Positions 1 through 64,000 of a stretch of DNA of 64,000 nucleotides are shown here, in pieces. Origin of the DNA: Komagataeibacter nataicola (lineage in GTDB: Bacteria; Pseudomonadota; Alphaproteobacteria; Acetobacterales; Acetobacteraceae); contig NZ_NIRT01000011.1 in the NCBI RefSeq assembly GCF_003207795.1, positions 1 through 64,000 of the forward strand. The letters are read 5' to 3'. Both the position numbers and the translations under genes were made by a program. Within the stretch, counting starts at the first letter, position 1, and each line of letters opens with the position of its first letter. The notes below the pieces were generated by a model. It made no database searches. It saw only the letters and a list, made by a program, of their open reading frames with translations, and was not told the origin of the DNA.

Positions 1-93
1 CCATCCAGAATGCCTCCTTCAGAGAATGGTCTGCATCCTATGAATCACATTTTTAAACCGATGGGTACCCCGTGAGTCAGGCCAAACAATGGT
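1..93 (-). mobile_element. Probable 5' end of an insertion sequence interrupting the EAL domain
   Basis: Read on the minus strand, this stretch ends at the window edge with GAAGGAGG followed 8 bases later by an ATG (complement of 2-4), so a gene appears to start and run off the left edge. The preceding DNA is AT-richer than the neighbouring gene. The reading frame of the GGDEF/EAL gene loses EAL-domain similarity just after a conserved P-G-R-F-I-P, near base 94, and then stops at 19. A transposase start inside an IS is the simplest explanation (inference). No terminal repeat or target duplication can be checked because the other end lies outside the window. Confidence 0.4.
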
Positions 94-2001
94 TGGTATG
101 AACCGCCCCGGCGAGACCATGCCCAGCACCGCATCGTTCCAGCGTGAGAGGGCTTCCACGCCATGCAGTTCGCCCGTGCTCAGGTCCACCTGGGGCTGGT
201 AGACAAGGCTCAGCCTGTTATCGGCAATGGCCTCGCGCAGGGCGGAGGCAAGGATGATGTGGTCCTCGGCCTGCCGGTTCATGGAGGGGTGGAAGAAGCG
301 GTAGCAGCACCGCCCCGCCTTCTTGGCCTGCGCCAGCGCGGTATAGGCCTGGCGCAGGGTTTCTTCCACCGCCTGCCCGTCCTGATGGGTGCTGATGCCG
401 ATGCTGCCGGAAATGTTGATGGGAATGCCATCAATCGTAAATGGCTCTTCAAGCGTGTGGAGGATGCGTTCGGCCAGATGCGTGATGTCGGTGGCGTCCT
501 GCGTGGTCAGCACCACGAATTCATCGCCCTCCGTGCGCACCAGCACGTCGCGGCCCACAATGCCGTGGCGCAGGCGGCCCGCGAGTTCAAGCAGCATCTG
601 GTCGGCCCGCCCCTGGCCAAGCGCCTGCACGATCTTGCGGAAACGGTCGAGATCGATGACCATGATGCTCAGCGGCGTGGCAGGCGGCCGCGCCACGAGT
701 TCGTTCAGGCGGCGGTTGAGCCACAGGCGGTTGGGCAGGCTGGTCAGCCGGTCGGTATAGGACAGGCGGATGATGGATTCACGGCTGCGCTGCTGCTCGA
801 TGGCCAGCATGGCCAGATGCACGCAAGCATTGACAATGCGCCGGTGCCACGCCCCCGGCTGGCCAGGCGTGCGGAAATAGAGCGAGAAGCTGCCCGCCAC
901 ATCCCCATTGCGCAAAATGATGGGTACTGCCCATTCCGCTGCCAGCGCGTGCTCCGCCACGACGGCGCGCAGGGCGGGCCAGCGCTTTTCTGCCGCGAGG
1001 TCGGGCACCACCACTTCCTGCGCCGTGGCGATGGCCGTGCCGCATGCGCCCCCCGCCGTGCCGGCTTCCAGCCCCTCGAACGCCTGAAGCACGGGCAGGG
1101 GCATGGCGCCATGGCCACCGGCATGCAGTACGCCGCCGGTGCTGAGCATGACCACGGCCATGCAGTCCGGCGCGATCAGTTCGATGCGGCGGCACATGAA
1201 ATCGAGCATCTCGCGCAGCGAGAACTGGTCCGTCAGGGCCTCGACCACGTCACGCTGCAGGTTGCGCAGCTGCCGGTCGTGCGTGATGTCGTGGATGATG
1301 ATGATGATATCGGCCAGCGTGCCATCATCCCCGTAATGCGGCGTGACCGCGCAGCGCAGCCACAGCTCCACGCCCTGCGGGCCACGGGTCTGCACATCCA
1401 CCTCGAAGCCGGTGCGGCGCGCAAGATGGGCGCGGAACTGGCGCAGGGTGCCGATATCGTTTTCCGCCCCCGCCAGCAGCGTGCCAAAAGGCGCGCCGTG
1501 GAGTGTGTCGCGCTCCACGCCGAGCATGGCGGCGATGGCGGCATTGGCGTGGGTGATGCGGTACTGCGCATCCAGCACCACAATGCCCCGGTCGGTCGCC
1601 TGCACGATCATGGCGCTGATCTCGGCCTGCTCGCGCACCAGTTCCTCATGCGTGCGGTCATGCAGGGCGATCAGTTCATAGGGCACGCCATCCCATTCCA
1701 GGTTTTCACGGTACAGGCGCACGGGCAGGCCCAGCCCGTCCCTGCGGCGCAGCGTGGTGCAGTGAGATGGCGTGGCCCCGTGTGCTGGCAGGTCCGGTGT
1801 CGCCGCCGCATCCGCACCGGGCAGCATGTTCTGGGTAAACAGGCGGCACAGCCGGGTGGCGGCCAGTTCCGTGGCGCTGTAGCCGGTCATGGCGCAGGCG
1901 CGTGCGTTGCCATAAAGTACATGGCCCGCCCTGTCCGCCATCATGAGTGCCAGCGGCAGTTTCTCCAGAAGCGGGGAAGAAATCTGTGTAATGTCTGGCA
2001 T
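19..2001 (-). CDS. PAS-PAS-GAF-GGDEF protein with truncated EAL domain
   Basis: This cytoplasmic c-di-GMP signalling protein has two PAS domains (about residues 10-115 and 130-250), a GAF domain (about 270-405), a GGDEF domain (about 415-580) and the start of an EAL domain (from about 595). The GGDEF signature reads E-G-D-E-F (491-495) instead of G-G-D-E-F, so diguanylate cyclase activity is doubtful. The EAL domain keeps its E-A-L but ends about 60 residues in, after P-G-R-F-I-P, where foreign sequence supplies the stop; phosphodiesterase activity must be lost. I chose the ATG at 2001, preceded by GGAAAG, over an upstream in-frame ATG at 2073. PAS-GGDEF-EAL proteins set c-di-GMP levels for cellulose synthesis in related acetic acid bacteria. 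This copy is probably a disrupted allele. Confidence 0.85.
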   Translation of the reverse strand: MPDITQISSPLLEKLPLALMMADRAGHVLYGNARACAMTGYSATELAATRLCRLFTQNMLPGADAAATPDLPAHGATPSHCTTLRRRDGLGLPVRLYRENLEWDGVPYELIALHDRTHEELVREQAEISAMIVQATDRGIVVLDAQYRITHANAAIAAMLGVERDTLHGAPFGTLLAGAENDIGTLRQFRAHLARRTGFEVDVQTRGPQGVELWLRCAVTPHYGDDGTLADIIIIIHDITHDRQLRNLQRDVVEALTDQFSLREMLDFMCRRIELIAPDCMAVVMLSTGGVLHAGGHGAMPLPVLQAFEGLEAGTAGGACGTAIATAQEVVVPDLAAEKRWPALRAVVAEHALAAEWAVPIILRNGDVAGSFSLYFRTPGQPGAWHRRIVNACVHLAMLAIEQQRSRESIIRLSYTDRLTSLPNRLWLNRRLNELVARPPATPLSIMVIDLDRFRKIVQALGQGRADQMLLELAGRLRHGIVGRDVLVRTEGDEFVVLTTQDATDITHLAERILHTLEEPFTIDGIPINISGSIGISTHQDGQAVEETLRQAYTALAQAKKAGRCCYRFFHPSMNRQAEDHIILASALREAIADNRLSLVYQPQVDLSTGELHGVEALSRWNDAVLGMVSPGRFIPTIVWPDSRGTHRFKNVIHRMQTIL

Positions 2002-2218
2002 GATGGCGTCTTTCCACAAGGTCTTGGCCCACCGTTGCAGCACAGGCCCATGGTGGAAGGGCGTAAAGTGCACGGTTTTTTCAGGCGATAAGGGGCATTA
2101 GCTTATCTTTAACTCTATTGCGGCAGATTTGTGGCCTGCTGCTGTATTGTGTTTACAGATCCATCCGGTGTTTTGACTGCTGCGCCACGCGCGCATGCGC
2201 GGCCATGACGTGGCGGAA

Positions 2219-2671
2219 TCAGTATTCCGGTTTTTCTCCTTTGGCGGGAACGGAGGTAGGCGTGCCCGGCGTGCCGGCATAGGTCAGCAGCACGACGGTG
2301 CGGGTATCACCCGTTTCCCCGCGATGCGTGTCATTTACGGATTCGGCAAACGCTTCGCCCTGATGGAAAGTTTCCGTCCTGCCACTATCACGATCATGAA
2401 TCGTCAGCTGCCCTTCCAGCACGTAGCCCGCGTTGGGCACGGGGTGGGTGTGCCATGGCAGCGCGGTATGGGCGGGAATGGTCAGGCGGATCATGGTCAG
2501 TTCCGGCCGCGTGGTGGGGTAGGGTGCATACGCCACGCCATTCCACGAATGATCGGCCTGTAACAGGATATCACGATGGCCGGAGGCAACCGTCTGGGCA
2601 TGGGCTGCCGTTGCGCCAAGGCTGGCAAGGCAGAGGCAGGCGGCGGCTACGCGGGCAGGGTGCAGGGGCAT
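2219..2671 (-). CDS. Secreted cupin-domain protein
   Basis: The protein has 150 residues with a signal peptide (about 1-26, ending A-H-A-Q) and a single cupin barrel. Cupin motif 1 is visible as H-T-A-L-P-W-H-T-H-P followed by an E in V-L-E-G-Q-L, which would bind a metal with the His residues. Motif 2 is weaker, around G-E-A-F-A-E-S-V-N-D-T-H. It should act in the periplasm; substrate unknown. It lies between the signalling gene and the aryl-polyene operon on the same strand, but 168 bases separate it from the operon's last gene, so co-transcription is uncertain. Confidence 0.75.
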   Translation of the reverse strand: MPLHPARVAAACLCLASLGATAAHAQTVASGHRDILLQADHSWNGVAYAPYPTTRPELTMIRLTIPAHTALPWHTHPVPNAGYVLEGQLTIHDRDSGRTETFHQGEAFAESVNDTHRGETGDTRTVVLLTYAGTPGTPTSVPAKGEKPEY

Positions 2672-2838
2672 GATGTGTCTTTCCGCTCAGGGTTCTCGCT
2701 CGTGTTCCTAGCGTTTCATGCCCCGCTGCGTTGCCACGCCGCGCGCTCACATGGCTTTGAGCGCTGATACTGTTGCAGCCTTGATGGTTGCCGTGGGGGC
2801 GGGCTGTGATGCGCCATCGGCCCGCGCCACCCCCCTTT

Positions 2839-4158
2839 TTACCGGGCTACGGGCGCCTCGGTGTTGCGCAGGTCGGCAAGGGCCTGCTGCACCCTGGCCT
2901 GCTGGGCTGCAATATAGTCATAGTAACGCTGGTAGAACGCCGGGAATGTTCCCGATGCCCGCGCAAGTGCCGGATGGTGCGCCTCCCACCATGAAAGCGG
3001 CTGGCGATCCTGCAGGATGCGGGCATAGCGGCTGGCAAAATATTCAAGGTTGGTGCGCAGGTCGTAATAATGCGCGTTCTTGAGGTAATGGGCGAAATTG
3101 CGGTGATACGACCCCAGCACCGGGTCATCGTAGAAGATGAGCGACAGCGAGGTGTTGTAAACCTCGTTGGGTGTGTGCACCGGCTCGGATTCCAGCAGCA
3201 CGCCCGGTTCATCGGCCAGCCAGTCATATTGCATGAAGGTCTGGTAGGTCAGCCTGTCGTTGAATATGGCCTGTATTTTTTCCACCGGCACCGCATCGGT
3301 GCGGTGGATCAGGTTGACGAGTTCATTCTTGGGCACGGGAAAGCTCAGCGCCGCAAGCATGACAAAGCGGTTGATCGGCCATTCGCTCCAGAATCCCGCC
3401 GCCGCCAGCGCATTATGGGTGAGGTGGTTGCAGTTGTCCTGCAACACGTTGGAATCATAGGTTTTGGGTCCGTTGCGATAGACGGCGTTGCGCTCGTTCA
3501 GAAAATCCATGATCTTGCGCATCTGTGGCTCGGTCACGGGCAGGCGGGCACAGAAGCGTGCGCGCCCCAGCGTGGTGGCGTAATCGGTGCCGACCGACAT
3601 TTCATATTTCCAGTCCACGGCGGACATGTTGGCAGGCTTGCCGTTGAACACCTCCTTGTGGAAGATCACGCCATCATAGATGCCGCGCCGCTTGGCTTCG
3701 TCCTGCGTGGCCACGTAGCCTGCGCGCGTCAGCCCCTGCCCGGGTGCGAGCGTGCCATCAAAGTAAAAAGCGCTGCTCTCCGCCCCGGTCCAGTTGGCGT
3801 TGCTGTAATGGGAGTTCATGCTGAAGCCCACGCCATCGGGCCGGTCGGCCGCGCGCGTGGCATCGCATTCGGTCAGCACGGGATAGCCCGCCTTGCGGTC
3901 AAGGCACACGCCGCCAAGGAACATGACGGCATGCCCGCCAGCACCCCCGCTGATATCCGCGCCAAAGCCGGGCTTTTTCGATATCTGCGAGACCGCGCAC
4001 AGCTCGGCATAATACGGAAAGGCCTGGTTGTACACATCGGGCCTGCTCACCTGGCCGGGATGATTGAAATTGGTCGGCGCGCAGGCGGCCAGCAGGGCCG
4101 TGCCTGCCAGCAGGCCGGCACAGGCCATGCGGCGCAAAAAATGGTGTGCCATGCCCAT
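2839..4158 (-). CDS. Lipoprotein, possible permuted papain-like hydrolase, last gene of the aryl-polyene operon
   Basis: The protein has 439 residues and a lipobox (L-L-A-A-C, Cys26), so it is probably anchored in an outer or inner membrane. I do not recognise the family firmly. A G-G-H-A-V-M-F-L-G-G segment (His76) and a later D-N-C-N-H-L-T-H-N-A-L segment (Cys243) have the His-before-Cys order of circularly permuted NlpC/P60-like or DUF4105-like domains; this is inference from motif shape only. Its ATG overlaps the stop of the halogenase-like gene (TAATG), which implies translational coupling and a role linked to polyene maturation or placement. It is much longer than the roughly 200-residue lipoproteins usual in aryl-polyene clusters. 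Confidence 0.7.
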   Translation of the reverse strand: MGMAHHFLRRMACAGLLAGTALLAACAPTNFNHPGQVSRPDVYNQAFPYYAELCAVSQISKKPGFGADISGGAGGHAVMFLGGVCLDRKAGYPVLTECDATRAADRPDGVGFSMNSHYSNANWTGAESSAFYFDGTLAPGQGLTRAGYVATQDEAKRRGIYDGVIFHKEVFNGKPANMSAVDWKYEMSVGTDYATTLGRARFCARLPVTEPQMRKIMDFLNERNAVYRNGPKTYDSNVLQDNCNHLTHNALAAAGFWSEWPINRFVMLAALSFPVPKNELVNLIHRTDAVPVEKIQAIFNDRLTYQTFMQYDWLADEPGVLLESEPVHTPNEVYNTSLSLIFYDDPVLGSYHRNFAHYLKNAHYYDLRTNLEYFASRYARILQDRQPLSWWEAHHPALARASGTFPAFYQRYYDYIAAQQARVQQALADLRNTEAPVAR

Positions 4159-5501
4159 TACCGCCGCCCCCGCTCAAGCTCGGGGCACGCTTGCGGCCTG
4201 TCGCGCTCCAGCCACAGTTTGGCCGAGACCAGATAATACGCCGCCTTGAACACGGCCATCGGCAGGCGCGTTTTCAGCTTGCCCCTGAAGTCGCCCGCAA
4301 GCAGCGAGATCACCCCATCGCGCATGCGGAACTCGTTGCGCGGGTTCATGAACAGATGGCGGATGACCGGCGTGTTGATGCGGTAGATCAGCCACGCGAC
4401 CCGCTTCATGGCCGCGCGGGTTTCGTGCTCCGCCCGGTGGGCGGCCCGCCGCCCCGCCCTCGGTGACTTGAGCCACGCATCCGCAACGGACACACCGCGC
4501 TCGGCACTGCTCATGGCCAGCAATACGCCCGAGGAAAACACCGGGTCGAGAAAGCCGAAGGCATCGCCAATCATGTAATAGCCTTCCCCCCATGACTGCC
4601 CGGCATGGTAGGAGTAATTGCCCGTGGCCGTTATGTCGCGCAGCGCGGTGGCGTTGCGCATGCGCGCGCTTACGCTCGGGCTGGCTTTGACCTTGCTCCA
4701 GAACAGGTCGGCCGGGCTGCCCTTGCGGCCTTCAAACGCCACGCGGTCACCCACAAAGCCCACGCTCATCAGCCCGTCGGGCAGCGGGATCATCCAGAAC
4801 CAGCCATTATCCACCAGATGGATGGAAATATAGCCCTCCCTGTCGCCATCGCGGAATTCGACACCGCTGAAATGGCCGAACAGGGCCGCGGTGGAATTGT
4901 ATTTGTTGCTGGTCTTGTTGCCCGCCCGGCTGGCGAGGAAGGTATCGCGCCCCGAGGCATCGAGTATGAAGCGCGGCGCGAAGGCCTGCTTCGCGCCATC
5001 CGGCCCTACGGCCTCGACATGGCCGCGCGCGCCGTCCTGCCCCGGTGTCACGCTGGTGACACGGGTGTTTTCCAGCAGCATGGCGCCTTCCTTGCCTGCG
5101 TGGCGGAACAGCATTTCATCGAATTCGGAGCGCACGACCTGATAGCTGTTGGTGTAGCTTTTGTCGATGCCATAGGCGAACGGAAAGGCGACGCTGCGCC
5201 CGGTCACGTCTGATACGAACTCCGCACCCGGCTTGAACACGCCGAACGCGCGCACCCGGTCCATCAGGCCAAGGCGTTCGAGAATGGGCAGGTTCCATGC
5301 CAGCAGGGATTCACCGATATGAAAACGCGGATGGCTGTCCTTTTCCACCACGATCACCCTGCGCCCCTGCCCGGCAAGCAGGGCGGCGGCGGTTGACCCC
5401 GCGGGGCCGCCGCCGATTACAAGGACATCGCATTCCTGCGCGGGGCTGCCGTCGGTGGGGGCCATCATGGGGTGTTCTTTCGTGTTGGGGTCCGGGGTCA
5501 T
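4158..5501 (-). CDS. FAD-dependent halogenase-like oxidoreductase of the aryl-polyene cluster
   Basis: The 447-residue flavoprotein has an N-terminal dinucleotide fold (G-G-G-P-A-G-S, 30-36) and the R-F-H-I-G-E-S-L-L segment (59-67) typical of PltA/CmlS-like flavin halogenases. Both diagnostic halogenase motifs are present: W-x-W-x-I-P as W-F-W-M-I-P (234-239) and F-x-x-P-x-x-S-x-G as F-L-D-P-V-F-S-S-G (317-325). Lys90 in F-K-P-G-A-E-F sits where the catalytic lysine is expected. The length matches single-chain pyrrole/phenol halogenases rather than tryptophan halogenases (about 530). Xanthomonadins are brominated aryl polyenes, so halogenating the aryl head group is the natural hypothesis. 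A desaturating or reducing flavoenzyme is the alternative. It overlaps the ketoreductase gene by 4 bases. A flavin reductase partner is not seen here. Confidence 0.8.
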   Translation of the reverse strand: MTPDPNTKEHPMMAPTDGSPAQECDVLVIGGGPAGSTAAALLAGQGRRVIVVEKDSHPRFHIGESLLAWNLPILERLGLMDRVRAFGVFKPGAEFVSDVTGRSVAFPFAYGIDKSYTNSYQVVRSEFDEMLFRHAGKEGAMLLENTRVTSVTPGQDGARGHVEAVGPDGAKQAFAPRFILDASGRDTFLASRAGNKTSNKYNSTAALFGHFSGVEFRDGDREGYISIHLVDNGWFWMIPLPDGLMSVGFVGDRVAFEGRKGSPADLFWSKVKASPSVSARMRNATALRDITATGNYSYHAGQSWGEGYYMIGDAFGFLDPVFSSGVLLAMSSAERGVSVADAWLKSPRAGRRAAHRAEHETRAAMKRVAWLIYRINTPVIRHLFMNPRNEFRMRDGVISLLAGDFRGKLKTRLPMAVFKAAYYLVSAKLWLERDRPQACPELERGRR

Positions 5502-6217
5502 GCCATGCCACCATTGATCGAGATGGTCTGGCCGTTGATGTAGGCGGCGCGGCCGGAGGTGAGGAAGGCGACAAGATCGGCCACTTCCTCCGGCTGGCCC
5601 GCGCGTTTTGCAGGCACGAGGTCGGCAATCTGGCGCGGGGTCATCACCGCGTCGACCGCGGGGGAGGCAATCACGCCCGGGGCCACCACATTGACCGTAA
5701 TGCCCCGGCTGGCCACCTCACGTGCCAGCGCGCGCGCCGCCCCGCTCAGTCCGGCCTTGGCCGCCGCGTAATTGGCCTGCCCCCGGTTGCCCATGATGGC
5801 CGCGACAGAGGAAATGCCCACGATCCGCCCCCAGCGCGTGCCGATCATGGGCAGCAGGAGCGGCTGGAGCGTGGCAAAGAACCCGTCAAGCGATACGGAC
5901 ACGACCGAGCGCCACTGCTGCGCGCTCATGCCCGCCATGGGGGCGTCATCATGAATGCCGGCGTTATGCACCACCACCTGCACCACGCCTTCCGACAGGA
6001 GGGTTTCGAGTGCGGTGGCCGTGGCGGCCATGTCCGACAGGTCGCACTGCCAGGCCTGCGCCGAGCCGCCGGTGGCGCGGATACCGGCGGCAATGGCGCG
6101 CGCTTTGTCGATGGCGTTATGCGCATGGACGATCACGTGCAGCCCGTCCTGTGCCAGGCGCTGGCAGATGGCCAGCCCCAGCGGGCTGGCCCCTCCGGTT
6201 ACGAGTGCGCGCTTCAT
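5498..6217 (-). CDS. 3-oxoacyl-ACP reductase (SDR) of the aryl-polyene cluster
   Basis: This 239-residue short-chain dehydrogenase reduces the beta-keto group formed after each condensation, using NADPH. The cofactor loop is T-G-G-A-S-P-L-G (7-14), and the catalytic Ser (136/137), Tyr150 and Lys154 are present in I-S-S and Y-A-A-A-K. The C-terminus N-G-Q-T-I-S-I-N-G-G matches FabG proteins. It corresponds to ApeQ of characterised aryl-polyene systems. Start and stop overlap its neighbours by 4 bases on both sides, so it is translated as part of the operon. Housekeeping FabG is the other possible role, but the context argues against it. Confidence 0.92.
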   Translation of the reverse strand: MKRALVTGGASPLGLAICQRLAQDGLHVIVHAHNAIDKARAIAAGIRATGGSAQAWQCDLSDMAATATALETLLSEGVVQVVVHNAGIHDDAPMAGMSAQQWRSVVSVSLDGFFATLQPLLLPMIGTRWGRIVGISSVAAIMGNRGQANYAAAKAGLSGAARALAREVASRGITVNVVAPGVIASPAVDAVMTPRQIADLVPAKRAGQPEEVADLVAFLTSGRAAYINGQTISINGGMA

Positions 6218-6657
6218 GTCTGTTGTTCCTGTGGTTGCAGCACGACAAAACCATGGCCCGTGACCAGCGCGGCCCCTGCTTCGCTTTCCACGCTAAAGTG
6301 GTAGCGCATGCCCTGTTCATCGGCCTGTTCGCAGGTTGCCCTGATGTGCAATGTGCCCCATTGCGGCTGGTCCAGCCGCCCCGGCGCAAGGCTGACCTGG
6401 CGCAGGGTGGTCAGGTAGCCGATGCGCGGCGTAGCCCCGTGGGTGCGGAGCCCTCCATGCAGGGCGGCGGCCTGCATGCCGATTTCAACCCCGCATACCA
6501 TGTCGAGCCGCCCGTTGCGGCGTAGCGGGTTGGCGGGATCGAGATGCGCGCGGGTGGTGCAGTGAATCGTCTGCGCATCATGTGCAATGACGCGATCGAG
6601 CAGGCAGCTTGCCCCGGCATGGGGCATGCGCGCCTCAATATCCGCCCGGCTCAGCAT
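6214..6657 (-). CDS. Hotdog-fold 3-hydroxyacyl-ACP dehydratase (ApeP-like)
   Basis: This 147-residue protein is of the FabA/FabZ-related hotdog type found in aryl-polyene clusters. The motif M-P-H-A-G-A-S-C-L-L-D (11-21) carries the putative catalytic His13, and the second active-site region is around C-G-V-E-I-G-M-Q-A. It would remove water from the 3-hydroxyacyl-ACP, leaving the trans double bonds that build the conjugated chain. In characterised systems ApeP works together with a second hotdog protein, ApeI; here that partner is the C-terminal domain of the adenylation fusion (12521-14146). It overlaps the chain-length-factor gene by 7 bases and the ketoreductase gene by 4. Confidence 0.88.
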   Translation of the reverse strand: MLSRADIEARMPHAGASCLLDRVIAHDAQTIHCTTRAHLDPANPLRRNGRLDMVCGVEIGMQAAALHGGLRTHGATPRIGYLTTLRQVSLAPGRLDQPQWGTLHIRATCEQADEQGMRYHFSVESEAGAALVTGHGFVVLQPQEQQT

Positions 6658-7460
6658 GGCGTTACCGTTATGGCGACATGCCCAACATCGCCTGCCACGC
6701 GGATTGCATGCGTGCCGCCTTTGGCGATGGCGGCCAGAAGCGGCAGGCAGCGGGCTGCCGGGTTATCATGGCACAGTACGCGCAGGGCTGTTGTAGCCTG
6801 TGCATCGGGCAGGGTCAGCGGGGTATCGGCGGTGTTCTGTGGCCCATAGTCTATATCCAGCATGGCCAGCGCGTGCGGCACGGGGTGGGGAGAGAGCACG
6901 AGCCCCACGCCAAACGTGCCCCGCGTGGCCCGTTTCTGGCCCAGTGGCTGCGGCATGGCCATGTCATAGACACACAGGAGCACGGTCCTGTCTTCCACCA
7001 CCGCCTCGGCTGCGGCCTGCAGCAGGGAAAAGCCCCAGCTCCAGTCATAGCCGCCAAAACAGGCCACGGGCTGGTGGGACTGGCTGCCGATGGTCCAGTA
7101 CCCCGCTGCCGCGTTATGCACCGAGTTGTGGAACTGCGTGGGTGATACGCCCGCTGCCGGGTCAGCCAGCGCCTGCAGGATGGTGTTGACCACCATGCCA
7201 TCGCCATTGGAGCTGCCAAACACGTTATGCACCTGTGCCGGGTCGCAGCCTGCCGCGGCACAGGCTTCGGCTGCCACGGCCATGGCCAGGCGCACGATGG
7301 GGCTGGTGCGCCGCCGTTCGTTGGGGGCCAGGGTGGTGGGCTGCGGCACGGTGCACGGCGTGGGCCGCCATGTGTCTTCCCCGCGCAGGATGGCGCGCGC
7401 CTGCTCCCACCCCGCCATGCCATCGGCCAGCACGGCCAGGCCCGAAATCCATACGCGCAT
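6651..7460 (-). CDS. Beta-ketoacyl synthase-like chain-length factor (ApeC-like)
   Basis: This 269-residue protein has the short ketosynthase fold typical of aryl-polyene chain-length factors (Ketoacyl-synt_2 type). It starts with V-W-I-S-G-L-A-V and contains F-G-S-S-N-G-D-G and Q-F-H-N-S-V-H-N-A-A-A-G-Y-W, where the active-site Cys of a true ketosynthase is missing. It should therefore be non-condensing and act as the partner of the downstream-paired ketosynthase, fixing polyene length. Its ATG overlaps the ketosynthase stop, as expected for a 1:1 heterodimer. Confidence 0.88.
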   Translation of the reverse strand: MRVWISGLAVLADGMAGWEQARAILRGEDTWRPTPCTVPQPTTLAPNERRRTSPIVRLAMAVAAEACAAAGCDPAQVHNVFGSSNGDGMVVNTILQALADPAAGVSPTQFHNSVHNAAAGYWTIGSQSHQPVACFGGYDWSWGFSLLQAAAEAVVEDRTVLLCVYDMAMPQPLGQKRATRGTFGVGLVLSPHPVPHALAMLDIDYGPQNTADTPLTLPDAQATTALRVLCHDNPAARCLPLLAAIAKGGTHAIRVAGDVGHVAITVTPC

Positions 7461-8674
7461 CAGGCGGCCTTTCCAAAAATCAGGCTGCAGTTCGCCCCGC
7501 CAAAGCCAAAGGCATTGCTCATGACATGGCGCACGGGCCGGGTGACGTTGCCGGTCAGCACATCGGTGTGGAAAGCGGGGTCCACGTCATCCACGCCAAG
7601 GCATCCGGGCATGAACCCGTGCTCAAGGCTCAGGGCGCAGATCATGGCCTCCAGCACGCCGCACGCACCCAGCGTATGCCCCGTCCAGCCCTTGGTGGAG
7701 GAACACGGAACATGCGCGCCAAACAGGGTGCTGACCGCCTTGTCCTCCATGGCATCATTGGCGCGGGTGCCGGTGCCGTGCAGGTTGATGTAATCAATGG
7801 CGTCCACCGGCAGGCGCGCGCTTTGCAGCGCACGCTGCATGGCCAGGACCGCGCCCGCGCCGTGGGGGTGCGGGGTGGACATGTGGTGCCCGTCGCTGCT
7901 CGCTCCGTAACCGAGCACGGAGGCGCGAAAGCCTGCCGGGGGGCCGCTCATGGTGCGGCCATCGGGGCGCTCAAGCAGCACGATGCCCGCTGCCTCCCCG
8001 ATCGAGATGCCATCGCGCCGTGCATCACACGGGCGGCAGCGTTCGGCCGAGACCAGTTCAAGGGCGGCAAAGCCGCGCAGCGTCATGCGGCACAGGCTGT
8101 CGGCTCCGCCTACCACTACCGCATCGCAGATACCCGCGTGGATCAGGTAGGCCGCATCCATGAACGCGCGCGAGGAGGATGCGCACGCCATCGACACGCA
8201 GAGTGCCGGGCCGCCAAGGTCGAGTGCCGCGCGCACATACCGCGCGAGCGAGAACAGGTCCTGCGTATGTTCATAATCAAAGCCTGCGGGCAGCCTGCCC
8301 TGCGCATCCATGGCGCAGAAGGCGTCCTCGCTGGCCAGCACGCCCGATGTGCTGGTGCCCATGACCACGCCAATGCGCCCCGCGCCATAATGCGCACGGG
8401 CTGCCATGATGGCATTGGCCACGCCATCGGTGCGCAGCGCCATGTCGATCAGGCGGTTGTTGCGGCAGTCATAGGATGCGAGGGCAGGGGGCAGGGCATG
8501 GGTTTCCACGCCTGCGACGCTGCCCGCGTAGCCGTGGGTGATGCCCGCAAAATCGCACGGCGCCAGCCCGGTGCGCCGGTGGCGCAGGGCGGCCAGCGTC
8601 TGTGCCACCCCAAGGCCTATGGCACTGATGCCGGTGCCCGCTGTCATGCGCAGGGCAGTCATGGTGGCGGTCAT
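7460..8674 (-). CDS. Beta-ketoacyl-ACP synthase II-type ketosynthase (ApeO-like)
   Basis: This 404-residue condensing enzyme has a complete Cys-His-His triad: Cys164 in S-M-A-C-A-S-S-S, His299 in N-L-H-G-T-G-T and His333 in T-G-H-T-L-G-A-C-G; Lys328 and the C-terminal N-A-F-G-F-G-G loop are also present. It would perform the decarboxylative Claisen condensations with malonyl-ACP that lengthen the aryl polyene. It is the only active ketosynthase in the cluster; characterised clusters have a second one (ApeR). It overlaps the exporter gene by 4 bases and the chain-length factor by a shared ATG/TGA. Confidence 0.93.
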   Translation of the reverse strand: MTATMTALRMTAGTGISAIGLGVAQTLAALRHRRTGLAPCDFAGITHGYAGSVAGVETHALPPALASYDCRNNRLIDMALRTDGVANAIMAARAHYGAGRIGVVMGTSTSGVLASEDAFCAMDAQGRLPAGFDYEHTQDLFSLARYVRAALDLGGPALCVSMACASSSRAFMDAAYLIHAGICDAVVVGGADSLCRMTLRGFAALELVSAERCRPCDARRDGISIGEAAGIVLLERPDGRTMSGPPAGFRASVLGYGASSDGHHMSTPHPHGAGAVLAMQRALQSARLPVDAIDYINLHGTGTRANDAMEDKAVSTLFGAHVPCSSTKGWTGHTLGACGVLEAMICALSLEHGFMPGCLGVDDVDPAFHTDVLTGNVTRPVRHVMSNAFGFGGANCSLIFGKAA

Positions 8675-11004
8675 GAACGGACCTGCCGCGCGGTGCCTGT
8701 TACGGGTGCCGCCATCATGAAACTGAACAGCATGGCCAGAAACGCTCCTATCGCGACGGTTGAGCCGATATCACGCAAAAGCGGGGTGCGGCAGCATGCC
8801 AGGATGCCAAAGGTCAGAAGGGTCATTGTATTGCAGGTCAGCAGGGTGCGTAAGGTGCGGGCGCGTTCGGCCCGGTCGATCTGCGGGCGGGCGAAGAACA
8901 GGGCGTAATCCAGCCCCACCCCCATCACGAACTGAAGCGAAATGACATGGATGAGCGACAGCCTGACCCCCAGCACCGCCATTGCCGCCATGATTACGAT
9001 GCCCGCACTCCCCACGGCCACGCACACGCGCGCCAGCCGCCGCACGTCGCGCAGGCCCAGCGCCAGCAGCGCCACCGCCATGATGGTGCCAGCCACCGTC
9101 CACCACAGGGCCTGGTGCATGTGGTCGGCCACGATGGCGTTTGTTTCGTGGCGCATGTTCAGCACCATGATGTCAGGCTGCGTTGCGAAGGCCGTGGCAA
9201 GGGCTGCCGTATCGCGCACGGTTTCGGGCAGAATGACGCCAAACCACTGGCCCTGGCGTGCGAACAGCAGCGGGGCCAGCCGGGTGGCAACGAGCGGGGA
9301 TGTCATGTCGTGCGGCTGTAGCGGCTCCATGGCGCGTGTTGCCGCTACATCTTGCACGAAGGGGGCAAAGGCATCGGGCTGGAAAGGCAGGTCGGCACGG
9401 GCGGCGTCAAGGCGGCGGGTCAGTTCCGCCGTATCGGGCAGGCTGGCGATCCGGGCGCGTTGCACGGTGATGCTGGGCAGGAAGCGGGCGGCGTATTCCG
9501 CATCGCCCATTACGCCACGCGCCTGAAGCGCGTCGAGCACGGGCATCAGCTGTCCCTCGCGTTCCAGCACGCCCTGCACGGTAGGCGCCTGCACGATAAT
9601 GGCCTGCCCCGCATCCGGCGCGCCAATTTCGTGGCGCAGTTCCGCATCAAGCGCGCGCAGCGCAGGCGGCACGGGGCTGAGGGAGGCGATATCCGTCTCG
9701 CGCCGGGGCGGATGGACCGCCAGCACGCCCGCGCCAATAACCGGCAGGATCAGGAACCACAGGCGGTAGCGCCGCCAGGATTCAATACGCAGGATGCCAT
9801 CATTATGGGTGGCGACACCGGGGGAAAGGTCGGCCTTCTGGATCAGGCGCGGCAGGAGCCACAGCGTCGTGGCTGCCGCACTCAGAAGCCCCGCAACCGA
9901 AAACACGCCAAGCTGCGCCAGCCCCGGCAGGCCACAGAACACCATGCCCGTCAGCCCCAGGCACGCGCTGGTTACCGCAAGCCGCAGGCTGGTGCCAATC
10001 CGGCGCAGGGGGGCATCCGCCGCCTCGCCCTGGTCGCGGTGGCCGATCAGCAGCACGGGGTAGTCGAGCGAGACGCCAAGCATGGTCATGCCAAAACCGA
10101 ACGAGATGCCATGCACGTAGCCAAACAGCACCCGCACCACCACCATCGCCACACTGAGCGACAGCGCGAACGCAATGCCCATGGCCGCCAGCACCCATGG
10201 CGAGCGGAAGCGCCAGATCAGCACCGCCGTGACCAGCAGCATCGAGGCGGTGGACAGGAACTCCACATCCGCCTGCATGGCGTGCGAGGCTTTCAGCGCA
10301 AACACCGCCGGCCCGGACATGAGCAGGTGCATGCCCGGCTGCGCCGCAGCCGCGTAGGCTGCACTGATCGCGGCCTGCACCTGCTTTTGCGCATACAGGT
10401 CCATGCCGTTGGCGCGGGTGCGCAGCAGGATCAGCGCGCGGTCGCGCTCGGGCGCGAACCATACGCCATCAATGCTGCGCCCGTGACTGTGCGGCGCCCA
10501 GGCCCGCAGCAGCGCCATGAAGGCGCCGGTCGGATCGGCCAGGCCATAATGCTCGGCCAGTGGCTCGGCGGAGGATTCCATCATGTCCAGCACGGCCTGC
10601 ATGTCATCATGCAGCGCATCGACCGAAAAATCCCGCGCGGATGCCGGGGGGGCGAGCAGGTAGCGGTGGCTGAACAGGAAGGCTTCGTCCGCGCCATCGG
10701 GCGGGCGGCTGCCATTGGTCACGGTTACGAACAGCCCGCTGGCGGCGAGGCTGTCCGCCATGGTCTGGCTGGCACGCGCCAGCACATCGGGCGCCGCCCC
10801 CTCGATTGCGGCCAGAATGACCGTTGCGGCACTGCCGGACTGGACCTCGCGCATGATGAAGCGCGTATTGTCCGTGCGGCCTGCAGGCAGGAAGCCCGCC
10901 ATGTCGGTGCGCAGCGGTATGGCCACAAACACGCACGCCGCCATTACCAGCGAGAGCAGCAGGCCGATGGCCAGCGGCTTTATGGAGCGCGGGCGCGCCG
11001 TCAT
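8671..11004 (-). CDS. MMPL/RND-type exporter of the aryl-polyene cluster
   Basis: The 777-residue inner-membrane protein has the MMPL layout: one N-terminal helix (about 10-30), a periplasmic loop, five to six helices (about 240-390), a second loop, and a C-terminal helix block (about 630-770). It resembles the exporter (ApeM-like) that moves finished aryl-polyene lipids toward the outer membrane. Its start overlaps the LolA-like gene by 4 bases and its stop overlaps the ketosynthase gene by 4, so assembly and export are translated together. Confidence 0.9.
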   Translation of the reverse strand: MTARPRSIKPLAIGLLLSLVMAACVFVAIPLRTDMAGFLPAGRTDNTRFIMREVQSGSAATVILAAIEGAAPDVLARASQTMADSLAASGLFVTVTNGSRPPDGADEAFLFSHRYLLAPPASARDFSVDALHDDMQAVLDMMESSAEPLAEHYGLADPTGAFMALLRAWAPHSHGRSIDGVWFAPERDRALILLRTRANGMDLYAQKQVQAAISAAYAAAAQPGMHLLMSGPAVFALKASHAMQADVEFLSTASMLLVTAVLIWRFRSPWVLAAMGIAFALSLSVAMVVVRVLFGYVHGISFGFGMTMLGVSLDYPVLLIGHRDQGEAADAPLRRIGTSLRLAVTSACLGLTGMVFCGLPGLAQLGVFSVAGLLSAAATTLWLLPRLIQKADLSPGVATHNDGILRIESWRRYRLWFLILPVIGAGVLAVHPPRRETDIASLSPVPPALRALDAELRHEIGAPDAGQAIIVQAPTVQGVLEREGQLMPVLDALQARGVMGDAEYAARFLPSITVQRARIASLPDTAELTRRLDAARADLPFQPDAFAPFVQDVAATRAMEPLQPHDMTSPLVATRLAPLLFARQGQWFGVILPETVRDTAALATAFATQPDIMVLNMRHETNAIVADHMHQALWWTVAGTIMAVALLALGLRDVRRLARVCVAVGSAGIVIMAAMAVLGVRLSLIHVISLQFVMGVGLDYALFFARPQIDRAERARTLRTLLTCNTMTLLTFGILACCRTPLLRDIGSTVAIGAFLAMLFSFMMAAPVTGTARQVRS

Positions 11005-11609
11005 GTGGACGGGTCGATGCGCATGACCTGTGTATCCCCATTGGCCTGGACCACGCGGATCACCGTCATGGCGTTGTTCTGGCCGTCAATCGTGATCGTG
11101 CGCACGTAGCGCGCCATGGCGGGCAGGGGAGTGAGCTGTAGCGTCCAGTGCGCCACGTCGCCCTGTGCCGCCAGCGTATAGTCATGGCGCAGGGCGGTGA
11201 TGTCGCCATCAAGTGGTGCGCGGATGGCCTCGACAAGGGCGGCAAGCTGCGCATGGTGCGACAGGTCCACCACGCGGGCCGGTCCCTGCCCACGGGCCAG
11301 GCTCAGGGTCGTGCCCTGCACGATCAGGGTCTCGGGCCGTGGCGCGTGCGTGATCTTCTGCACATGGCCCGGCCGGGCATAGATCAGTTCCCCCGATGAA
11401 CTGAGGTCATGCGTCAGGGCCGCGATATGCCTGCTTTCGTGAAAGGTATTGTGCCGCGCGGGCACCATGCCGATACGGGCAATGATGGTGTCGGCCAGGT
11501 CGGGCGCGGGTGGCTGCACGCCCTGCGCGTGCGCGCTTCGCGCCACCCAGCACATGGACAGCGCCAGCAGGGCGGGCACAAGGCTGCGGGCGCGTTTATG
11601 GTCCATCAT
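11001..11609 (-). CDS. LolA-like periplasmic carrier protein of the aryl-polyene cluster
   Basis: The protein has 201-202 residues with a signal peptide (about 1-28, ending A-H-A-Q), then a beta-rich domain with L-I-V-Q-G-T-T-L-S-L and a C-terminal I-D-G-Q-N-N-A-M-T-V-I-R typical of outer-membrane lipoprotein carrier proteins. LolA homologues in aryl-polyene clusters are thought to ferry the lipid product across the periplasm between the MMPL exporter and the outer membrane. Two adjacent ATGs (11609, 11606) are possible starts. It overlaps the acyltransferase gene by 14 bases and the exporter by 4. Confidence 0.85.
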   Translation of the reverse strand: MMDHKRARSLVPALLALSMCWVARSAHAQGVQPPAPDLADTIIARIGMVPARHNTFHESRHIAALTHDLSSSGELIYARPGHVQKITHAPRPETLIVQGTTLSLARGQGPARVVDLSHHAQLAALVEAIRAPLDGDITALRHDYTLAAQGDVAHWTLQLTPLPAMARYVRTITIDGQNNAMTVIRVVQANGDTQVMRIDPST

Positions 11610-12537
11610 GGTTCTCCCCGTGTTTTCCCACCTGAGGGGCAACCCATACATCATGGAAATTGAACCAGTTATAGGGATGGGCGCGGCACAGCCTTTCCAT
11701 CCAGCGGGCGTAATGCCCCATCCACATGGCGAGCCCCTGCGCGCGCTGCCTGCGTTCGATGCTGATTTTTTCCGCCAGCGGCTCGAAGCGCACCGTATAC
11801 TGCCTGTAACCCGTGCGCACCCCGCTGAACAGGATGACCGGCACATCCAGCATGCTGGCAACCAGTAGCGGCCCGGCGGGAAAGGCCGCCATGCCACCCA
11901 GGAACGGCGTGAGCACGGATTTTTCATGCCCCGGCGCCCTGTCGCCCAGCATGCCCACCAGTTCATTGCGCGCGAGACTTTCCTGCACGCGGATCATGGC
12001 GTCAGGCTCGCCGATATCAATGATATTGCGGGAAAATTCGGGGGCAAGCTGCTCCAGCAGGCGCGTGGGCGCGCCCGCGTTGCGCCGGAACATGAGCACC
12101 CTGACCGGAAAGGGCGACATGCGGCCCACGCTGCGCAATGCCTCGAACGAGCCGATATGCGCGCCAAGCAGAATGCACCCGCGCCCGCCCGCCATGACCG
12201 CATGCACGCAGTCCAGCCCGTCGATGTCGATTTTGTAGCCCCTGTAACGGCCCGACAGGAAAAAGACCCGGTCCAGTATGGCCGCGGCAAAGGTATGGAA
12301 ATGCCGTGCCACATCCACCCCGCGCACGGGCCGGTCGAGCACGCGGGCCAGGTACTGGCGTGATGCCCGGCGTGCCTGCCGCGCCGTGAGCAGGAAATAC
12401 AGCGTGATGAACGGCAGGATGGCCTCGCCAAACGGGCGGCCCACCCGCAGCGTCAGCCAGATCATGAAGCGCGACAGCGAGGCTATGCCGCGCTCGGGCC
12501 TGACCCAGCCGGGCGCGTGCTTACGCATGGGCGTCAT
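11596..12537 (-). CDS. LpxL/HtrB-family acyltransferase of the aryl-polyene cluster
   Basis: This 313-residue membrane-associated acyltransferase has the H-x4-E catalytic pair (His127 and Glu132 in H-I-G-S-F-E) and a hydrophobic N-terminal segment (about 25-50). Family members transfer acyl chains to lipid A precursors; homologues in aryl-polyene clusters probably join the polyene acyl group to a lipid or sugar carrier. It starts inside the end of the adenylation fusion (17-base overlap) and ends inside the LolA-like gene. Confidence 0.87.
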   Translation of the reverse strand: MTPMRKHAPGWVRPERGIASLSRFMIWLTLRVGRPFGEAILPFITLYFLLTARQARRASRQYLARVLDRPVRGVDVARHFHTFAAAILDRVFFLSGRYRGYKIDIDGLDCVHAVMAGGRGCILLGAHIGSFEALRSVGRMSPFPVRVLMFRRNAGAPTRLLEQLAPEFSRNIIDIGEPDAMIRVQESLARNELVGMLGDRAPGHEKSVLTPFLGGMAAFPAGPLLVASMLDVPVILFSGVRTGYRQYTVRFEPLAEKISIERRQRAQGLAMWMGHYARWMERLCRAHPYNWFNFHDVWVAPQVGKHGENHDGP

Positions 12538-14146
12538 TACGCAGCCGCCCCTTCGCCACGACCTGCATGCCCACCGTGCAGGTAAACGCCAGCGGCTGCG
12601 TTGTGTGTGTTACGCGCACGGTATCGCCCGGCCGCACGGGGTGCAGGAACTTGATCTGTTCAAGCCGGGCGGGCGCGACCCCCATGAGGCCAAAGACCTC
12701 GCTCAGCACCACTGCGCCGGGCACGATGGGGCAGCCGGGAAAATGCCCGGCAAGGGCGGGGTGGTCTGGCGCTATGCGGAAGCACCCCGCATCCTGCGCC
12801 GTTGTGGCCGGGGGTGGTTCATGCACAAGGGCCAGCAGGGCCGCGCGGGTCAGTTTGCCCATTTCGTTGCGCGGCAGCGCGGCCACGCGCACGACCCGGC
12901 GTGGCAGGAAGGCGGGCGGCACGCGCATGCGCAGTTCGGCCAGGATGTCGGGGGCGGGGCGGGTCGGCGCCACTACCACAACCTCCATCCGGCCCACAGG
13001 CTGGCCCGGCGCGGCATCGGGCGCGGGCGCAATGAAGGTGCCATCCTCAACGCCTTGTATGCCCAGCAGGATGGCGTTCAGCCCGGCAAGGGAGGTGCGC
13101 TGCCCCGCGATCTTGATGATGTCGGTCATGCGGCCTTCCAGCCTGAAGGTATCGGGCGTGAGGGGTGTTATGGCATCGGCCACGACGTGGCTCGGGGCGC
13201 CTGGCGCATGAATGCTGGCCGTGCCATCGAGGCGGGGGTGCAGGCTGATGCCGGAGTGCAGGCGCCACGCCTGTGCTGCGGTGGTGCGGCGCGTGGCGAT
13301 GGAGCCGGTTTCAGTGCTGCCATAAATCTCGAAAACGGGGGCATGCCAGCAGCGTTCCGCCATTTCGGCGGTGGCGGCATCGAGGGGAGCGGTGGCGGAT
13401 ATGACCCGCGCTATCGGCGGCAGGGGCGTGTGGTCGCTCAGGAACGTGCGGATGTGCAGTGGCGTGGTGAGCAGGATGCATGGCTGCGGCCCCTGCTCGA
13501 GGCGGGCGCGGATATCGGCGGGGAACAGGGCAGGCCCCGTGGTGCTGATGCAGCCCGTGACAAGGGGCTGGATGACCGTCGTCTCGAAACCATACATGTG
13601 ATAGGGCGGCACCGTACCCACGATGGTGGCAACACTGCCCGGCACGGGCGTGAACAGCCCTACGCTCGCCAGTGCCCGCCGGGTCAGCCCGCCCCATGTC
13701 TTGGCATGGGCGACCGGCGTGCCGGTGCTGCCCGATGTCAGGATATGCGCCACGACCTGCGTTGCGGCAATGTCCGGGTTGGCGGCGGTGCCCGCCCCCT
13801 CGGCCGACAGGGCGGAGAGGCGGATGACCGGGGTGGCCGCCGGGAGCGGACAGGGCGGCAGGTCGGCATCGGTTACGATGGCCGCATCGGGGTAGAGGGC
13901 CAGCAGGTGCGCAAGCGGGCCGGCGGCCCTGCTGCCCGGCAGCACGCTGTACTGCCCGCGCAGCACGGCGGCGCAGAAGGCGGCGGTAAAATACAGCCTG
14001 TCGCGGCACAGGTTGATGATGGGCCGGGGCGGCAGTGTTGCGGCAAGGGCATGGGCTGCATGGAGCACGTCGTTGCCGGTTATGAGGCGTTCCGGTGTTC
14101 TGAACAGGGGGGCTGCCGGATGGCCGAGCAGGGGAAACGCATGCAT
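12521..14146 (-). CDS. Aryl-acid AMP ligase fused to a hotdog dehydratase domain
   Basis: The 541-residue protein joins two enzymes that are often separate in aryl-polyene clusters. Residues about 1-440 form an acyl-adenylating enzyme: T-S-G-S-T-G-T-P (137-144), Y-G-S-T-E-T-G (275-281), the D-I-I-K-I-A-G-Q-R hinge (342-350) and the catalytic Lys431 in N-E-M-G-K-L. It would activate an aryl acid such as 4-hydroxybenzoate and load it on the ACP (ApeH-like). Residues about 455-541 are a FabZ-like hotdog domain with H-F-P-G-C-P-I-V-P-G (468-477), His468 being catalytic; this matches ApeI, partner of ApeP. It begins 9 bases after the ACP gene. Confidence 0.9.
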   Translation of the reverse strand: MHAFPLLGHPAAPLFRTPERLITGNDVLHAAHALAATLPPRPIINLCRDRLYFTAAFCAAVLRGQYSVLPGSRAAGPLAHLLALYPDAAIVTDADLPPCPLPAATPVIRLSALSAEGAGTAANPDIAATQVVAHILTSGSTGTPVAHAKTWGGLTRRALASVGLFTPVPGSVATIVGTVPPYHMYGFETTVIQPLVTGCISTTGPALFPADIRARLEQGPQPCILLTTPLHIRTFLSDHTPLPPIARVISATAPLDAATAEMAERCWHAPVFEIYGSTETGSIATRRTTAAQAWRLHSGISLHPRLDGTASIHAPGAPSHVVADAITPLTPDTFRLEGRMTDIIKIAGQRTSLAGLNAILLGIQGVEDGTFIAPAPDAAPGQPVGRMEVVVVAPTRPAPDILAELRMRVPPAFLPRRVVRVAALPRNEMGKLTRAALLALVHEPPPATTAQDAGCFRIAPDHPALAGHFPGCPIVPGAVVLSEVFGLMGVAPARLEQIKFLHPVRPGDTVRVTHTTQPLAFTCTVGMQVVAKGRLRNDAHA

Positions 14147-14155
14147 GCTGATGGC

Positions 14156-14428
14156 TTAGGACGGGGAATGCGCTGCTATGTAATGGGTCAGGCTGCGCAC
14201 GGAGCGGAAAATATCTACTTTATCGGCATTGTCCGAACGGAGTTCCACCCCGTACTGCCGCTTGATGGCCAGCGAGAGTTCCAGCGCGTCAATGGAGTCC
14301 AGGCCAAGGCCATCGCCAAACAGGGGAGCATCCATCTCGATTGTGGAGACGGGCATATCCAGTTGCAGGGTCTCGACAATAAGGGTCGCTACTTCGGTTT
14401 CTGATGGAGATGGAGGGTTTTCCGCCAC
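14156..14428 (-). CDS. Acyl carrier protein of the aryl-polyene cluster
   Basis: The 90-residue acidic helical protein carries the phosphopantetheine site D-S-I-D-A-L-E, with Ser45 as the attachment point. It is the first gene of the long minus-strand operon and is followed 9 bases later by the adenylation fusion that presumably loads it. Characterised aryl-polyene clusters have two ACPs (ApeE and ApeF); only this one is found here. Confidence 0.92.
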   Translation of the reverse strand: MAENPPSPSETEVATLIVETLQLDMPVSTIEMDAPLFGDGLGLDSIDALELSLAIKRQYGVELRSDNADKVDIFRSVRSLTHYIAAHSPS

Positions 14429-14595
14429 TAATTTATGCCTATTATTTACATTAATATCAGAAGGTTTCTGGCCGCGAGCATACCGCGCCCCATAGCTTGT
14501 AACAATGCTGAATCATTATGTAACAGCGGTCGGGGTTTTTGCATCGCTCTTCAGTGTGATGCCGGTATGGTGGGTTCTTACGGTCAGGCGGGTTC
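14429..14595. promoter_or_regulatory. Divergent intergenic region presumed to hold the aryl-polyene promoters
   Basis: These 167 bases separate the ACP gene (minus) from the membrane-protein gene (plus). The part near the ACP is clearly AT-richer than the genes and contains TATTATTTACATTAATATC. No operator palindrome stands out. Both transcripts should start here (inference). Confidence 0.4.
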
Positions 14596-15207
14596 ATGCG
14601 TTTAACTGGCATTATCATGCTGTTTGTGGCGAGTGTAGGGGCGCATGTTCTCTCGGGCATGGGGCTTGTCGCACCTGCCGCGCGCTGGCTGGTGACGGGG
14701 CAGGCCATGGCGGGCTGCGTGCTGCTTGCGGCATCTGGCATTCGCCATCAGGTGGCATGGGGGGTGTGCCTTGCAGCCCTTGCTGCACCTGGATACGTGC
14801 TGCCCCCCGGTTTTGTGCTGCTGGCTGATTCCGTGGTGCTGTACGGCGTGCTTCAGGGCGCGTTGCTGCTGCTGTTCGCCCGTACCCTGCGGCCCGGGCA
14901 TGAACCGCTTGTCACCATGCTGGCACGCCAGGTGCACGGCACGCTACGGCCCGATGTGCTGCTTTATACCCGCCAGCTGACATGGGCGTGGAGCTTTTTC
15001 TTTGCGGTGCAGCTGCTTCTGCCCGCCCTCCTTGCGCTGGTGGGGCCTGCGGGGTGGTGGCGTGCCGTGCTGCATGGGGCGAGCATGCCGCTTGTGCTGG
15101 TCATGTTCGGGGTTGAAGCCGGTGTGCGGCGCTGGCGCATCCGCAATTTCGATCATGCCTCGATCATGGATTCCATCAGGGCCTTCAACAACCGCGTGCG
15201 CGGATGA
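14596..15207 (+). CDS. Multi-pass membrane protein associated with aryl-polyene clusters (COG4648-like)
   Basis: The 203-residue protein has about six hydrophobic segments and a basic, polar C-terminus (R-R-W-R-I-R-N-F). Similar small inner-membrane proteins accompany aryl-polyene clusters; their function is not established. It is the only cluster gene on the plus strand and sits between the two minus-strand transcription units. Its stop lies 12 bases from the convergent glycosyltransferase stop. Confidence 0.75.
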   Translation: MRLTGIIMLFVASVGAHVLSGMGLVAPAARWLVTGQAMAGCVLLAASGIRHQVAWGVCLAALAAPGYVLPPGFVLLADSVVLYGVLQGALLLLFARTLRPGHEPLVTMLARQVHGTLRPDVLLYTRQLTWAWSFFFAVQLLLPALLALVGPAGWWRAVLHGASMPLVLVMFGVEAGVRRWRIRNFDHASIMDSIRAFNNRVRG

Positions 15208-15219
15208 GGGGGCACCCTT

Positions 15220-15984
15220 TCACACCCGTGCGACGCGCCTGCGCAGGGGGCGCAGCAGCAGGCGGGCCAGAAAAATGATCATGAGCCGCACATGCATGCG
15301 GATCAGCAGCAGGTTGTCGCGCAGGTAATGGAAGTGGGAGATGCCGCCTTCATCGCGGCTGAGGTAGCGCACGGGTGAGTCAAGATTGACACAGGCCAGC
15401 CCGCGCCAGCACAGGCGCACGGCGGCCTCGGGGTCAAAATCATAGCGGCGCATGCCCGATACCGTGTCCATGACCGCCAGCAGGTCGGCCGCCGGATAGA
15501 CCCGGAAGCCGAACAGGGAATCCCCGATGTCACTGCCCGGCGTTTCCAGCCGCGCCCACCAGTTGGAAACCCGCCGCCCCTGCACCCGCAGGGCGGGCGC
15601 GTCATCGGCAAAGACCGGCCGCCCCAGGATCAGGGCCGCCGGTGTGCTGCGTGAGGCGGCGATGAAGCGCTCGATCTGCTCGGCAGGGTGCTGCCCGTCG
15701 GCATCCATGGTCAGGATATGGGTGTAACCGCGCGTGCGCGCCCAGCGCAGCCCGTGATGTATGGCCGCCCCCTTGCCCCGGTTGCGCGGCAGGCGTGTGA
15801 CTGACAGGCCGGGATGGGTGGCCCGCAGGGCGGCCAGGCTGTCGGCGCTGCCATCGGTGCTGCCATCGACCACAACCAGCACATCGGGCCAGAAGGCCAG
15901 CGCCCCGGCCACCGTGCGCGCCAGGACCGGGCCGGTATTGTAGGAGGGAATCACGACAAGATGGCGCAGGGCGGCCGGGTTCAT
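15220..15984 (-). CDS. Family 2 glycosyltransferase of the aryl-polyene cluster
   Basis: The 254-residue protein has a GT-A fold: V-I-P-S-Y-N-T at the N-terminus, V-V-V-D-G-S-T-D-G-S (about 36-45) and the metal-binding D-A-D-G-Q-H (about 94-99). The C-terminal part, with Y-L-R-D-N-L-L-L-I and a hydrophobic helix, suggests membrane association. It resembles polyprenyl-phosphate glycosyltransferases and may add a sugar to the aryl-polyene lipid or its carrier. Its start overlaps the PlsC-like gene by 4 bases. Confidence 0.88.
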   Translation of the reverse strand: MNPAALRHLVVIPSYNTGPVLARTVAGALAFWPDVLVVVDGSTDGSADSLAALRATHPGLSVTRLPRNRGKGAAIHHGLRWARTRGYTHILTMDADGQHPAEQIERFIAASRSTPAALILGRPVFADDAPALRVQGRRVSNWWARLETPGSDIGDSLFGFRVYPAADLLAVMDTVSGMRRYDFDPEAAVRLCWRGLACVNLDSPVRYLSRDEGGISHFHYLRDNLLLIRMHVRLMIIFLARLLLRPLRRRVARV

Positions 15985-16745
15985 GCCGTGCCTCCATGGG
16001 GGGGCTGCCGGGCAAGGGCATCGGTCAGCCAGGCCTGCACCTGGCCTGCCAGTTCGCGTGATGTCATGGCGTGGGTGGCCTGCGGGGGCAGGGTCTCGCC
16101 GCGCGTGACGGTATAGGTAATGGGCAGCGCCGGCCTGTGCAGCAGGGAAGCGCCCTTGCGCAGGTAGGGCGAGGTGGTGGTAATGAGCATTGTCTGCACC
16201 GTACAGCCCGCCTGCATGGCAATGGCGGCAAAGGCGGGGTGAAAGGCATCATTCACCTGCGCCCGGCCCGAGCGTGTGCCCTCGGGAAACAGCAGGATGG
16301 GCTGGCCTGCGCGCGCATGCGCAACCGTGCTGCGGATCAGGCGCAGCGGCGTGTCGTTGCCGGGATATTGCGCAAGCCGCAGCGCCGCGCCGTAAAACGG
16401 ATGATCGAGCAGGGACTGCTTGGTCACGCACACAAGATCGGGCAGGTAGGCGGTGAACAGCATGGCATCCATCAGCGATGGATGGTTGGCCACCACCACG
16501 GTGTTGCGGATATGGGCGAGTGCTTTCAGGTCACGCGGGTTGCACCGGATCCCGCCCAGCCCACGCAGCACGTTGAGCGAAAGCCGCGACATGACCCAGA
16601 CCCACCGCCGCCCGACCATGCCCCGCCACCTGCGCGGCACGACAGGGGCCAGCAGCAGTGCAACAGTATTGAATACGGCAAAGGCCCAGACAGCATAGAC
16701 AAGGCCGATGCAGAAAATGATTCTATGCCAGCCTCTCCGCGCCAT
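15981..16745 (-). CDS. PlsC-family 1-acylglycerol-3-phosphate acyltransferase-like protein
   Basis: The 254-residue protein has an N-terminal membrane segment (about 10-35), the H-x4-D motif in N-H-P-S-L-M-D (His88, Asp93) and the second block F-P-E-G-T-R-S. Enzymes of this family acylate lysophospholipids. In aryl-polyene clusters a PlsC-like gene is common and probably attaches the polyene acyl group to a glycerol or sugar lipid. It is the first gene of a two-gene minus-strand unit with the glycosyltransferase. The 216 bases upstream to the tRNA hold no recognisable gene and should contain its promoter. Confidence 0.88.
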   Translation of the reverse strand: MARRGWHRIIFCIGLVYAVWAFAVFNTVALLLAPVVPRRWRGMVGRRWVWVMSRLSLNVLRGLGGIRCNPRDLKALAHIRNTVVVANHPSLMDAMLFTAYLPDLVCVTKQSLLDHPFYGAALRLAQYPGNDTPLRLIRSTVAHARAGQPILLFPEGTRSGRAQVNDAFHPAFAAIAMQAGCTVQTMLITTTSPYLRKGASLLHRPALPITYTVTRGETLPPQATHAMTSRELAGQVQAWLTDALARQPPHGGTA

Positions 16746-16961
16746 CTTGCCTATTCATATCCATAAAACCGAACCGGGTTGCCACGACAGGGCAGGCACC
16801 TGATAGCCCATTATGGCGGAAGGCGGCGCAACTGCCTAATAGGCCCCGCATCGCCCCCGGTCAGGGCTGATACGCCCGGCAATACCTGCGGCGGAAAAAC
16901 ACAAAAAGCGCCGGCGCGCCAGCGTTGTGATGCAGATTGCAGCCATTTTGAAAAAGGAGAA

Positions 16962-17046
16962 TGGTGGAGGGAGTTGGATTCGAACCAACGTAGGCATAAC
17001 CAGCGGATTTACAGTCCGCCCCCTTTAGCCACTCGGGCATCCCTCC
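16962..17046 (-). tRNA. tRNA-Tyr (GTA)
   Basis: The minus strand folds as a type II tRNA of 85 bases: acceptor GGAGGGA pairs with TCCCTCC, the encoded CCA end is present, the T loop contains GGTTCGAATCC, and there is a long variable arm as in bacterial tRNA-Tyr. The anticodon loop CTGTAAA gives GTA (bases 17010-17012 of the window). No integrase or duplicated tRNA end is seen nearby. Confidence 0.97.
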
Positions 17047-17163
17047 AGGTTGGGCGGGTAGTTACGGGGTATGAGGGGGTAAGTCAAGGGTATGGATGAA
17101 AAATTTGCGACAATTTTCGTTTGGGGGAATGACGCCGCTGCCGGTTGGGCTTAAAGAGCGATC

Positions 17164-17994
17164 ATGAACATGCGCACATCCCGCCGCCGTGGTGCCTCGC
17201 CCGGGGCTCATTCCGCTTCTTCCGCCCGCGCCACACCTGAAAGGGGCGGCAGGCGGGGTGGCCGTGGGGCCGCATCGGCTCCCGCCGGCACGTGCTGGCT
17301 GTATGGCCTGCATGCGGTCCACGCCGCGCTTGAAAACCCGGCCCGCAGGCTGCGCCAGCTTCTGGTCACGGCGGAAGCGCAGGAAACCCTGGCCGCGAAG
17401 CTTGAAGGGGGCTTTCCCATTCAGGCCGTCCGTGCCGAGCGCGCCCAGCTTGATGCGCTGTGCGGCGCTGACGCCGTGCATCAGGGCATGGCGCTGCTGG
17501 CCGATATGCTGAACCCGCCCGATCTGGATACGGTGCTTGAGCAGCCCGGCCCGGTGCTGGTGCTCGATCAGGTAACCGACCCGCGCAACGTGGGCGCCAT
17601 CCTGCGCTCGGCGGCAGCCTTTGGCGCGGTGGCGGTGGTGATGCAGGACCGCAATGCTCCTGATGAAACCGGCACGCTTGCGCGCGCGGCCTCGGGCGCG
17701 CTCGAGGTCGTGCCGCTGATCCGCGTGGTCAATCTCTCGCGCGTGCTCGATGCGCTCAAGGCGCGTGGCCTGTGGGTGGTGGGGCTTGATGCGGGGGGCG
17801 GCATTCTGGATGGGGCTGCTTTCCACCAGCGCCGGGTCGCCCTTGTGCTCGGGGCCGAAGGAGCGGGCCTGCGGCGGCTGACGCGCGAGCATTGCGATGA
17901 GATCGCGGGCCTGGCCATGAGCAGCCAGATGGAAAGCCTCAACGTATCCAACGCCGCCGCCGTGGCGCTGTACGAGATGTTCCGCCACCGCTGA
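17164..17994 (+). CDS. rlmB: 23S rRNA 2'-O-methyltransferase RlmB / TrmH-family SpoU methyltransferase
   Basis: The 276-residue cytoplasmic enzyme methylates a guanosine in 23S rRNA (G2251 in E. coli). After a basic disordered N-terminus, the substrate-binding domain starts with L-Y-G-L-H-A-V-H-A-A-L (about 44-54). The SPOUT domain carries motif 1 D-P-R-N-V-G-A-I-L-R-S (about 139-149), motif 2 L-V-L-G-A-E-G-A-G-L (about 223-232) and motif 3 L-N-V-S-N-A-A-A-V-A-L (about 259-269). Other SpoU paralogues cannot be fully excluded, but length and domain order fit RlmB. Confidence 0.9.
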   Translation: MNMRTSRRRGASPGAHSASSARATPERGGRRGGRGAASAPAGTCWLYGLHAVHAALENPARRLRQLLVTAEAQETLAAKLEGGFPIQAVRAERAQLDALCGADAVHQGMALLADMLNPPDLDTVLEQPGPVLVLDQVTDPRNVGAILRSAAAFGAVAVVMQDRNAPDETGTLARAASGALEVVPLIRVVNLSRVLDALKARGLWVVGLDAGGGILDGAAFHQRRVALVLGAEGAGLRRLTREHCDEIAGLAMSSQMESLNVSNAAAVALYEMFRHR

Positions 17995-18003
17995 ACCCGC
18001 GCA

Positions 18004-18056
18004 AAAACGTTTTCAGGCGTTGCCTTTTTTCAAAAAAGCCTCGCCAAAACCGTCTT
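18004..18056 (+). repeat. Degenerate copy of the intergenic hairpin element, after rlmB
   Basis: An AACGTTTTCAGG arm is followed by a CTTTTTT/AAAAAAG hairpin and GCCAAAACC. It resembles the GCCGCC half of the dispersed element with several changes. It may end rlmB transcription. The rest of the gap to 18301 contains only a short perfect stem (CCCTGCTG/CAGCAGGG, 18153-18174) without a T run. Confidence 0.5.
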
Positions 18057-18301
18057 TAAGAATGCCAGATCGCGCTCATGAGCTGCCTTTTCAGGCCGTC
18101 TTTGAGAAGAACACTGTCTTTTTTTTAACAGACTGCACCCGGAAAATTCTATCCCTGCTGCCCCGTCAGCAGGGCCGGATGTGGCGCGCCTGCGCATACT
18201 GCGCCATCGTGCGTAACGCCGGGCGAACGGGCGGGAAACATGAAAAACTATTTACGTTATAACATGTAGATTTGTCCCCCCATTATTGCCATTGGGAGGA
18301 C

Positions 18302-18370
18302 ATGACACGATTACGTGAGAAGGCCATTCCCCCACGCCGCATGCACTGGGGCAGGGGGCTGCGGGGCTAG
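18302..18370 (+). CDS. Possible 22-residue leader ORF before the FUSC gene
   Basis: An ATG directly preceded by GGGAGGAC opens a 22-codon frame rich in basic residues (T-R-L-R-E-K-A, P-P-R-R-M) that stops at 18370, two bases before the FUSC start codon. The ribosome-binding site in front of this small frame is better than the one in front of the FUSC gene itself. It could be a leader peptide or a coupling device. Chance cannot be excluded for so short a frame. Confidence 0.35.
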   Translation: MTRLREKAIPPRRMHWGRGLRG

Positions 18371-18372
18371 GG

Positions 18373-20517
18373 ATGGCGGATGGCTTCCTGTGTCGGTTCC
18401 GCTGGTTTTACGCCCCGCGCCTGACGGATTTCGGCTTTGCGCTGCGCACGACCATCGCCGCCCTGCTGGCCCTGGTGCTGGCCTTGTGGATGGAAATGGA
18501 TGATCCGCAATGGGCCCCCATGACGACATGGATCGTGGCCCAGAATTCACGCGGGCAGAGCATGTCCAAGGCGCGGTGGCGGCTGCTGGGCACCTGCCTT
18601 GGCGCGGTGGCGGGGGTGGCGCTTATTGCCGCCATGCCGCAATCGGCGTGGCTGCTGTTTCCCGTGCTGGCGTTATGGGTGGGGGTGTGCTGCGGGCTGG
18701 CGACTTTCCTGCGTAATTTTCATTCCTACGCGCTGGTGCTCATGGCCTTTACCAGCGGGCTGATTGCGCTCAATGCGGCCAATGCGCCGCATCAGGTATT
18801 TGACATCGCCCTGTCGCGCTCGACCTACATCTTCCTGGGCATATTGTGCGAGAGCGCACTGGCCGCGGTGTTCGCCCCCAGCCTGATTGACGTGGCCCGG
18901 CGCGAGATCGGCCAGAAGGTGGGGGCCGCCATCGGGCAGGCCGCGCAGGCGCTTGGCAGCATGATGCACGGGCGCGAGGGGGCGTTCCTCAAATCACGCA
19001 CGCTGCTGGGCTCGGTCTTTTCCGTGTCAGACCAGATCGAGTTCAGCGAAGTGGAGATGCAGCACCGCACCCGCGCGGGCGACCATGCGCGCGCGGCCCT
19101 TGCCGCGATTGCGGTGGTGATGTCGCGCGGGCTGGGGCTGAGTGCGCGCATGCATGCTACGGGCGACCTGCCGCCCGCCTTCGTCACCCCGCTGGCGCGT
19201 GCGCAGGCGCTGTTCGCGCGCATTCAGGCGGGCATGGCGGCCCCTGACCCGCTGGCCGCCATTCCCGCCCTGCGCGCGCAGTTGCGCGACCTTGGGGCGG
19301 AATGCCGCCAGCAGCTGGTCAATGACATCATCGCCGTATCCGGCCCCACCCCGCCGGGCCGGGAGGCGGGGCGGCAGCATCTTGATGGCTACATCCTCAA
19401 TGCCTCGCTGGGCGTGCTGCTGGTGCGGCTCGATGCGGCGCTGGCGCATCTGGCGGCAACGCAGGTGGCGCCGGTGCATGATCGGTTCCATTTCTCCATC
19501 CCGCCATGGCGCGACCGCACGGCGGCGTGGCATACCGGCATCCGCTCGGCGGGTGCCGTGCTGATGGGCGGGCTGGTGTGGGAGTGCACCGGCTGGCCCG
19601 ATGGCGCGACCTTCGCCATGTTCGTGGTGGTGACATGCAGCCGCTTTGCCGCGAATGAAAACCCGGTGCGCGACAGCATCGGCTTTCTGCGCGGGGCGGT
19701 GTGGGCGGTGCTGGTCGCGGCCATCATCACCTTCATGGTGCTGCCCGACCAGGCGGTGTGGGAGACGCTGGTGCTCTCGCTGTTCGTGCCCATGATGGTG
19801 GGCGGCCTTGCGTTGCGCGATCCGCGCACGGCGGGCACGGCTGCGCCCTATAACAACTTCCTGCCGTTCATGGTCTATCCGGGCAACCAGTCGCGGCTTG
19901 ATGAACTGACATTCTTCAATACCAACAGCGCGGTGGTGCTGGGCATCGGGTGCAGCGTGCTGGTGTTTCGTCTCGTGCTGCCATTTGACCCCGATGCCGA
20001 GCGGTGGCGCATGCGCCGCCAGATCGTGCGCGACCTCCGCCGCATTGCCCTTGCCCCCGCCATACCCGACCCCGGCGCCTGGGTGAACCGGCTCACCACC
20101 GGCTTTGCACGGCTGGTGCGGCATGCCTCGACCATGTCCGATGCGCAGACCAATGCGTATCTTGATGGCGTGCTGTCGGCCATGACGGTGGGGCTGAACC
20201 TGATCCGCCTGCGTGGCCTGCTGGCCCGAGGCAGCCTGCCGCCTGCCGTGGAGGCCGCGGTCGGGCGCATGCTTGTGGCCTTTGGCGCGTGGAAGGGCGG
20301 CCCGCCGGTGGAACTGGCCCGCATCGTAATGGCGACCCTTGCACAGATACGGGCTGCGGTGGATGGCGAAGCCAACCTGTCGCGCCGGCTCGACCTGGGG
20401 TGGAGCGTGGCCTATCTGGAAATACTGGCGCGTGAACTGCACACCAATACGCGATTTTTCGATATTACGCGCCGGTTTCATCTGCCGCCGGATGGTACGG
20501 GCAGGGAAGCCGCATAG
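18373..20517 (+). CDS. FUSC-family inner-membrane transporter (aromatic acid exporter AaeB-like)
   Basis: The 714-residue protein has the duplicated FUSC layout: about six helices near 20-180, a long cytoplasmic domain, a second helix block near 390-540 and a cytoplasmic C-terminal domain. Family members such as AaeB export aromatic carboxylic acids or confer fusaric acid resistance. Unlike the usual operons, no HlyD adaptor or DUF1656 gene lies next to it. Its ATG lies two bases after the stop of a short leader frame. It ends just before a complete copy of the dispersed hairpin element. Confidence 0.88.
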   Translation: MADGFLCRFRWFYAPRLTDFGFALRTTIAALLALVLALWMEMDDPQWAPMTTWIVAQNSRGQSMSKARWRLLGTCLGAVAGVALIAAMPQSAWLLFPVLALWVGVCCGLATFLRNFHSYALVLMAFTSGLIALNAANAPHQVFDIALSRSTYIFLGILCESALAAVFAPSLIDVARREIGQKVGAAIGQAAQALGSMMHGREGAFLKSRTLLGSVFSVSDQIEFSEVEMQHRTRAGDHARAALAAIAVVMSRGLGLSARMHATGDLPPAFVTPLARAQALFARIQAGMAAPDPLAAIPALRAQLRDLGAECRQQLVNDIIAVSGPTPPGREAGRQHLDGYILNASLGVLLVRLDAALAHLAATQVAPVHDRFHFSIPPWRDRTAAWHTGIRSAGAVLMGGLVWECTGWPDGATFAMFVVVTCSRFAANENPVRDSIGFLRGAVWAVLVAAIITFMVLPDQAVWETLVLSLFVPMMVGGLALRDPRTAGTAAPYNNFLPFMVYPGNQSRLDELTFFNTNSAVVLGIGCSVLVFRLVLPFDPDAERWRMRRQIVRDLRRIALAPAIPDPGAWVNRLTTGFARLVRHASTMSDAQTNAYLDGVLSAMTVGLNLIRLRGLLARGSLPPAVEAAVGRMLVAFGAWKGGPPVELARIVMATLAQIRAAVDGEANLSRRLDLGWSVAYLEILARELHTNTRFFDITRRFHLPPDGTGREAA

Positions 20518-20523
20518 ATCAGG

Positions 20524-20610
20524 AATAAAAGTTTCCGGGTGCCGCTTTTTTTAAAAAAAGCGGTGTTCTTCCAAAGCTTTTTGAAAAAAGCTTCACCAAA
20601 AACTTTTATT
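20524..20610 (+). repeat. Full copy of the two-hairpin intergenic element
   Basis: The outer arms AATAAAAGTTT (20524-20534) and AAACTTTTATT (20600-20610) are a perfect 11-bp inverted repeat. Between them lie a CCGCTTTTTTT/AAAAAAAGCGG palindrome and an AAGCTTTTT/AAAAAGCTT hairpin. The whole unit could fold as a three-way junction. It lies between the FUSC gene and the RidA-like gene and probably terminates FUSC transcription. Confidence 0.85.
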
Positions 20611-20659
20611 ATTTTATCAAAACATTATTTCCGGGTTTCTTGTACCAAAGGATTCTTTC

Positions 20660-21010
20660 ATGACCATCAAACGCCTCCAACCTGAAGAACGCCTCGCCGG
20701 AGCTGTCGTGCATGGCGGGCTTGTCTATCTTGCAGGGCAGGTTGCCGATGATGCCGACCTCGATGCCGAGGGGCAGACAGCCGATATCCTGCGCCAGATC
20801 GACGCGATCCTTGCCGAGGCGGGCACCAGCAAGGCAAACCTGCTTTCGGTACAGATTTTCCTGAGCGACATGAACGATATGGCCGCCATGAACCGTGCAT
20901 GGGATGCCTGGCTCGACCCCGCCAGCAAACCCGCCCGCGCCACGGTGGAGGCCCGTCTGGCCAACCCGAAATGGAAGGTCGAGATCACGGGTATTGCGGC
21001 CCTGGCCTGA
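20660..21010 (+). CDS. RidA/YjgF-family protein
   Basis: The 116-residue cytoplasmic protein belongs to the RidA/YER057c/UK114 family, whose members deaminate reactive enamine/imine intermediates released by PLP enzymes. The catalytic Arg appears in K-P-A-R-A-T-V-E-A, and the start has G-A-V-V-H-G-G-L-V-Y-L-A-G-Q-V. The ATG follows a weak AAAGGA site. It stands alone between two copies of the dispersed hairpin element. The exact subfamily, and so the physiological substrate, cannot be told. Confidence 0.9.
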   Translation: MTIKRLQPEERLAGAVVHGGLVYLAGQVADDADLDAEGQTADILRQIDAILAEAGTSKANLLSVQIFLSDMNDMAAMNRAWDAWLDPASKPARATVEARLANPKWKVEITGIAALA

Positions 21011-21017
21011 AAAGAGA

Positions 21018-21063
21018 AACGTTTTCGGGTGCCGCCTTTTTTTTAAAAAGGCGGCATTCTTCT
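21018..21063 (+). repeat. Half copy (GCCGCC hairpin) of the intergenic element
   Basis: AACGTTTTCGGGTGCC is followed by a CCGCCTTTTT/AAAAAGGCGG palindrome and ATTCTTCTG. The second hairpin and right outer arm are missing or decayed. Placed 8 bases after the RidA-like stop, it is a likely terminator. Confidence 0.75.
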
Positions 21064-21219
21064 GATTGCAACATACTGGCCAGACGGGCTTTTTACGAAG
21101 CTTCCCAGTATCGGCCGCTCACAAAACCCGCCCTGCATGCAACCGCGCGGCGGGGGCGCTGTTTTGATCTGTAACTGCGGGGTCACCCGCGCCCCTGTTA
21201 CAGATACGGAGCCTGCGCC

Positions 21220-22221
21220 ATGCCAGATGACAGTCATATCGCCTCCTCCCGCCGCACCGTGCTGGCAGCGGCGGCGGGACTTGTAACGGCAGCGGCAGCC
21301 TCTGGCCGGGCGCAGGCAGCCGAAATGGCCGCCCCCCGCCCGCCGCTGGTCGACCCGGAAAACGCCTATCCCCGTCCGCCTTTTCCCGAGCAGTCGCAGC
21401 CCTGGCCCGGTCTTGCGAGCAAGATGAACCCCCGCCCTGACCATGGCGAGACGAGCTACCGTGGCTCGGGCCGGCTGGCCGGGCGCAAGGCGCTGATTAC
21501 CGGGGGTGATTCCGGCCTTGGGCGCGCCACCGCCATTGCCTACGCCCGCGAGGGCGCGGACGTGGCCATAGCCTACCTGCCGCAGGAGGAACCTGATGCG
21601 CGCGAGGTCGTAGCCCTCATCCGCGAGGCCGGGCGCAAGGCGGTTGCCCTGCCCGGTGACCTGCGTGACAGCAGATACTGCGCCCAGCTCGTGCAGCGCG
21701 CGCATGATGAACTTGGCGGGCTGGACATACTGGTGAGCAACGCGGGCCGCCAGCGCCATCAGGCCACTATTCTTGATATTACTGACGAGCAGTTCGACGA
21801 GACCTTCCGCACCAATATCTATGCCCTGTTCCACCTGAGCCGCGCGGCCATTCCGCTCATGCCGCGCGGGGCCGCGATCATTGCCACGGCTTCGGTCAAT
21901 GCGTTCAGCCCGTCAGAGATCCTGCTGGACTATTCCGCGACCAAAGGGGCCATTGTCGCCTTCGTCAAGTCGCTGGCCAAGCAGATGGTGCACAAGGGCA
22001 TTCGCGTCAACGCCGTGGCCCCCGGCCCGTTCTGGACCGCGCTGCAGGTCAGTGGCGGCCAGACGGAGGAGAACATCCACAATTTCGGTGGCGAGACCCC
22101 GATGGGCCGCGCAGGCCAGCCGGCTGAAATCGCGCCGATCTATGTACTTCTGGCCTCATCGGAGGCAAGCTACATCACCGGGCAGGTCTATGCGGCCTCG
22201 GGGGGCACGGGGGTTGGCTGA
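21220..22221 (+). CDS. SDR-family oxidoreductase with Tat-like signal (YghA-like)
   Basis: The 333-residue protein starts with a twin-arginine-type leader (S-R-R-T-V-L followed by an alanine-rich stretch, about 10-34). The SDR domain has the NAD(P) loop T-G-G-D-S-G-L-G (about 92-99), N-A-G (about 176-178) and catalytic Y-S-A-T-K (about 243-247). It resembles YghA/general-stress SDRs that act on aldehydes or alcohols. Export by Tat would place it in the periplasm with its cofactor bound, as for other acetic-acid-bacterial oxidoreductases; that is inference from the leader. Confidence 0.87.
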   Translation: MPDDSHIASSRRTVLAAAAGLVTAAAASGRAQAAEMAAPRPPLVDPENAYPRPPFPEQSQPWPGLASKMNPRPDHGETSYRGSGRLAGRKALITGGDSGLGRATAIAYAREGADVAIAYLPQEEPDAREVVALIREAGRKAVALPGDLRDSRYCAQLVQRAHDELGGLDILVSNAGRQRHQATILDITDEQFDETFRTNIYALFHLSRAAIPLMPRGAAIIATASVNAFSPSEILLDYSATKGAIVAFVKSLAKQMVHKGIRVNAVAPGPFWTALQVSGGQTEENIHNFGGETPMGRAGQPAEIAPIYVLLASSEASYITGQVYAASGGTGVG

Positions 22222-22260
22222 AACCTTGCGCAGCACGGCGCGCAATGGCACAGGAGAGGC

Positions 22261-22374
22261 ATGCGCATGATCCTGCCTGCCCTGCTGATGCTGCTTGGTG
22301 TCGCGGTGTGTTATTTCGCCATTGGCATGATTACCGATGCCGGGCGGTTCCTGTCGGATTCCCATCCCTGGTGA
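22261..22374 (+). CDS. Small single-pass membrane protein
   Basis: A 37-codon frame with a good site (AGGAGAGGC before the ATG) encodes one hydrophobic helix (about residues 4-24, L-L-M-L-L-G-V-A-V) and a short polar tail. It lies 39 bases after the SDR gene and may be co-transcribed with it. Family unknown. Confidence 0.55.
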   Translation: MRMILPALLMLLGVAVCYFAIGMITDAGRFLSDSHPW

Positions 22375-22450
22375 TACGACAGGCCCTTTACCAGAAACAT
22401 CCTTATGGTTTTTCGCGCTGAACCTCCTGATAGGACAAGGGGATGACAGG

Positions 22451-22588
22451 ATGACGGACCAGTCAGCCGCCGCGCCGGGCCTTGCGGGCCTGTTATGGCC
22501 CCGCCGCAACCTGTGTTACCGGCGGCTTGCCGAGTGGCTCATCCCCGACATGCGGTGGATGGAACGCCCCGGCCCGCTGGATATCTGA
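22451..22588 (+). CDS. Small hypothetical protein, 45 residues
   Basis: The frame starts at an ATG preceded by AAGGGG and encodes a basic, tryptophan-rich peptide (L-L-W-P-R-R-N-L, M-R-W-M-E-R-P). There is no clear signal or membrane helix. It could be a real small protein of the same unit as the preceding small gene or a chance frame. Confidence 0.35.
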   Translation: MTDQSAAAPGLAGLLWPRRNLCYRRLAEWLIPDMRWMERPGPLDI

Positions 22589-22756
22589 AAACAGCGTTCC
22601 GCACCGCCTTCATGCAGGAGGCGGCAGCGTCATGGCCCTGCAGGGATTTGTGTTGCGCCACTTGGGCGTTCATGCATCTGATACGCATTCACGTTACGCA
22701 TATCATATATAAAAACCGAACAAGGTATGCGGGCCACCCCCGCACTGGAGATAGAG

Positions 22757-23194
22757 ATGATCCGTTTTTCCGCCCTGCCCGCCCTCGTCGTGGCCAGTGT
22801 TGCGTTCGCCTCGCCCGCGCTGGCCTCGGTCGTGCGTTTTGAAGGGCATTTCGCGGGGGAGCATGGCGCGACATCCCACCCCGAAGGCAAGGTCGAGGCC
22901 GCGCTGAACACGCGCACCAACCTCGTGAAGTATGTCATTACATGGAGCGGGCTGAGCGGCCCGGTTACGGCGGCGCATTTCCATGGTCCCGCCCCGGCAG
23001 GCGAGGAAGCGGGCGTGCTCGTGCCCATTCCCAGCCCTTACAAGTCCGGCCAGCACGGCTCGGTCCTGCTCTCGGCCGAGCAGGCGCAGGCGCTGCAGAA
23101 CGGGCAGGTTTACGTCAACCTGCACACCGATGCCCTGCCCAATGGCGAGGCCCGCGCCCAGATCGAGCGCCTGACCCCGCCCGCCAGGCCGTAA
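22757..23194 (+). CDS. Secreted CHRD-domain protein
   Basis: The 145-residue protein has a signal peptide (about 1-23) and one CHRD domain, seen in F-E-G-H-F-A-G-E, A-H-F-H-G-P-A-P-A-G and the end N-L-H-T-D-A-L-P-N-G-E-A-R-A-Q-I. CHRD domains of bacterial secreted proteins have no firmly known function. I chose the ATG at 22757, preceded by GGAGATAGAG, over an in-frame ATG ten codons upstream because the signal peptide begins there. Confidence 0.85.
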   Translation: MIRFSALPALVVASVAFASPALASVVRFEGHFAGEHGATSHPEGKVEAALNTRTNLVKYVITWSGLSGPVTAAHFHGPAPAGEEAGVLVPIPSPYKSGQHGSVLLSAEQAQALQNGQVYVNLHTDALPNGEARAQIERLTPPARP

Positions 23195-23292
23195 AGCCGA
23201 CGCGCCTGGCATAAAGTCCATGATAGGGTTTGCATGGCTGCTATTTGTGCGGCACTGTTGGTGTTACGGCATGGAAGCCATGCCAATTCTTC

Positions 23293-23874
23293 ATGGAGCC
23301 GGGCGACACACCTCGCCAGAAGTCAGGGAGTTTGCTTTTGCGCCTAGCATGTGTGGCCGCTACCGCGGCTGTTATGTCCCTGTCCGGTTTTGGTCCGCTG
23401 TGCGCCCATGCCCGCGCGGCGGATGCGCTTGGTGACCATACGGGAACAATCACCTTCACGATTTCAGCGGCCGATGTCGGTGCGGGCGTGTCATGGGGCA
23501 AGGGCGTGCTGACCTTCGGGGGGCATGACTATCCCTTCCGCATCCGTGGCGGCTCGGGGGCCGCCATCGGTTTCTCGCGCACCCATGCGATAGGCACCGT
23601 CTATAACCTGTATCGCGTGTCCGATATCGAGGGCACGTACTGGTCCGTGCAGGGCGAGGCCACGATGGGGGCAGGCAAGGGGGGGGCCGTCATGGAAAAC
23701 AATAACGGCATCTACATCAAGTTCACCTCGACGAGCAGCGGCGCGCGCCTTGCCTTCTCGGTCGAGCGCCTGACCGTGCGGCTCAACCCCGGCGCCACGC
23801 TGCCCGCGCAGCAGTCCGCCGCCCCGCCCGCGGCCACCACCGCCCCGCCCAGCAGCCCTGCATCACACCAATAG
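23293..23874 (+). CDS. Hypothetical secreted protein
   Basis: The protein has a signal-like hydrophobic stretch (L-A-C-V-A-A-T-A-A-V-M-S-L), a beta-rich domain with L-T-F-G-G-H-D-Y-P-F-R-I-R-G and I-G-T-V-Y-N-L-Y, and a low-complexity Pro/Ala/Thr tail. A TTG at 23338, spaced seven bases after AGGGAG, is a credible alternative start that would put the signal peptide at the very N-terminus. I do not recognise the family. Confidence 0.65.
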   Translation: MEPGDTPRQKSGSLLLRLACVAATAAVMSLSGFGPLCAHARAADALGDHTGTITFTISAADVGAGVSWGKGVLTFGGHDYPFRIRGGSGAAIGFSRTHAIGTVYNLYRVSDIEGTYWSVQGEATMGAGKGGAVMENNNGIYIKFTSTSSGARLAFSVERLTVRLNPGATLPAQQSAAPPAATTAPPSSPASHQ

Positions 23875-23935
23875 GCAGGGGGCCGCCTGATCGTGCATGC
23901 TAGGTTCCACCATGAAAACTGATGGAGCCGCCAGC

Positions 23936-24805
23936 ATGACAGACAATACCCATACCTTTGGCGATGGCCGCCTGGCCGCCAGCGTGCACGCGAAGGGGGC
24001 CGAACTGTGCGCTCTGCGGGCCAGCGGGCGCGACCTGCTGTGGGGCGGCGGCGCGCCGTGGCAGCGGCAGTCGCCGGTGCTGTTCCCCATCGTGGGGCGG
24101 CTGGCTGAGGACACTGCCTGGGTGGAGGGCAAGCCCTACCGCATGACGCAGCATGGCTTCGCGCGGGACTGCACCTTCCGCTGGCTCGCGCGTGACGAGA
24201 CCGGCTGCCGCCTCGAACTCGTCGATACGGACGAGACACGCGGGATGTTTCCCTTCGCCTTCAGTCTCGTCATCGAATACCGGATCGAACAGGGCATCCT
24301 GTCGGTGCGCTACTGCGTGACCAACCCGGACGGGACGCGCGTGCTGCCGGCCTCGCTTGGCGCGCATCCGGCCTTCATCTGGCCGCTCGCCCCCGATGTG
24401 CCCAAGAACCGGCATGTCATTACCTTTGATGAACCCGAACCCGCCCCCATCCGCCGCGTGCGCGATGGCCTGCTGCTGCCCGAAGGCCTGCCCACGCCCA
24501 TACAGGGTCGCACGCTGGCGCTTGACGAGGCCCTGTTCGCGCCAGATGCGCTGATTCTCGACCGGTTGGCCAGCCATGGCCTGACCTACCACATCCCCGG
24601 TGGGCCGGGCCTGCGGCTGGCATGGGAGGGCTTTCCCTATCTGGGCCTGTGGATGAAGCCGGGCGCTGATTTCCTGTGCATCGAGCCATGGCATGGCCTT
24701 GCAAGCCCGGTGGGTTTCAGCGGTGATTTTTCCACCCGTCCGGGCGTGTTTCACCTCCAGCCGGGACAGGAATGGCGGGCAGGCTGGCAGGTCGGCTGCA
24801 TCTGA
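23936..24805 (+). CDS. Aldose 1-epimerase-family protein (galactose mutarotase-like)
   Basis: The protein of about 289 residues has the galactose-mutarotase fold: an N-terminal F-G-D-G-R-L-A-A-S-V strand, F-P-I-V-G-R-L (an expected substrate-binding Arg), Q-H-G-F-A-R-D with a conserved His, and A-H-P-A-F-I-W-P. Such proteins interconvert anomers of sugars or sugar phosphates in the cytoplasm. I chose the ATG at 23936, with GGAG upstream; an ATG at 23912 is possible. It is followed by a strong hairpin. Confidence 0.88.
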   Translation: MTDNTHTFGDGRLAASVHAKGAELCALRASGRDLLWGGGAPWQRQSPVLFPIVGRLAEDTAWVEGKPYRMTQHGFARDCTFRWLARDETGCRLELVDTDETRGMFPFAFSLVIEYRIEQGILSVRYCVTNPDGTRVLPASLGAHPAFIWPLAPDVPKNRHVITFDEPEPAPIRRVRDGLLLPEGLPTPIQGRTLALDEALFAPDALILDRLASHGLTYHIPGGPGLRLAWEGFPYLGLWMKPGADFLCIEPWHGLASPVGFSGDFSTRPGVFHLQPGQEWRAGWQVGCI

Positions 24806-24818
24806 GCGGGGTTGGGGT

Positions 24819-24852
24819 CCGGCAGGTGTATTTTCCACGCAACACCTGCCGG
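24819..24852 (+). terminator. Hairpin after the epimerase-family gene
   Basis: CCGGCAGGTGT and ACACCTGCCGG form a perfect 11-bp stem with a 12-base loop, 14 bases after the stop codon. There is no T run after it, so it is not a textbook intrinsic terminator, though it may still end or stabilise the transcript. Confidence 0.5.
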
Positions 24853-25334
24853 AATAAGCCTTGCGAAAACAGCATGGATCGGCCCGTAAATCTGCGAAAA
24901 TATCGGATGTGCAACGCGATGGTTGCGGCGTAGTAGAGCAACAGGAGCAGCATGCGGCAGTATCGCCCGCTAGGCTCACGGGAAACGCCTTGATGCGTAG
25001 TTTTTCTCCTGTCCCCGTTGTGGGATTTTCCCCGTCTTCCCCTTCCCTCCCGATCCGTTCCTTCCGCCAGCGCGTGAGTGCGTGGGTGGGTGCGGCCTAT
25101 CGCAGGCAGGGGATAATGCTGCTCGCCACGCTGCCCAGCGTGGCCGTGCCCTCAGGCTGCCATTGCGGCATGGAAGGTGGTCCCTCGCTGCTTGCGCTGC
25201 GCGGCTGGGACCGCGCCTGAACCCGCAGCCTGCGGGCAGGCCAGTTCTGTGATATTGTGTATGGCGGCGCATCCCGGTGCGCCGCCATATTCATGACTGC
25301 CGTATGGCGCGGGTGAACAGGAAGGCACAGGGCG
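24853..25334. other. Intergenic stretch without a convincing gene
   Basis: A 75-codon frame from an ATG at 24993 (plus) lacks a ribosome-binding site and any recognisable domain. I see no riboswitch, repeat or RNA gene here. A promoter for the gene at 25335 presumably lies in the last part. Confidence 0.4.
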
Positions 25335-25970
25335 ATGCACAGGCGCATGTTGAACTGCATGGGGGGAATAGGCCTGGCCATGCTGGCGCATGGGGGCACT
25401 GCCAGGGCGGCGACAACCGCCTTCAACAAAATGCCGGATTACGAGAAATTCGGCATCACGGTCTCCTCCGCCTACCATGTGCGGCGGTGCGAAGTGACGG
25501 TGCGCGTCAACCCCACCCGTTTTGCCCAGAGTGCTAGCGCGCTGGAAAACGAGGGCATTCTTGATAACGCTACGCCCGAACTCATCAGCAGGCGGCCTGA
25601 ATATTATATTGGCCAGGCCATGCATGAGATCGTGCCGACCATCATCTACCATACCTTCCTGCGCTATACCGATGCGGCGACCTGCCGGTTCATGTTCCGC
25701 AACCGGGCGGGGCAGGATGATGCGCTGTACGGCTATACCGTGTCCGAGCCGACTTTCCTCAGCTTTGTCGTGCGCAGCCATACCATGACGCAGGTGGACT
25801 GGTACAAGGCCAGCTTTGACGAGATCAGGGAAGTCTCCGCCCAGTTCAATGAAGACCCCGCCTACGCCACTCCCGCCACACAGGAGGAAGGCGTTCCGCC
25901 CCAGTCCGCTACCATGGGCCAGCCCGGTGCGGGTGATGAGGAGCCGGGGGTGACAGACGGGCTGCGATGA
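25335..25970 (+). CDS. Hypothetical secreted protein
   Basis: The 211-residue protein has a signal peptide (about 1-25, ending T-A-R-A), a central region with paired cysteines (R-R-C-E-V-T and A-T-C-R-F-M-F) that could form a disulfide, and an acidic, Pro-rich tail. No family is recognised. It ends 13 bases before bluB, so the two may be co-transcribed. Confidence 0.7.
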   Translation: MHRRMLNCMGGIGLAMLAHGGTARAATTAFNKMPDYEKFGITVSSAYHVRRCEVTVRVNPTRFAQSASALENEGILDNATPELISRRPEYYIGQAMHEIVPTIIYHTFLRYTDAATCRFMFRNRAGQDDALYGYTVSEPTFLSFVVRSHTMTQVDWYKASFDEIREVSAQFNEDPAYATPATQEEGVPPQSATMGQPGAGDEEPGVTDGLR

Positions 25971-25983
25971 ACCACAAACAGGC

Positions 25984-26628
25984 ATGATGACTGCCCCACC
26001 GGAATTTTCGCCCCAGTTCATGGATCAGTTGCGCGACCTGCTGCGCTGGCGGCGTGATGTGCGCCATTTCCGTCCCGACCCGGTGCCCGAACCCGTGCTC
26101 GATGACCTGCTGCGCACCGCCTGCCTTGCGCCCTCGGTCGGGCTGAGCGAGCCGTGGCGCTTCGTGCGCGTGGATGACGCGGCCCGGCGGACTGCGGTCC
26201 GGGCTGATTTTGCCCGCTGCAACGAGGCCGCCCTGGCTGATCGTGACGGGCCGGATGCCCTGCGCTATGCGCGGCTCAAACTGGCCGGGCTGGATGACGC
26301 GCCCCACCATGTGGCCGTGTTCTCTCACCCCGATCCCGCCCAGGGGCGCGGACTGGGGCGGACGACCATGCCACAGACGACCACCTGGTCCACCGTCATG
26401 GCCATCCATACCTTCTGGCTGGCGGCGACTGCGGCAGGCGTGGGTGTGGGCTGGGTCTCGATCATTGATCCCGACCGGGTTGCAGCCGTGCTGGACATGG
26501 ACCCCGCACTCGAACTCGTGGCCTATTTGTGCGTGGGCTACCCCGCAGCCCCCGCCAATACCCCTGAACTGGAGCGGCGCGGCTGGGAACGCCGTGCGCC
26601 CGAGCGGCGGCAGTGGATCCGGCGCTAG
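25984..26628 (+). CDS. bluB: 5,6-dimethylbenzimidazole synthase BluB
   Basis: The 214-residue flavin-destructase converts FMNH2 and O2 to 5,6-dimethylbenzimidazole, the lower ligand of cobalamin. It has the nitroreductase-like fold with R-R-D-V-R-H-F (about 19-25), A-P-S-V-G-L-S-E-P-W-R-F (about 47-58) and the C-terminal V-A-Y-L-C-V-G-Y-P. Other cobalamin genes are not in the window and no cobalamin riboswitch is visible upstream. Two adjacent ATGs (25984, 25987) could start it. Confidence 0.93.
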   Translation: MMTAPPEFSPQFMDQLRDLLRWRRDVRHFRPDPVPEPVLDDLLRTACLAPSVGLSEPWRFVRVDDAARRTAVRADFARCNEAALADRDGPDALRYARLKLAGLDDAPHHVAVFSHPDPAQGRGLGRTTMPQTTTWSTVMAIHTFWLAATAAGVGVGWVSIIDPDRVAAVLDMDPALELVAYLCVGYPAAPANTPELERRGWERRAPERRQWIRR

Positions 26629-26649
26629 GCCGCAGGCGAATGCTCACCC

Positions 26650-26871
26650 ATGCGTGCCAATGAACGGATGCTGCGTGCCCTGGCCCGCGCGCCCGCCCGT
26701 AATTTGCTGCATGTGGCGCGTCGTTTCACGCCGGTGCTGGATGCAGGTTTTTCATACGAAGGGGAGTGCGCCTATCTGGCCTATTGCCGCGCGCGCATGA
26801 CATTGCCCGCAGGTCTTGATGAGACGGGGCGGGAATGCTGGGTCAATTCCCTGCATGTGGAAGATTGGTAA
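26650..26871 (+). CDS. Small hypothetical protein, 73 residues
   Basis: The frame begins 21 bases after bluB and encodes an arginine-rich helical N-terminus followed by Y-E-G-E-C-A-Y-L-A-Y-C-R-A-R-M and an acidic end. There is no signal or membrane helix. The following frame starts 9 bases later, so a small operon with bluB is possible. Function unknown. Confidence 0.5.
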   Translation: MRANERMLRALARAPARNLLHVARRFTPVLDAGFSYEGECAYLAYCRARMTLPAGLDETGRECWVNSLHVEDW

Positions 26872-26880
26872 CGGACCCAT

Positions 26881-27147
26881 GTGCTGCTGGCCGCCCTTGA
26901 GTTTTCCGCTGTTGTCTTTGCTTTATGGGAAGAGCAGCAGGGCAGGCGTGACGGCCTTGTGTGCCTGATCTCGAAAAGCCGGGTGGCGGGCAGCAGGCGG
27001 CAGGCCGTCGTGTGGAAGATGCACCGCCATCGCCCCGGCCATGTCTGGCTGGGCGAGGATCTGTGCGGGTATGACGATGCGGTGCTGGAACTGACATCAC
27101 GCGATGACATCGCCTCTGTAAAGGATCGGCTCTACCTGCGTGCATGA
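26881..27147 (+). CDS. Small hypothetical protein, 88 residues, GTG start
   Basis: The frame starts with GTG and encodes a compact soluble protein with E-E-Q-Q-G-R-R-D-G-L-V-C-L-I and a C-terminal Y-D-D-A-V-L-E-L-T-S-R-D-D. No ATG in frame gives a longer version. No domain is recognised; it may belong with the preceding frame. Confidence 0.45.
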   Translation: MLLAALEFSAVVFALWEEQQGRRDGLVCLISKSRVAGSRRQAVVWKMHRHRPGHVWLGEDLCGYDDAVLELTSRDDIASVKDRLYLRA

Positions 27148-27453
27148 GGGGCAGGCGCATAGCAATACGGTCTGGCCTTGCCGATGTTTGTGTATTCGTG
27201 GCGCTGTTACATGCGGGCTGGCAGGTAGCGGGGGCCGGTATTAACAGCCATTTTCACGAATGGTTGAAAAAACGGGTGGCAGATATTCGTTAAATCCGGT
27301 TTTGCCGCGCCTCTGTTTCACCCATTGTACGGACCGGATTTCAGGCCGGGGGCGTGCGCCTTCCGGCTCCGTATCGCGTATCTGGTCCGGGCATGCCCTG
27401 TCTATGTTCCGCTAAGAAATCATGATGACCTGCCCGGCACGGAGGACTGAACG
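27148..27453. other. Intergenic stretch before the DedA gene
   Basis: No gene, repeat or RNA is seen. The end carries GGAGG (27441-27445), the best ribosome-binding site candidate for the DedA gene. Confidence 0.4.
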
Positions 27454-28104
27454 CTGCTGCACCATTTCGAACATCTGTTCCAGCATTACGGCTATGGGGT
27501 CATTACCTTCATTGTCATGCTGGAAAGCATGGGCCTGCCGCTTCCTGCCGAGACGCTGATCATTTCCGCCTCCGTCTATTGCGCCGCCACCCACCGGCTC
27601 GATATCCGCTGGGTGGCCCTGGCCGCTGTGATGGGGGCCGTCATTGGCGATAACATCGGTTACATGATCGGGCGCCGGGTGGGCCTGCCGCTGCTGCAGA
27701 AATATGGCAGCCGCATCAAGCTTACGCCGCAACGACTGCTGCTCGGCCGTTTCCTGTTCCGCCATCATGGCAGTGGCATCGTGTTTTTCGGGCGTTTTGT
27801 GGCGCTGTTGCGTGTGTTCGTGGCGCTGCTGGCCGGGGCCAATCACATGCCCTGGCCGCGTTTCATGATCTTTAATGCGTTGGGCGGGCTGTGCTGGGCC
27901 GGGGGGTACGCCACCGGAGCGTATTACCTGGGGCGCAAGGTCACGCAGGTATCGGGGCCAGCAAGCATCGGGCTGGGTCTGGCTGTGGCGGCGGGTCTTG
28001 TGGCGAGTGCGGTGTTCCTGCGCCGCAATGAGCAGCGCCTGACCGCGCAGGCCCTGCGTGAGGCCGAGGCGGAAAATGCAGCGGGCGGAACACAGGCCGC
28101 CTGA
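27454..28104 (+). CDS. DedA-family inner-membrane protein
   Basis: The protein has about 216 residues with the DedA features E-S-M-G-L-P-L-P-A-E-T near the N-terminus, G-A-V-I-G-D-N-I-G-Y-M-I-G-R and F-F-G-R-F-V-A-L-L-R-V-F. The family acts in membrane lipid recycling and proton-dependent homeostasis. The first in-frame ATG (27517) would remove the conserved H-Y-G-Y-G-V-I-T-F start, while an in-frame stop at 27448 leaves only ACG or CTG codons. A CTG at 27454, eight bases after GGAGG, is the likely start. Confidence 0.85.
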   Translation: MLHHFEHLFQHYGYGVITFIVMLESMGLPLPAETLIISASVYCAATHRLDIRWVALAAVMGAVIGDNIGYMIGRRVGLPLLQKYGSRIKLTPQRLLLGRFLFRHHGSGIVFFGRFVALLRVFVALLAGANHMPWPRFMIFNALGGLCWAGGYATGAYYLGRKVTQVSGPASIGLGLAVAAGLVASAVFLRRNEQRLTAQALREAEAENAAGGTQAA

Positions 28105-28113
28105 GCGTTATGG

Positions 28114-28602
28114 TCAGGCGCTTTTGGCCAGTGGCTGCTGCGTCTGCTGCGCCTGGGCCGGGCCGGGCAGGCGGCTGAGCAGATGCGGGCGCTCATGATC
28201 TGGCAGCAGGTCGGCCAGTGTTGTCGAGTCCAGCACGCTCATGAAGGCGCCTAGCGCTGTAGAGAGCACGCCGCGCAGCTTGCACATGTCCGAGAGGATG
28301 CAGCAGCTGCCATCGGGGTGGGTGGGCTCGCAATGCACCAGTTGCAGGTCATCCTCGGTCTGGCGCACGACATCGCCAATGCGGATATCCTCGGGGGCAT
28401 GGGCAAGGACAAGGCCCCCCCCACGACCGCGCCGCGCATCGATCAGCCCAAGGCGCGACAGCCGGTGAATGACCTTGACGAGGTGATTCTCGGAAATGTC
28501 GTACGCGCTGGCTATCTCATGGATCGAGACACGCCTGTCGGCATGCAGTCCCATGTATAACAGCGTACGTAAGGCATAATCGGTGTGCAGGGTCAGGCGC
28601 AT
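28114..28602 (-). CDS. Rrf2-family transcriptional regulator (NsrR-like)
   Basis: The protein of about 162 residues has an N-terminal winged helix (L-H-T-D-Y-A-L-R-T-L-L-Y-M; recognition region around S-E-N-H-L-V-K-V-I-H-R-L) and a cysteine cluster at 91, 100/101 and 107 that could bind an Fe-S centre. Sequence order matches NsrR, the nitric-oxide sensor. The Cys spacing is a little longer than in E. coli NsrR (91, 96, 102). I chose the ATG at 28602, where the family usually begins with M-R-L-T; upstream ATGs exist. It ends 9 bases from the convergent DedA gene. A palindrome in its promoter suggests autoregulation. Confidence 0.87.
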   Translation of the reverse strand: MRLTLHTDYALRTLLYMGLHADRRVSIHEIASAYDISENHLVKVIHRLSRLGLIDARRGRGGGLVLAHAPEDIRIGDVVRQTEDDLQLVHCEPTHPDGSCCILSDMCKLRGVLSTALGAFMSVLDSTTLADLLPDHERPHLLSRLPGPAQAQQTQQPLAKSA

Positions 28603-28650
28603 ACCGATAACTAGCATGGCGCGAATAAGTAGAAACAGACCTCTATAAAT

Positions 28651-28665
28651 TGCATAATAAATGCA
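28651..28665. promoter_or_regulatory. Palindrome upstream of the Rrf2 regulator, likely operator
   Basis: TGCAT-AATAA-ATGCA is a perfect inverted repeat 49 bases upstream of the regulator start. It resembles the core of NsrR sites (AAGATGCATTT-type half sites). On the minus strand it covers TTTATTAT, a possible -10 element, so binding would block transcription. Confidence 0.55.
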
Positions 28666-29524
28666 CATTAATGGGTAAAATTCCCTCCAACCCTTGGTTT
28701 TGGGGCCTTGATTGCTCTTAAAGGCGACGATTTCGGTGCTGTAGTATCACGGTAATGTGATTGAAGTAACAGATAACCGCCATCATCCTGCCTCTATCGC
28801 GTTACGCAAGTCCGGGTTGTGCTCCGGCATGGAAAAAGACGGCGTTTCTGAGGATAAATTACCTGTTTTCAATAGGTTGATTTTTAAAACCTCTGGTTGC
28901 TTACCCTGCCCCGCTGACGGGAAGGTGGGGAGGCCGACACACAATCTCACCATGCGAGTGATTAGGGTGAGCAATAAGCAACGGCATCAGTAATGGCGGA
29001 GCGCGCGTTTCCATGCGCCGGGCCAATTCTGGTGGATCTGAGTTAAAAAATTGCGGAAACTGCCAAAAATATACACGGCCTCGCCCAGCCATGCCACCAT
29101 TCGTGGCCGGGTTCATGTAGGCCAGACAGTCTTATTCATCATGCGGGTTGCATTGCGGAATACGATTCGCATCCCTACTGGCCGCGCCGGAAGGGAAACA
29201 TAGGGGCAGCATCGCTGCCCATCATGCCTGATGTGTGCCATCCGGCCTGACCTGTGGATACATCCGGCAGCCTCACTGAAGACCAGTGGCTGGGCATCCG
29301 GCACGCATGTCTATCTGCTTGATTTTCCTGCCCGTCTTGGTGCGCCCAACGGGTCAAGAAAAGGATAATGCATCTGGCGCATGATTGCGCATGAATATCT
29401 CTATAATCGCATCCTATCCAAAAGGGTAGGGGGGTATGCATATAACAGGTTTTTTATATCGGCCCTGCCGGTCAGTCCGATCAGGGGGGATTACTGCGCG
29501 TCTACCTTGCAAGACTGGGGGAGC
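28666..29524. other. Long intergenic stretch without a supported gene
   Basis: About 860 bases, AT-richer than the surroundings, contain only short frames without ribosome-binding sites. A CCTATCC-AAAA-GGGTAGG near-palindrome with a following G6 tract lies at 29413-29434 and may be a regulator site for the symporter. The stretch could include decayed mobile DNA, but no terminal repeat was found. Confidence 0.4.
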
Positions 29525-30835
29525 GTGCGTTACTTCCGGCGTTCTCTTCTGATTAATGGCAGCAGGATTAATGATTTGGCCGAGCCCGTAAAACGTAATG
29601 CCAGCGGGCGCACGCGCGCCATTGTGGTCGCGCTGTTGCTGGGTGTGGTCGTGGGGCTGGGGCTGCATGCGGCGGGCCCTGCGGCGGCTGAAGGCGCCAC
29701 CCGCTGCGCCACCCTGCTGACGGGGCTGTTCCTGCGCCTCGTGCGCATGATTATCGCCCCGCTTGTTTTCGCCACCCTCGTGTCGGGCATTGGCAGTCTT
29801 GGCGATGGCGCGCAGGTGCTGCGCATCGGCGGGCGCATCCTGCTGTGGTTTATCGTCGCCTCCTTCCTGTCGCTCGTGACCGGCCTGCTCGCCGCCAACC
29901 TGCTCCAGCCTGGAGTGGGCTTTACCGTGCCCACGGCAGTAGGCGATATGGGGCTGGCGCATGCGCATTTCGACCCGATCGAGTTCGTGCTGCACGTGGT
30001 GCCCACCAGCATTTTCGATGCCATGGGCCGCAATGACATTTTGCAGATCGTGGTGTTCTCCGTCCTGTTTGGCCTGGCACTGCCTGCGGCGGGCAAGGGC
30101 GCGCAGCGCATGATCCTGCCCTGGACGGATGAACTCGCCCGCATCATGCTGCGCATGACCGATATGGTGATGTATGCCGCCCCCGTGGCCGTGTTCGGGT
30201 CGGTCATGGGCAGCGTGGCCCATAGCGGCATTGGCATTCTGGGCATGTTTGGCGTGTTCCTGTGCAAGTTCTATGGCACGCTGGGCGTGCTGTGGGTGCT
30301 GCTGACCACCATGACCTTCTGCGTGCTGGGGCGGCGTGTGTTCGCGCTGGCGAAGCTGCTGCTCCAGCCCATCCTGCTCGGCTTTGCCACCGCGAGCAGC
30401 GAGGCCGTCTATCCGCTGCTTGTCGAGCGGCTGGAGCTTTTTGGCGTTCCTGACCGCATCAGCGGCTTCGTGCTGCCGCTGGGCTACAGCTTCAACCTTG
30501 ATGGCTCGGTGCTGTTCCAGTCCTTTGGCGCGCTGTTCATCGCGCAGGCCTATGGCATCCATCTGCCTGTGGGCCAGCAGATCGCGATGGTGCTGGTGAT
30601 GATGCTGAGCAGCAAGGGCATTGCGGGCGTGCCGCGCGCGGCCCTGGTCACGCTGGCCGCCGTCATGCCGCAGTTTGGCCTGCCCGAGGCGGGGCTGGCG
30701 CTGATCCTGGGCATTGACCACTTCCTCGACATGGCGCGCACGGCCACGAACGTGCTGGGCAATGGCTATGCCGCCGCCGTCGCTGCCCGGTGGGAAGGCG
30801 AACTGGCCGACCACGCGCTGGAGGAGGGGGCGTAA
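29525..30835 (+). CDS. Dicarboxylate/amino acid:cation symporter (DAACS family)
   Basis: The inner-membrane transporter shows the DAACS signatures Y-S-F-N-L-D-G-S (first hairpin region), S-S-K-G-I-A-G-V-P (second hairpin) and D-H-F-L-D-M-A-R-T-A-T-N-V, the last providing the substrate/sodium-binding residues. It would import C4-dicarboxylates, glutamate/aspartate or serine/threonine. Conserved sequence starts only around R-T-R-A-I-V-V-A. The start is uncertain: GTG at 29525, TTG at 29575 and an upstream ATG at 29381 are all in frame. Confidence 0.88.
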   Translation: MRYFRRSLLINGSRINDLAEPVKRNASGRTRAIVVALLLGVVVGLGLHAAGPAAAEGATRCATLLTGLFLRLVRMIIAPLVFATLVSGIGSLGDGAQVLRIGGRILLWFIVASFLSLVTGLLAANLLQPGVGFTVPTAVGDMGLAHAHFDPIEFVLHVVPTSIFDAMGRNDILQIVVFSVLFGLALPAAGKGAQRMILPWTDELARIMLRMTDMVMYAAPVAVFGSVMGSVAHSGIGILGMFGVFLCKFYGTLGVLWVLLTTMTFCVLGRRVFALAKLLLQPILLGFATASSEAVYPLLVERLELFGVPDRISGFVLPLGYSFNLDGSVLFQSFGALFIAQAYGIHLPVGQQIAMVLVMMLSSKGIAGVPRAALVTLAAVMPQFGLPEAGLALILGIDHFLDMARTATNVLGNGYAAAVAARWEGELADHALEEGA

Positions 30836-30848
30836 CCCCTCGTGTGTG

Positions 30849-30930
30849 TGAAACGTTTCTGGTGAAGCTTTTTTCAAAAAACTTCTGAAAAATGCCGCCT
30901 TTTTGAAAAAAGGCGGCATCCCGGAACTTC
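30849..30930 (-). repeat. Full copy of the two-hairpin element, reversed order
   Basis: The GAAGC-type hairpin comes first, followed by a perfect 13-bp stem ATGCCGCCTTTTT/AAAAAGGCGGCAT (30892-30919). Outer arms are AACGTTTCTGG and CCGGAACTT. It separates the convergent symporter and icd genes and can terminate both. Confidence 0.8.
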
Positions 30931-30934
30931 TGCT

Positions 30935-32155
30935 TTATGCTTTTGCCAGCGCCGTGCGCAGCTTTTCATCGAGCACATCGAGGAAAGGCTGGGTGTCGAG
31001 CCATTTGGTGTCCTTGCCCACAAGCAGGGCGAGGTCCTTGGTCATCTGACCACCTTCCACCGTTTCAATGCACACGCGCTCGAGCGTATGGGCGAAATGG
31101 GTGACATCGGGCGTGTCATCGAATTTGCCGCGATAGGCCAGGCCACGCGTCCAGGCAAAGATTGAGGCGATGGGGTTGGTGCTGGTGGGCCGCCCCTTCT
31201 GGTGCTCGCGGAAGTGGCGGGTCACGGTGCCATGGGCGGCTTCGGCCTCCACCACGTCGCCCGTGGGGTTGAGCAGCACCGAGGTCATCAGGCCAAGGCT
31301 GCCGAAGCCCTGGGCCACGATGTCGCTTTCCACGTCGCCATCATAGTTCTTGCATGCCCAGACATAGCCGCCCTTCCACTTCAGCGCGCAGGCCACCATG
31401 TCATCGATCAGGCGGTGCTCGTAGGTCAGGCCCAGCTTTTCGAACTCGGCCTTGAACTCGCGCTCGTACACTTCCTGGAACACATCCTTGAACATGCCGT
31501 CATAGGCCTTGAGGATGGTGTTCTTGGTGGACAGGTAAACCGGCAGTTTGCGGTCGCGCCCATAGGCCAGCGAGGCGCGGGCGAAGCCCTCGATCGAGGC
31601 GCGGGTGTTGTGCATGCCAAGGGCTACGCCGGGGCCTTTGAAGTCATGTACGTCAAGCACCTGCTCGGGGCCGCCATCAGCCGGGGTGTAGCGCAGCGTG
31701 ACCTTGCCGGGACCGGGAATGCGCGTTTCAGCCGCGCGGTAGATGTCGCCATAGGCATGGCGGCCGATCACGATGGGCTGGGTCCAGTGCGGCACGAGGC
31801 GCGGCACGTTGGAGCAGATGATGGGCTCGCGGAAGATGGTGCCATCAAGGATGTTGCGGATGGTGCCGTTGGGCGAGCGCCACATCTTTTTCAGGCCGAA
31901 TTCTTCCACCCGTGCCTCATCAGGGGTGATGGTGGCGCATTTCACGCCCACGCCGTAGCGGCGCACGGCCTCGGCGGCTTCCACGGTCACGCGGTCATCG
32001 GTCTCGTCGCGGTGGGTGATGCCGAGGTCATAATATTTCAGGTCGATATCGAGATAGGGCAGGATCAGCCGCTCGCGGATGAAATGCCAGATGATGCGGG
32101 TCATCTCGTCGCCATCCATTTCGACAACGGGATTCTTGACCTTGATCTTTGTCAT
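30935..32155 (-). CDS. icd: NADP-dependent isocitrate dehydrogenase
   Basis: The 406-residue cytoplasmic TCA-cycle enzyme converts isocitrate to 2-oxoglutarate and CO2. It has the eukaryote-like homodimeric (type II) sequence: N-terminal [24 protein letters not shown] (phosphate/substrate loop), the metal-binding region [13 protein letters not shown] and [10 protein letters not shown] for NADP. The length is normal. It is transcribed alone, divergent from the phosphoethanolamine-transferase-like gene across 232 bases. Confidence 0.96.
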
Positions 32156-32387
32156 GGTACGTCTGTGTGCCTTTGTTAAATCTGGTTTTTTTGAAGGATA
32201 TTTTTTTGTGGCGCCCGTCTGCGCGGGTCCTCCCGGCGGCCCGCATTATTAGGCGTGTGCCCGGACGATAAAAAGCATTGCCGCGTGCCGGTTCGTTCAC
32301 AAACGTGCCAGCCCTGATGGGCGGGGCTGTTTGCCGCCATTGCGCACGGGTCTACCCGCCTGTGTGCACCCGTGGCATGAAGGTGGC

Positions 32388-34043
32388 ATGAACTGGCATT
32401 TCCCCCCACGTGGCCTGTGGCGCAGGCCCCGGTCATGGCGGCAGGCCTGGCCTGATGTGCTGCTGGGGCTGATGGCCGGTCTTGCGCTGCTGCCCGCCTG
32501 CACGGCGTTGCAGGGCATTGCGCGCGCGCTCATGCTGTGGGGGGTGATTGCACTCGCCTTCAACAGCAGGCGGGTGCTGCTCGCATTCCTGCTGCCTGCC
32601 GTCGTGTTGCTGCCCGGCGCGCTGTATTACATCCATATCAGCGGGGCGCCGCCGGGTTATCCGTTATGGCTGATCCTGTTCTACTGCTCGGTGCCGGTGG
32701 TGATGGGCTATGTCGCCCCGGTGCTGCCGTGGCTGTGCGCGTGGGCGGTGTTCTGGTCGGGGCTGGCAGCACTTTACGTGTCGCGCCCGCGCGGGGCGGT
32801 GGTACCATGGCCCGCCCGGTGGCGCCTTGGCGCGGTGGCGGTGCTGGTGGCGCTGACGGTGGTGCCGCTGATCCGGCTGTGGCACAGCCTGCCGCCCACC
32901 CGCGCGGGCACGGAGAACCCGCTGGTGGCCATCCATGCCCGCTTTGACCGCGCCTGGCCGTGGAGCCTGCTCAGCGGCTATGCGGCAGCAAGGCGCGAGA
33001 CATGGCGCGTGACCGCCATGGCGCGGCGGATCAGCCATGAGCCGGTCACCTTCCTGGCCCCTCCCGCCACCGATGCGCCACAGGTGATCGTGCTGGTCAT
33101 TGGCGAGAGCGCGCGCCGCGACCACCATCACGGCTTTGGCTACGGCCTGCCCACCACGCCCGAAATGGACCGGCTGCCCGGCCTGCTGCGCTTTGACAAT
33201 GTGGTCACGCCCTTTGACTACACGGTGGGTGCCGTGCCGGTCATCCTGTCGGGTTATGACCGGCTGCGGCCGGGGGCCTCGCCGGGGCATGACCTTGTCT
33301 CGGTGTTCAACGCGGCGGGGTTCGATACGTGGTGGATCAGCAACCATCCCCGCCTTGGCCCGTATGACAGCGTCATCGGCGCCTATTCGGAGCAGGCGCA
33401 TCATATTGCCTACACCACCGTGCAGGGCGGCGTGATGAGCCGCCCCGTGCTTGATGAGCGGATGCTGCCCGTGTTCGAGCAGGCCGTTGCCGGGGCGAAG
33501 GGGCCGGTGCTGATCGTGCTGCACCTGTTTGGCAGCCACGAGAACGCGGCCGACCGTTACCCCCCGGGCTTCGCCCATCTGGGCAGCGCCTATGACAACA
33601 GCATCGCCTATACCGACCATATCCTCGCACGCGTGCAGGCCAGCCTGCAGGCGCATGGAGGGGCATCAGCCCTGTTCTACGTGCCCGACCATGGGGTGCG
33701 GGTGAATGAATGCACGGCCGGCATCCCCGCGCATGGCGATGTGCGTGCGGCGTATGAAGTGCCGCTGTATTTCTGGGCCTCGCCCGAGTGGCAGGCCGCT
33801 CACGGTCCGGCCATGCAGGCCGCGCGCGCCAACGTGCATGCACCCTTTACGCTGGCCAGCATGCCCGCGAGCGTGCTTGAGGCGGCGGGACTGGCCTATG
33901 CGGGGCTGGATCGTGGCCTGTCGGTGCTGTCAGCCGATCCTGCCCGTCCACGCAGGATCGTGCATGGCGATGGTGCTGCCAACCAGAACGTGGATTACGA
34001 CCATAGCCATGACGACCAGAGCTGCCATATCGCGCGCGATTAA
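32388..34043 (+). CDS. Phosphoethanolamine transferase-like membrane sulfatase-fold enzyme
   Basis: The 551-residue protein has five N-terminal helices (about 20-185) and a periplasmic alkaline-phosphatase/sulfatase-fold domain. Landmarks are V-I-G-E-S-A-R-R-D-H-H-H (metal-binding Glu), G-Y-G-L-P-T-T-P with Thr256 aligning to the EptA nucleophile, H-L-F-G-S-H-E-N, and Y-V-P-D-H-G-V near the C-terminus. EptA-type enzymes move phosphoethanolamine from phosphatidylethanolamine to lipid A or other glycans. The D-H-G-V variant differs from the common D-H-G-E. I chose the ATG at 32388, with GAAGGTGG upstream. Confidence 0.88.
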   Translation: MNWHFPPRGLWRRPRSWRQAWPDVLLGLMAGLALLPACTALQGIARALMLWGVIALAFNSRRVLLAFLLPAVVLLPGALYYIHISGAPPGYPLWLILFYCSVPVVMGYVAPVLPWLCAWAVFWSGLAALYVSRPRGAVVPWPARWRLGAVAVLVALTVVPLIRLWHSLPPTRAGTENPLVAIHARFDRAWPWSLLSGYAAARRETWRVTAMARRISHEPVTFLAPPATDAPQVIVLVIGESARRDHHHGFGYGLPTTPEMDRLPGLLRFDNVVTPFDYTVGAVPVILSGYDRLRPGASPGHDLVSVFNAAGFDTWWISNHPRLGPYDSVIGAYSEQAHHIAYTTVQGGVMSRPVLDERMLPVFEQAVAGAKGPVLIVLHLFGSHENAADRYPPGFAHLGSAYDNSIAYTDHILARVQASLQAHGGASALFYVPDHGVRVNECTAGIPAHGDVRAAYEVPLYFWASPEWQAAHGPAMQAARANVHAPFTLASMPASVLEAAGLAYAGLDRGLSVLSADPARPRRIVHGDGAANQNVDYDHSHDDQSCHIARD

Positions 34044-34058
34044 CCGGGTATGACCGAA

Positions 34059-34137
34059 GAAATTTCTGGTGAAGCTTTTTTTAAAAAGCTTCAAGGGAAT
34101 GCCGCCTTTTTGAAAAAAGGCGGCACCCGAAAACATT
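34059..34137 (-). repeat. Full copy of the two-hairpin element, reversed order
   Basis: A perfect GAAGCTTTTT/AAAAAGCTTC hairpin (34071-34092) is followed by TGCCGCCTTTTT/AAAAAGGCGGCA (34100-34125). Degenerate outer arms AAATTTCTGG and CCGAAAACATTT flank it. It lies between two convergent genes. Confidence 0.85.
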
Positions 34138-34143
34138 TGGCCC

Positions 34144-34539
34144 TTACTTCCCGTTGGGGTGGTCCTTGCGCCAGGCGTCATAGCGGCGCTTGTCCAGGCA
34201 GTAGGCCAGGTCACGATAGAGCTGGATGTGGCGGATGTGGGTGACCTCCTCCTGGCAGCCGATCTTGTCGCTGTCCTTGTATTCCTCCCATGCGGGTTGC
34301 AGCACCAGGGCGCGTTCCTTTTCCGCCGTGACGCAGGCATTGGTCACCTCATCGCCAAACTCGGTGGTGCAGGCCTCCACGACCGGATAGTTGGGAAATG
34401 TCAGCGCGGGAGCGGCAAGCTGCACTTCGGGGCGGATATAGAGCGAGTTCAGTTCCGCCTCGGGCACGTCGGCGCGGGCGGCGGGCACGCAGGCCACGGC
34501 CAGTGCACCCAGCAGGGCACAGGTGATGATCTTGTTCAT
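34144..34539 (-). CDS. Hypothetical secreted protein
   Basis: The 131-residue protein has a signal peptide (about 1-23) and four cysteines in the mature part (E-A-C-T-T, N-A-C-V-T, I-G-C-Q-E, A-Y-C-L-D), suggesting two disulfides in the periplasm. The C-terminal half is highly charged. No family is recognised. Confidence 0.72.
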   Translation of the reverse strand: MNKIITCALLGALAVACVPAARADVPEAELNSLYIRPEVQLAAPALTFPNYPVVEACTTEFGDEVTNACVTAEKERALVLQPAWEEYKDSDKIGCQEEVTHIRHIQLYRDLAYCLDKRRYDAWRKDHPNGK

Positions 34540-34615
34540 GTCTGTATGCCTTCTTCATTCGAAAAAGCGCGGCACGGGGCTGCGCGCCTTATGTGGCCAT
34601 AATGCCAGTTCCTGC

Positions 34616-35239
34616 CTAGGGGAATGGGAATGTGCGTTCCCATGATGGCGCGGCCATAAGATTCCGCCACGCAGGCCAGTCCCGCACGAGCCGGGCCAGC
34701 ACGGCATAGCCTGCCCCACCGGGATGCAGCCCATCGCCCTGACTGATCCCGCCACACCATGCGGCACTGCCCAGCAGCGGCGCCCATACGGACAGGAATG
34801 GCACGCCAGTCCGGCCACATAAGGCCGCCATGGCCCGCTCAAGCACGTGGGTGCGCTGGTCGGGGCCGGGCCGCCCCACGGGCGGGGGGCCGATCATCAG
34901 GGTTGGCCACGTGCCGCGGGCCTGGCGCAGGATCTGTTCGGTCGCGTGCAGGCTGTCCTGTAGCGCAAGGCGGGGCTGGCCAGAGGCATCAGCCGCGCTG
35001 TCATTGGCCCCGAAGGACAGGACAATGCCACCGTCACCGCGCCCGTGCAGGCGGGCCTGCGCTTCAGCCTGCCAGCGCTGCGCGATGTCGTGGCTGGTCT
35101 GGCCCCTTACGCCAAGGTTGTAGAGGGTGAGATCATGCCCGGCCTGCTGCTCCAGCGCGCAGAGCCGACCGGCCCAGCCCTGGCAGGTTTCATCGCCCGT
35201 TCCCGTGACGTAGCTGTCACCGATAAAGCAGAGTCGCAT
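34616..35239 (-). CDS. SGNH/GDSL-family hydrolase
   Basis: The 207-residue protein has all four SGNH blocks: G-D-S-Y with nucleophile Ser9, Gly43 in G-V-R-G-Q-T-S, Asn79 in G-A-N-D-S, and D-x-x-H in D-G-L-H-P-G (Asp169, His172). Such enzymes are esterases or lipases with varied substrates. There is no signal peptide when the ATG at 35239 is used, which places G-D-S at the usual position; an upstream ATG at 35281 adds 14 residues. Confidence 0.9.
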   Translation of the reverse strand: MRLCFIGDSYVTGTGDETCQGWAGRLCALEQQAGHDLTLYNLGVRGQTSHDIAQRWQAEAQARLHGRGDGGIVLSFGANDSAADASGQPRLALQDSLHATEQILRQARGTWPTLMIGPPPVGRPGPDQRTHVLERAMAALCGRTGVPFLSVWAPLLGSAAWCGGISQGDGLHPGGAGYAVLARLVRDWPAWRNLMAAPSWERTFPFP

Positions 35240-35353
35240 GCGGGCATGATAGGCCCCGACCTTGTGCGAAGGCACTGTCATTTCACTACTTTCTTATTTT
35301 GTTCTCATGTTTTAAACTGGTTGTGCCAGGAATTTGGGGGAGCACGAACACAC

Positions 35354-36430
35354 ATGCGGGCAGGCATCATGCCATGGTTGGGCCTGTGGCTTCTACTGAC
35401 AGCCGTACCCGCACTGGCAGCCCCTACCCCCTATCAGGTGGCTCCTGCCGCTATTGGGTGCACGCAGGTTGCCAGCCTGCGCCGGGTGGCGGAACTGTCC
35501 CTTTCCATGTCTGCCGCCGCCTATGCACAGGCGCTGGCCCAGTTGCATTGCCAGCGTGTTGACGGGGCGGGAACGTGGCAATTACTGGGCACGCACGACA
35601 CGGTTGCGCGCTTGCGCCCGCTGCCTGTGCGGCGGGGTGAGGTGTCGCTGTATTTTGCCAGCAGTGCCGTGAGTGTAGCGGCGCTCGCGCCCGCAGCGCT
35701 GCCACCGGGGGTGTGGCGGTTGGTACTGGCGGGTGGTGTGGCGGTGCTGCTGTGGTCCATGCTGCGCTACGGCGGGCAATGGTGGCGGCGTGGGCGCGCG
35801 TGGCGGCTGTGCGGGCAACTGGTGCGCCACCATGCCGAGGCCCTGCGCATCCGCCGCCAGCAACTGGTGCAGTTCAACAGTTATGGGGTGGAGCGCACCA
35901 CGAAGTGGGAGCGTGAGCAGGCGGAATTCGTCAGGACAATCATCCAGCCTGCCCTGCGCGGCAAGAGGCTGGCGGCGACGTGGCCTGCCCTCGCCCCGCG
36001 CGTGCTGGCGCTGATCGATCAGGTGGCGCGTCAGGTTCCTGCTGGCACCAGGGCGGCGGATGGCTTTTCACCCGACATGGACCCCATCGCCTATGAGCGT
36101 TACTGCGCCGCCCGCCTGCGGGCCTGTGGCTGGGATGCGCACGCCACTCCGCCGGGCGGTGATCAGGGGGCGGATGTCATTGCCGTGCATGGCCATGTCA
36201 GGCTGGTCGTGCAGTGCAAGCTGTACCGCAACGCCGTGGGCAATGAGGCCGTGCAGCAGATTGCAGCCGCCCGCCTGCATTACCATGCCGATGTGGCGGC
36301 CGTGGTCTCGAATGCGGATTACACGATTCCGGCCCGGCAGCTTGCCCGGTCCAACAACGTGTTCCTGCTGCATCACGATGAACTGCCTGCCTTTGCCGCC
36401 CGGCTGGCGCGGGCGCGCAAGAAGGCATGA
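35354..36430 (+). CDS. Membrane-anchored Mrr-type restriction endonuclease-like protein
   Basis: The 358-residue protein has a signal-like N-terminus (about 1-23), an extracytoplasmic stretch with two cysteines, a transmembrane helix (about 117-137), a basic coiled region, and a C-terminal Mrr_cat domain (about 235-350). The PD-(D/E)xK core is visible as G-G-D-Q-G-A-D-V-I and V-V-Q-C-K-L-Y, followed by V-S-N-A-D-Y-T. Mrr-like enzymes cut modified DNA; membrane-tethered versions are of unknown role. There is no methyltransferase beside it. Confidence 0.85.
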   Translation: MRAGIMPWLGLWLLLTAVPALAAPTPYQVAPAAIGCTQVASLRRVAELSLSMSAAAYAQALAQLHCQRVDGAGTWQLLGTHDTVARLRPLPVRRGEVSLYFASSAVSVAALAPAALPPGVWRLVLAGGVAVLLWSMLRYGGQWWRRGRAWRLCGQLVRHHAEALRIRRQQLVQFNSYGVERTTKWEREQAEFVRTIIQPALRGKRLAATWPALAPRVLALIDQVARQVPAGTRAADGFSPDMDPIAYERYCAARLRACGWDAHATPPGGDQGADVIAVHGHVRLVVQCKLYRNAVGNEAVQQIAAARLHYHADVAAVVSNADYTIPARQLARSNNVFLLHHDELPAFAARLARARKKA

Positions 36431-36502
36431 CGGACATATTGTGTCATAACATGACACGCACCAGCCCGCCCGTTCGCGCGCCCCGGCCTGAGGGAGAGGA
36501 GG

Positions 36503-36604
36503 TCAGTCCTTCGCGGGCTGGGAAACCGTGGCAGAAGGCCGATTACGCGTGCTCAGCCGGACCGTAATCAGCAGATGGGCGATCATACGTGCAGAGTTGC
36601 TCAT
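36503..36604 (-). CDS. Small protein, 33 residues, strong ribosome-binding site
   Basis: The ATG follows AGGAGGT with seven bases between, one of the best sites in the window. The peptide has an amphipathic, basic N-terminal half (S-A-R-M-I-A-H-L-L-I-T-V-R-L) and a polar tail. It could bind membranes or be a leader peptide. Confidence 0.45.
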   Translation of the reverse strand: MSNSARMIAHLLITVRLSTRNRPSATVSQPAKD

Positions 36605-36723
36605 GGATCATACCTCCTATCCTCTTCATACATGAATCGTTTCGCAAAAGCGAAGGTTTCCTGAAACATGGCTGCATTTTGTGCTGCTGTTGCGCTGCAT
36701 GGTGTCCATTCCCATCTATAGGC

Positions 36724-36954
36724 ATGAACGAAACAGGACAGGATCAGGGCTTGAAACGACATCGTGTGATGCTGGACGGGCGTGAACTCTATGCTGGCGC
36801 GCAGTGGACGCACGTACAGCGCTTTGCCGCCGCCCTGCAGGCCAGAGGGCAGAATGCCGTGGCGATTCGCGATGAAACACCCCCGCCCCCCCGTGCGCCA
36901 CGCGCCCGTCTGCGCGGCCTGCCGCCACGGCCCACCCCGCCCACAGGGGCGTGA
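36724..36954 (+). CDS. Small hypothetical protein, 76 residues
   Basis: The frame starts at an ATG 119 bases from the divergent small gene and stops 3 bases before the SMR pump gene. The N-terminal half looks folded (M-L-D-G-R-E-L-Y-A-G-A-Q-W), while the rest is Pro/Arg-rich low complexity. It may be a small protein co-transcribed with the pump. Confidence 0.45.
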   Translation: MNETGQDQGLKRHRVMLDGRELYAGAQWTHVQRFAAALQARGQNAVAIRDETPPPPRAPRARLRGLPPRPTPPTGA

Positions 36955-36957
36955 GGC

Positions 36958-37290
36958 ATGGCGTACTGTTATCTGGTCATTGCCATCATGGCGGAGGTTA
37001 CGGCCACGTTCTGCCTGACCCTGTCCAACGGCTTTACGCGGGTGGGGCCATCATGCGTGACGGTGGTGGGGTATGGGGTAGCGTTTTATGCGCTGTCGCT
37101 GGCGTTGCGGGTCATTCCCACCGGTGTGGCCTATGCCATCTGGTCAGGTATTGGCACGGTGCTCATTACGCTGGTCTGCCGCGTGGTGCTGGGGCAGAAG
37201 CTCGATCTGGCCGCCATTGCGGGCATGGCCCTGATCGTGTGCGGCGTGCTGGTCATGAACCTGCTTTCAGGGGCAGGGCAGCACGGATAA
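36958..37290 (+). CDS. SMR-family multidrug efflux pump (EmrE-like)
   Basis: The 110-residue protein has four transmembrane helices. The essential Glu (Glu13 in I-A-I-M-A-E-V-T-A-T) corresponds to EmrE Glu14, and A-Y-A-I-W-S-G-I-G-T matches helix 3 signature residues. SMR dimers exchange protons for quaternary or guanidinium cations in the inner membrane. It follows the small frame at 36724 by 3 bases. Confidence 0.92.
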   Translation: MAYCYLVIAIMAEVTATFCLTLSNGFTRVGPSCVTVVGYGVAFYALSLALRVIPTGVAYAIWSGIGTVLITLVCRVVLGQKLDLAAIAGMALIVCGVLVMNLLSGAGQHG

Positions 37291-37291
37291 A

Positions 37292-37340
37292 GGTTTTGGC
37301 CGAAGCTGGTTTCAGAAAGCTTTCAGGCATGCTTCCCATT
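37292..37340 (-). repeat. Decayed copy of the two-hairpin element
   Basis: GGTTTTGGCCGAAGC, GGTTTCAGAAAGCTTTCAGG and ATGCTTCCCATTT keep the order of the GAAGC hairpin and GCC hairpin but with many changes. It lies between the convergent SMR and Gly-rich lipoprotein genes, next to a separate perfect terminator. Confidence 0.4.
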
Positions 37341-37372
37341 TAAAAAAAGGCTGGCTCCGCGTGGAGCCAGCC
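37341..37372 (-). terminator. Intrinsic terminator of the Gly-rich lipoprotein gene
   Basis: On the minus strand, GGCTGGCTCC and GGAGCCAGCC form a perfect 10-bp stem with a four-base loop, followed by seven T. It lies 10 bases after the stop of the gene at 37383-37790. Confidence 0.9.
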
Positions 37373-37382
37373 CCTGTCATGC

Positions 37383-37790
37383 TCAGCGGTGGCGGCCACC
37401 GCCGCCGGGTCCATGACCCCCGCCGCCGCCAGGACCATGGCCTCCGCCGCCGGGGCCGCCAGGGCCGCCGGGTCCATGCCCGCCCCCGCCTGGGCCCCCG
37501 CCGCCCGGACCACCGCCACCGGGGCCACGGCCCGGGCCGCCGCCATGATCGCCGCGTGGTCCTCTGCCCATAAAGGGGCCACCGCCGCCACCCCGACGCG
37601 GGCCGCGAAACCCGCCGCCACCGATATATTCCGGCGCGCCGCCATAATAATCGCCATAGCCATTGTAATAGCCACTGTAACCGTAGCCGCCGCCATATCC
37701 ACCGTAATAGCCCCCACGCGGGCCGTCCACGCAGGCGCTCAGGCCACTGGCTACGGCCAGTACGCAGAGGGATCGGGTCAGTTTTTTCAT
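37383..37790 (-). CDS. Gly-rich repeat lipoprotein
   Basis: The 135-residue protein has a lipobox (L-S-A-C, Cys20), a Tyr/Gly region (G-Y-Y-G-G-Y-G-G-G) and a C-terminal array of G-G-G-H-G-P-G-G-type repeats. The sequence is nearly all low complexity, giving a flexible, His-containing surface tail; metal binding or cell-wall interaction is conceivable but unproven. A perfect intrinsic terminator follows. The start at 37790 is chosen because the M-K-K-L-T-R signal begins there. Confidence 0.75.
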   Translation of the reverse strand: MKKLTRSLCVLAVASGLSACVDGPRGGYYGGYGGGYGYSGYYNGYGDYYGGAPEYIGGGGFRGPRRGGGGGPFMGRGPRGDHGGGPGRGPGGGGPGGGGPGGGGHGPGGPGGPGGGGHGPGGGGGHGPGGGGRHR

Positions 37791-37927
37791 GGGGTAGATC
37801 GTCCTTATTGTCATTGCGATGGCAGGGTTGGGCCTGCGGGGCGCATATGAGTGCACTAAGACGACTGTTCCGGTCTTTTCACGCGCATGCAAGGGCGTGG
37901 GGAAACCGTGCCCCTGTTTTTTCGCAC

Positions 37928-37985
37928 AAAGAAGTCTCTGGCGAAGCTTTTTTCAGAGAGCTGTGGAAAATGCTGCTTTCCTCAA
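37928..37985 (-). repeat. Decayed copy of the intergenic hairpin element
   Basis: AAGTCTCTGGCGAAGC, TTTTTTCAGAGAGCTG and GAAAATGCTGCTTTCC follow the reversed element order with several changes. It lies in the 270-base gap between the Gly-rich lipoprotein gene and the 58-residue protein gene; nothing else is seen in the gap. Confidence 0.45.
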
Positions 37986-38060
37986 CCCTTCCCGCCATGG
38001 GGCAGGGGAGTATGACCGGGAGAGATGACGGGGCCATCCCATCCCGGCCAGCCCGCATGC

Positions 38061-38237
38061 TTATTTCAGGCCATCGGCCTTGGCGAGTTCTTTGACGCGA
38101 CGCAGCAGCGAGGTTGCGTAATCTTCCGCTTCCATCTTGGAGCTGAACCCGGCAATGGCGCCGGTCAGGCCACCAATGTTGATTTCAATCGTGAATTTGC
38201 CCTGTGCGTCGGGTCCGGTCGCTACGGCTTTGCTCAT
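38061..38237 (-). CDS. Small hypothetical protein, 58 residues
   Basis: The ATG is preceded by CAGGATGCC. The peptide looks folded: a beta-rich start (K-F-T-I-E-I-N-I-G-G-L) and a helical, charged end (A-E-D-Y-A-T-S-L-L-R-R-V-K-E-L). It has no signal or membrane helix. The divergent PsiE gene lies 260 bases away. Confidence 0.6.
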   Translation of the reverse strand: MSKAVATGPDAQGKFTIEINIGGLTGAIAGFSSKMEAEDYATSLLRRVKELAKADGLK

Positions 38238-38497
38238 GATGGCATCCTGTTCGTCATGGTGTGTATCAGGGACACACGCGGTGTCCGTCTCATCATAAAT
38301 GGGGTGGCGCAGGACCATCATCCAGACCCGCCCCTGCATGGCAGGATGCCATGACGCAATCTTGACATGGCGGTGGTCGATACAGGGGTCATGCCGCTGG
38401 TTTTGCGCAGGCAGGGGTAAGCTTGTTACAAGGGCTGCTTTTCATGGCGCGGCATGCTTTGTGCCCGCGCCGCTCCAGCCAGGATATTGCCCCGCAT

Positions 38498-38983
38498 ATG
38501 ATGAAGCGCCTGCCCGGTTTCTTTCAGATGGCCCGCCTGTTCGACCTGTTCGAGGAGGGGGTGATGCTCATTCTGACCCTGCTGATCGTGGTGATCGCGG
38601 GCACGTCGCTTGTGCATGTGGTGGTGGCGGTGGGGCGCATGGTGCTGACCTCGGGGCTGAACCCGACCAGCCCGGAAGTGCTGCAGGGCATTTTCGGCAT
38701 GTTCTTTACCGTGCTGATCGCCCTTGAGTTCAAGCATTCCATTCTGGTGCTGCCCGATGCGCAGCCCCATAGCATGATCCGCATGCGCTCGGTGCTGCTG
38801 ATCGGCATGCTGGCCACGGTGCGCAAGTTCATCGTCATCGACCTCAAGGAAGTCGATGTGATGGAACTGCTGGCCCTCTCGGCTGCCGTGCTGTCGCTGG
38901 GCATTGTCTACTGGCTGGTGCGTGCGCCGATACCGGGTGCCGCAGCACCGACCGGCGAGGCGCCTGCCACGCCGGAAGGGTGA
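38498..38983 (+). CDS. PsiE-family inner-membrane protein
   Basis: The 161-residue protein has four hydrophobic segments and the PsiE-like F-F-T-V-L-I-A-L-E-F-K-H-S-I with K-F-I-V-I-D-L-K. PsiE (phosphate-starvation-inducible E) is of unknown biochemical function. The ATG at 38498 (second M of M-M-K-R at 38501) is preceded by CCAGGA. A full outer inverted repeat of the dispersed element directly follows the stop. Confidence 0.82.
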   Translation: MMKRLPGFFQMARLFDLFEEGVMLILTLLIVVIAGTSLVHVVVAVGRMVLTSGLNPTSPEVLQGIFGMFFTVLIALEFKHSILVLPDAQPHSMIRMRSVLLIGMLATVRKFIVIDLKEVDVMELLALSAAVLSLGIVYWLVRAPIPGAAAPTGEAPATPEG

Positions 38984-39049
38984 AGGAATAAAAGTTTCCA
39001 CACGCCGCCTTTTTCAGGAAGGCGGCGTTCTTCTGAATCTTTTATTCCT
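38984..39049 (+). repeat. One-hairpin copy of the intergenic element with perfect outer arms
   Basis: AGGAATAAAAG (38984-38994) and CTTTTATTCCT (39039-39049) are perfect inverted arms. A single GCCGCCTT/AAGGCGGC hairpin is enclosed; the GAAGC hairpin is absent. It lies between the convergent PsiE gene and a small coiled-coil gene. Confidence 0.8.
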
Positions 39050-39055
39050 GAGGGC

Positions 39056-39217
39056 CTATTTCGCGCGGGCGAGGTCATCCTCAAGCTTTTTCATGCGCGC
39101 GGCAAGCGCATGGGCGTGCTCGGGCCGGTCTTTGAGCGCAATGGCGTGGTCACGGCGCACCTGCTCAAGTTCACGCTCAAGATCGGTGGTGGACGGCATG
39201 TGATGGTCTGCGGACAT
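39056..39217 (-). CDS. Small coiled-coil protein, 53 residues
   Basis: The ATG is preceded by ATGGAGCC. The peptide is almost entirely helical and charged (L-E-R-E-L-E-Q-V-R-R-D-H and M-K-K-L-E-D-D-L-A-R), consistent with a short coiled coil. No homologous family is recognised. Confidence 0.6.
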   Translation of the reverse strand: MSADHHMPSTTDLERELEQVRRDHAIALKDRPEHAHALAARMKKLEDDLARAK

Positions 39218-39411
39218 GAACTGGCTCCATAAAACTGTGGTTCCTGTTCATGTCGGAATGTGTCGGGGCTGGCGCAACCTGTTTTTTGCGCGGATGTGGT
39301 ATGTCGTGGCGGATCAGTGGCTTGCAGCGCGCAGGTGCGCTGGCATGATGGGCTTCAACATGCCCGCACACGGGTGCATGACCTCATGCATGAGGGAAAG
39401 GAGAAGGGCTG

Positions 39412-39588
39412 ATGGATTTCAAGGATGGCGATATCGTGGTGGTGAAGGACGATGCGGCGGTCAGGCCCGAACAGCGCGGCTTCAAGGGTGCCATCGTGGA
39501 AATGATTGAAAACGGACAGGTTCGCGTGCGCAATGACCGCACCGGCAATGATGCCTGGTTCTCGGTCGGGGACCTGCGCCACGAATGA
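39412..39588 (+). CDS. Small SH3/KOW-like protein, 58 residues
   Basis: The ATG follows AAAGGAGAAGGG. The sequence has the look of a small beta barrel: F-K-D-G-D-I-V-V-V-K at the start, G-F-K-G-A-I-V-E-M-I and V-R-V-R-N-D-R with a final W-F-S-V-G-D-L. A nucleic-acid- or protein-binding KOW/PRC-like role is possible, but unproven. The next 279 bases to 39867 hold nothing recognisable. Confidence 0.6.
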   Translation: MDFKDGDIVVVKDDAAVRPEQRGFKGAIVEMIENGQVRVRNDRTGNDAWFSVGDLRHE

Positions 39589-39867
39589 ACGCGGGCGTGT
39601 GGTCAGCCTCCACCCGCAGGCGTGCGAACTGTCAGTTTCTGCTTGATATGCTTTTGCAGGAACGCGTGGGCAGGGCGGGCGACAGTAACGCGATGCAAGC
39701 ATGAAAATGGGTGGGGCGGAGATCACATCTGCATGAGTAGCGCGCCGTTGCGCGGCAGGCGCATTGCCGCCGCGCATGCCGGGTTTGGACGGTTGCGGTC
39801 ACATGGTGATAGAAGTACGAAGACCGGCCCCGCCGGGAACCGGACCGACAGACAGCGAAGAGATTTG

Positions 39868-40059
39868 ATGAACCGCAGCAAGATTGTAAAATGGGGGACC
39901 ATCGTGTCCCTGCTGCTGATGATGGGCAGCGTGGGCGTGCTGGTGCGCGGCATGACGGCTGATGGCATTGGTCCCATCTCATGGATGGTGGCCGAGGGAC
40001 TTGCGGGGCTTGGCCTGCTGGGGCTGGGAATCATCAACATAAGTGGCGGGCGCGACTGA
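39868..40059 (+). CDS. Small membrane protein, 63 residues, two helices
   Basis: A basic start (M-N-R-S-K-I-V-K) precedes two hydrophobic segments (about 9-28 and 39-57). It would insert in the inner membrane as a hairpin. It stops 20 bases before the convergent small lipoprotein gene. Function unknown. Confidence 0.6.
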   Translation: MNRSKIVKWGTIVSLLLMMGSVGVLVRGMTADGIGPISWMVAEGLAGLGLLGLGIINISGGRD

Positions 40060-40079
40060 GCGCGCCCACCGGGGCGGGT

Positions 40080-40253
40080 CTAGTCGCCCATACCGGGGCC
40101 GCCTGAGCCGCCTGGCCCGTCACTCGGTGCGTCCTGCCCGGGCGAGCCGGTCATGCCGCCAATGCCGCCGCTCTGGTCGGGATCGCTGGGCGAATGGCCG
40201 GACTGGCAGGCTGCCAGCCCTGCGAGAAGCAGCAGAACGGTAATTTTTTTCAT
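40080..40253 (-). CDS. Small Gly/Ser-rich lipoprotein, 57 residues
   Basis: M-K-K-I-T-V-L-L-L-L-A-G-L-A-A-C is a clean lipoprotein signal (Cys16). The mature part is low-complexity Gly/Ser/Pro/Asp (S-D-P-D-Q-S-G-G-I-G-G). It resembles the Gly-rich lipoprotein at 37383-37790 in style but not in sequence. It lies 81 bases beyond the galM gene on the same strand. Confidence 0.6.
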   Translation of the reverse strand: MKKITVLLLLAGLAACQSGHSPSDPDQSGGIGGMTGSPGQDAPSDGPGGSGGPGMGD

Positions 40254-40334
40254 TTAGGGTTTGCGTCCTTCGATCACGATATGGCGAGGTATGTAAGGAT
40301 ATTGGCGCCGGAATCAAAGCCTTTCCCCGCATCT

Positions 40335-41522
40335 TTAAGGCGTGGGTGCGCCAGCGGGTTCCACGCCAAGGCGGTAGATGGTTGTTTCATCATATATCTG
40401 GCCGGGACGCAGTTCGATCGAAGGGAAGTCCGGATGGTTGGGGCTGTCGGGGTAATGCTGGGTTTCCAGCGCCACGCCGTCGCCCTGCCGGTATGTGTGG
40501 CCTGAAGGTCCGGCATAGGCTCCATCAAGTGAATTGCCCGTATAGACCTGCAGGCCGGGCTGGGTGGTCAGCACCTCCACCACCCGGCCCGATGCCGGGT
40601 CGCTCAGTCGGGCCGCAGGCGCTGGCGTTGCGGCATGGGCGCGGTTGATGATCCAGTTCTGGTCATAGCCGTGGGCATAAAGCATCTGGGGCATGCTGGC
40701 GCGCAGGCGCGCGCCAATGCGGTGCGGCGTGCGGAAATCGAGTGGGGTGCCTGCCACGGGGGCGATGGCGCCGAGCGGCAGCGCATTGGCATCGGTGGGC
40801 GTATAGGCATCGGCATTGAGCTGGAGCACGTGGTTTTCCACCGTGCCGCTGCCCTCGCCACTCAGGTTGAAGTAGCTGTGGTTGGTCAGGTTGATGACCG
40901 TGGGCCGGTCCGTCGTGGCGCGGTAGTGCAGCGAAAGCTCATTGCGCGTGTTGAGCGCGAAGGTGACATGCGTGGTCAGTGTGCCGGGAAAGCCTTCCTG
41001 CCCGTCGGGGCTGATGAGCTTCAGGGTCACGCTGGCGGCGTCTGCCGTAACGGCCGTGCCCTCCACGGTCCAGACCTGCTTGTCAAACCCCCTGCGGCCG
41101 CCATGCAGCGCGGTCGTGCCTTCGGTGGGGGGAATGTGGTAGCGCTGGCCTTCAAGCATGAAGGTGCCGTGAGCAATGCGGTTGGCCACGCGCCCCACCG
41201 TCGCCCCGAAGAACAGGCCGCCCCTGGCGCTGTCCACCGTATAGCCTGCCAGCGTGGGGAACCCCAGCACCACGTTATCGACATGGCCGGTGCGGTCGGG
41301 CGCCTCAATGGCGGAAATGATGCCGCCATAGCTCAGCACCCGCACGCGCATGCCGTGTGCATTGGTCAGGGTGAACTGCTCGACCGGCTGGCCATCGGGC
41401 GTTGCGCCAAACGGCGCGCGGGCCAGGGTGGGCGCGGGCAGGGGCTGTGCCGCAGCCGTGCCGGTCATGAGCATGGCGGCTGCCAGCAGGGTGGCGTGGG
41501 TGTGTGGAAAAAGGGCCTGCAT
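40335..41522 (-). CDS. galM: Periplasmic aldose 1-epimerase (GalM-like)
   Basis: The 395-residue protein has a signal peptide (about 1-25, ending A-A-A-Q) followed by a full-length galactose-mutarotase domain with V-L-S-Y-G-G-I-I-S, A-L-H-G-G-R-R-G-F (His), N-L-T-N-H-S-Y-F-N-L and Q-P-G-L-Q-V-Y-T-G-N. It interconverts alpha and beta anomers. Periplasmic location suits an organism that oxidises sugars with periplasmic membrane-bound dehydrogenases, since it could supply the preferred anomer (inference). Confidence 0.92.
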   Translation of the reverse strand: MQALFPHTHATLLAAAMLMTGTAAAQPLPAPTLARAPFGATPDGQPVEQFTLTNAHGMRVRVLSYGGIISAIEAPDRTGHVDNVVLGFPTLAGYTVDSARGGLFFGATVGRVANRIAHGTFMLEGQRYHIPPTEGTTALHGGRRGFDKQVWTVEGTAVTADAASVTLKLISPDGQEGFPGTLTTHVTFALNTRNELSLHYRATTDRPTVINLTNHSYFNLSGEGSGTVENHVLQLNADAYTPTDANALPLGAIAPVAGTPLDFRTPHRIGARLRASMPQMLYAHGYDQNWIINRAHAATPAPAARLSDPASGRVVEVLTTQPGLQVYTGNSLDGAYAGPSGHTYRQGDGVALETQHYPDSPNHPDFPSIELRPGQIYDETTIYRLGVEPAGAPTP

Positions 41523-41665
41523 GGCGGCGTCCTGTCAGCGTGAAGCGAGATGCGACGTGTTTGCGGGTGGTTTATCTTGCCGCTATTGGCATGATCCTGC
41601 AAAACAGTCTTGTGATGTGGGGTCTGGCATGCATGGGCATTGCACATGCATATGAAAGGGAGACA

Positions 41666-42130
41666 ATGGGATACAGGGTAGTGTTGGCAGTGATGGCCGG
41701 AGGACTCGCCTGTAATGGCCTGGCGGGCGGCGCGCGGGCGGCACTGGCGCAGGAACCTGCTTCCCCCGCCGCGCATGTGGCGGCAAATCTGCAGAAACTG
41801 CCGCCGTACCAGAACAAGGTGAACGAATATATCGACCTTGCTTCGGTGCAGGCGCGCGGCACCCATTCGTCGGCCACGTTCATCCAGGATTTTGACGAGG
41901 ACATGATCCGCCACGGGCTGCCTTTTGCCTCGGTGCGGTTTTCTGTCGTCTATAACTGTGCGGGTGATACCTATCGCACAATGGCCTATTCCACCTGGTC
42001 AGGCCATATGGGCACCGGCCACCGCATTGCCGATGGCCCCGTGCCCCGTGGCGAAATGACGGTTGACCCCTCCCTGCGCGATGGACGTCGCATCGCCTGT
42101 GGCAAAAACCCGCATGGCGGGGAGGAGTGA
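41666..42130 (+). CDS. Hypothetical secreted protein
   Basis: The 154-residue protein has a signal peptide (about 1-29) and a mature domain with I-D-L-A-S-V-Q-A-R-G, R-F-S-V-V-Y-N-C-A-G-D-T-Y-R and a late I-A-C-G; the two Cys could pair. The ATG at 41666 follows AAAGGGAG. No family is recognised. Its promoter lies in the 143-base gap shared with divergent galM. Confidence 0.7.
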   Translation: MGYRVVLAVMAGGLACNGLAGGARAALAQEPASPAAHVAANLQKLPPYQNKVNEYIDLASVQARGTHSSATFIQDFDEDMIRHGLPFASVRFSVVYNCAGDTYRTMAYSTWSGHMGTGHRIADGPVPRGEMTVDPSLRDGRRIACGKNPHGGEE

Positions 42131-42224
42131 GTCTCCACCCTGTGGATAAAACGGTAAATAATGTGGATAAACGGGTGGACGGGCCACGGGCTTACGCACC
42201 ACATGGCTGAGGGAACAGATAAAA

Positions 42225-42593
42225 ATGAGTGATGAGGCGACTGTGGACAGTCAGCTGATTGACGCCGTGGCAACAGCCCTGGAAGGGGATGGCGCACCCC
42301 CCGCTCTGACCCCCGCCGCGCGCGAGCAGGCCCGCGCCTTCGTGCAGCGGCTGGAACAGCAGGGGCTGAGCGTGACCCCGGCAGGCGACGTGTCCGCCCT
42401 GCGCCTGATTTCAGACGGGTTTATCGACCTGTTCTCGAGTGAAGACCGCAAGCTGAAATACAGCTCCCTTCTTGTGCTGTTCGTGGTGCTGGTGGTGCTT
42501 TACGTGCAGCCGCTGGTCATTCTGTTCGGGTTGCTGCTCAGCGGCGTGATCTTTTTCATACAGGCGCTGCGGCGCGACAACGCGGCGAACTGA
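42225..42593 (+). CDS. Hypothetical membrane protein
   Basis: The 122-residue protein has a soluble, alanine-rich helical N-terminal part (1-75) and a C-terminal hydrophobic stretch (about 80-115) that forms one or two helices. It would be tail-anchored in the inner membrane. Function unknown. A half copy of the dispersed element separates it from the next convergent gene. Confidence 0.6.
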   Translation: MSDEATVDSQLIDAVATALEGDGAPPALTPAAREQARAFVQRLEQQGLSVTPAGDVSALRLISDGFIDLFSSEDRKLKYSSLLVLFVVLVVLYVQPLVILFGLLLSGVIFFIQALRRDNAAN

Positions 42594-42648
42594 CAGACCA
42601 ACGGCTGTGCCGCCCGCAGGTTTCACGTCTCTGCCTGCAACAGCTTCT

Positions 42649-42686
42649 GAAGCTTTTTGAAAAAAGCTTCACCAAAAACTTTTATT
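42649..42686 (+). repeat. Half copy (GAAGC hairpin plus right arm) of the intergenic element
   Basis: A GAAGCTTTTT/AAAAAGCTTC hairpin is followed by ACCAAAAACTTTTATT. The right arm supplies the TAA stop (42682-42684) of the gene on the other strand. The GCCGCC half is missing or decayed upstream. Confidence 0.8.
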
Positions 42687-43611
42687 GTTTCTGGTCAGGG
42701 GACTGTCCTGTTGCGGCCTGTGGCGTTGCGGTCGCGTTCTTGGCGGGCAGGATATCATCGCTGCCGCTCGAGCCCGATACGAGCTGCCACTGCCGCCTGT
42801 CATCCTGATAGCGCGAGAGGCACATGAGCAGGGCCTGATATTTTTCCAGCCGGCCCGGATCATTCACCATGGACAGGCACGCCCCGCGCAGGTCGCTGTC
42901 ATAGCCGGTCCAGTGCGCGCTCAGCGTGGCCTGGCTTTTCTGTTCGGCGCCGACGCATTCGCCATCCGTATCGAGCATTTCCACATGGGCGCGGTCGCAG
43001 TTGGCGGCAATGTCGTATTGCGGCAGCGCCACCTTGCGCCCGTGCTGGGTGTCATAGGGGTGGTGGGCCAGTTTTTCTATGTCCAGCCCCGGCTGGGTCG
43101 GGGGGGCGGCGGCTGCGGGTTGCAGCGGGGGCGGCAGGCTTTCGCCGTGGGCCATCGCGTAATGGGCCAGATCCTCAAGCGCAGGCATCGCGCCCTTGAG
43201 CGAAAACGAAACGGGATCATGCTCGAAGGGGATGAGCGCGCCGGTGCTGGCGTTTTTCAGCGCGTTGATCATGTCGGGCACGGTGTCGGGCTTGAGGTCG
43301 CCGCCTGCGGTGTCCCATTTCTGGCCGGTCAGAAAGGTCTGGAGGGCGACGGTGAACTTGCCGATCATCGCCATGGCGGTTTCCACGCCCTTGGGGTTGC
43401 GGTACTTGCCGCGGCGCTGGTGGAAGGCAATGCCAAGCGTGCCGCTGGCCGAGCGGTAGAACATCACATCAAGCGTGCCCTGATGCGATATGATCATGGG
43501 CTGCCCGCCGGGGCCGCTATTGGCGAAGATCCAGTCAGGATCGGCGGCGCGCGCCTGTGTGGTGGCGCAGAGGGTTCCGATTGCCAGGATGGCAGCAGGT
43601 AACAGGCGCAT
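42682..43611 (-). CDS. Hypothetical secreted protein
   Basis: The 309-residue protein has a signal peptide (about 1-22, ending A-R-A-A) and no domain I recognise. The N-terminal half (W-I-F-A-N-S-G-P-G-G, L-D-V-M-F-Y-R-S-A-S) looks beta-rich; the C-terminal half contains four Cys (N-C-D-R-A, G-E-C-V-G, G-A-C-L-S, L-M-C-L-S) and a Gln/Ala-rich tail. The start at 43611 is set by the signal peptide. Confidence 0.7.
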   Translation of the reverse strand: MRLLPAAILAIGTLCATTQARAADPDWIFANSGPGGQPMIISHQGTLDVMFYRSASGTLGIAFHQRRGKYRNPKGVETAMAMIGKFTVALQTFLTGQKWDTAGGDLKPDTVPDMINALKNASTGALIPFEHDPVSFSLKGAMPALEDLAHYAMAHGESLPPPLQPAAAAPPTQPGLDIEKLAHHPYDTQHGRKVALPQYDIAANCDRAHVEMLDTDGECVGAEQKSQATLSAHWTGYDSDLRGACLSMVNDPGRLEKYQALLMCLSRYQDDRRQWQLVSGSSGSDDILPAKNATATPQAATGQSPDQKQ

Positions 43612-43939
43612 CCCGGCTTTTTCCTTCCAGATCCATGAAAAAACAGTGCGAGGGAACCGTATGATAACGGCCCCGCGCCCGCAGGCCAATGCCGCGCACG
43701 CACGGCGGCTGTGTCCGGGAGTGTATCGGGGTGCGAAAATGAAAATCTTCTTTACTATTATTATGCGCGCCTGCGTGGCAGGCATCGGCTGGGTGGAGAG
43801 ACATGCTTTGTCGCAGGGCGGGTAGACCCCTTTCCTTATCCATAATTATGACAATATATGTCAACATCACGCCTGGGCGATGCTGAAACCGTCCATCATT
43901 CCGATTCGTCGGTCCTTGTTGCAATGGGATTGTCGCAAA
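43612..43939. other. Divergent intergenic region between two secreted-protein genes
   Basis: No gene is supported in these 328 bases. The part near 43820-43880 is AT-rich and contains a perfect palindrome (listed separately), so it probably holds the promoters of both neighbours. Confidence 0.45.
43849..43863. promoter_or_regulatory. Palindrome TGACA-ATATA-TGTCA, possible operator
   Basis: A perfect 5-bp inverted repeat around an AT-only centre lies 77 bases upstream of the gene at 43940. Such symmetric sites are typical of dimeric regulators. No cognate regulator can be named. Confidence 0.35.
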
Positions 43940-44551
43940 GTGAGCACGAAACTTAATGTTCTTCTGGGTTGCCTCATCTGCCTTGCCCTGCCGGGCGGGG
44001 CGCAGGCACAGTCCTATGATGACACGGCGCATGCCATGCCGGTGGCCATGCAGCCTCAGGATGAAAACAGCAGTCCCAGCCCGTCGCAGATGCTCGTTGA
44101 TGAACATGGCGGCGGCTGGGTCGCCATCCATCACACGCCCGATGCCGGAGTGCATACCGATCTGTGCATCGCCGGGTCGGAAAGCGAGATCCTGATGTTC
44201 CGCGCCGATGCCGACTCGCTGCAGGTGCGTAGTGCGGACGATCACTGGACCCTGGGCAATGGCCAGAAGGGCGACATGACGGTAACGGTCGGGGCCTATA
44301 CGCATGTCTTTCACATGCAGGCCAATGATGCCACGACGCTGGCGGCCAACCTGCCCGCAGCCGACATGACCAGCCTGCTTGACGCCATGGCCCACCAGCG
44401 CCTTGCGGTGGTGCGCTTTGGGGATCAGCCGCCGCTCAGCGTCAATCTCGCCGGTAGCGTGCCCGTGCTCGACCGCTTTCGCGGCTGCGCGGAAACCCAG
44501 CATTTTGCCGATCTGGGCCAGGGTGCGGGGCAGAAATCCTCGCCGTTCTGA
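43940..44551 (+). CDS. Hypothetical secreted protein, GTG start
   Basis: The protein of about 203 residues has a signal peptide (about 1-24, L-G-C-L-I-C-L-A-L-P-G-G-A-Q-A-Q) and a mature domain with I-H-H-T-P-D-A-G-V-H-T-D and two cysteines. I prefer the GTG at 43940 because the signal then starts at the N-terminus; an ATG at 43880 adds 20 residues. No family is recognised. Confidence 0.68.
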   Translation: MSTKLNVLLGCLICLALPGGAQAQSYDDTAHAMPVAMQPQDENSSPSPSQMLVDEHGGGWVAIHHTPDAGVHTDLCIAGSESEILMFRADADSLQVRSADDHWTLGNGQKGDMTVTVGAYTHVFHMQANDATTLAANLPAADMTSLLDAMAHQRLAVVRFGDQPPLSVNLAGSVPVLDRFRGCAETQHFADLGQGAGQKSSPF

Positions 44552-44680
44552 TTGTCCGTCCAGCCGCGCATGCATGGCTGCCCGCACGTTGCGTTGTGGT
44601 GACAAACCACGTGTCTATGGCAAAAACTGCCTTCCGAATGCCAGCCGCAGGCTGATTTCTTGACGGAAGGAAGACACGAC

Positions 44681-45208
44681 GTGAGGCGACGTTTTCATCT
44701 TGGTGCGCTGGCCGGGCTGGCCCTCATGGCCACGGGTGTGGCGTGCGCACCCGCCATGGCCCGTGACCCCAGGGGGCATGTCGCCCCGCCCCCGCCGCCG
44801 CCAACGCTTGATGTCGCGTCCTTTCAGGCGCAGGCGGCGCAGTATGTGGGCAAGTCCGTGCACATCGAGGGATGCACCATCACCTCCGCCAATTCGGGTG
44901 GGGCGGATTGCGCGGCCTTCCGTATTGCCGACCTGCCAGGAAAGGTGGACTGGAACGGCGCCATACCGCTCGATGGCCCCACGATGGAGGAAGCCTCCTT
45001 TCGCAAGGCGCAGCAGATCTGTGGTGATACCGGCCAGCACGAGCAGTGCCGTGCCGATGTGACCGGCGTGGTCTATGATCCGTTCGGAGATATGGGCGTG
45101 CAGGGCCAGCGTAATTTCGAGCTGCGTCAGGTCCGCATTCACTGGCTGGCGGAGCCGGCTCCAAAAAAGGCGACCGGCCACCACGCCATGCGGCAGGCCG
45201 CCCGCTGA
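44681..45208 (+). CDS. Hypothetical secreted protein, GTG start
   Basis: The protein of about 175 residues has an arginine-rich start and signal peptide (L-G-A-L-A-G-L-A-L-M-A-T-G-V-A), a Pro-rich linker and a domain with S-V-H-I-E-G-C-T-I-T that resembles small OB-like folds, with paired Cys. I chose GTG at 44681, spaced after GGAAGGAAG. It lies 129 bases after another secreted-protein gene. Confidence 0.68.
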   Translation: MRRRFHLGALAGLALMATGVACAPAMARDPRGHVAPPPPPPTLDVASFQAQAAQYVGKSVHIEGCTITSANSGGADCAAFRIADLPGKVDWNGAIPLDGPTMEEASFRKAQQICGDTGQHEQCRADVTGVVYDPFGDMGVQGQRNFELRQVRIHWLAEPAPKKATGHHAMRQAAR

Positions 45209-45235
45209 ACGGGCCGTCTGGCATCAGAAGCTCAG

Positions 45236-45310
45236 AATATTTCTGGTGAAGCTGTTTTCAGGCAGCCTTGAAAGACGCCGCCCTGTTGAACAGTGGGCGG
45301 CGTTTTTTAT
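45236..45310 (-). repeat. Diverged copy of the two-hairpin element, reversed order
   Basis: AATATTTCTGGTGAAGC with a loose GAAGC hairpin is followed by a strong CGCCGCCC/GGGCGGCG hairpin and TTTTTTAT. The T run supplies the TAA stop (45307-45309) of the minus-strand gene and makes a good terminator for the plus-strand gene. Confidence 0.7.
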
Positions 45311-45486
45311 CCCGCGTGACCAAGCAGGTGTGAGAGCAGGGTGAACACACCCCCGCACAGCACGCTGCCCATGACCACCATAGGCACGATCCAGGCCTCG
45401 CGGATGAAGGATGTCACATGCGTCATGGCGCGGCGTGTGGCCGGGCTGCGCACGGGCGACAGGGATGGATTGAACGTGGTTGTCAT
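45307..45486 (-). CDS. Small membrane protein, 59 residues
   Basis: The ATG is preceded by GGGGACG. A polar, basic N-terminal part is followed by one hydrophobic segment (about 33-55, W-I-V-P-M-V-V-M-G-S-V-L). Single-pass membrane protein of unknown role. Confidence 0.55.
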   Translation of the reverse strand: MTTTFNPSLSPVRSPATRRAMTHVTSFIREAWIVPMVVMGSVLCGGVFTLLSHLLGHAG

Positions 45487-45977
45487 GGCGTGACGTCCCC
45501 GGGCGCGAAGGCCCAAAAAAGCGACTGCGGTGCGTGACCGGTGGCGCGTAATGGAGACACGGCGCGACGCTGTCAAGCACGAAAAACGGCTGCGTGCGGG
45601 GCTGGTATTCAGGGGGCGGAAAAAAACCCGGTTTTCAGGTCATTTTTCACGCCAGCATGTTTTGCATGCAGGGCGGTCCTGTTGCGCCGGATGGGGTCAG
45701 GCAGGCCGGGTTGCCCCTACGGTTCTGCCTTGCGGTGATTCGCGGGGGAGGAGGCTGTTCCAGGGGGCAGTGCGATGCCGTCTTGGCGTTATCGCGTGCC
45801 GGGTGTGGCGGGCTGAGGGACTATCGGGCGGTTGTCTGCTGCGGTGAGGGTTCCGGTATTGCAGGGCGCCGCCTGTTCGGGGCGTGCGTGCAAGGTTGTT
45901 GCTTTCTTGCATGGCTGCCCCTTAAAAGGCGCGTTTGGCTGGATGAGACTGGCCGCTCTCACGCACGGGACCGCTCC
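45487..45977. other. Intergenic region before the gluconate permease gene
   Basis: Nearly 500 bases contain no supported gene; the long frame that continues upstream of the permease ATG has no signal or conserved sequence. It presumably carries the permease promoter and long leader. No clear operator was seen. Confidence 0.4.
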
Positions 45978-47387
45978 ATGACTCCGCTCGCGCTGATCCT
46001 GACCGGGATAGGCTCCATTGCCGTCCTGCTCCTGCTTATCCTCAAACTCCGGCTGCATCCCTTCGTCGCCCTGCTGGTGGTGGCCGTGGTCGTGGCCCTG
46101 CTTACCGGCATGCCCGTGGCAAAGCTGGCCGATGCCATTCAGGGCAGCATGGGGCGCATCATGGGCCATATCGCCATTATCGTGGCCTTCGGAGCCATGA
46201 TCGGGCGCATGGTTGACCTTTCGGGCGGGGCGGCCACCGTGGCGAATGCGCTGATCGGCCGCGTGGGCCGCGCCCATGTGCCGCTGGCGCTGGTCATTGC
46301 CGCCTTTGGCGTGGGCATTCCGGTGTTTTTCGAGGTGGGCGTCATCATGCTCATGCCGCTGGTCTATGGCATGGCGCGACAGACGGGCCGCGTGCCCGCA
46401 GTGTTCGGCATTCCCATGGCCGTGACCATGCTCACTGTCCATGCCCTGCTGCCGCCCCATCCCGGCGCCGTGGCGGTCGCGGCGGCGCTGGGCGTGGGGG
46501 CGGGGCACATGCTGCTGCTCGGCCTGCCGCTGGCCGCCGTGGCCACGGTGCTGACCTATGTGCTGACCCGGCCCATCATGGCGCAGCCGCTGGGCTGCGC
46601 GCCCGATATCCGCGCCGTGGTGGACGAGGCCCGCGTGCCCGCCCACGGGCAGGGCGAGGGGGATGGCGCTGCGGCTGCCTTCATGCAGGCGACCGCGCGC
46701 AGCCCGGTGGGCGTGGGCGAGGTTCTGACCGTTATCGCCATGCCGGTGGTGCTGATGGTGGCGGGCACGCTGGCGGGCGAACTGATGGCGCCGGGGCGGG
46801 TGCGCACGGTCATGGTTTTTGCCGGCATACCCTTCGTGGCGCTGGGGCTGGATGTGCTGCTATGCGCGTGGCTGCTGGGGCTGCGGCGCGGCATGGCGCT
46901 GGCCATCGTGTCTGATGTTGTGGCAGCCGCCCTGCCGGGCACGGCCATTATCATCCTCATTACCGGGGCGGGCGGCGCGTTCGCGCAGGTGCTGGTGGGC
47001 AGTGGCGTGGGTGATGCGCTGGGTGGCCTGCTGGCTTCCACTGGCCTGCCGCTGCTGGTGCTGGCCTTCGTGCTGACCATGATCCTGCGCGTAGCCCAGG
47101 GGCCAACGACCGTGGCGCTCATGACCACGGCGGGCATCCTCGGCCCCATGATCGGCCGCCTGCACCTTGACCAGACCCATCTGGCCCTCATGGCGCTGGC
47201 CATGGGGGCGGGAGGCATGGCGCTGTCGCATGTGAACGATGCGGGGTTCTGGATCGTAACAAGGCTGTGCGGCGTGAGCGTGCGCGAGGGGCTGCGTAGC
47301 TGGAGCCTCATGACACTGGTGGCCGCCCTGCTGGTCTTTGCAGGTGTTGCGGCGCTGTGGGGCGTGATGCCCGCATCGCGCGGTTAA
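45978..47387 (+). CDS. GntP-family gluconate:proton symporter
   Basis: The 469-residue inner-membrane protein has about 12 helices and the GntP signatures: L-L-L-L-I-L-K-L-R-L-H-P-F near the start, G-I-P-V-F-F-E-V-G-V-I-M-L-M-P-L, H-A-L-L-P-P-H-P-G-A-V-A-V and R-V-A-Q-G-P-T-T-V-A. It imports gluconate or a related sugar acid. Gluconate uptake fits an acetic acid bacterium, which makes gluconate in its periplasm. No gluconate kinase or regulator is adjacent. Confidence 0.92.
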   Translation: MTPLALILTGIGSIAVLLLLILKLRLHPFVALLVVAVVVALLTGMPVAKLADAIQGSMGRIMGHIAIIVAFGAMIGRMVDLSGGAATVANALIGRVGRAHVPLALVIAAFGVGIPVFFEVGVIMLMPLVYGMARQTGRVPAVFGIPMAVTMLTVHALLPPHPGAVAVAAALGVGAGHMLLLGLPLAAVATVLTYVLTRPIMAQPLGCAPDIRAVVDEARVPAHGQGEGDGAAAAFMQATARSPVGVGEVLTVIAMPVVLMVAGTLAGELMAPGRVRTVMVFAGIPFVALGLDVLLCAWLLGLRRGMALAIVSDVVAAALPGTAIIILITGAGGAFAQVLVGSGVGDALGGLLASTGLPLLVLAFVLTMILRVAQGPTTVALMTTAGILGPMIGRLHLDQTHLALMALAMGAGGMALSHVNDAGFWIVTRLCGVSVREGLRSWSLMTLVAALLVFAGVAALWGVMPASRG

Positions 47388-47390
47388 GGG

Positions 47391-47474
47391 ATAAAAGTTT
47401 TTGGGTGCCGCCTTTTTTCAAAAAGGCGGTGTTCTTTGAAGCTTTTTGAAAAAAGCTTCACCAAAAACGTTTAT
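47391..47474 (+). repeat. Best-preserved full copy of the two-hairpin element
   Basis: Outer arms ATAAAAGTTTTTGG (47391-47404) and CCAAAAACGTTTAT (47461-47474) pair at 13 of 14 positions. Inside are CCGCCTTTTT/AAAAAGGCGG (47408-47429) and GAAGCTTTTT/AAAAAGCTTC (47438-47459). It lies between the convergent permease and UvrA-like genes. Confidence 0.9.
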
Positions 47475-47482
47475 TCTTTCAC

Positions 47483-50017
47483 TCAGCCAGTGAGAGGCAG
47501 CAGGAAAGGCGCGGTGGCGCTGCCTTTTGCGTGGGCCACATCATGCGGCGTGCCAGCGGCCACGATCGTGCCGCCCCCGTCGCCCGCACCCGGCCCCATG
47601 TCGATAATCCAGTCGCTTCTGGCCGCCACCCGCATGTCATGCTCGGCCACTACTACGGTATGGCCACCATTCACCAGTGATTGCAGGTGCGCCTGCAGCC
47701 GGTCCACATCGGCGGGGTGCAGGCCGGTGGTCGGTTCATCAAGAATGTAGAGCGTATGGCCCCGACGCTGCTTGCGCAGTTCGGTGGCCAGCTTGATGCG
47801 CTGTGCCTCCCCGCCCGAAAGCTCGGTGGCGGGCTGCCCAAGCCGCAGGTAGCCAAGCCCGCCCTGCTGCAATGTGGCAAGCGTGGTGGACAAAGCCGGG
47901 TTCTGCGCAAAAAAGGCGGCCGCTTCATCTACCGTCATGGCCAGTACATCGGCAATGGATTTGCCGTCTATGGTCACCTCCAGCACCTCGGGCCGGTAGC
48001 GCGTACCGTGGCAGGTGGGGCAGGGGGAATACACGCTGGGCAGGAACAGCAGTTCCACCATCACCGAGCCCGCGCCCTCGCAGGTGGGGCAGCGCCCTTT
48101 GGGCAGGTTGAAAGAAAAGCGACCCGCATCATAGCCGCGCGCACGGGCCAGGTCGGTTGCGGCATAGGCCTGGCGGATCGTGTCGAACAGGCCGGTATAG
48201 GTGGCAAGGTTGGAGCGCGGGGTGCGGCCGATGGGTTTCTGGTCGATCATGACCAGCCGGCTGATTTTCTTTACGCCCGCCACCACATGCCCCTGCGGCG
48301 TGCCTTCGGGCATGTCCTCGATGGTGTCGGCCTCCCCCGCATCGGGCAGTTTCTGCCCCAGCGCGTGCGCCATGATGGCGGGCAGCGCCTGGCTGACAAG
48401 GCTCGACTTGCCCGAGCCCGACAGGCCGGTCACGGTTACGAACGTGCCCAGCGGAATATCCACGCTCAGGTTGTGCAGGTTGTTCCACGTTATGCCCGCA
48501 AGCTTCAGCCAGGCTGTGGCCGGGCGCGGCGTGCAGGCAATCGGGGCATTACTGCCGAACAGGTAGGGCGCGGTGCGGGAGTTCGTGACGGCCCGCAGGC
48601 CATCGGGCAGGCCGCTATACAGCACCTCGCCCCCGTGCGTGCCCGCATCGGGGCCAACATCGACAATCCAGTCCGCCCGGCGGATGAGGTAGAGGTTATG
48701 CTCGACAATGAACAGCGAGTTGCCTGCCCGCTTCAGCCCCTCCAGCGCATCGAGCAGGTTGTGGGCATCGGCGGGGTGCAGGCCGCTTGAGGGTTCATCG
48801 AGCACATACACCACGCCAAACAGGCTGGAGCGGATCTGCGTGCCCAGCCGCAGGCGCTGGTACTCACCCGGCGAAAGGGTGGTGACCGAGCGGTCGGCCT
48901 GCAGGTAGCCAAGCCCCAGATGCTCCAGCACCGCAATGCGGCCCAGCAGGTCGGTTGCCATGCGGCGGGCGGCAATGGCTGTGGCATCGCCTGCCTGCGG
49001 GGCGTGTTCGGGCACCTGCGCGCCACAGGACAGCGGGGCCAGCGTGCCGGCGATGGTGGCAAGGGGCAGGCGCGTGAGTTCGGCGATATTCAGCCCCGCG
49101 ATGGTGACACGCAGCGCATCGGGGTTGAGCCGCGCGCCATGGCAGGTGGGGCAGGGCGTTGCGGTGAGGAACCGCTCGGCCCGCCTGCGCATGTTGGCAC
49201 TCTGCGATGTGGCAAACGTATGCAGCACGTAGCGCCGCGCGCCGGTAAAGGTGCCGTTATAGGCAGGCGGCACATGGTCGCGTATCGCGCGCTGCACGGC
49301 AGCGTGGTCGAGGCCGGGATAGACGGGGTAGGTAGGTGTTTCCTCCGTGTAGAGGATCCAGTCGCGGGTTTTTTCCGGCAGGTCGCGCCAGGGGCAGTCC
49401 ACGTCCACGCCCTTGGTGATGAGAATATCGCGCAGGTTCTGCCCCTGCCATGCCGTAGGCCACGCCGCCACCGCGCGTTCGCGGATGGAGAGGCTGTCAT
49501 CAGGCACCAGCAGGTCGGTCGTGGTGTCCATGATGCGGCCCTGCCCATGGCATTGCGGGCAGGCACCTTCGGGCGTGTTGGTGGAGAACGATTCCGCCTC
49601 CAGCCGCTTCATGCCCGCAGGGTAATGCCCCGCGCGGGAATAGAGCATGCGCAGCAGGTTCGACAGCGTGGTGATGCTGCCCACCGTGGAGCGCCCGGTG
49701 CCGGTGCCACGCTGCTGCTGGAGTGCGATGGCGGGCGGCAGCCCCTCGATTGACGTGACATCGGGCACCGGCATTTGCCGGAACAGCCGCCTTGCATAGG
49801 GCGAGACCGATTCCAGATAACGCCGCTGCGCCTCCGCATACAGCGTGCCGAAAGCCAGCGAGGATTTGCCCGAGCCCGAAACTCCGGTGAACACGACCAG
49901 CCGGTCACGCGGAATGTCCACGCTCACATCCTTGAGGTTGTGCTCGCGCGCGCCACGCACATGCACGAAATCGGGCCGGGTGGACGGATCAACTGCAGGA
50001 ACGGGAGGCTGTGACAT
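47483..50017 (-). CDS. UvrA-like ABC ATPase, short class
   Basis: The 844-residue protein has two ABC modules: Walker [11 protein letters not shown] near residue 41 and [10 protein letters not shown] near residue 530, signature T-L-S-P-G-E-Y and L-S-G-G-E-A, and zinc-finger cysteines C-P-Q-C-H, C-P-T-C-H-G-A and C-P-T-C-E-G / C-P-T-C-H-G-T. Housekeeping UvrA is about 940-960 residues; this shorter form matches UvrA2/DrrC-type paralogues linked to resistance to DNA-binding drugs. It probably lacks the UvrB-binding insertion. The ATG at 50017 is preferred to a GTG at 50050. Confidence 0.88.
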
Positions 50018-50243
50018 GGGGAACGGGCCTTTGATGCAGTGGGCGGGCACGGGGCCGGCAGGGTGCCCTGTTATAACCCGACTGCCCGGGTCTGTGCTCC
50101 CTCTTCTCGCGCATGAATATTATCGCCCATGATATAATTGATAATACCGGGTATATGCCAGCCCCCGGCTTGACCGATGCAGGCGGGCAGCGCATCACAG
50201 CAAAAGCAAGTTATGACAATATGAGTGATCAGGCGGTGGAAGC

Positions 50244-50690
50244 ATGAAACGAGTCATTATACTGGGCGTGTCGCTCTGCCTGTATTCCGGGCTGGCCCAT
50301 GCGGCGGGTAGTGCCGCCGTCATCGCTGAAGCCGAGCGCCATGTGGCCGCCACCCTGCCCGACCCGCATGCAGCAACCTTCCGCAATGCTACGGTGCATG
50401 CCATGGATGGCGCATCGGTGGTATGTGGCGAGATGGCGGAACACGGCCCGCCTGCTGATGGCGTGTACAAGAAATTCGGCTATGTGCAGGGTCAGGATGA
50501 CCCGGTGATTTTCAGCGGGCGCCCGGTTCCGGCGAAAATCCAGTTCAATGAGGTCAATTCCTGGCTCAATGACAGCATCAAGCTCGAAGACCTTGAAGAA
50601 ATGGGCTGCGTGCCAAAGGGCACCTATCATCGCTACAACGAGCAGCTCAATCAGGTCATGGCCCAGCGCAGCCAGTTTGGCGTGAACTAG
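50244..50690 (+). CDS. Hypothetical secreted protein
   Basis: The 148-residue protein has a signal peptide (about 1-20, ending A-H-A-A). The mature part contains A-E-A-E-R-H-V-A-A-T-L-P-D-P-H-A-A-T-F-R-N and V-V-C-G-E-M, a pattern seen in small periplasmic proteins of unknown role in this class. Its 226-base upstream gap, shared with the UvrA-like gene, is AT-rich near 50120-50160. Confidence 0.7.
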   Translation: MKRVIILGVSLCLYSGLAHAAGSAAVIAEAERHVAATLPDPHAATFRNATVHAMDGASVVCGEMAEHGPPADGVYKKFGYVQGQDDPVIFSGRPVPAKIQFNEVNSWLNDSIKLEDLEEMGCVPKGTYHRYNEQLNQVMAQRSQFGVN

Positions 50691-50903
50691 GCCGGGACAA
50701 CTTCAGCCCATGCCGGGCGTTGAACCCGCAGACGCGCCCGCGGGCACCTGTGCCGGGCATATGCGGCATGGGCGAAAGTCCGGAGTAGTTGGCGTAAAGG
50801 CTCCGGCGCACGGAAGGCGGCCGACAGGGGCCGCCATGTGAGCAACAGGGCATGGGGCGGCACGCAGGTGCCAGCCTGCATGCCCGACAAGGAAAGGGAA
50901 TTC

Positions 50904-51137
50904 ATGACGGATGTAACGCAGGCCATGCTGGGTCAGGACGTAATTGCGGCGGGCTCGGGCCGCATGGGCACGCTCACGGCCGTCAATACGGATGGCACGA
51001 TTCAGGTTACCGTTGATGGCCCGGCCGAAAGCGCCTTTACCATTCCCGCCGCATGGGTACAGTCTGCCGATAACGGCAAGATCCTGCTCAGCCATACGGT
51101 GGAAGATGTACAGTCCTACACGCCCCCCACAAACTGA
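50904..51137 (+). CDS. Small PRC-barrel/DUF2171-like protein, 77 residues
   Basis: The ATG follows AAGGAAAGGG. The sequence suggests a small beta barrel: G-Q-D-V-I-A-A-G-S-G-R-M-G-T-L-T-A-V and F-T-I-P-A-A-W-V, like DUF2171/PRC-barrel stress proteins. That assignment rests on pattern only. It is 37 bases upstream of the dipeptidase gene. Confidence 0.6.
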   Translation: MTDVTQAMLGQDVIAAGSGRMGTLTAVNTDGTIQVTVDGPAESAFTIPAAWVQSADNGKILLSHTVEDVQSYTPPTN

Positions 51138-51174
51138 AGGGCCTGCACTGCCCCTGATCGGGGTGCGGTAATTC

Positions 51175-51891
51175 ATGCACGCACCCGCTCCCCCGCCCGG
51201 CCCCGTGCTGGAGGATGATGACCTGTTCCGTGTGCCTGCGCGCCTTGCGCCCGATGCGCTGCGGGCCCTGGCCGGGCAGGCGGTCATGCCTGCCTTCGCA
51301 CCCGCGCCAAGGGCTGCGGACCTTGTTGACATCATGCAGGTTGATCCGGCGATTGCGCTGGATATCCGTTATGCTTCCAGCCGGAATTTTCTGGGTTTCC
51401 CGGTTTATCCGGCGGGGCGGGCGTTCCTTCAGCGCCCGGCGGCACTGGCCCTGTCGCATGCGCGTGGCCTTGCGGGCCGGCATGGCTATGGCCTGCTGGT
51501 TTATGATGCATATCGGCCCTGGCATGTCACGGCGCTGTTCCGTGCTGCCGTGCCAGCGGCCCTGCATGAATTCGTGGGTGATCCGGCCACGGGGTCGCGC
51601 CATAACCGGGGCTGCGCGGTTGACCTGACCCTGTGGGACCTGACGACGCGCCAGGTTGTGCCCATGCCATCCGGCTTTGATGAAATGACACCTCGCGCCC
51701 ATGTTGACTATGCGGGCGGTGATGCCCTGGCGCGGCAGCGACGTGACCTGCTGGCGCGCATCATGCAGGCCAGCGGCTTTGTGCCTCTGGCGGAGGAATG
51801 GTGGCATTTCGACTTTAAGGACTGGGTGGATTATCCGGTGCTTGATCTTTCGTTTGATGCGGTGGCGCGTGCTGCCATGCCGCAGGTCTGA
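51175..51891 (+). CDS. D-alanyl-D-alanine dipeptidase (VanX/DdpX family, M15D)
   Basis: The 238-residue zinc dipeptidase cleaves D-Ala-D-Ala. Zinc ligands are in S-R-H-N-R-G-C-A-V-D (His143, Asp150) and E-W-W-H (Glu208 catalytic, His211 ligand); D-A-Y-R-P-W carries the conserved Arg of VanX enzymes. There is no obvious signal peptide, which suggests a cytoplasmic role in recycling D-Ala-D-Ala as for DdpX, though periplasmic forms exist. No vanH/vanA or dipeptide transporter genes are nearby. Confidence 0.92.
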   Translation: MHAPAPPPGPVLEDDDLFRVPARLAPDALRALAGQAVMPAFAPAPRAADLVDIMQVDPAIALDIRYASSRNFLGFPVYPAGRAFLQRPAALALSHARGLAGRHGYGLLVYDAYRPWHVTALFRAAVPAALHEFVGDPATGSRHNRGCAVDLTLWDLTTRQVVPMPSGFDEMTPRAHVDYAGGDALARQRRDLLARIMQASGFVPLAEEWWHFDFKDWVDYPVLDLSFDAVARAAMPQV

Positions 51892-51894
51892 AAG

Positions 51895-51980
51895 GGTAAA
51901 AGTTTTTTGGGTGCCGCCTTTTTTCAAAAAGGTGGTGTTCTTTTGAATATTTTTGAAAAAATATTCATTAAAAAATATCT
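51895..51980 (+). repeat. Full copy of the two-hairpin element with compensatory changes
   Basis: GTAAAAGTTTTTTGG, then CCGCCTTTTTTC/AAAAAGGTGG, then GAATATTTTT/AAAAATATTC and ATTAAAAAATAT. The second stem differs from the usual GAAGC/GCTTC at two positions on both sides, so pairing is kept. It follows the dipeptidase gene. Confidence 0.85.
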
Positions 51981-51990
51981 GTATGAAAAT

Positions 51991-52050
51991 AAAAATGCCG
52001 CCCATTTTAAATGAAAGGGCGGCATTTCTTTTGAATTATTCTAAAAAATT
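51991..52050 (-). repeat. Second element-like hairpin between convergent genes
   Basis: AAATGCCGCCC (51993-52003) and GGGCGGCATTT (52017-52027) form a perfect 11-bp stem, followed by CTTTT and a weak AT-rich GAAT-type hairpin. It abuts the previous copy and probably terminates the minus-strand gene. Confidence 0.7.
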
Positions 52051-52374
52051 TCAGTCATTATGCAGGGTGCGGTCTATCGTGCGGCCTGCTTTCTCACCGG
52101 GGCCTTTGGGCGGGTCGAAGGTATCCTGCATCTTGTCGCCAAAATGATCGATTTTCTCGCCCGTTGTCTCGTGGTGGCGCTTGCATCCGCTCAACCCCGT
52201 GCCTGCCACCACAAGGGCCAGGCCAAAAGCGGCCACGGAGCGCAGGCGCCGCCGGGTGGCAGGCGCGGGGGCGACCGTGGCGGGCGCGCCGTGGCGCAGG
52301 GCAATGCGGAACTGGAGGCGGGCTGGTTCTGTGCTGGAGGAAGTCTGCTTGCGATTGCGTAAGGCGCTATCCAT
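52051..52374 (-). CDS. Hypothetical lipoprotein-like protein, 107 residues
   Basis: A basic N-terminal part (about 1-45) precedes a hydrophobic segment ending in G-L-S-G-C (Cys64), and a charged tail with K-I-D-H-F-G-D-K-M-Q-D. The lipobox is unusually far from the start. A GTG/ATG start nearer the signal could be the true one, giving a short lipoprotein. Similar small entericidin-like or DUF lipoproteins occur in related bacteria (inference). Confidence 0.55.
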   Translation of the reverse strand: MDSALRNRKQTSSSTEPARLQFRIALRHGAPATVAPAPATRRRLRSVAAFGLALVVAGTGLSGCKRHHETTGEKIDHFGDKMQDTFDPPKGPGEKAGRTIDRTLHND

Positions 52375-52459
52375 GCCCGGTATCCTGTTGCGATGTCATG
52401 TGCACCTTTAAGTGAGCAATCCCCGGTCCGGTTCCGTCCTCACGGGAATGTGAGCACCG

Positions 52460-52786
52460 TTAGCTGAACATGGCCCGGCATTCTGGGCACAGCCGCAAAA
52501 AGCGGCCATCGGCCACAAAGGCGGTATCGCAGTTCAGGCAGGTGCGGCGCACCTGGTCGGGGCGGTCCATCGGTATGGCGTGGCGGATGCGGTGGCGGCG
52601 CAGGTGGGCCTCGAGTGTCTTGATGTTCATGTCCAGCCTGCGGGCGGTCTCGCGCGTGGAGCAGCCCTGTGCCCGCAGGGCGGCCACGCGCGGGGCAAGG
52701 GCGGTCCAGTCAACACGCGGCGGGCGCGTGCGGCGTGGCGGGGCAGGGGATGGTGTAGCGGAGGTGATGTTGTGCATGTTTTTCAT
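52460..52786 (-). CDS. Helix-turn-helix protein with C-terminal zinc ribbon
   Basis: The 108-residue protein has a helix-turn-helix (A-L-R-A-Q-G-C-S-T-R-E-T-A-R-R-L-D-M, about 37-54) and a C-terminal C-x2-C ... C-x2-C finger (C-L-N-C, C-P-E-C). It is probably a small DNA-binding protein. Palindromes overlap its start region and precede the divergent gene at 52906, so it may control both (inference). An ATG at 52777 is an alternative start. Confidence 0.72.
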   Translation of the reverse strand: MKNMHNITSATPSPAPPRRTRPPRVDWTALAPRVAALRAQGCSTRETARRLDMNIKTLEAHLRRHRIRHAIPMDRPDQVRRTCLNCDTAFVADGRFLRLCPECRAMFS

Positions 52787-52798
52787 ACACAAGGTATG
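52784..52798. promoter_or_regulatory. Palindrome CATAC-N5-GTATG at the start of the HTH gene
   Basis: A perfect 5-bp inverted repeat spans the start codon of the minus-strand regulator. It contains the ten bases TTCATACACA, which recur exactly 100 bases to the right in a second palindrome. Confidence 0.5.
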
Positions 52799-52870
52799 TG
52801 CTGAAAAACCACACATACAGCAAGAACTTTATGAGAACATTTGCGCCTGCATCGCTGCCTTCCACCTTTT

Positions 52871-52891
52871 TGTGTATTTTATTCATACACA
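52871..52891. promoter_or_regulatory. Palindrome TGTGTAT-N7-ATACACA before the gene at 52906
   Basis: A perfect 7-bp inverted repeat with a 7-base AT-rich spacer ends 14 bases before the start codon. It shares TTCATACACA with the palindrome at 52784-52798. A shared operator for the divergent pair is likely. Confidence 0.6.
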
Positions 52892-52905
52892 TGGAGCGCA
52901 AACAG

Positions 52906-53157
52906 ATGCCAGGTTCCTATCTACCCGCCGGGTGCACGCAGGCTGATATCGACGCCCGATTCGCACCTGATGAGCCAGCATGGGTCGCCCGCTACATCGC
53001 CCAGCTTGCCTGCCAGCTTGAGCGGATAGCCGCCATGCGGGCCGAACTCGCGGCCACCCGGTTTGATGGCGCATATGACACCACCGATATCGTGGGCTAT
53101 CTTGATGACGAGATGCAGACGCTGCGCCAGCACATGGCGCACCCCCTGCCGGAATAG
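52906..53157 (+). CDS. Small hypothetical protein, 83 residues
   Basis: The start at 52906 is preceded by GGAG; an in-frame ATG at 52891 is possible. The sequence is helical: Y-I-A-Q-L-A-C-Q-L-E-R-I-A-A-M-R-A-E-L and a C-terminal L-D-D-E-M-Q-T-L-R-Q-H. There is no signal or membrane helix. It is divergent from the HTH/zinc-ribbon gene with palindromes between them. Confidence 0.6.
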   Translation: MPGSYLPAGCTQADIDARFAPDEPAWVARYIAQLACQLERIAAMRAELAATRFDGAYDTTDIVGYLDDEMQTLRQHMAHPLPE

Positions 53158-53219
53158 GCCGGTTGGCGGGTCAGTCGCGCTGTTCATACAGGCCCGTTCC
53201 GCACGATGAAGGATGCCCC

Positions 53220-53732
53220 ATGACCGACCTGCTGCCCGATCTCGATCACGCGCATTTCCTGCGGCGCGCCTTTGCGGTGGCCGAGCAGGCGCGGCAGGGG
53301 GGTGACCATCCTTTTGGCTGCATTCTCGTTGATGCGCAGGGGCGGGTGGTGCTGGAACAGGGCAATGGCTACACCGCCGAAGGCGGTGACATGACCGCCC
53401 ATGCCGAGCGCCTGCTGGCCACGCGGGCCTCGAAGCGCTTCCCGCCCGCCGTGCTGGCGTCGCACACCATGTACACATCGGCCGAGCCATGTGCGATGTG
53501 TGCAGGTGCGGTGTACTGGAGCGGCATCGGCCGTGTGGTTTTTGGCCAGAGCGAACACAGCCTGAAGGAAATGACGGGCAACCACCCCGAGAACCCGACC
53601 CTCGACCTGCCCTGCCGCTCGGTTTTTGCTGCGGGGCAGCGCCCGGTTGAGGTGATCGGCCCGTTGCTTGAAGCCGAGGCTGCCGCCCTGCAGCAGGCCT
53701 TCTGGAATGAAAGCAGGGCCAGCGGGTCATAA
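53220..53732 (+). CDS. Nucleoside/guanine deaminase-family protein
   Basis: The 170-residue cytidine-deaminase-fold enzyme has the zinc motif H-A-E (61-63) and P-C-A-M-C (90-94). Length and the D-H-P-F-G-C-I-L-V start resemble GuaD/TadA-related nucleobase deaminases; the C-terminus L-P-C-R-S-V-F is not that of TadA. Guanine or another purine/pterin is the likely substrate. The ATG at 53220 is preceded by GAAGGA. Confidence 0.87.
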   Translation: MTDLLPDLDHAHFLRRAFAVAEQARQGGDHPFGCILVDAQGRVVLEQGNGYTAEGGDMTAHAERLLATRASKRFPPAVLASHTMYTSAEPCAMCAGAVYWSGIGRVVFGQSEHSLKEMTGNHPENPTLDLPCRSVFAAGQRPVEVIGPLLEAEAAALQQAFWNESRASGS

Positions 53733-53813
53733 ACGCTTTCGGGTGCCGCCTTTTTTCAAAAAGGCGGTGTCTTCCAGACTTTTTTGAAAAAAGCGTCCGC
53801 AGGAACTTTTATT
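53731..53813 (+). repeat. Full copy of the two-hairpin element
   Basis: AAACGCTTTCGGGTGCC, then CCGCCTTTTT/AAAAAGGCGG, then GACTTTTTTG/AAAAAAGCGTC with a mismatch, then GGAACTTTTATTG. It starts at the stop codon of the deaminase gene. Confidence 0.8.
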
Positions 53814-53978
53814 GTCTCTGCATTCCGTCAGATGGGTCGAAATTCCATTCCAGGCGCATTTTCGGCAAATCGTTTCGGATTCAATCTATAATTATAGCCA
53901 AAACCGGGCCATTCTTCCGCAACGGGTCGGCAGCGGCCAGCACGGTGCGTCATGCCGCGTGGGCAACGGGAGAGGCAT

Positions 53979-56087
53979 ATGGAATTGGCACGGAAGTGGC
54001 GGTTGAGGTTCTGCCTTGGTGCAGGCCTGGCCATGGCGGGCGGAAGCCACGCGGCCGGGGCTGCGGAGGCCAGGCATGATGAAATTTTGTGGGACACGTT
54101 CGGCGTGCCCCATATCTATGCCACGACCGAGGCGGGTGCCTTCTATGGCTTTGGCTGGGCGCAGGCGCATAGCCACGGCAATATCGTATTGAAGCTTTAT
54201 GGCACCGCACGCGGGCGGGCTGCCGAATACTGGGGTGCGGCGGAAGAAGAGTCGGACCGCTGGGTGCGGGGCAATGGCGTGTATGAGCGGGCCAGAACCT
54301 TTTATGCCCGCCAGACGCCGGGCTTTCGCAAGGATCTCGATGCCTTCGCGCGGGGCATCAACGATTATGCCGCCCGCCACCCTGCTGATATTGCCGGTGA
54401 CATGCGCGCGGTCCTGCCGGTCAGCGGGGTTGATGTCGTGGCCCACGGCCTGCGGCTGATGAATTATGTCTATATTGCCGAGGAGCGGAAAATGCTCGGC
54501 GATGCGCCCGAGCGCAGGGCAGGCGGGTCGAATGCCTGGGCCATTGCCCCCTCGCGCACCACCGATGGGCATGCCGTGCTGCTGGCCAACCCGCACCTGC
54601 CATGGAGCACGCCGTTCTATACCTATTATGAAGCACAGCTTAATGGTCCCGGGTTCAGTATTTATGGCGCAACGCATGTGGGCCTGCCGGTGCTGCGTTT
54701 TGCCTTTACTCCGGATGTCGCCTTTACCAATACCGTCAACACCATTCTGGGCGCGGTGCGCTACCGGCTGACACCCGATGGCGATGGCTACAGGCTGGAT
54801 GGCCGAAAGAGGAAATTCACCGCCAGAACCCTGTCCTATAAAGTAAAGCAGCCCGACGGCACGCTCGTTACCCGTAGCTTCCTGCAGCGTTATGCAAAAC
54901 AGGGGCCGGTTTTCAGTGAGGCGGATGGCACGCCCATTGCGCTGTATGTGGCCGGCCTCGATCGCCCCGGCATGCTCAGGCAGTACTGGGATATGGCGCG
55001 ATCCCACAATTTCAATGAATTCCAGGCAGCGCTCAGAAAGCTGCAGGTGCCCATGTTCAACATTGTCTATGCCGATCATGATGGGCATGTCATGTATATC
55101 GACAATGGTATTCTGCCAAAGCATGATAATGGTGACTTCGATTACTGGAACAATGTTGTTCCCGGTGATCGGTCGGATAACATACCCAAAGGCGTCGTGT
55201 CCTATGACAGCCTGCCCAAGGTGATCGATCCGCCATCGGGCTTTGTGCAGAACGCCAATGACCCGCCATGGCTCGCCACCTGTCCGCGCGTGCTCGACCT
55301 CAAGGCCTATCCCGCCTATGTGGCGCAGACCGGCCCGATGACGTTGCGCGCGCAGATGTCAACCCGCATGCTCGCGGGCGCGGTGAAACTGTCATTTGAC
55401 GACATCATGGCCCGCAAGCTCAACACCCATTCGCTACTGGCCGAGCGGATCTTGCCCGAACTCCTCGCCGCCGCCCGAAAGGACCGCCGCGCGGATGTGA
55501 AGGCGGCCGTGAAAGTGCTGCAAGACTGGGATGGAGCCGATGACGCCACCAGCCGGGGCGCCCTGCTGTTCGAGACATGGGCGCGGCTGTTCATGGGGCC
55601 CAGATTTGCCGGGTCTGACGGATTTGCGCGCCAATGGTCGCTTGATGAGCCGATCAGCACGCCATCGGGGCTGAAGGACCCTGCCCATGCGGTCAGCCTG
55701 CTGGCACAGGCGGCGGTCGAGACCAGAAAGCTGTATGGCGCAATCGACCGGCCGTTTGGTGATGTATCGCGTTTTCATATCAATAATGTTGACCTGCCGG
55801 GCAATGGCGGCTTTGGCAATACCGGCATTTTCCGCACCATTACATGGGGCCCCATGACAAATGGCGAGCGCACGCCACAGCATGGCGAGACATGGGTTTC
55901 GCTTGTCAGTTTTTCCACGCCCATGAAGGCGAAGGGCCTGCTGAGCTATGGCAATTCCAGTCAGCCCGGTTCGCCCCATCATTCTGACCAGCTCTCCTAC
56001 CTGAGCAGCAAGACGCTGCGTGACCTGTGGCTGAGCCGCGATGTGGTGGAGCAGCATGTGGAAGTGGTTGATCCGCTGCCTGACTGA
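53979..56087 (+). CDS. Penicillin acylase-family (AHL/aculeacin acylase-like) protein
   Basis: The 702-residue periplasmic Ntn-hydrolase has a signal peptide (about 1-27), an alpha chain starting near R-H-D-E-I-L-W-D-T-F-G-V-P-H-I-Y, and an autocleavage site at Gly183-Ser184 in R-A-G-G-S-N-A-W-A-I; Ser184 becomes the catalytic N-terminus of the beta chain. Family members cleave acyl amides such as N-acyl-homoserine lactones, aculeacin or the acyl chain of immature siderophores (PvdQ). The ATG at 53979 follows GGGAGAGG. An M1 peptidase and TonB-dependent receptor follow on the same strand. Confidence 0.92.
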   Translation: MELARKWRLRFCLGAGLAMAGGSHAAGAAEARHDEILWDTFGVPHIYATTEAGAFYGFGWAQAHSHGNIVLKLYGTARGRAAEYWGAAEEESDRWVRGNGVYERARTFYARQTPGFRKDLDAFARGINDYAARHPADIAGDMRAVLPVSGVDVVAHGLRLMNYVYIAEERKMLGDAPERRAGGSNAWAIAPSRTTDGHAVLLANPHLPWSTPFYTYYEAQLNGPGFSIYGATHVGLPVLRFAFTPDVAFTNTVNTILGAVRYRLTPDGDGYRLDGRKRKFTARTLSYKVKQPDGTLVTRSFLQRYAKQGPVFSEADGTPIALYVAGLDRPGMLRQYWDMARSHNFNEFQAALRKLQVPMFNIVYADHDGHVMYIDNGILPKHDNGDFDYWNNVVPGDRSDNIPKGVVSYDSLPKVIDPPSGFVQNANDPPWLATCPRVLDLKAYPAYVAQTGPMTLRAQMSTRMLAGAVKLSFDDIMARKLNTHSLLAERILPELLAAARKDRRADVKAAVKVLQDWDGADDATSRGALLFETWARLFMGPRFAGSDGFARQWSLDEPISTPSGLKDPAHAVSLLAQAAVETRKLYGAIDRPFGDVSRFHINNVDLPGNGGFGNTGIFRTITWGPMTNGERTPQHGETWVSLVSFSTPMKAKGLLSYGNSSQPGSPHHSDQLSYLSSKTLRDLWLSRDVVEQHVEVVDPLPD

Positions 56088-56102
56088 GAGGCTGCGTATC
56101 AT

Positions 56103-56160
56103 TAAAAAAGCTTCGGACAGCGCTGCCCTGTTTGAAAACGGGCGCCAGCCGGAAGCTTTT
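56103..56160 (+). repeat. Variant hairpin element after the acylase gene
   Basis: AAAAAAGCTTCGG and CCGGAAGCTTTTG form the outer stem, and GCCCTGTTTG/AAAACGGGC an inner hairpin. The arrangement differs from the common element (GAAGC outside, GCC inside) but uses the same words. It likely terminates or attenuates the transcript. Confidence 0.6.
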
Positions 56161-56294
56161 GTTTGTCATCTTTCAAATGATGACTGCGGGTGAGGTTTCG
56201 CCTCGTTACACGATCCTGTAATGAAAACCGCGCCATCTGGCATGCCACAGCACATATCGGCCCCCGCTCGGCGGTGATAAGGAGACACCTCATA

Positions 56295-58352
56295 ATGTCA
56301 GCCCCCTGCGTAATGCGGTTCTGTTACCTTGTGGCCTGTGGCGTGCTTGTCAGCCTGTCGCCCCGGCCGGTCCGGGCGCAGGTTGCGGTGCCTGATCCCA
56401 ACCAGATCTTCAGCCCGGTCGTGATGCCGGACCCGGTCAGCGCCTATCGCTCGGGTGATGGCACGCCGGGGCCGATGGCGTGGAAAAATCAGGCTGATTA
56501 CCGTATTGCCGTCACCCTCGATCCTGCCAGCCATGAACTCTCGGGCGAGGAAACGGTCACCTACCACAACAACAGCCCAAGCAGCCTGCCGGTGCTGTGG
56601 GTGCAGCTTGACCAGAACATGTACCGCGCTGACAGCAGGCGTGCCGTCATGTCCGGCGCCTCTGGCGCGCCGCACACGCAGGGGGTGCAGGTCGGGCCGG
56701 TGACCATCATGGAGGGCGCCACCACGCATGAGGTGACGCCACTGATCTCCGATACCCGCATGCAGATCACCCTGCCGCACCCGCTGGCGCCGGGCAAAAC
56801 ACAGGTGTTCCGGGTCAGGTGGCACTATACCATGCCCGGCGCATGGGGTGGGCGCACGGCGGTCAGCCCCTCGAAAAACGGCGATATTTATGAAATCGCC
56901 CAGTTCTACCCGCGTATGGCGGTGTTCGATGATGTGCGCGGGTGGGACACGCTGCCCTATGTGGGCGATGAGTTCTATCTCGATTACGGCAATTTCGATT
57001 ACGCGGTTACCGTTCCCGCCAGTTTCATGGTTGCGGGCTCCGGCGCGCTGGTCAACCCGGCGCAGGTGCTGTCAGGCGCGCAGCAGCAGCGCCTGGCTCA
57101 GGCCCGCCACAGCGACACGCGCGTCATGATCCGTGACCTGGCGGATGTGGAGGCGGCCGCCCATGCCCCGCCCTCAGGTAGCCGCACATGGCGCTTTCAT
57201 ATGGAGAACACGCGCGATGTGGCCTTCGTCGCCTCACCCGCCCTGTTGTGGGATGCGGCGAAGCTGGACCTGCCGCCGGTCGCTCCCGCGCCGGGCCTGA
57301 AGCCCGAGGCCCGGCTTGGCATGTCGGTCTACCCCGTGGAGGCCATGGGGCCGCAGGCATGGGACCGCTCGACCGAATACGTAAAGCATACGATCGAGTA
57401 TTTCTCGCGCGAATGGTATCCCTATCCGTGGCCGACCGCGATCAATGTGGGCGGCCATGGCGCAGGCATGGAATATCCGGGCATCGTGTTCGATGGCATG
57501 CAGGACCGCGATGCCAGGCTGTTCTGGATTACCACCCATGAACTCGGCCACACGTGGTTCCCCATGATTGTCGGCTCGAACGAGCGCCGCAACGGCTTCA
57601 TGGATGAAGGCTTCAACACGTTTATCGATTCACTGGCGTCGCTGCATTTCAACGGGGGCGAGTTCGCGCCCAAGCATGATGGCGAATACGCGCCCGATAC
57701 CGGCAGGCCTGCTGATGATATCGTCAAGGTGCTCAAGGACCCGGTCTACCAGCCCATCATGGCGGCCTCCTACATTCCCGGCAGGGGAGACCGGCATGCC
57801 ATTGCGTATTTCAAGGCGGCTTACGGGCTGGAACTGCTGCGCAGCCAGATCCTTGGCCCCGCGCGGTTTGACCCGGCGTTGCGCCATTACATTGCCGCCT
57901 GGGCCTATCGCCACCCCACGCCATCTGACTTCTTCCGGCTGATGGAAAGTGACGCGGGGGAGGACCTGTCATGGTTCTGGCGTGGCTGGTATTTCACCAA
58001 CGCCGCACCGGATTACGCGCTGGCGGGCCTGGAATATGTCGGGAATGACTCGGCAAAAGGGGTGCAGGTAAAGGTGCGGAACAACGGGGCCCTGCCGCTG
58101 CCGGTAACGTTGCAGGTGACCTGGGCCGATGGAGCGACCACCCGGCGCATCCTGCCCACCGAGATATGGGCGAAGGGCAACGAGGCAGTCGTGCGCCTGA
58201 CCGATGGCAGGCCGGTGCGCTCTGCCATTCTTGACCCCGACCACGCCATCCCCGATATCGACCGCAGCAACGATGCAAGCACGTCCGTAACACCGGTGGC
58301 TGATGGCATTGGCATGGGCATGGCTGTGGCGCGGCGCAACCTGAGGCCATGA
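56295..58352 (+). CDS. Secreted M1-family metallopeptidase
   Basis: The 685-residue gluzincin has a signal peptide (about 1-29), a beta-rich N-terminal domain, the G-A-G-M-E-Y-P-G motif (aminopeptidase G-x-M-E-N variant) and H-E-L-G-H (415-419) with the third zinc ligand Glu438 in M-D-E-G-F, i.e. H-E-x-x-H-x18-E. It would trim N-terminal residues from peptides outside the inner membrane. The ATG follows AAGGAGA. It lies between the acylase and TonB-receptor genes and may process a shared substrate. Confidence 0.92.
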   Translation: MSAPCVMRFCYLVACGVLVSLSPRPVRAQVAVPDPNQIFSPVVMPDPVSAYRSGDGTPGPMAWKNQADYRIAVTLDPASHELSGEETVTYHNNSPSSLPVLWVQLDQNMYRADSRRAVMSGASGAPHTQGVQVGPVTIMEGATTHEVTPLISDTRMQITLPHPLAPGKTQVFRVRWHYTMPGAWGGRTAVSPSKNGDIYEIAQFYPRMAVFDDVRGWDTLPYVGDEFYLDYGNFDYAVTVPASFMVAGSGALVNPAQVLSGAQQQRLAQARHSDTRVMIRDLADVEAAAHAPPSGSRTWRFHMENTRDVAFVASPALLWDAAKLDLPPVAPAPGLKPEARLGMSVYPVEAMGPQAWDRSTEYVKHTIEYFSREWYPYPWPTAINVGGHGAGMEYPGIVFDGMQDRDARLFWITTHELGHTWFPMIVGSNERRNGFMDEGFNTFIDSLASLHFNGGEFAPKHDGEYAPDTGRPADDIVKVLKDPVYQPIMAASYIPGRGDRHAIAYFKAAYGLELLRSQILGPARFDPALRHYIAAWAYRHPTPSDFFRLMESDAGEDLSWFWRGWYFTNAAPDYALAGLEYVGNDSAKGVQVKVRNNGALPLPVTLQVTWADGATTRRILPTEIWAKGNEAVVRLTDGRPVRSAILDPDHAIPDIDRSNDASTSVTPVADGIGMGMAVARRNLRP

Positions 58353-58574
58353 GGCATGCCCATGAACCGGGGCAGGAGGGAAGAAATAAAGAGGTTTCAG
58401 GGGCAATACATAATTACGAATAAGAAATAAATATGGGTCCGGGAGCGTATTTAACGCGCGCTGGGGTGCTTCATAAAAAATTCACACAGATAAACCAATG
58501 TTGTTTCATGGGTGTGGCACTGCCGCACCATCATGAAACCTTCACATTAAAAAGAGTAACCGCGCTGATAGACG

Positions 58575-61028
58575 ATGGCTCGCCTTCTCATCGCGGAGAC
58601 CTTTCAGGTGTCGATCAAGTTACTATGTAATGGTCATGTTGCTTTTGGCCTGTTCTGCTCTGCCCTTGCGCTCTCCACGGCGCATGCACAGACAGTTCAG
58701 CCTGCTTCCGGAGAGCAAAAACCCGAGCGGGCACCGTATAAAAAGGTGGTCGGGGCTCATAAAAATGAGGTGCGGTCTTCTTCCGCCAATGTCGAGCAGA
58801 TCATGGCAACGGCACGCCGCACCCGCTCCGAGCAGACCGTAAACCACACCCAGCTGCAGCGCATCCTGCCCGGCATCAACCCGGTCAAGGCACTCGAGAT
58901 CCTGCCGGGCGTCGTGTTTGAAAATGCTGACCCATGGGGCAATAACGAACAGAATTCATCGCTCTACATTCATGGCTTCAACCAGAACCAGCTCGGCTTT
59001 ACGCTTGATGGCGTGCCGTTGGGTGACCAGTCATATGGCAACTACAACGGTCTCTCCCCCCAGCGCGCGGCAATAAGCGAAAACATTGGCTCCGCTACCG
59101 TTGCAACGGGTGCGGGCGCGCTTGGCACGGCCTCGACCAGCAACCTTGGCGGCTCGCTGGAATTCACGACACAGGACCCGCTGCACAAGGCCGGTGGCCA
59201 GATTTCGCAAACCTTCGGCAGCTGGTCCACCTTCCGCACCTTTGCCCGGGTTGATACGGGCGATTTTGGCCATAACAACTCGGCCTATGTTTCATGGGCG
59301 CGACAGGATGCGCGGGCATGGGACTTTGCGGGCCATCAGGGCGGCAATCAGGTCAATGCCAAGTTCGTGCATGATGGATCGCACGACAAGATCACGACTT
59401 TCTTTGACTGGTCCGACAAGGTGGAACCCAATGAGGACGGGATTGTCGAGCCATCAGGGGGGAGCATGTACGTGCGCCCGTTCCTGTACCCCAACCTGAA
59501 CGAAGCCGTGAACTATTATAAGAATGCGGCCAATATTGCAGGAAACAATTACCGTAACTATTACTCCGATGCGCAGCGTGAAGATTTCCTGGCCTATACA
59601 AAGTGGACGCATGATTTCAGTGCGCACCTCCACTGGACCAACCAGATCTATTACCATCATGACATGGGTGAGGGCGTGGTCGCCGGTCCGATCAGCGCGG
59701 CCGGGCTGCCGACCCTTTTCGGGGCGTACTTCCCCAATGCGTCTTCATCCGACCTGTCCAACGTGTTTGGCGGCTCGGGCATGGCAACGCGCACGACCGA
59801 ATACTGGGATAACCGCGGCGGCCTGATGTCCACCCTGCGTTATGAGGTTGGCCACCACCATATTGAACTGGGCGGCTGGTACGAGCGCAACAACAACACC
59901 CAGGCCCGGCGCTGGTACGCGTTTGACATCAATAACCCCACCACGCCCTATGACCGCCAGCAGAACCCGCTGATCCACCAGTACACCAACTATTTCTATA
60001 CCAATACCTGGACCACACACCTGCAGGATAGCTGGCAGATCACCAGGAACTTCATGCTGAATGCGGGCTTCAAATCGGAGCTGGTCTATACAAACGGTAC
60101 CCTGCCGGTTGCTGCCCTGCCGGGGTCGCTTTCCCCCAAAACGGCTGAAACCATTCCCGGTGGCCGGATTGCGGCGGTCAGGCCGTTCCTGCCTTCCTTT
60201 GGTGCCCTGTGGAATTTTACGCCGCATGAGCAGTGGTTTGCCAATATTCAGGAAAACATGCGCTCGTTCCAGGATACGGGCTACGGCAATGCCAGCCCCT
60301 GGGGCATGACCAGCCAGCAGGCATTCGAGAACTTCAAGAAAAATGGCAAGCCTGAAACATCATGGACCTATGAGACCGGCCTGCGCACCAACCGCAACGT
60401 CAAGCTTGGGCCGCTGACCCATATCAGCGGACAGCTTGAATACTATCATGTCCATTTCTCCAACCGCCTGCTGGCCGTGGCCTCCTCGGCTTACAATAGC
60501 AATGTTTCCTATATTATCGGTTCATCCACCATCCTGACCAATGTTGGCTCGGTCTCGACCGATGGCATGGATTTCTCGTTCACGGCGCAGTTCGGGCCGC
60601 ATTTCTCGTTCTATAATGCGCTGTCCTATAACAAATCCGTTTATAATGATGATTATTTCTCAGGCACCACACAGGTGCATACGGCGGGCAAGAATGTTGT
60701 CGGCCTGCCTGACTGGACCGAGAAGTTCGTGGCTTCCACCAACTGGGGCAATTTCTATGGCCAGTTCATCGGTGATGTCATTGGTCGCCGTTACACGACC
60801 TATACCAACGACCTTTCAGTCAAGTCCTATGCCCTGTTCAGCATCAATGCCGGTTATACCATCAAGGGCATTCCGCATGTGCAGGGGCTCAAGGTGCAGG
60901 GCAACATCACCAATCTGACCAACACCCGCGCCTGGTCCACCCTCAGCACCTCGCAGGCCAGCGGGCAGTATACGGCCTACCCGATGGCACCGCGCATGTT
61001 CTTCCTGACGGTTGGCGCAAGCTTCTAA
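58575..61028 (+). CDS. TonB-dependent outer-membrane receptor
   Basis: The 817-residue protein has a signal peptide, a plug domain (about 95-230: I-L-P-G-I-N-P-V-K-A-L-E-I-L-P-G-V and L-Y-I-H-G-F-N-Q-N-Q-L-G-F) and a 22-strand barrel ending in an aromatic M-F-F-L-T-V-G-A-S-F. Family members import siderophores, cobalamin or other substrates with TonB energy. The substrate is not evident. A GTG at 58608 would give a more compact signal peptide than the ATG at 58575. A strong hairpin follows. Confidence 0.93.
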   Translation: MARLLIAETFQVSIKLLCNGHVAFGLFCSALALSTAHAQTVQPASGEQKPERAPYKKVVGAHKNEVRSSSANVEQIMATARRTRSEQTVNHTQLQRILPGINPVKALEILPGVVFENADPWGNNEQNSSLYIHGFNQNQLGFTLDGVPLGDQSYGNYNGLSPQRAAISENIGSATVATGAGALGTASTSNLGGSLEFTTQDPLHKAGGQISQTFGSWSTFRTFARVDTGDFGHNNSAYVSWARQDARAWDFAGHQGGNQVNAKFVHDGSHDKITTFFDWSDKVEPNEDGIVEPSGGSMYVRPFLYPNLNEAVNYYKNAANIAGNNYRNYYSDAQREDFLAYTKWTHDFSAHLHWTNQIYYHHDMGEGVVAGPISAAGLPTLFGAYFPNASSSDLSNVFGGSGMATRTTEYWDNRGGLMSTLRYEVGHHHIELGGWYERNNNTQARRWYAFDINNPTTPYDRQQNPLIHQYTNYFYTNTWTTHLQDSWQITRNFMLNAGFKSELVYTNGTLPVAALPGSLSPKTAETIPGGRIAAVRPFLPSFGALWNFTPHEQWFANIQENMRSFQDTGYGNASPWGMTSQQAFENFKKNGKPETSWTYETGLRTNRNVKLGPLTHISGQLEYYHVHFSNRLLAVASSAYNSNVSYIIGSSTILTNVGSVSTDGMDFSFTAQFGPHFSFYNALSYNKSVYNDDYFSGTTQVHTAGKNVVGLPDWTEKFVASTNWGNFYGQFIGDVIGRRYTTYTNDLSVKSYALFSINAGYTIKGIPHVQGLKVQGNITNLTNTRAWSTLSTSQASGQYTAYPMAPRMFFLTVGASF

Positions 61029-61045
61029 GCCAGCCTGCCCGATAA

Positions 61046-61079
61046 GGCCCCGGTGACATCACGGAACCGGGGCCAAAGT
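61046..61079 (+). terminator. Hairpin terminator after the TonB-dependent receptor gene
   Basis: GGCCCCGGT (61046-61054) and ACCGGGGCC (61066-61074) form a perfect 9-bp stem; AAAGTCTTTTT follows. It lies 18 bases after the stop codon and runs directly into a copy of the dispersed hairpin element. Confidence 0.75.
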
Positions 61080-61143
61080 CTTTTTGCAAAAAAGCGGCGT
61101 CCTCTGCGGCTTTTTAGAAAAAGCTTCACCAAGAACTTTTATA
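61075..61143 (+). repeat. Copy of the two-hairpin element with a damaged first hairpin
   Basis: AAAGTCTTTTTG, AAAAAAGCGGCGTCC, then GCGGCTTTTTAG/AAAAAGC and TTCACCAAGAACTTTTATA. The right arm is well kept; the left GCCGCC half has lost one side. Confidence 0.7.
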
Positions 61144-61298
61144 ATTTCAGGATATTATTGAGCCTGACTTTTCAAACAGACTCTAACTTTCAGTCTGGCG
61201 CAGAACCGTTCGATCACGCCAGGGAATGCCCGCGCGATAACGATACGGCACGGCCTCGATAAACAGACGGTTATCCGCGGCTGCGCCACCGCCATGCC

Positions 61299-61808
61299 CT
61301 AGAACCCGTTTACCGTTGTCTGTCCCGTGGCCATGGAATACGAGCAGGCGCGGTCCCCATCGGTTACGACCAGCCAGATGATGTTGCGCAGCCCGGTATA
61401 GAACTGCCCCGCATCGCGCAGCGAGGTGTAGCCGTGATGGCGGAACCATGAGGCGATGATGGTGGTGGGCTGGCTGCCAAACGATTTACGGATCGTATCA
61501 AGCAGCTTGTCGCATTGCGTGCGGCTGAAGCTGTCATGGTTCTGGTACCATATGCCCACCAGGATGCTGTTGCGCCGGGGGTCGAAGTCAGCCACGGGCA
61601 CCATGTCGCTGTCATAGGTGTCGGGCAGGCTGTCAATTTCGTGCTGCATGGCGCGCTCGGCGCGGATCAGGCCGAGATCCATCATGGTCAGCTTGTCGGA
61701 AAACAGGGTGCTGATGACCTGTGAGGCCGGTGTCTGGGCCGCGGCGGTGGCATACCCCCACCCCAGCAGGGCAAGAAACACGAACAGATGGCGCAAGATA
61801 TCCCCCAT
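61299..61808 (-). CDS. Hypothetical secreted protein
   Basis: The 169-residue protein has a signal peptide (about 1-24, ending A-A-A-Q). The mature part contains V-A-D-F-D-P-R-R-N-S-I-L-V-G-I-W-Y-Q-N and F-S-R-T-Q-C-D-K-L, with a second Cys in R-A-C-S-Y-S that may pair with it. No family is recognised. Upstream lies a 155-base divergent gap. Confidence 0.7.
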   Translation of the reverse strand: MGDILRHLFVFLALLGWGYATAAAQTPASQVISTLFSDKLTMMDLGLIRAERAMQHEIDSLPDTYDSDMVPVADFDPRRNSILVGIWYQNHDSFSRTQCDKLLDTIRKSFGSQPTTIIASWFRHHGYTSLRDAGQFYTGLRNIIWLVVTDGDRACSYSMATGQTTVNGF

Positions 61809-61963
61809 GGCGGACTAAGTCGGTTCATCCTTGTCATGGATGGGCGGGCATGATGGCCCGCATCGTGGCAGGCAGCGTTCATGTCATGACAGGAATTAGA
61901 TAAAAATAACCTTTCAGGCCATATGTGTTGTCTTGAATGTTATGCACATAATGCCTATCTGCT

Positions 61964-62233
61964 ATGAGCATAATAACTGACGTGGCGGTGAACGGGAGTG
62001 CGCGCGATATGACACGGATGAAGCTTGCCCTGCGCGGCTGGTTGCAGGTGCTGTGGGGGCAGATCGTGCGCGAAACGGGTTATGCCATCAGCCATGAACG
62101 CCTGCAGCGCCGGGGCCTGCTGATCGAAAAACTCGGCCACGGCCTGCTCTATCGCGCCCACCGGCTGGGGGTGGCGCCAGCCGCCCCGGTGGCGGACCCC
62201 TACGCCACGCCCTCACGCGCGACCGAAGGCTGA
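61964..62233 (+). CDS. Small hypothetical protein, 89 residues
   Basis: The central part L-R-G-W-L-Q-V-L-W-G-Q-I-V and R-L-Q-R-R-G-L-L-I-E-K-L-G recalls CsbD-like stress proteins (G-x-W...W-G...L...K-L), but the resemblance is weak. There is no signal peptide. An in-frame ATG at 62009 is an alternative start. Confidence 0.5.
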   Translation: MSIITDVAVNGSARDMTRMKLALRGWLQVLWGQIVRETGYAISHERLQRRGLLIEKLGHGLLYRAHRLGVAPAAPVADPYATPSRATEG

Positions 62234-62382
62234 AGCCGGGCAGGCCATCGTGCCTGTTATGTGAAGGATTCGTGACAAGCGTGCCCGTTTTCCCCTGTTT
62301 CTGACAGGTCTTTCCACAGGGTTGCCCGAAAATCAGTCCCCCGAATCTGGGGATAAACGGGTTCTCGTATCGCTGATAAGAA

Positions 62383-62475
62383 AAGGAAAGTTCTTGGGTG
62401 CCGCCTTTTTTCAAAAAGGGCGACGTATTCTGAAGCTTTTTGCAAAAAGCTTCACCAGAAACTCTTATCCTTTCA
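62383..62475 (+). repeat. Full copy of the two-hairpin element
   Basis: GGAAAGTTCTTGGGTG, then GCCGCCTTTTTTC/AAAAAGGGCG, then a perfect GAAGCTTTTTG/CAAAAAGCTTC palindrome and ACCAGAAACTCTTATCC. It separates the small protein gene from the convergent HlyD gene. Confidence 0.85.
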
Positions 62476-62482
62476 CCCGCCT

Positions 62483-63433
62483 TTAACGGTGCCCGGCCAG
62501 GTGCTGCATGTCATCGCCCACATGGCGCAGGGCATCGCGCACCGACATGTGGCGGCGGTTCCCCGCCTCTGACACGACCGTGACGGTGGCGGTCATGCCT
62601 GCGGCAAGCACGAGGTCTTTCGGCACGGTATCGATATGTACCCGCACCGGAATGCGCTGGGCCAGCCGCACCCAGGTATAGACCGGGTCCACTGCTGGCA
62701 GCCCCTGTATGGAGGTGGCGGCGTTGTTGCTGGCAATGCCGCGCGTAATGCTTTCCACATGGCCGAACAGGGGTTCATGAAACCCCATCAGGTCCAGCCG
62801 CACGGGTTCGCCTTCGCGGATGGAATGGATTTTCGTCTCCTCGAAATAGCCATCCACCCAGTAGGAATCCGCATCGATGATCTGGATGTTCACATGCCCC
62901 GCGCTGGCATAGTCGCCCGCGCGCATGGTCAGGTTGGTGACATAGCCGTTGAGCGAGCTGCGCACCTCGGTGCGCTCAAGGTCGATGCGCGCCTGCCGCA
63001 GGTCGGCCAGGGCCGAGGCATACTGCGCTTCCGCCTGCTGGGCCACGGCCTCGAACTGCTGCTTTTCCTCGCCCGATACCGCCACGCCGGATATTTTCTG
63101 GCGGCGTTCGTATTGCGATGTCTTGAACTCAAGATCAGCCCGGCGCTCGTTGACCGCCGCCTCGGCAATATCGACTTTCACGCGGAAGTCGAACGGGTCG
63201 ATCACGTACAGCACGTCGCCCTTGTGCACGAACTGGTTGTCATGCACGCGCACTTCATTGATCTGGCCTGAAATGCGCGGCGCGATATTGGCCACCTGCG
63301 CACGGACCTGCCCGTTCCGCGTCCACGGTGAGGCGGTATAATAATCCCACAGCACGATCACCACGATCGCCGCGACAAAAAGAATGGTCGCGGTAATGGC
63401 CAGGCGTACGAAGCGGTTTGCATATGCGAACAC
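62483..63433 (-). CDS. HlyD-family periplasmic adaptor (AaeA-like)
   Basis: The 316-residue membrane-fusion protein has one N-terminal helix (about 10-30), a lipoyl/barrel-sandwich domain (V-A-N-I-A-P-R-I-S-G-Q-I and V-R-S-S-L-N-G-Y-V-T-N), a helical hairpin with A-R-I-D-L-E-R-T-E, and a beta-barrel end. It would link the FUSC pump to an outer-membrane channel. It follows the DUF1656 gene by 12 bases and is third in the operon. Confidence 0.92.
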   Translation of the reverse strand: MFAYANRFVRLAITATILFVAAIVVIVLWDYYTASPWTRNGQVRAQVANIAPRISGQINEVRVHDNQFVHKGDVLYVIDPFDFRVKVDIAEAAVNERRADLEFKTSQYERRQKISGVAVSGEEKQQFEAVAQQAEAQYASALADLRQARIDLERTEVRSSLNGYVTNLTMRAGDYASAGHVNIQIIDADSYWVDGYFEETKIHSIREGEPVRLDLMGFHEPLFGHVESITRGIASNNAATSIQGLPAVDPVYTWVRLAQRIPVRVHIDTVPKDLVLAAGMTATVTVVSEAGNRRHMSVRDALRHVGDDMQHLAGHR

Positions 63434-63445
63434 GTCAGCAGTCTT

Positions 63446-63640
63446 TCACAACATCAGGGTATACAGGCCAACAAGGCAGATCAGCAGGCCGAACTGGGCC
63501 AGCGGCGGGTTCCACACAAAGCGCCACAGGTTGAACCACGACAGCGCCGCGCGCAGCACGAGCAGCGTGCACAGCGCCAGTCCGAGATTCATGACAAAGG
63601 CCGAGACCAGCACGCCTTCCACATCAACGACCTGCCGCAT
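63446..63640 (-). CDS. DUF1656 small membrane protein (AaeX-like)
   Basis: The 64-residue protein has two helices around A-L-S-W-F-N-L-W-R-F-V-W-N-P-P-L, typical of DUF1656 proteins encoded between FUSC and HlyD genes. Its ATG overlaps the stop of the upstream FUSC gene (TGATG). Its exact role in the exporter is unknown. Confidence 0.88.
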   Translation of the reverse strand: MRQVVDVEGVLVSAFVMNLGLALCTLLVLRAALSWFNLWRFVWNPPLAQFGLLICLVGLYTLML

Positions 63641-64000
63641 CAGCCTGCCTTTCCTGTCTTGATGATGCCGTAATGGCGCAGCCTGGGTTGGGCTGCGCGC
63701 CATGAGTGCAGCACCGCATCCAGCCCGGCCAGCAGGTTGATCGCCGCGACCTGCTCAGGTGGCGGCAGGTGGGGGGAGGGGGCAGGCACGGCGGCACAGG
63801 CCTGTTGCAGGCGCGCGTCAAGGTCGCCCCAGGGCGCGTGCAGCCGCAGTTCGCGCGCTGCCAGTTCAGCCGCGGGTCGCAGCAGGGGGGAGCCCGTGGC
63901 CTGGCGCGCATAGGCGCGTGCCCGCGCCAGCGCACCATCGAGTTCGGTAAAGGCGGTAAAGCTTTCAAGCTGCCGGGCGCCGCTGGGGCTGGGCGGTAGA
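63640..64000 (-). CDS. C-terminal part of a FUSC-family transporter (partial)
   Basis: The reading frame enters from the right edge and ends at 63640, overlapping the DUF1656 start by one base. The visible 119 residues are helical and cytoplasmic-looking (A-L-A-R-A-R-A-Y-A-R-Q, L-A-G-L-D-A-V-L-H-S-W-R). Identity as FUSC rests mainly on gene order (FUSC-DUF1656-HlyD), as in AaeB-type aromatic acid export systems. Confidence 0.7.
   Translation of the reverse strand, partial: LPPSPSGARQLESFTAFTELDGALARARAYARQATGSPLLRPAAELAARELRLHAPWGDLDARLQQACAAVPAPSPHLPPPEQVAAINLLAGLDAVLHSWRAAQPRLRHYGIIKTGKAG

Follow-up and report, generated by a model that had tools for sequence, protein, structure and literature searches.

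An aryl-polyene cluster with a XanB1/ArcA-type halogenase-like flavoenzyme in Komagataeibacter nataicola

A complete aryl-polyene (APE) cluster occupies positions 2839-16745 of the window, the 64,000-nucleotide stretch of Komagataeibacter nataicola DNA analyzed here (NCBI RefSeq assembly GCF_003207795.1, contig NZ_NIRT01000011.1, positions 1 to 64,000 of the forward strand). Within it lies a 447-aa flavoprotein (P0001) that sequence, predicted fold, and trees place in the FADH2 halogenase superfamily and not among geranylgeranyl reductases. On balance, it is probable that the cluster encodes a complete APE pathway with a dedicated XanB1/ArcA-type enzyme that would halogenate the aryl starter while it is bound to its carrier. 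APE clusters belong to the most widespread gene clusters in bacteria, and halogenase-like flavin enzymes are the rule in those of the Acetobacteraceae.

Organization of the cluster

The full APE set is found at one locus: ketosynthase (KS), chain-length factor (CLF), ketoreductase (KR), dehydratase (DH), acyl carrier protein (ACP), aryl-ACP ligase, LolA-like protein, MMPL exporter, and acyl- and glycosyltransferases. Pfam and NCBIfam support the AMP ligase, KS, CLF, KR, MMPL, LolA-like protein, LpxL-like acyltransferase, ACP, GT2, and PlsC-like acyltransferase; the Pfam search gave no match for the DH or for the membrane protein at 14596-15207. The genes form two minus-strand groups with a divergent plus-strand gene between them:

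15981-16745 (-), PlsC-type acyltransferase, ApeD-like, 254 aa (PF01553, 56 bits; 29% to E. coli ApeD)
15220-15984 (-), GT2 glycosyltransferase resembling the N-terminal half of ApeJ, 254 aa (PF00535; 38% to ApeJ)
14596-15207 (+), divergently transcribed ApeG-like membrane protein, 203 aa (weakly similar to E. coli ApeG, E 5e-4; 48% to a homologue in the cluster of Acidomonas methanolica)
14156-14428 (-), ACP with a GTG start and a DSI site at Ser45 (PF00550; 51% to E. coli ApeE)
12521-14146 (-), AMP-forming aryl-ACP ligase, ApeH-like, with a C-terminal dehydratase-like domain, 541 aa (PF00501; weak FabZ-like region at 458-515)
11596-12537 (-), LpxL-type acyltransferase resembling the C-terminal half of ApeJ, 313 aa (PF03279; 30% to ApeJ)
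11001-11606 (-), LolA-like periplasmic chaperone, 201 aa from its likely start (PF19574, 60 bits)
8671-11004 (-), MMPL/RND exporter, ApeM-like, 777 aa (PF03176; 24% to ApeM)
7460-8674 (-), KS, ApeO-like, 404 aa, with Cys164, His299, and His333 (Pfam/NCBIfam; 39% to ApeO)
6651-7460 (-), CLF, ApeC-like, 269 aa (PF13723; homologues in APE clusters)
6214-6657 (-), DH, 147 aa (APE clusters have homologues at the same position; 40% to those of Acidomonas and Roseomonas)
5498-6217 (-), KR, ApeQ-like, 239 aa (PF13561; 42% to ApeQ)
4158-5501 (-), XanB1/ArcA-type flavin-dependent halogenase-like enzyme, 447 aa
2839-4158 (-), lipoprotein with a predicted permuted papain-like domain, 439 aa, last gene of the cluster

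The ten genes after the ACP gene are tightly packed, with junctions of +9 to -17 bases and nine of the ten overlapping, which argues against a chance assembly; the lipoprotein start overlaps the halogenase-like gene's stop by one base. Since the ORF adjoining the ACP gene (14457-14741) has no Pfam match, 14156-14428 is the sole ACP found. Rfam over positions 1-20000 returned tRNA only. On the Roseomonas plasmid described below, the ligase's dehydratase-like domain is a standalone 95-aa gene.

A sequence-only reading had proposed an APE cluster at these coordinates, and both its extent and its gene set hold: the same three KS residues were read, and the DH that it named has APE-cluster homologues at that place despite its lack of a Pfam match. 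Its two operons correspond to the two minus-strand groups, but the divergent ApeG-like gene between them was left out, as were the 439-aa lipoprotein and the ligase's dehydratase-like domain.

The halogenase-like flavoprotein

The flavoprotein carries GGGPAGS at residues 30-36, Lys90, WFWMIP at 234-239, and FLDPVFSSG at 317-325, the last three exactly where the earlier reading had put them. Of the 57 family matches, 30 were examined for conservation, and all 30 aligned rows keep G30, G32, and G35 of GxGxxG, Lys90, WFWxIP, and the FxxPxxSxG pattern; these are features of the FADH2 halogenase superfamily (CmlS/PltA group), in which the catalytic Lys lies at the end of the tunnel. Alignment of Lys90, which had been suggested as a check, matches it with a Lys of CndH, ChlB4, Mpy16, 3nix, and FasV. 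The predicted fold is that of the same superfamily, and the nearest characterized folds among the best 50 of 1000 structural matches are halogenases, not hydroxylases. The CmlS equivalog model scores 170 bits, far below its cut-off of 900.

Sequence, fold, and trees likewise answer the question of whether the enzyme groups with geranylgeranyl reductases: it does not. That it is a geranylgeranyl-reductase- or desaturase-type flavoprotein unrelated to halogenation is very improbable, and this identity was rejected on model scores and fold. The superfamily model TIGR02032 does match at 105.5 bits, but this is short of its 158.8-bit cut-off and of the CmlS score, and the best 50 of 1000 structural matches include no geranylgeranyl reductase.

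Three APE-linked flavoprotein lineages

Three lineages of APE-linked flavoproteins were seen, and sequence comparison assigns the enzyme to one of them, the XanB1/ArcA type. In trees the enzyme groups in a clade of window, Xanthomonadales, and Betaproteobacteria APE sequences, with support of 97/93 (38 rows; fragment L058 and the distant L081 left out), 100/99 (26 rows), and 92/82 (27 rows, H-type included), the latter two in thinned sets of 54 and 46 rows, respectively. The mutual order of the clades is unsupported, and 3nix, CndH, and FasV form long branches. PltA, Mpy16, ChlB4, and Bmp2 are halogenases of carrier-bound substrates; ChlB4 and Mpy16 form a clade separate from the window enzyme, and PltA and Bmp2 lie outside the trees.

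The name XanB1 comes in through gene order. The published Xanthomonas order is ACP-XanB1-XanB2-AMP ligase, and the Xanthomonadales-order genome G261, called Xanthomonas-like on gene order alone, has an AMP ligase, a chorismatase, a window-type flavoprotein, and an ACP in a row. Window-type genes (E < 1e-90 to P0001) occur in 22 of 121 Xanthomonadales-order genomes, compared with 40 of 121 for any match at 1e-25; seven of the 22 were placed in the trees, namely L042 (the same as G154) and six other loci. A chorismatase was found in all 22 and is adjacent in 16. Because chorismatase (PF21168) is common in the order (90/121), the co-occurrence is weak and it is the adjacent cases that carry weight. 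For ArcA, the Zoogloea oleivorans (L061) and Azonexus metagenome-assembled (L047) loci have the order halogenase-like gene-chorismatase-MipA-PlsC-GT2, which is that of arcA-arcE, and their flavoproteins group in the window clade.

Flexirubin-type flavoproteins of Xanthomonadales (10 loci) were also considered as the xanthomonadin enzyme and rejected, as the published order puts XanB1 in the other lineage. In L149, the one locus of the 10 for which a neighboring ORF was searched, that ORF encodes an aromatic amino acid lyase.

Distribution

Among 150 Acetobacteraceae genomes, the enzyme is present in 52 of the 58 that are APE-positive vs 2 of the 92 others. Conversely, the APE KS (threshold 1e-60, chosen after a gap was seen in the match listing) occurs in 52 of the 54 genomes that have the flavoprotein, and in 11 of 11 named-locus genomes searched; in the window, both lie in the same operon. 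Co-occurrence of XanB1/ArcA-type flavoproteins with the APE KS is thus near-obligate in this family. The type is also found in many Beta- and Gammaproteobacteria. Matches occur in plasmid records (n = 74), of which those of Roseomonas haemaphysalidis, Azospirillum ramasamyi, and Caballeronia insecticola (without annotation) were looked at; no relative was found on viral contigs by the patterns used. A halogenated APE had been thought unexpected for an acetic-acid-type bacterium. The enzyme itself is not unexpected there, given the counts above, and a "probable halogenase" is mentioned in a survey of Acetobacteraceae APE clusters (Guzman and Vilcinskas, 2021; PMC8776678).

A second halogenase and the aromatic starter

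Xanthomonadin-type clusters have a second halogenase-like gene adjoining KS/CLF, and the window enzyme is not this KS-linked halogenase. In the window genome, PF04820 at E 1e-5 matches the XanB1-type gene only (in two pieces), and H-type queries against the window found only the same gene (E 3e-17). PF04820 is a weak match (E 5e-8 to 8e-9) even to the H-type genes of three genomes (G261, G221, and G175), and a diverged second halogenase could therefore be missed. A XanB2-type chorismatase (PF21168) had no match in the window genome, nor in 14 control genomes; it occurs in 6 of the 150 family genomes and was not seen in 50 of the 54 with the flavoprotein. With neither XanB2 nor the KS-linked halogenase found, a xanthomonadin cluster in the strict sense was rejected.

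Other sources of the aromatic starter were searched for in the window genome. UbiC (PF04345) gave no match where the E. coli control did, and PF01947 gave none where its control matched in three genomes. The one aromatic amino acid lyase has Ser-His, presumably a histidine lyase feature, and follows an ORF taken to be urocanase; it reads as a histidine lyase and was rejected as the starter source.

Proposed pathway and role of the enzyme

In the proposed pathway, the ligase would load an aromatic acid onto the ACP, and KS/CLF, KR, and DH would build the polyene from the loaded aryl starter. Acyl- and glycosyltransferases would attach the polyene to a lipid, and the MMPL and LolA-like proteins would move the product to the outer membrane. 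A general flavin reductase may supply FADH2, which would react with O2 and a halide at the FAD; the resulting HOX would travel past the WFWMIP wall to Lys90, and the aryl head group would be halogenated at the starter stage, while carrier-bound. Xanthomonadin I has two bromines, one on the ring and one at the chain end.

It is possible, though less probable, that the enzyme does not halogenate the pigment and that, with its halogenase architecture kept, it modifies the aryl head group or a pathway intermediate as a flavin-dependent monooxygenase or oxidoreductase. Azoarcus sp. BH72 has arcA ("halogenase"), and its pigment arcuflavin (C41H52O4) contains no halogen; this is the sole published chemistry found for an arcA-only cluster, so halogenation here is no more than plausible. 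In the portion of the literature consulted, XanB1 is cited, secondhand, as needed for xanthomonadin biosynthesis, more than a tailoring halogenase would require, and its published label is "putative reductase/halogenase." The window enzyme is also near the models of the hydroxylase QhpG (NF049967, 147 bits, cut-off 240) and of LodB (NF038171, 112 bits, cut-off 400), reaching neither cut-off, and it is kept in most APE-positive family genomes even though a XanB2-type chorismatase is rarely seen with it. In the related hydroxylase QhpG, the equivalent channel likewise contains two Trp (181 and 183), and the Trp motif therefore does not prove halogenation. Against this reading stand the retention of Lys90, WxWxIP, and FxxPxxSxG across large distances and the halogenase folds nearest to the enzyme. 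Moreover, the polyene itself can be made without a XanB1/ArcA-type enzyme, as the APEs of Lysobacter and E. coli show.

Generalized, this reading tentatively suggests that XanB1/ArcA-type enzymes keep the halogenase signature without halogenating the pigment, and that they catalyze a different reaction on the aryl head group or act on an intermediate whose halogenation is cryptic. A large enzyme family would then be misnamed by the usual halogenase motifs, and xanthomonadins would be brominated by the separate KS-linked enzyme; with that second gene in their clusters, bromination there need not be by XanB1. In a milder form, there would be one enzyme per bromine, with XanB1 acting on the ring, at the starter stage, and the KS-linked enzyme on the chain end.

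It is unlikely that the enzyme is a true halogenase but silent or short of halide in practice, acting only when bromide is supplied and leaving the natural pigment mostly halogen-free. This would reconcile intact catalytic residues with halogen-free arcuflavin and fits the published Xanthomonas pigments, which are mixtures with 0-2 Br. Halogenation of the carrier-bound starter stays the preferred reading, and the earlier interpretation stands as to a halogenase-superfamily flavoprotein in an APE cluster, though not as to its unexpectedness in this family. Sorting APE "halogenases" by lineage makes testable which enzyme brominates xanthomonadin and how far motifs can be trusted there; an acetic-acid-family strain with the XanB1 type, in which a second halogenase was not found, offers a clean test ground.

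The terminal lipoprotein

The 439-aa lipoprotein is undescribed and of no named family. It is predicted to carry a permuted papain-like domain, and His76 and Cys243 are invariant in an alignment of 22 of its 26 matches. Its profile, searched by sequence against solved structures, had no match (best E 0.81). An identity as ApeA was rejected, since a BLAST comparison at E 0.05 did not link it to the E. coli protein. The gene occurs in 25 of the 150 family genomes, 24 of them APE-positive by KS, and its product may supply a missing step in pigment attachment or in placing the pigment in the envelope.

Comparison with known systems

The E. coli CFT073 ape cluster has counterparts to 11 of the 14 window proteins at E < 0.01. 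None of its 18 genes is a halogenase or matches the 439-aa lipoprotein. Its second ACP, second KS, thioesterase, and methyltransferase were not seen in the window cluster. The xanthomonadin (pig) cluster of Xanthomonas differs in having XanB2 and the KS-linked halogenase; its XanB1 is tied to the window clade by gene order. Azoarcus sp. BH72 also has DAR genes and a chorismatase besides its halogen-free pigment, and the likeness of its arcA runs through gene order in relatives. Named Acetobacteraceae examples are the cluster on Roseomonas haemaphysalidis plasmid p546-1 and that of Acidomonas methanolica DSM 5432 (L034). In the part consulted of the 2021 survey (PMC8776678), the halogenase is given without typing and the neighboring lipoprotein without mention, and the clusters described there share with the window both family and kind of gene set.

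Cluster Anatomy and the Halogenase-Like Flavoprotein

The aryl polyene (APE) cluster comprises two minus-strand gene groups separated by one divergent gene. Its gene content and motifs were rechecked, and the feature proposed by the sequence-only reading is real and was well described there.

Features of the APE cluster and its edge
16745 down to 2839, APE cluster
Group 1, minus strand: PlsC-GT2
Between the groups: one divergent ApeG-like gene
Group 2, minus strand: ACP-ligase/DH-LpxL-LolA-MMPL-KS-CLF-DH-KR-FDH-lipoprotein (KS, ketosynthase; CLF, chain-length factor; DH, dehydratase; KR, ketoreductase)
4158..5501, minus strand, FDH, a 447-residue halogenase-like flavoprotein (P0001)
12521..14146, minus strand, aryl-ACP ligase with a fused dehydratase-like domain, the two being separate genes on a Roseomonas plasmid
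16962..17046, minus strand, tRNA-Tyr, immediately adjoining the cluster edge

At E < 0.01, 11 of the 14 cluster proteins match Ape proteins of E. coli CFT073, and no such match was obtained for the dehydratase, the FDH, or the 439-residue lipoprotein. The GC content of the cluster is 66.0%, versus 62.6% in window positions 17100-64000.

P0001 belongs to the halogenase superfamily by all sequence and fold tests made, with a putative catalytic activity, since model scores, aligned motifs, and predicted fold agree. It scores 88.5 bits against Pfam Trp_halogenase; its best model is CmlS (170 bits, far under the equivalog cut-off of 900), followed by QhpG (147), LodB (112), and GG-reductase (105), each under its own cut-off. 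The best sequences of solved structures are CndH, ChlB4, Mpy16, 3nix, FasV, PltA, RadH, and CmlS. The sequence-only reading had called for alignment with halogenases; when P0001 is aligned with five solved chains, GxGxxG, Lys90, WxWxIP, and FxxPxxSxG fall in register; these features are also conserved in 30/30 aligned rows from Acetobacteraceae. Among the matches listed for the predicted model (pLDDT 85), the nearest folds are 3nix (45.4), FasV (44.6), Bmp2 (44), ChlB4 (43), PltA (43), and Mpy16 (42), followed by RadH (39), CndH (39), aromatic hydroxylases (36 or less), and CmlS (35).

Three APE-Linked Flavoprotein Lineages

In trees, window-type FDHs form one clade with those of Betaproteobacteria, Rhodanobacteraceae, Nitrospira, and others, at 97/93 (38 rows), 100/99 (26 rows), and 92/82 (H-type sequences added). 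Two further APE-linked lineages, flexirubin-like and H-type, are separate from it. The former comprises ten Xanthomonadales-order loci with a nearby KS (L146-L153, L160, L161), which are sister to 3nix of Cytophaga hutchinsonii, and carries GNAGEF in place of the GDAFGF of the window enzyme. At L149, the one such locus checked, the LolA gene has a gene for an aromatic amino acid lyase as its neighbor. H-type proteins, 534-541 residues long in three copies read, adjoin KS-CLF in six loci, with GT2 intervening in four of them, and five aligned rows carry WxWLIP and FLDPFYSPG. A weaker H-type match (33%) occurs at another locus, L080.

H-type copies by locus
L194, 11284-12906
L195, 5929-7548
L196, 4986-6587
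L159, 6478-7917
L054, 6027-7544
L117, 2-652

By gene order alone, the window FDH clade matches XanB1 of Xanthomonas and ArcA of Azoarcus BH72. In the Xanthomonadales order, a XanB2-type chorismatase is present in all 22 genomes with a window-type FDH and lies within 2 kb of it in 16. As this chorismatase occurs in 90/121 genomes of the order overall, it is the adjacency and not the co-presence that carries weight. One such genome (G261) has the order ligase, chorismatase, FDH, ACP; the order described for Xanthomonas is ACP, XanB1 (“putative reductase/halogenase”), XanB2, AMP-ligase, with a separate gene “H = halogenase” (PMC3838355). H-type genes lie ~6-10 kb from the window-type FDH in G261 and two other genomes (G221, G175). 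In Zoogloea oleivorans and an Azonexus MAG, the gene order repeats arcA-arcE as tabulated for Azoarcus (PMC3949708).

Distribution and Likely Transfer

The window genome falls in Acetobacteraceae, to which Acidomonas methanolica also belongs. Across 150 Acetobacteraceae genomes, the FDH (E ≤ 1e-30) is found in 54 and APE-type KS (E ≤ 1e-60) in 58; both occur in 52, FDH only in 2, KS only in 6, and neither in 90 (Fisher p 7e-31). In G017, which is among the FDH-only genomes, part of a KS lies at the edge of a contig, and a genome of the same genus as the window (G060) is without both FDH and KS. These counts agree with what a survey of 141 type strains reports, namely APE clusters in 44% of acidophilic and 29% of acetous species, with a “probable halogenase” named among the APE-linked genes (PMC8776678). 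Thus, the surprise expressed in the sequence-only reading is unwarranted.

FDH matches in two pieces, perhaps decaying copies, occur in two Acetobacteraceae genomes, at G006:C20 63222-64459 and G088:C1 5444959-5446225, the latter genome having a second, single-piece match (C1:32409-33674). Plasmid-borne APE clusters with a window-type FDH are present in Roseomonas haemaphysalidis (p546-1), where the FDH is annotated “tryptophan 7-halogenase,” and Azospirillum ramasamyi.

The FDH alone was likely transferred horizontally into Burkholderia. Burkholderia sp. Ax-1719 (L076 10001-11221) and B. ambifaria (L058, left out of the trees) have Acetobacteraceae-type FDHs with 52-56% identity; no APE genes surround them within the loci examined, and both genomes have an APE ketosynthase away from the FDH locus. 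Because the Ax-1719 FDH falls inside the Acetobacteraceae clade while an APE ketosynthase (50% identical to the window KS) lies elsewhere in its genome, this transfer supports a dedicated FDH role.

Starter Supply and Possible Halogenation of the Pigment

XanB2-type chorismatase is found in 6/150 Acetobacteraceae genomes, four of them FDH-positive. In the window genome, no aromatic-starter enzyme was found among XanB2-type chorismatase (profile search), UbiC, and PF01947, and the single aromatic amino acid lyase is presumably only HutH-like.

That P0001 halogenates is the reading we somewhat favor, because all catalytic features tested persist over distances where useless ones should drift and because the FDH usually sits beside chorismatase, ACP, and ligase. 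This placement suggests action on a carrier-bound starter; the enzyme would modify the aryl starter while it is bound to its carrier. Xanthomonadin I probably bears a ring bromine and a chain bromine, an arrangement that would be compatible with a pair of enzymes. The compound is dibrominated, and Xanthomonas pigments carry 0-2 bromines, their source clusters having a halogenase gene, whereas Lysobacter, as described in the same source, is without a halogenase and its pigment without a bromine isotope pattern (PMC3691225). The Azoarcus gene table has arcA and no second halogenase, and the pigment, C41H52O4, is read by its authors as non-brominated (PMC3949708). In halogenase content, the window genome is more like Azoarcus than Xanthomonas, as its PF04820 matches fall in one gene, the FDH; presence of the FDH alone is therefore no predictor of a halogenated pigment. 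As a whole, the cluster is of an already known type and unexceptional within it, and its enzymatic question remains testable.
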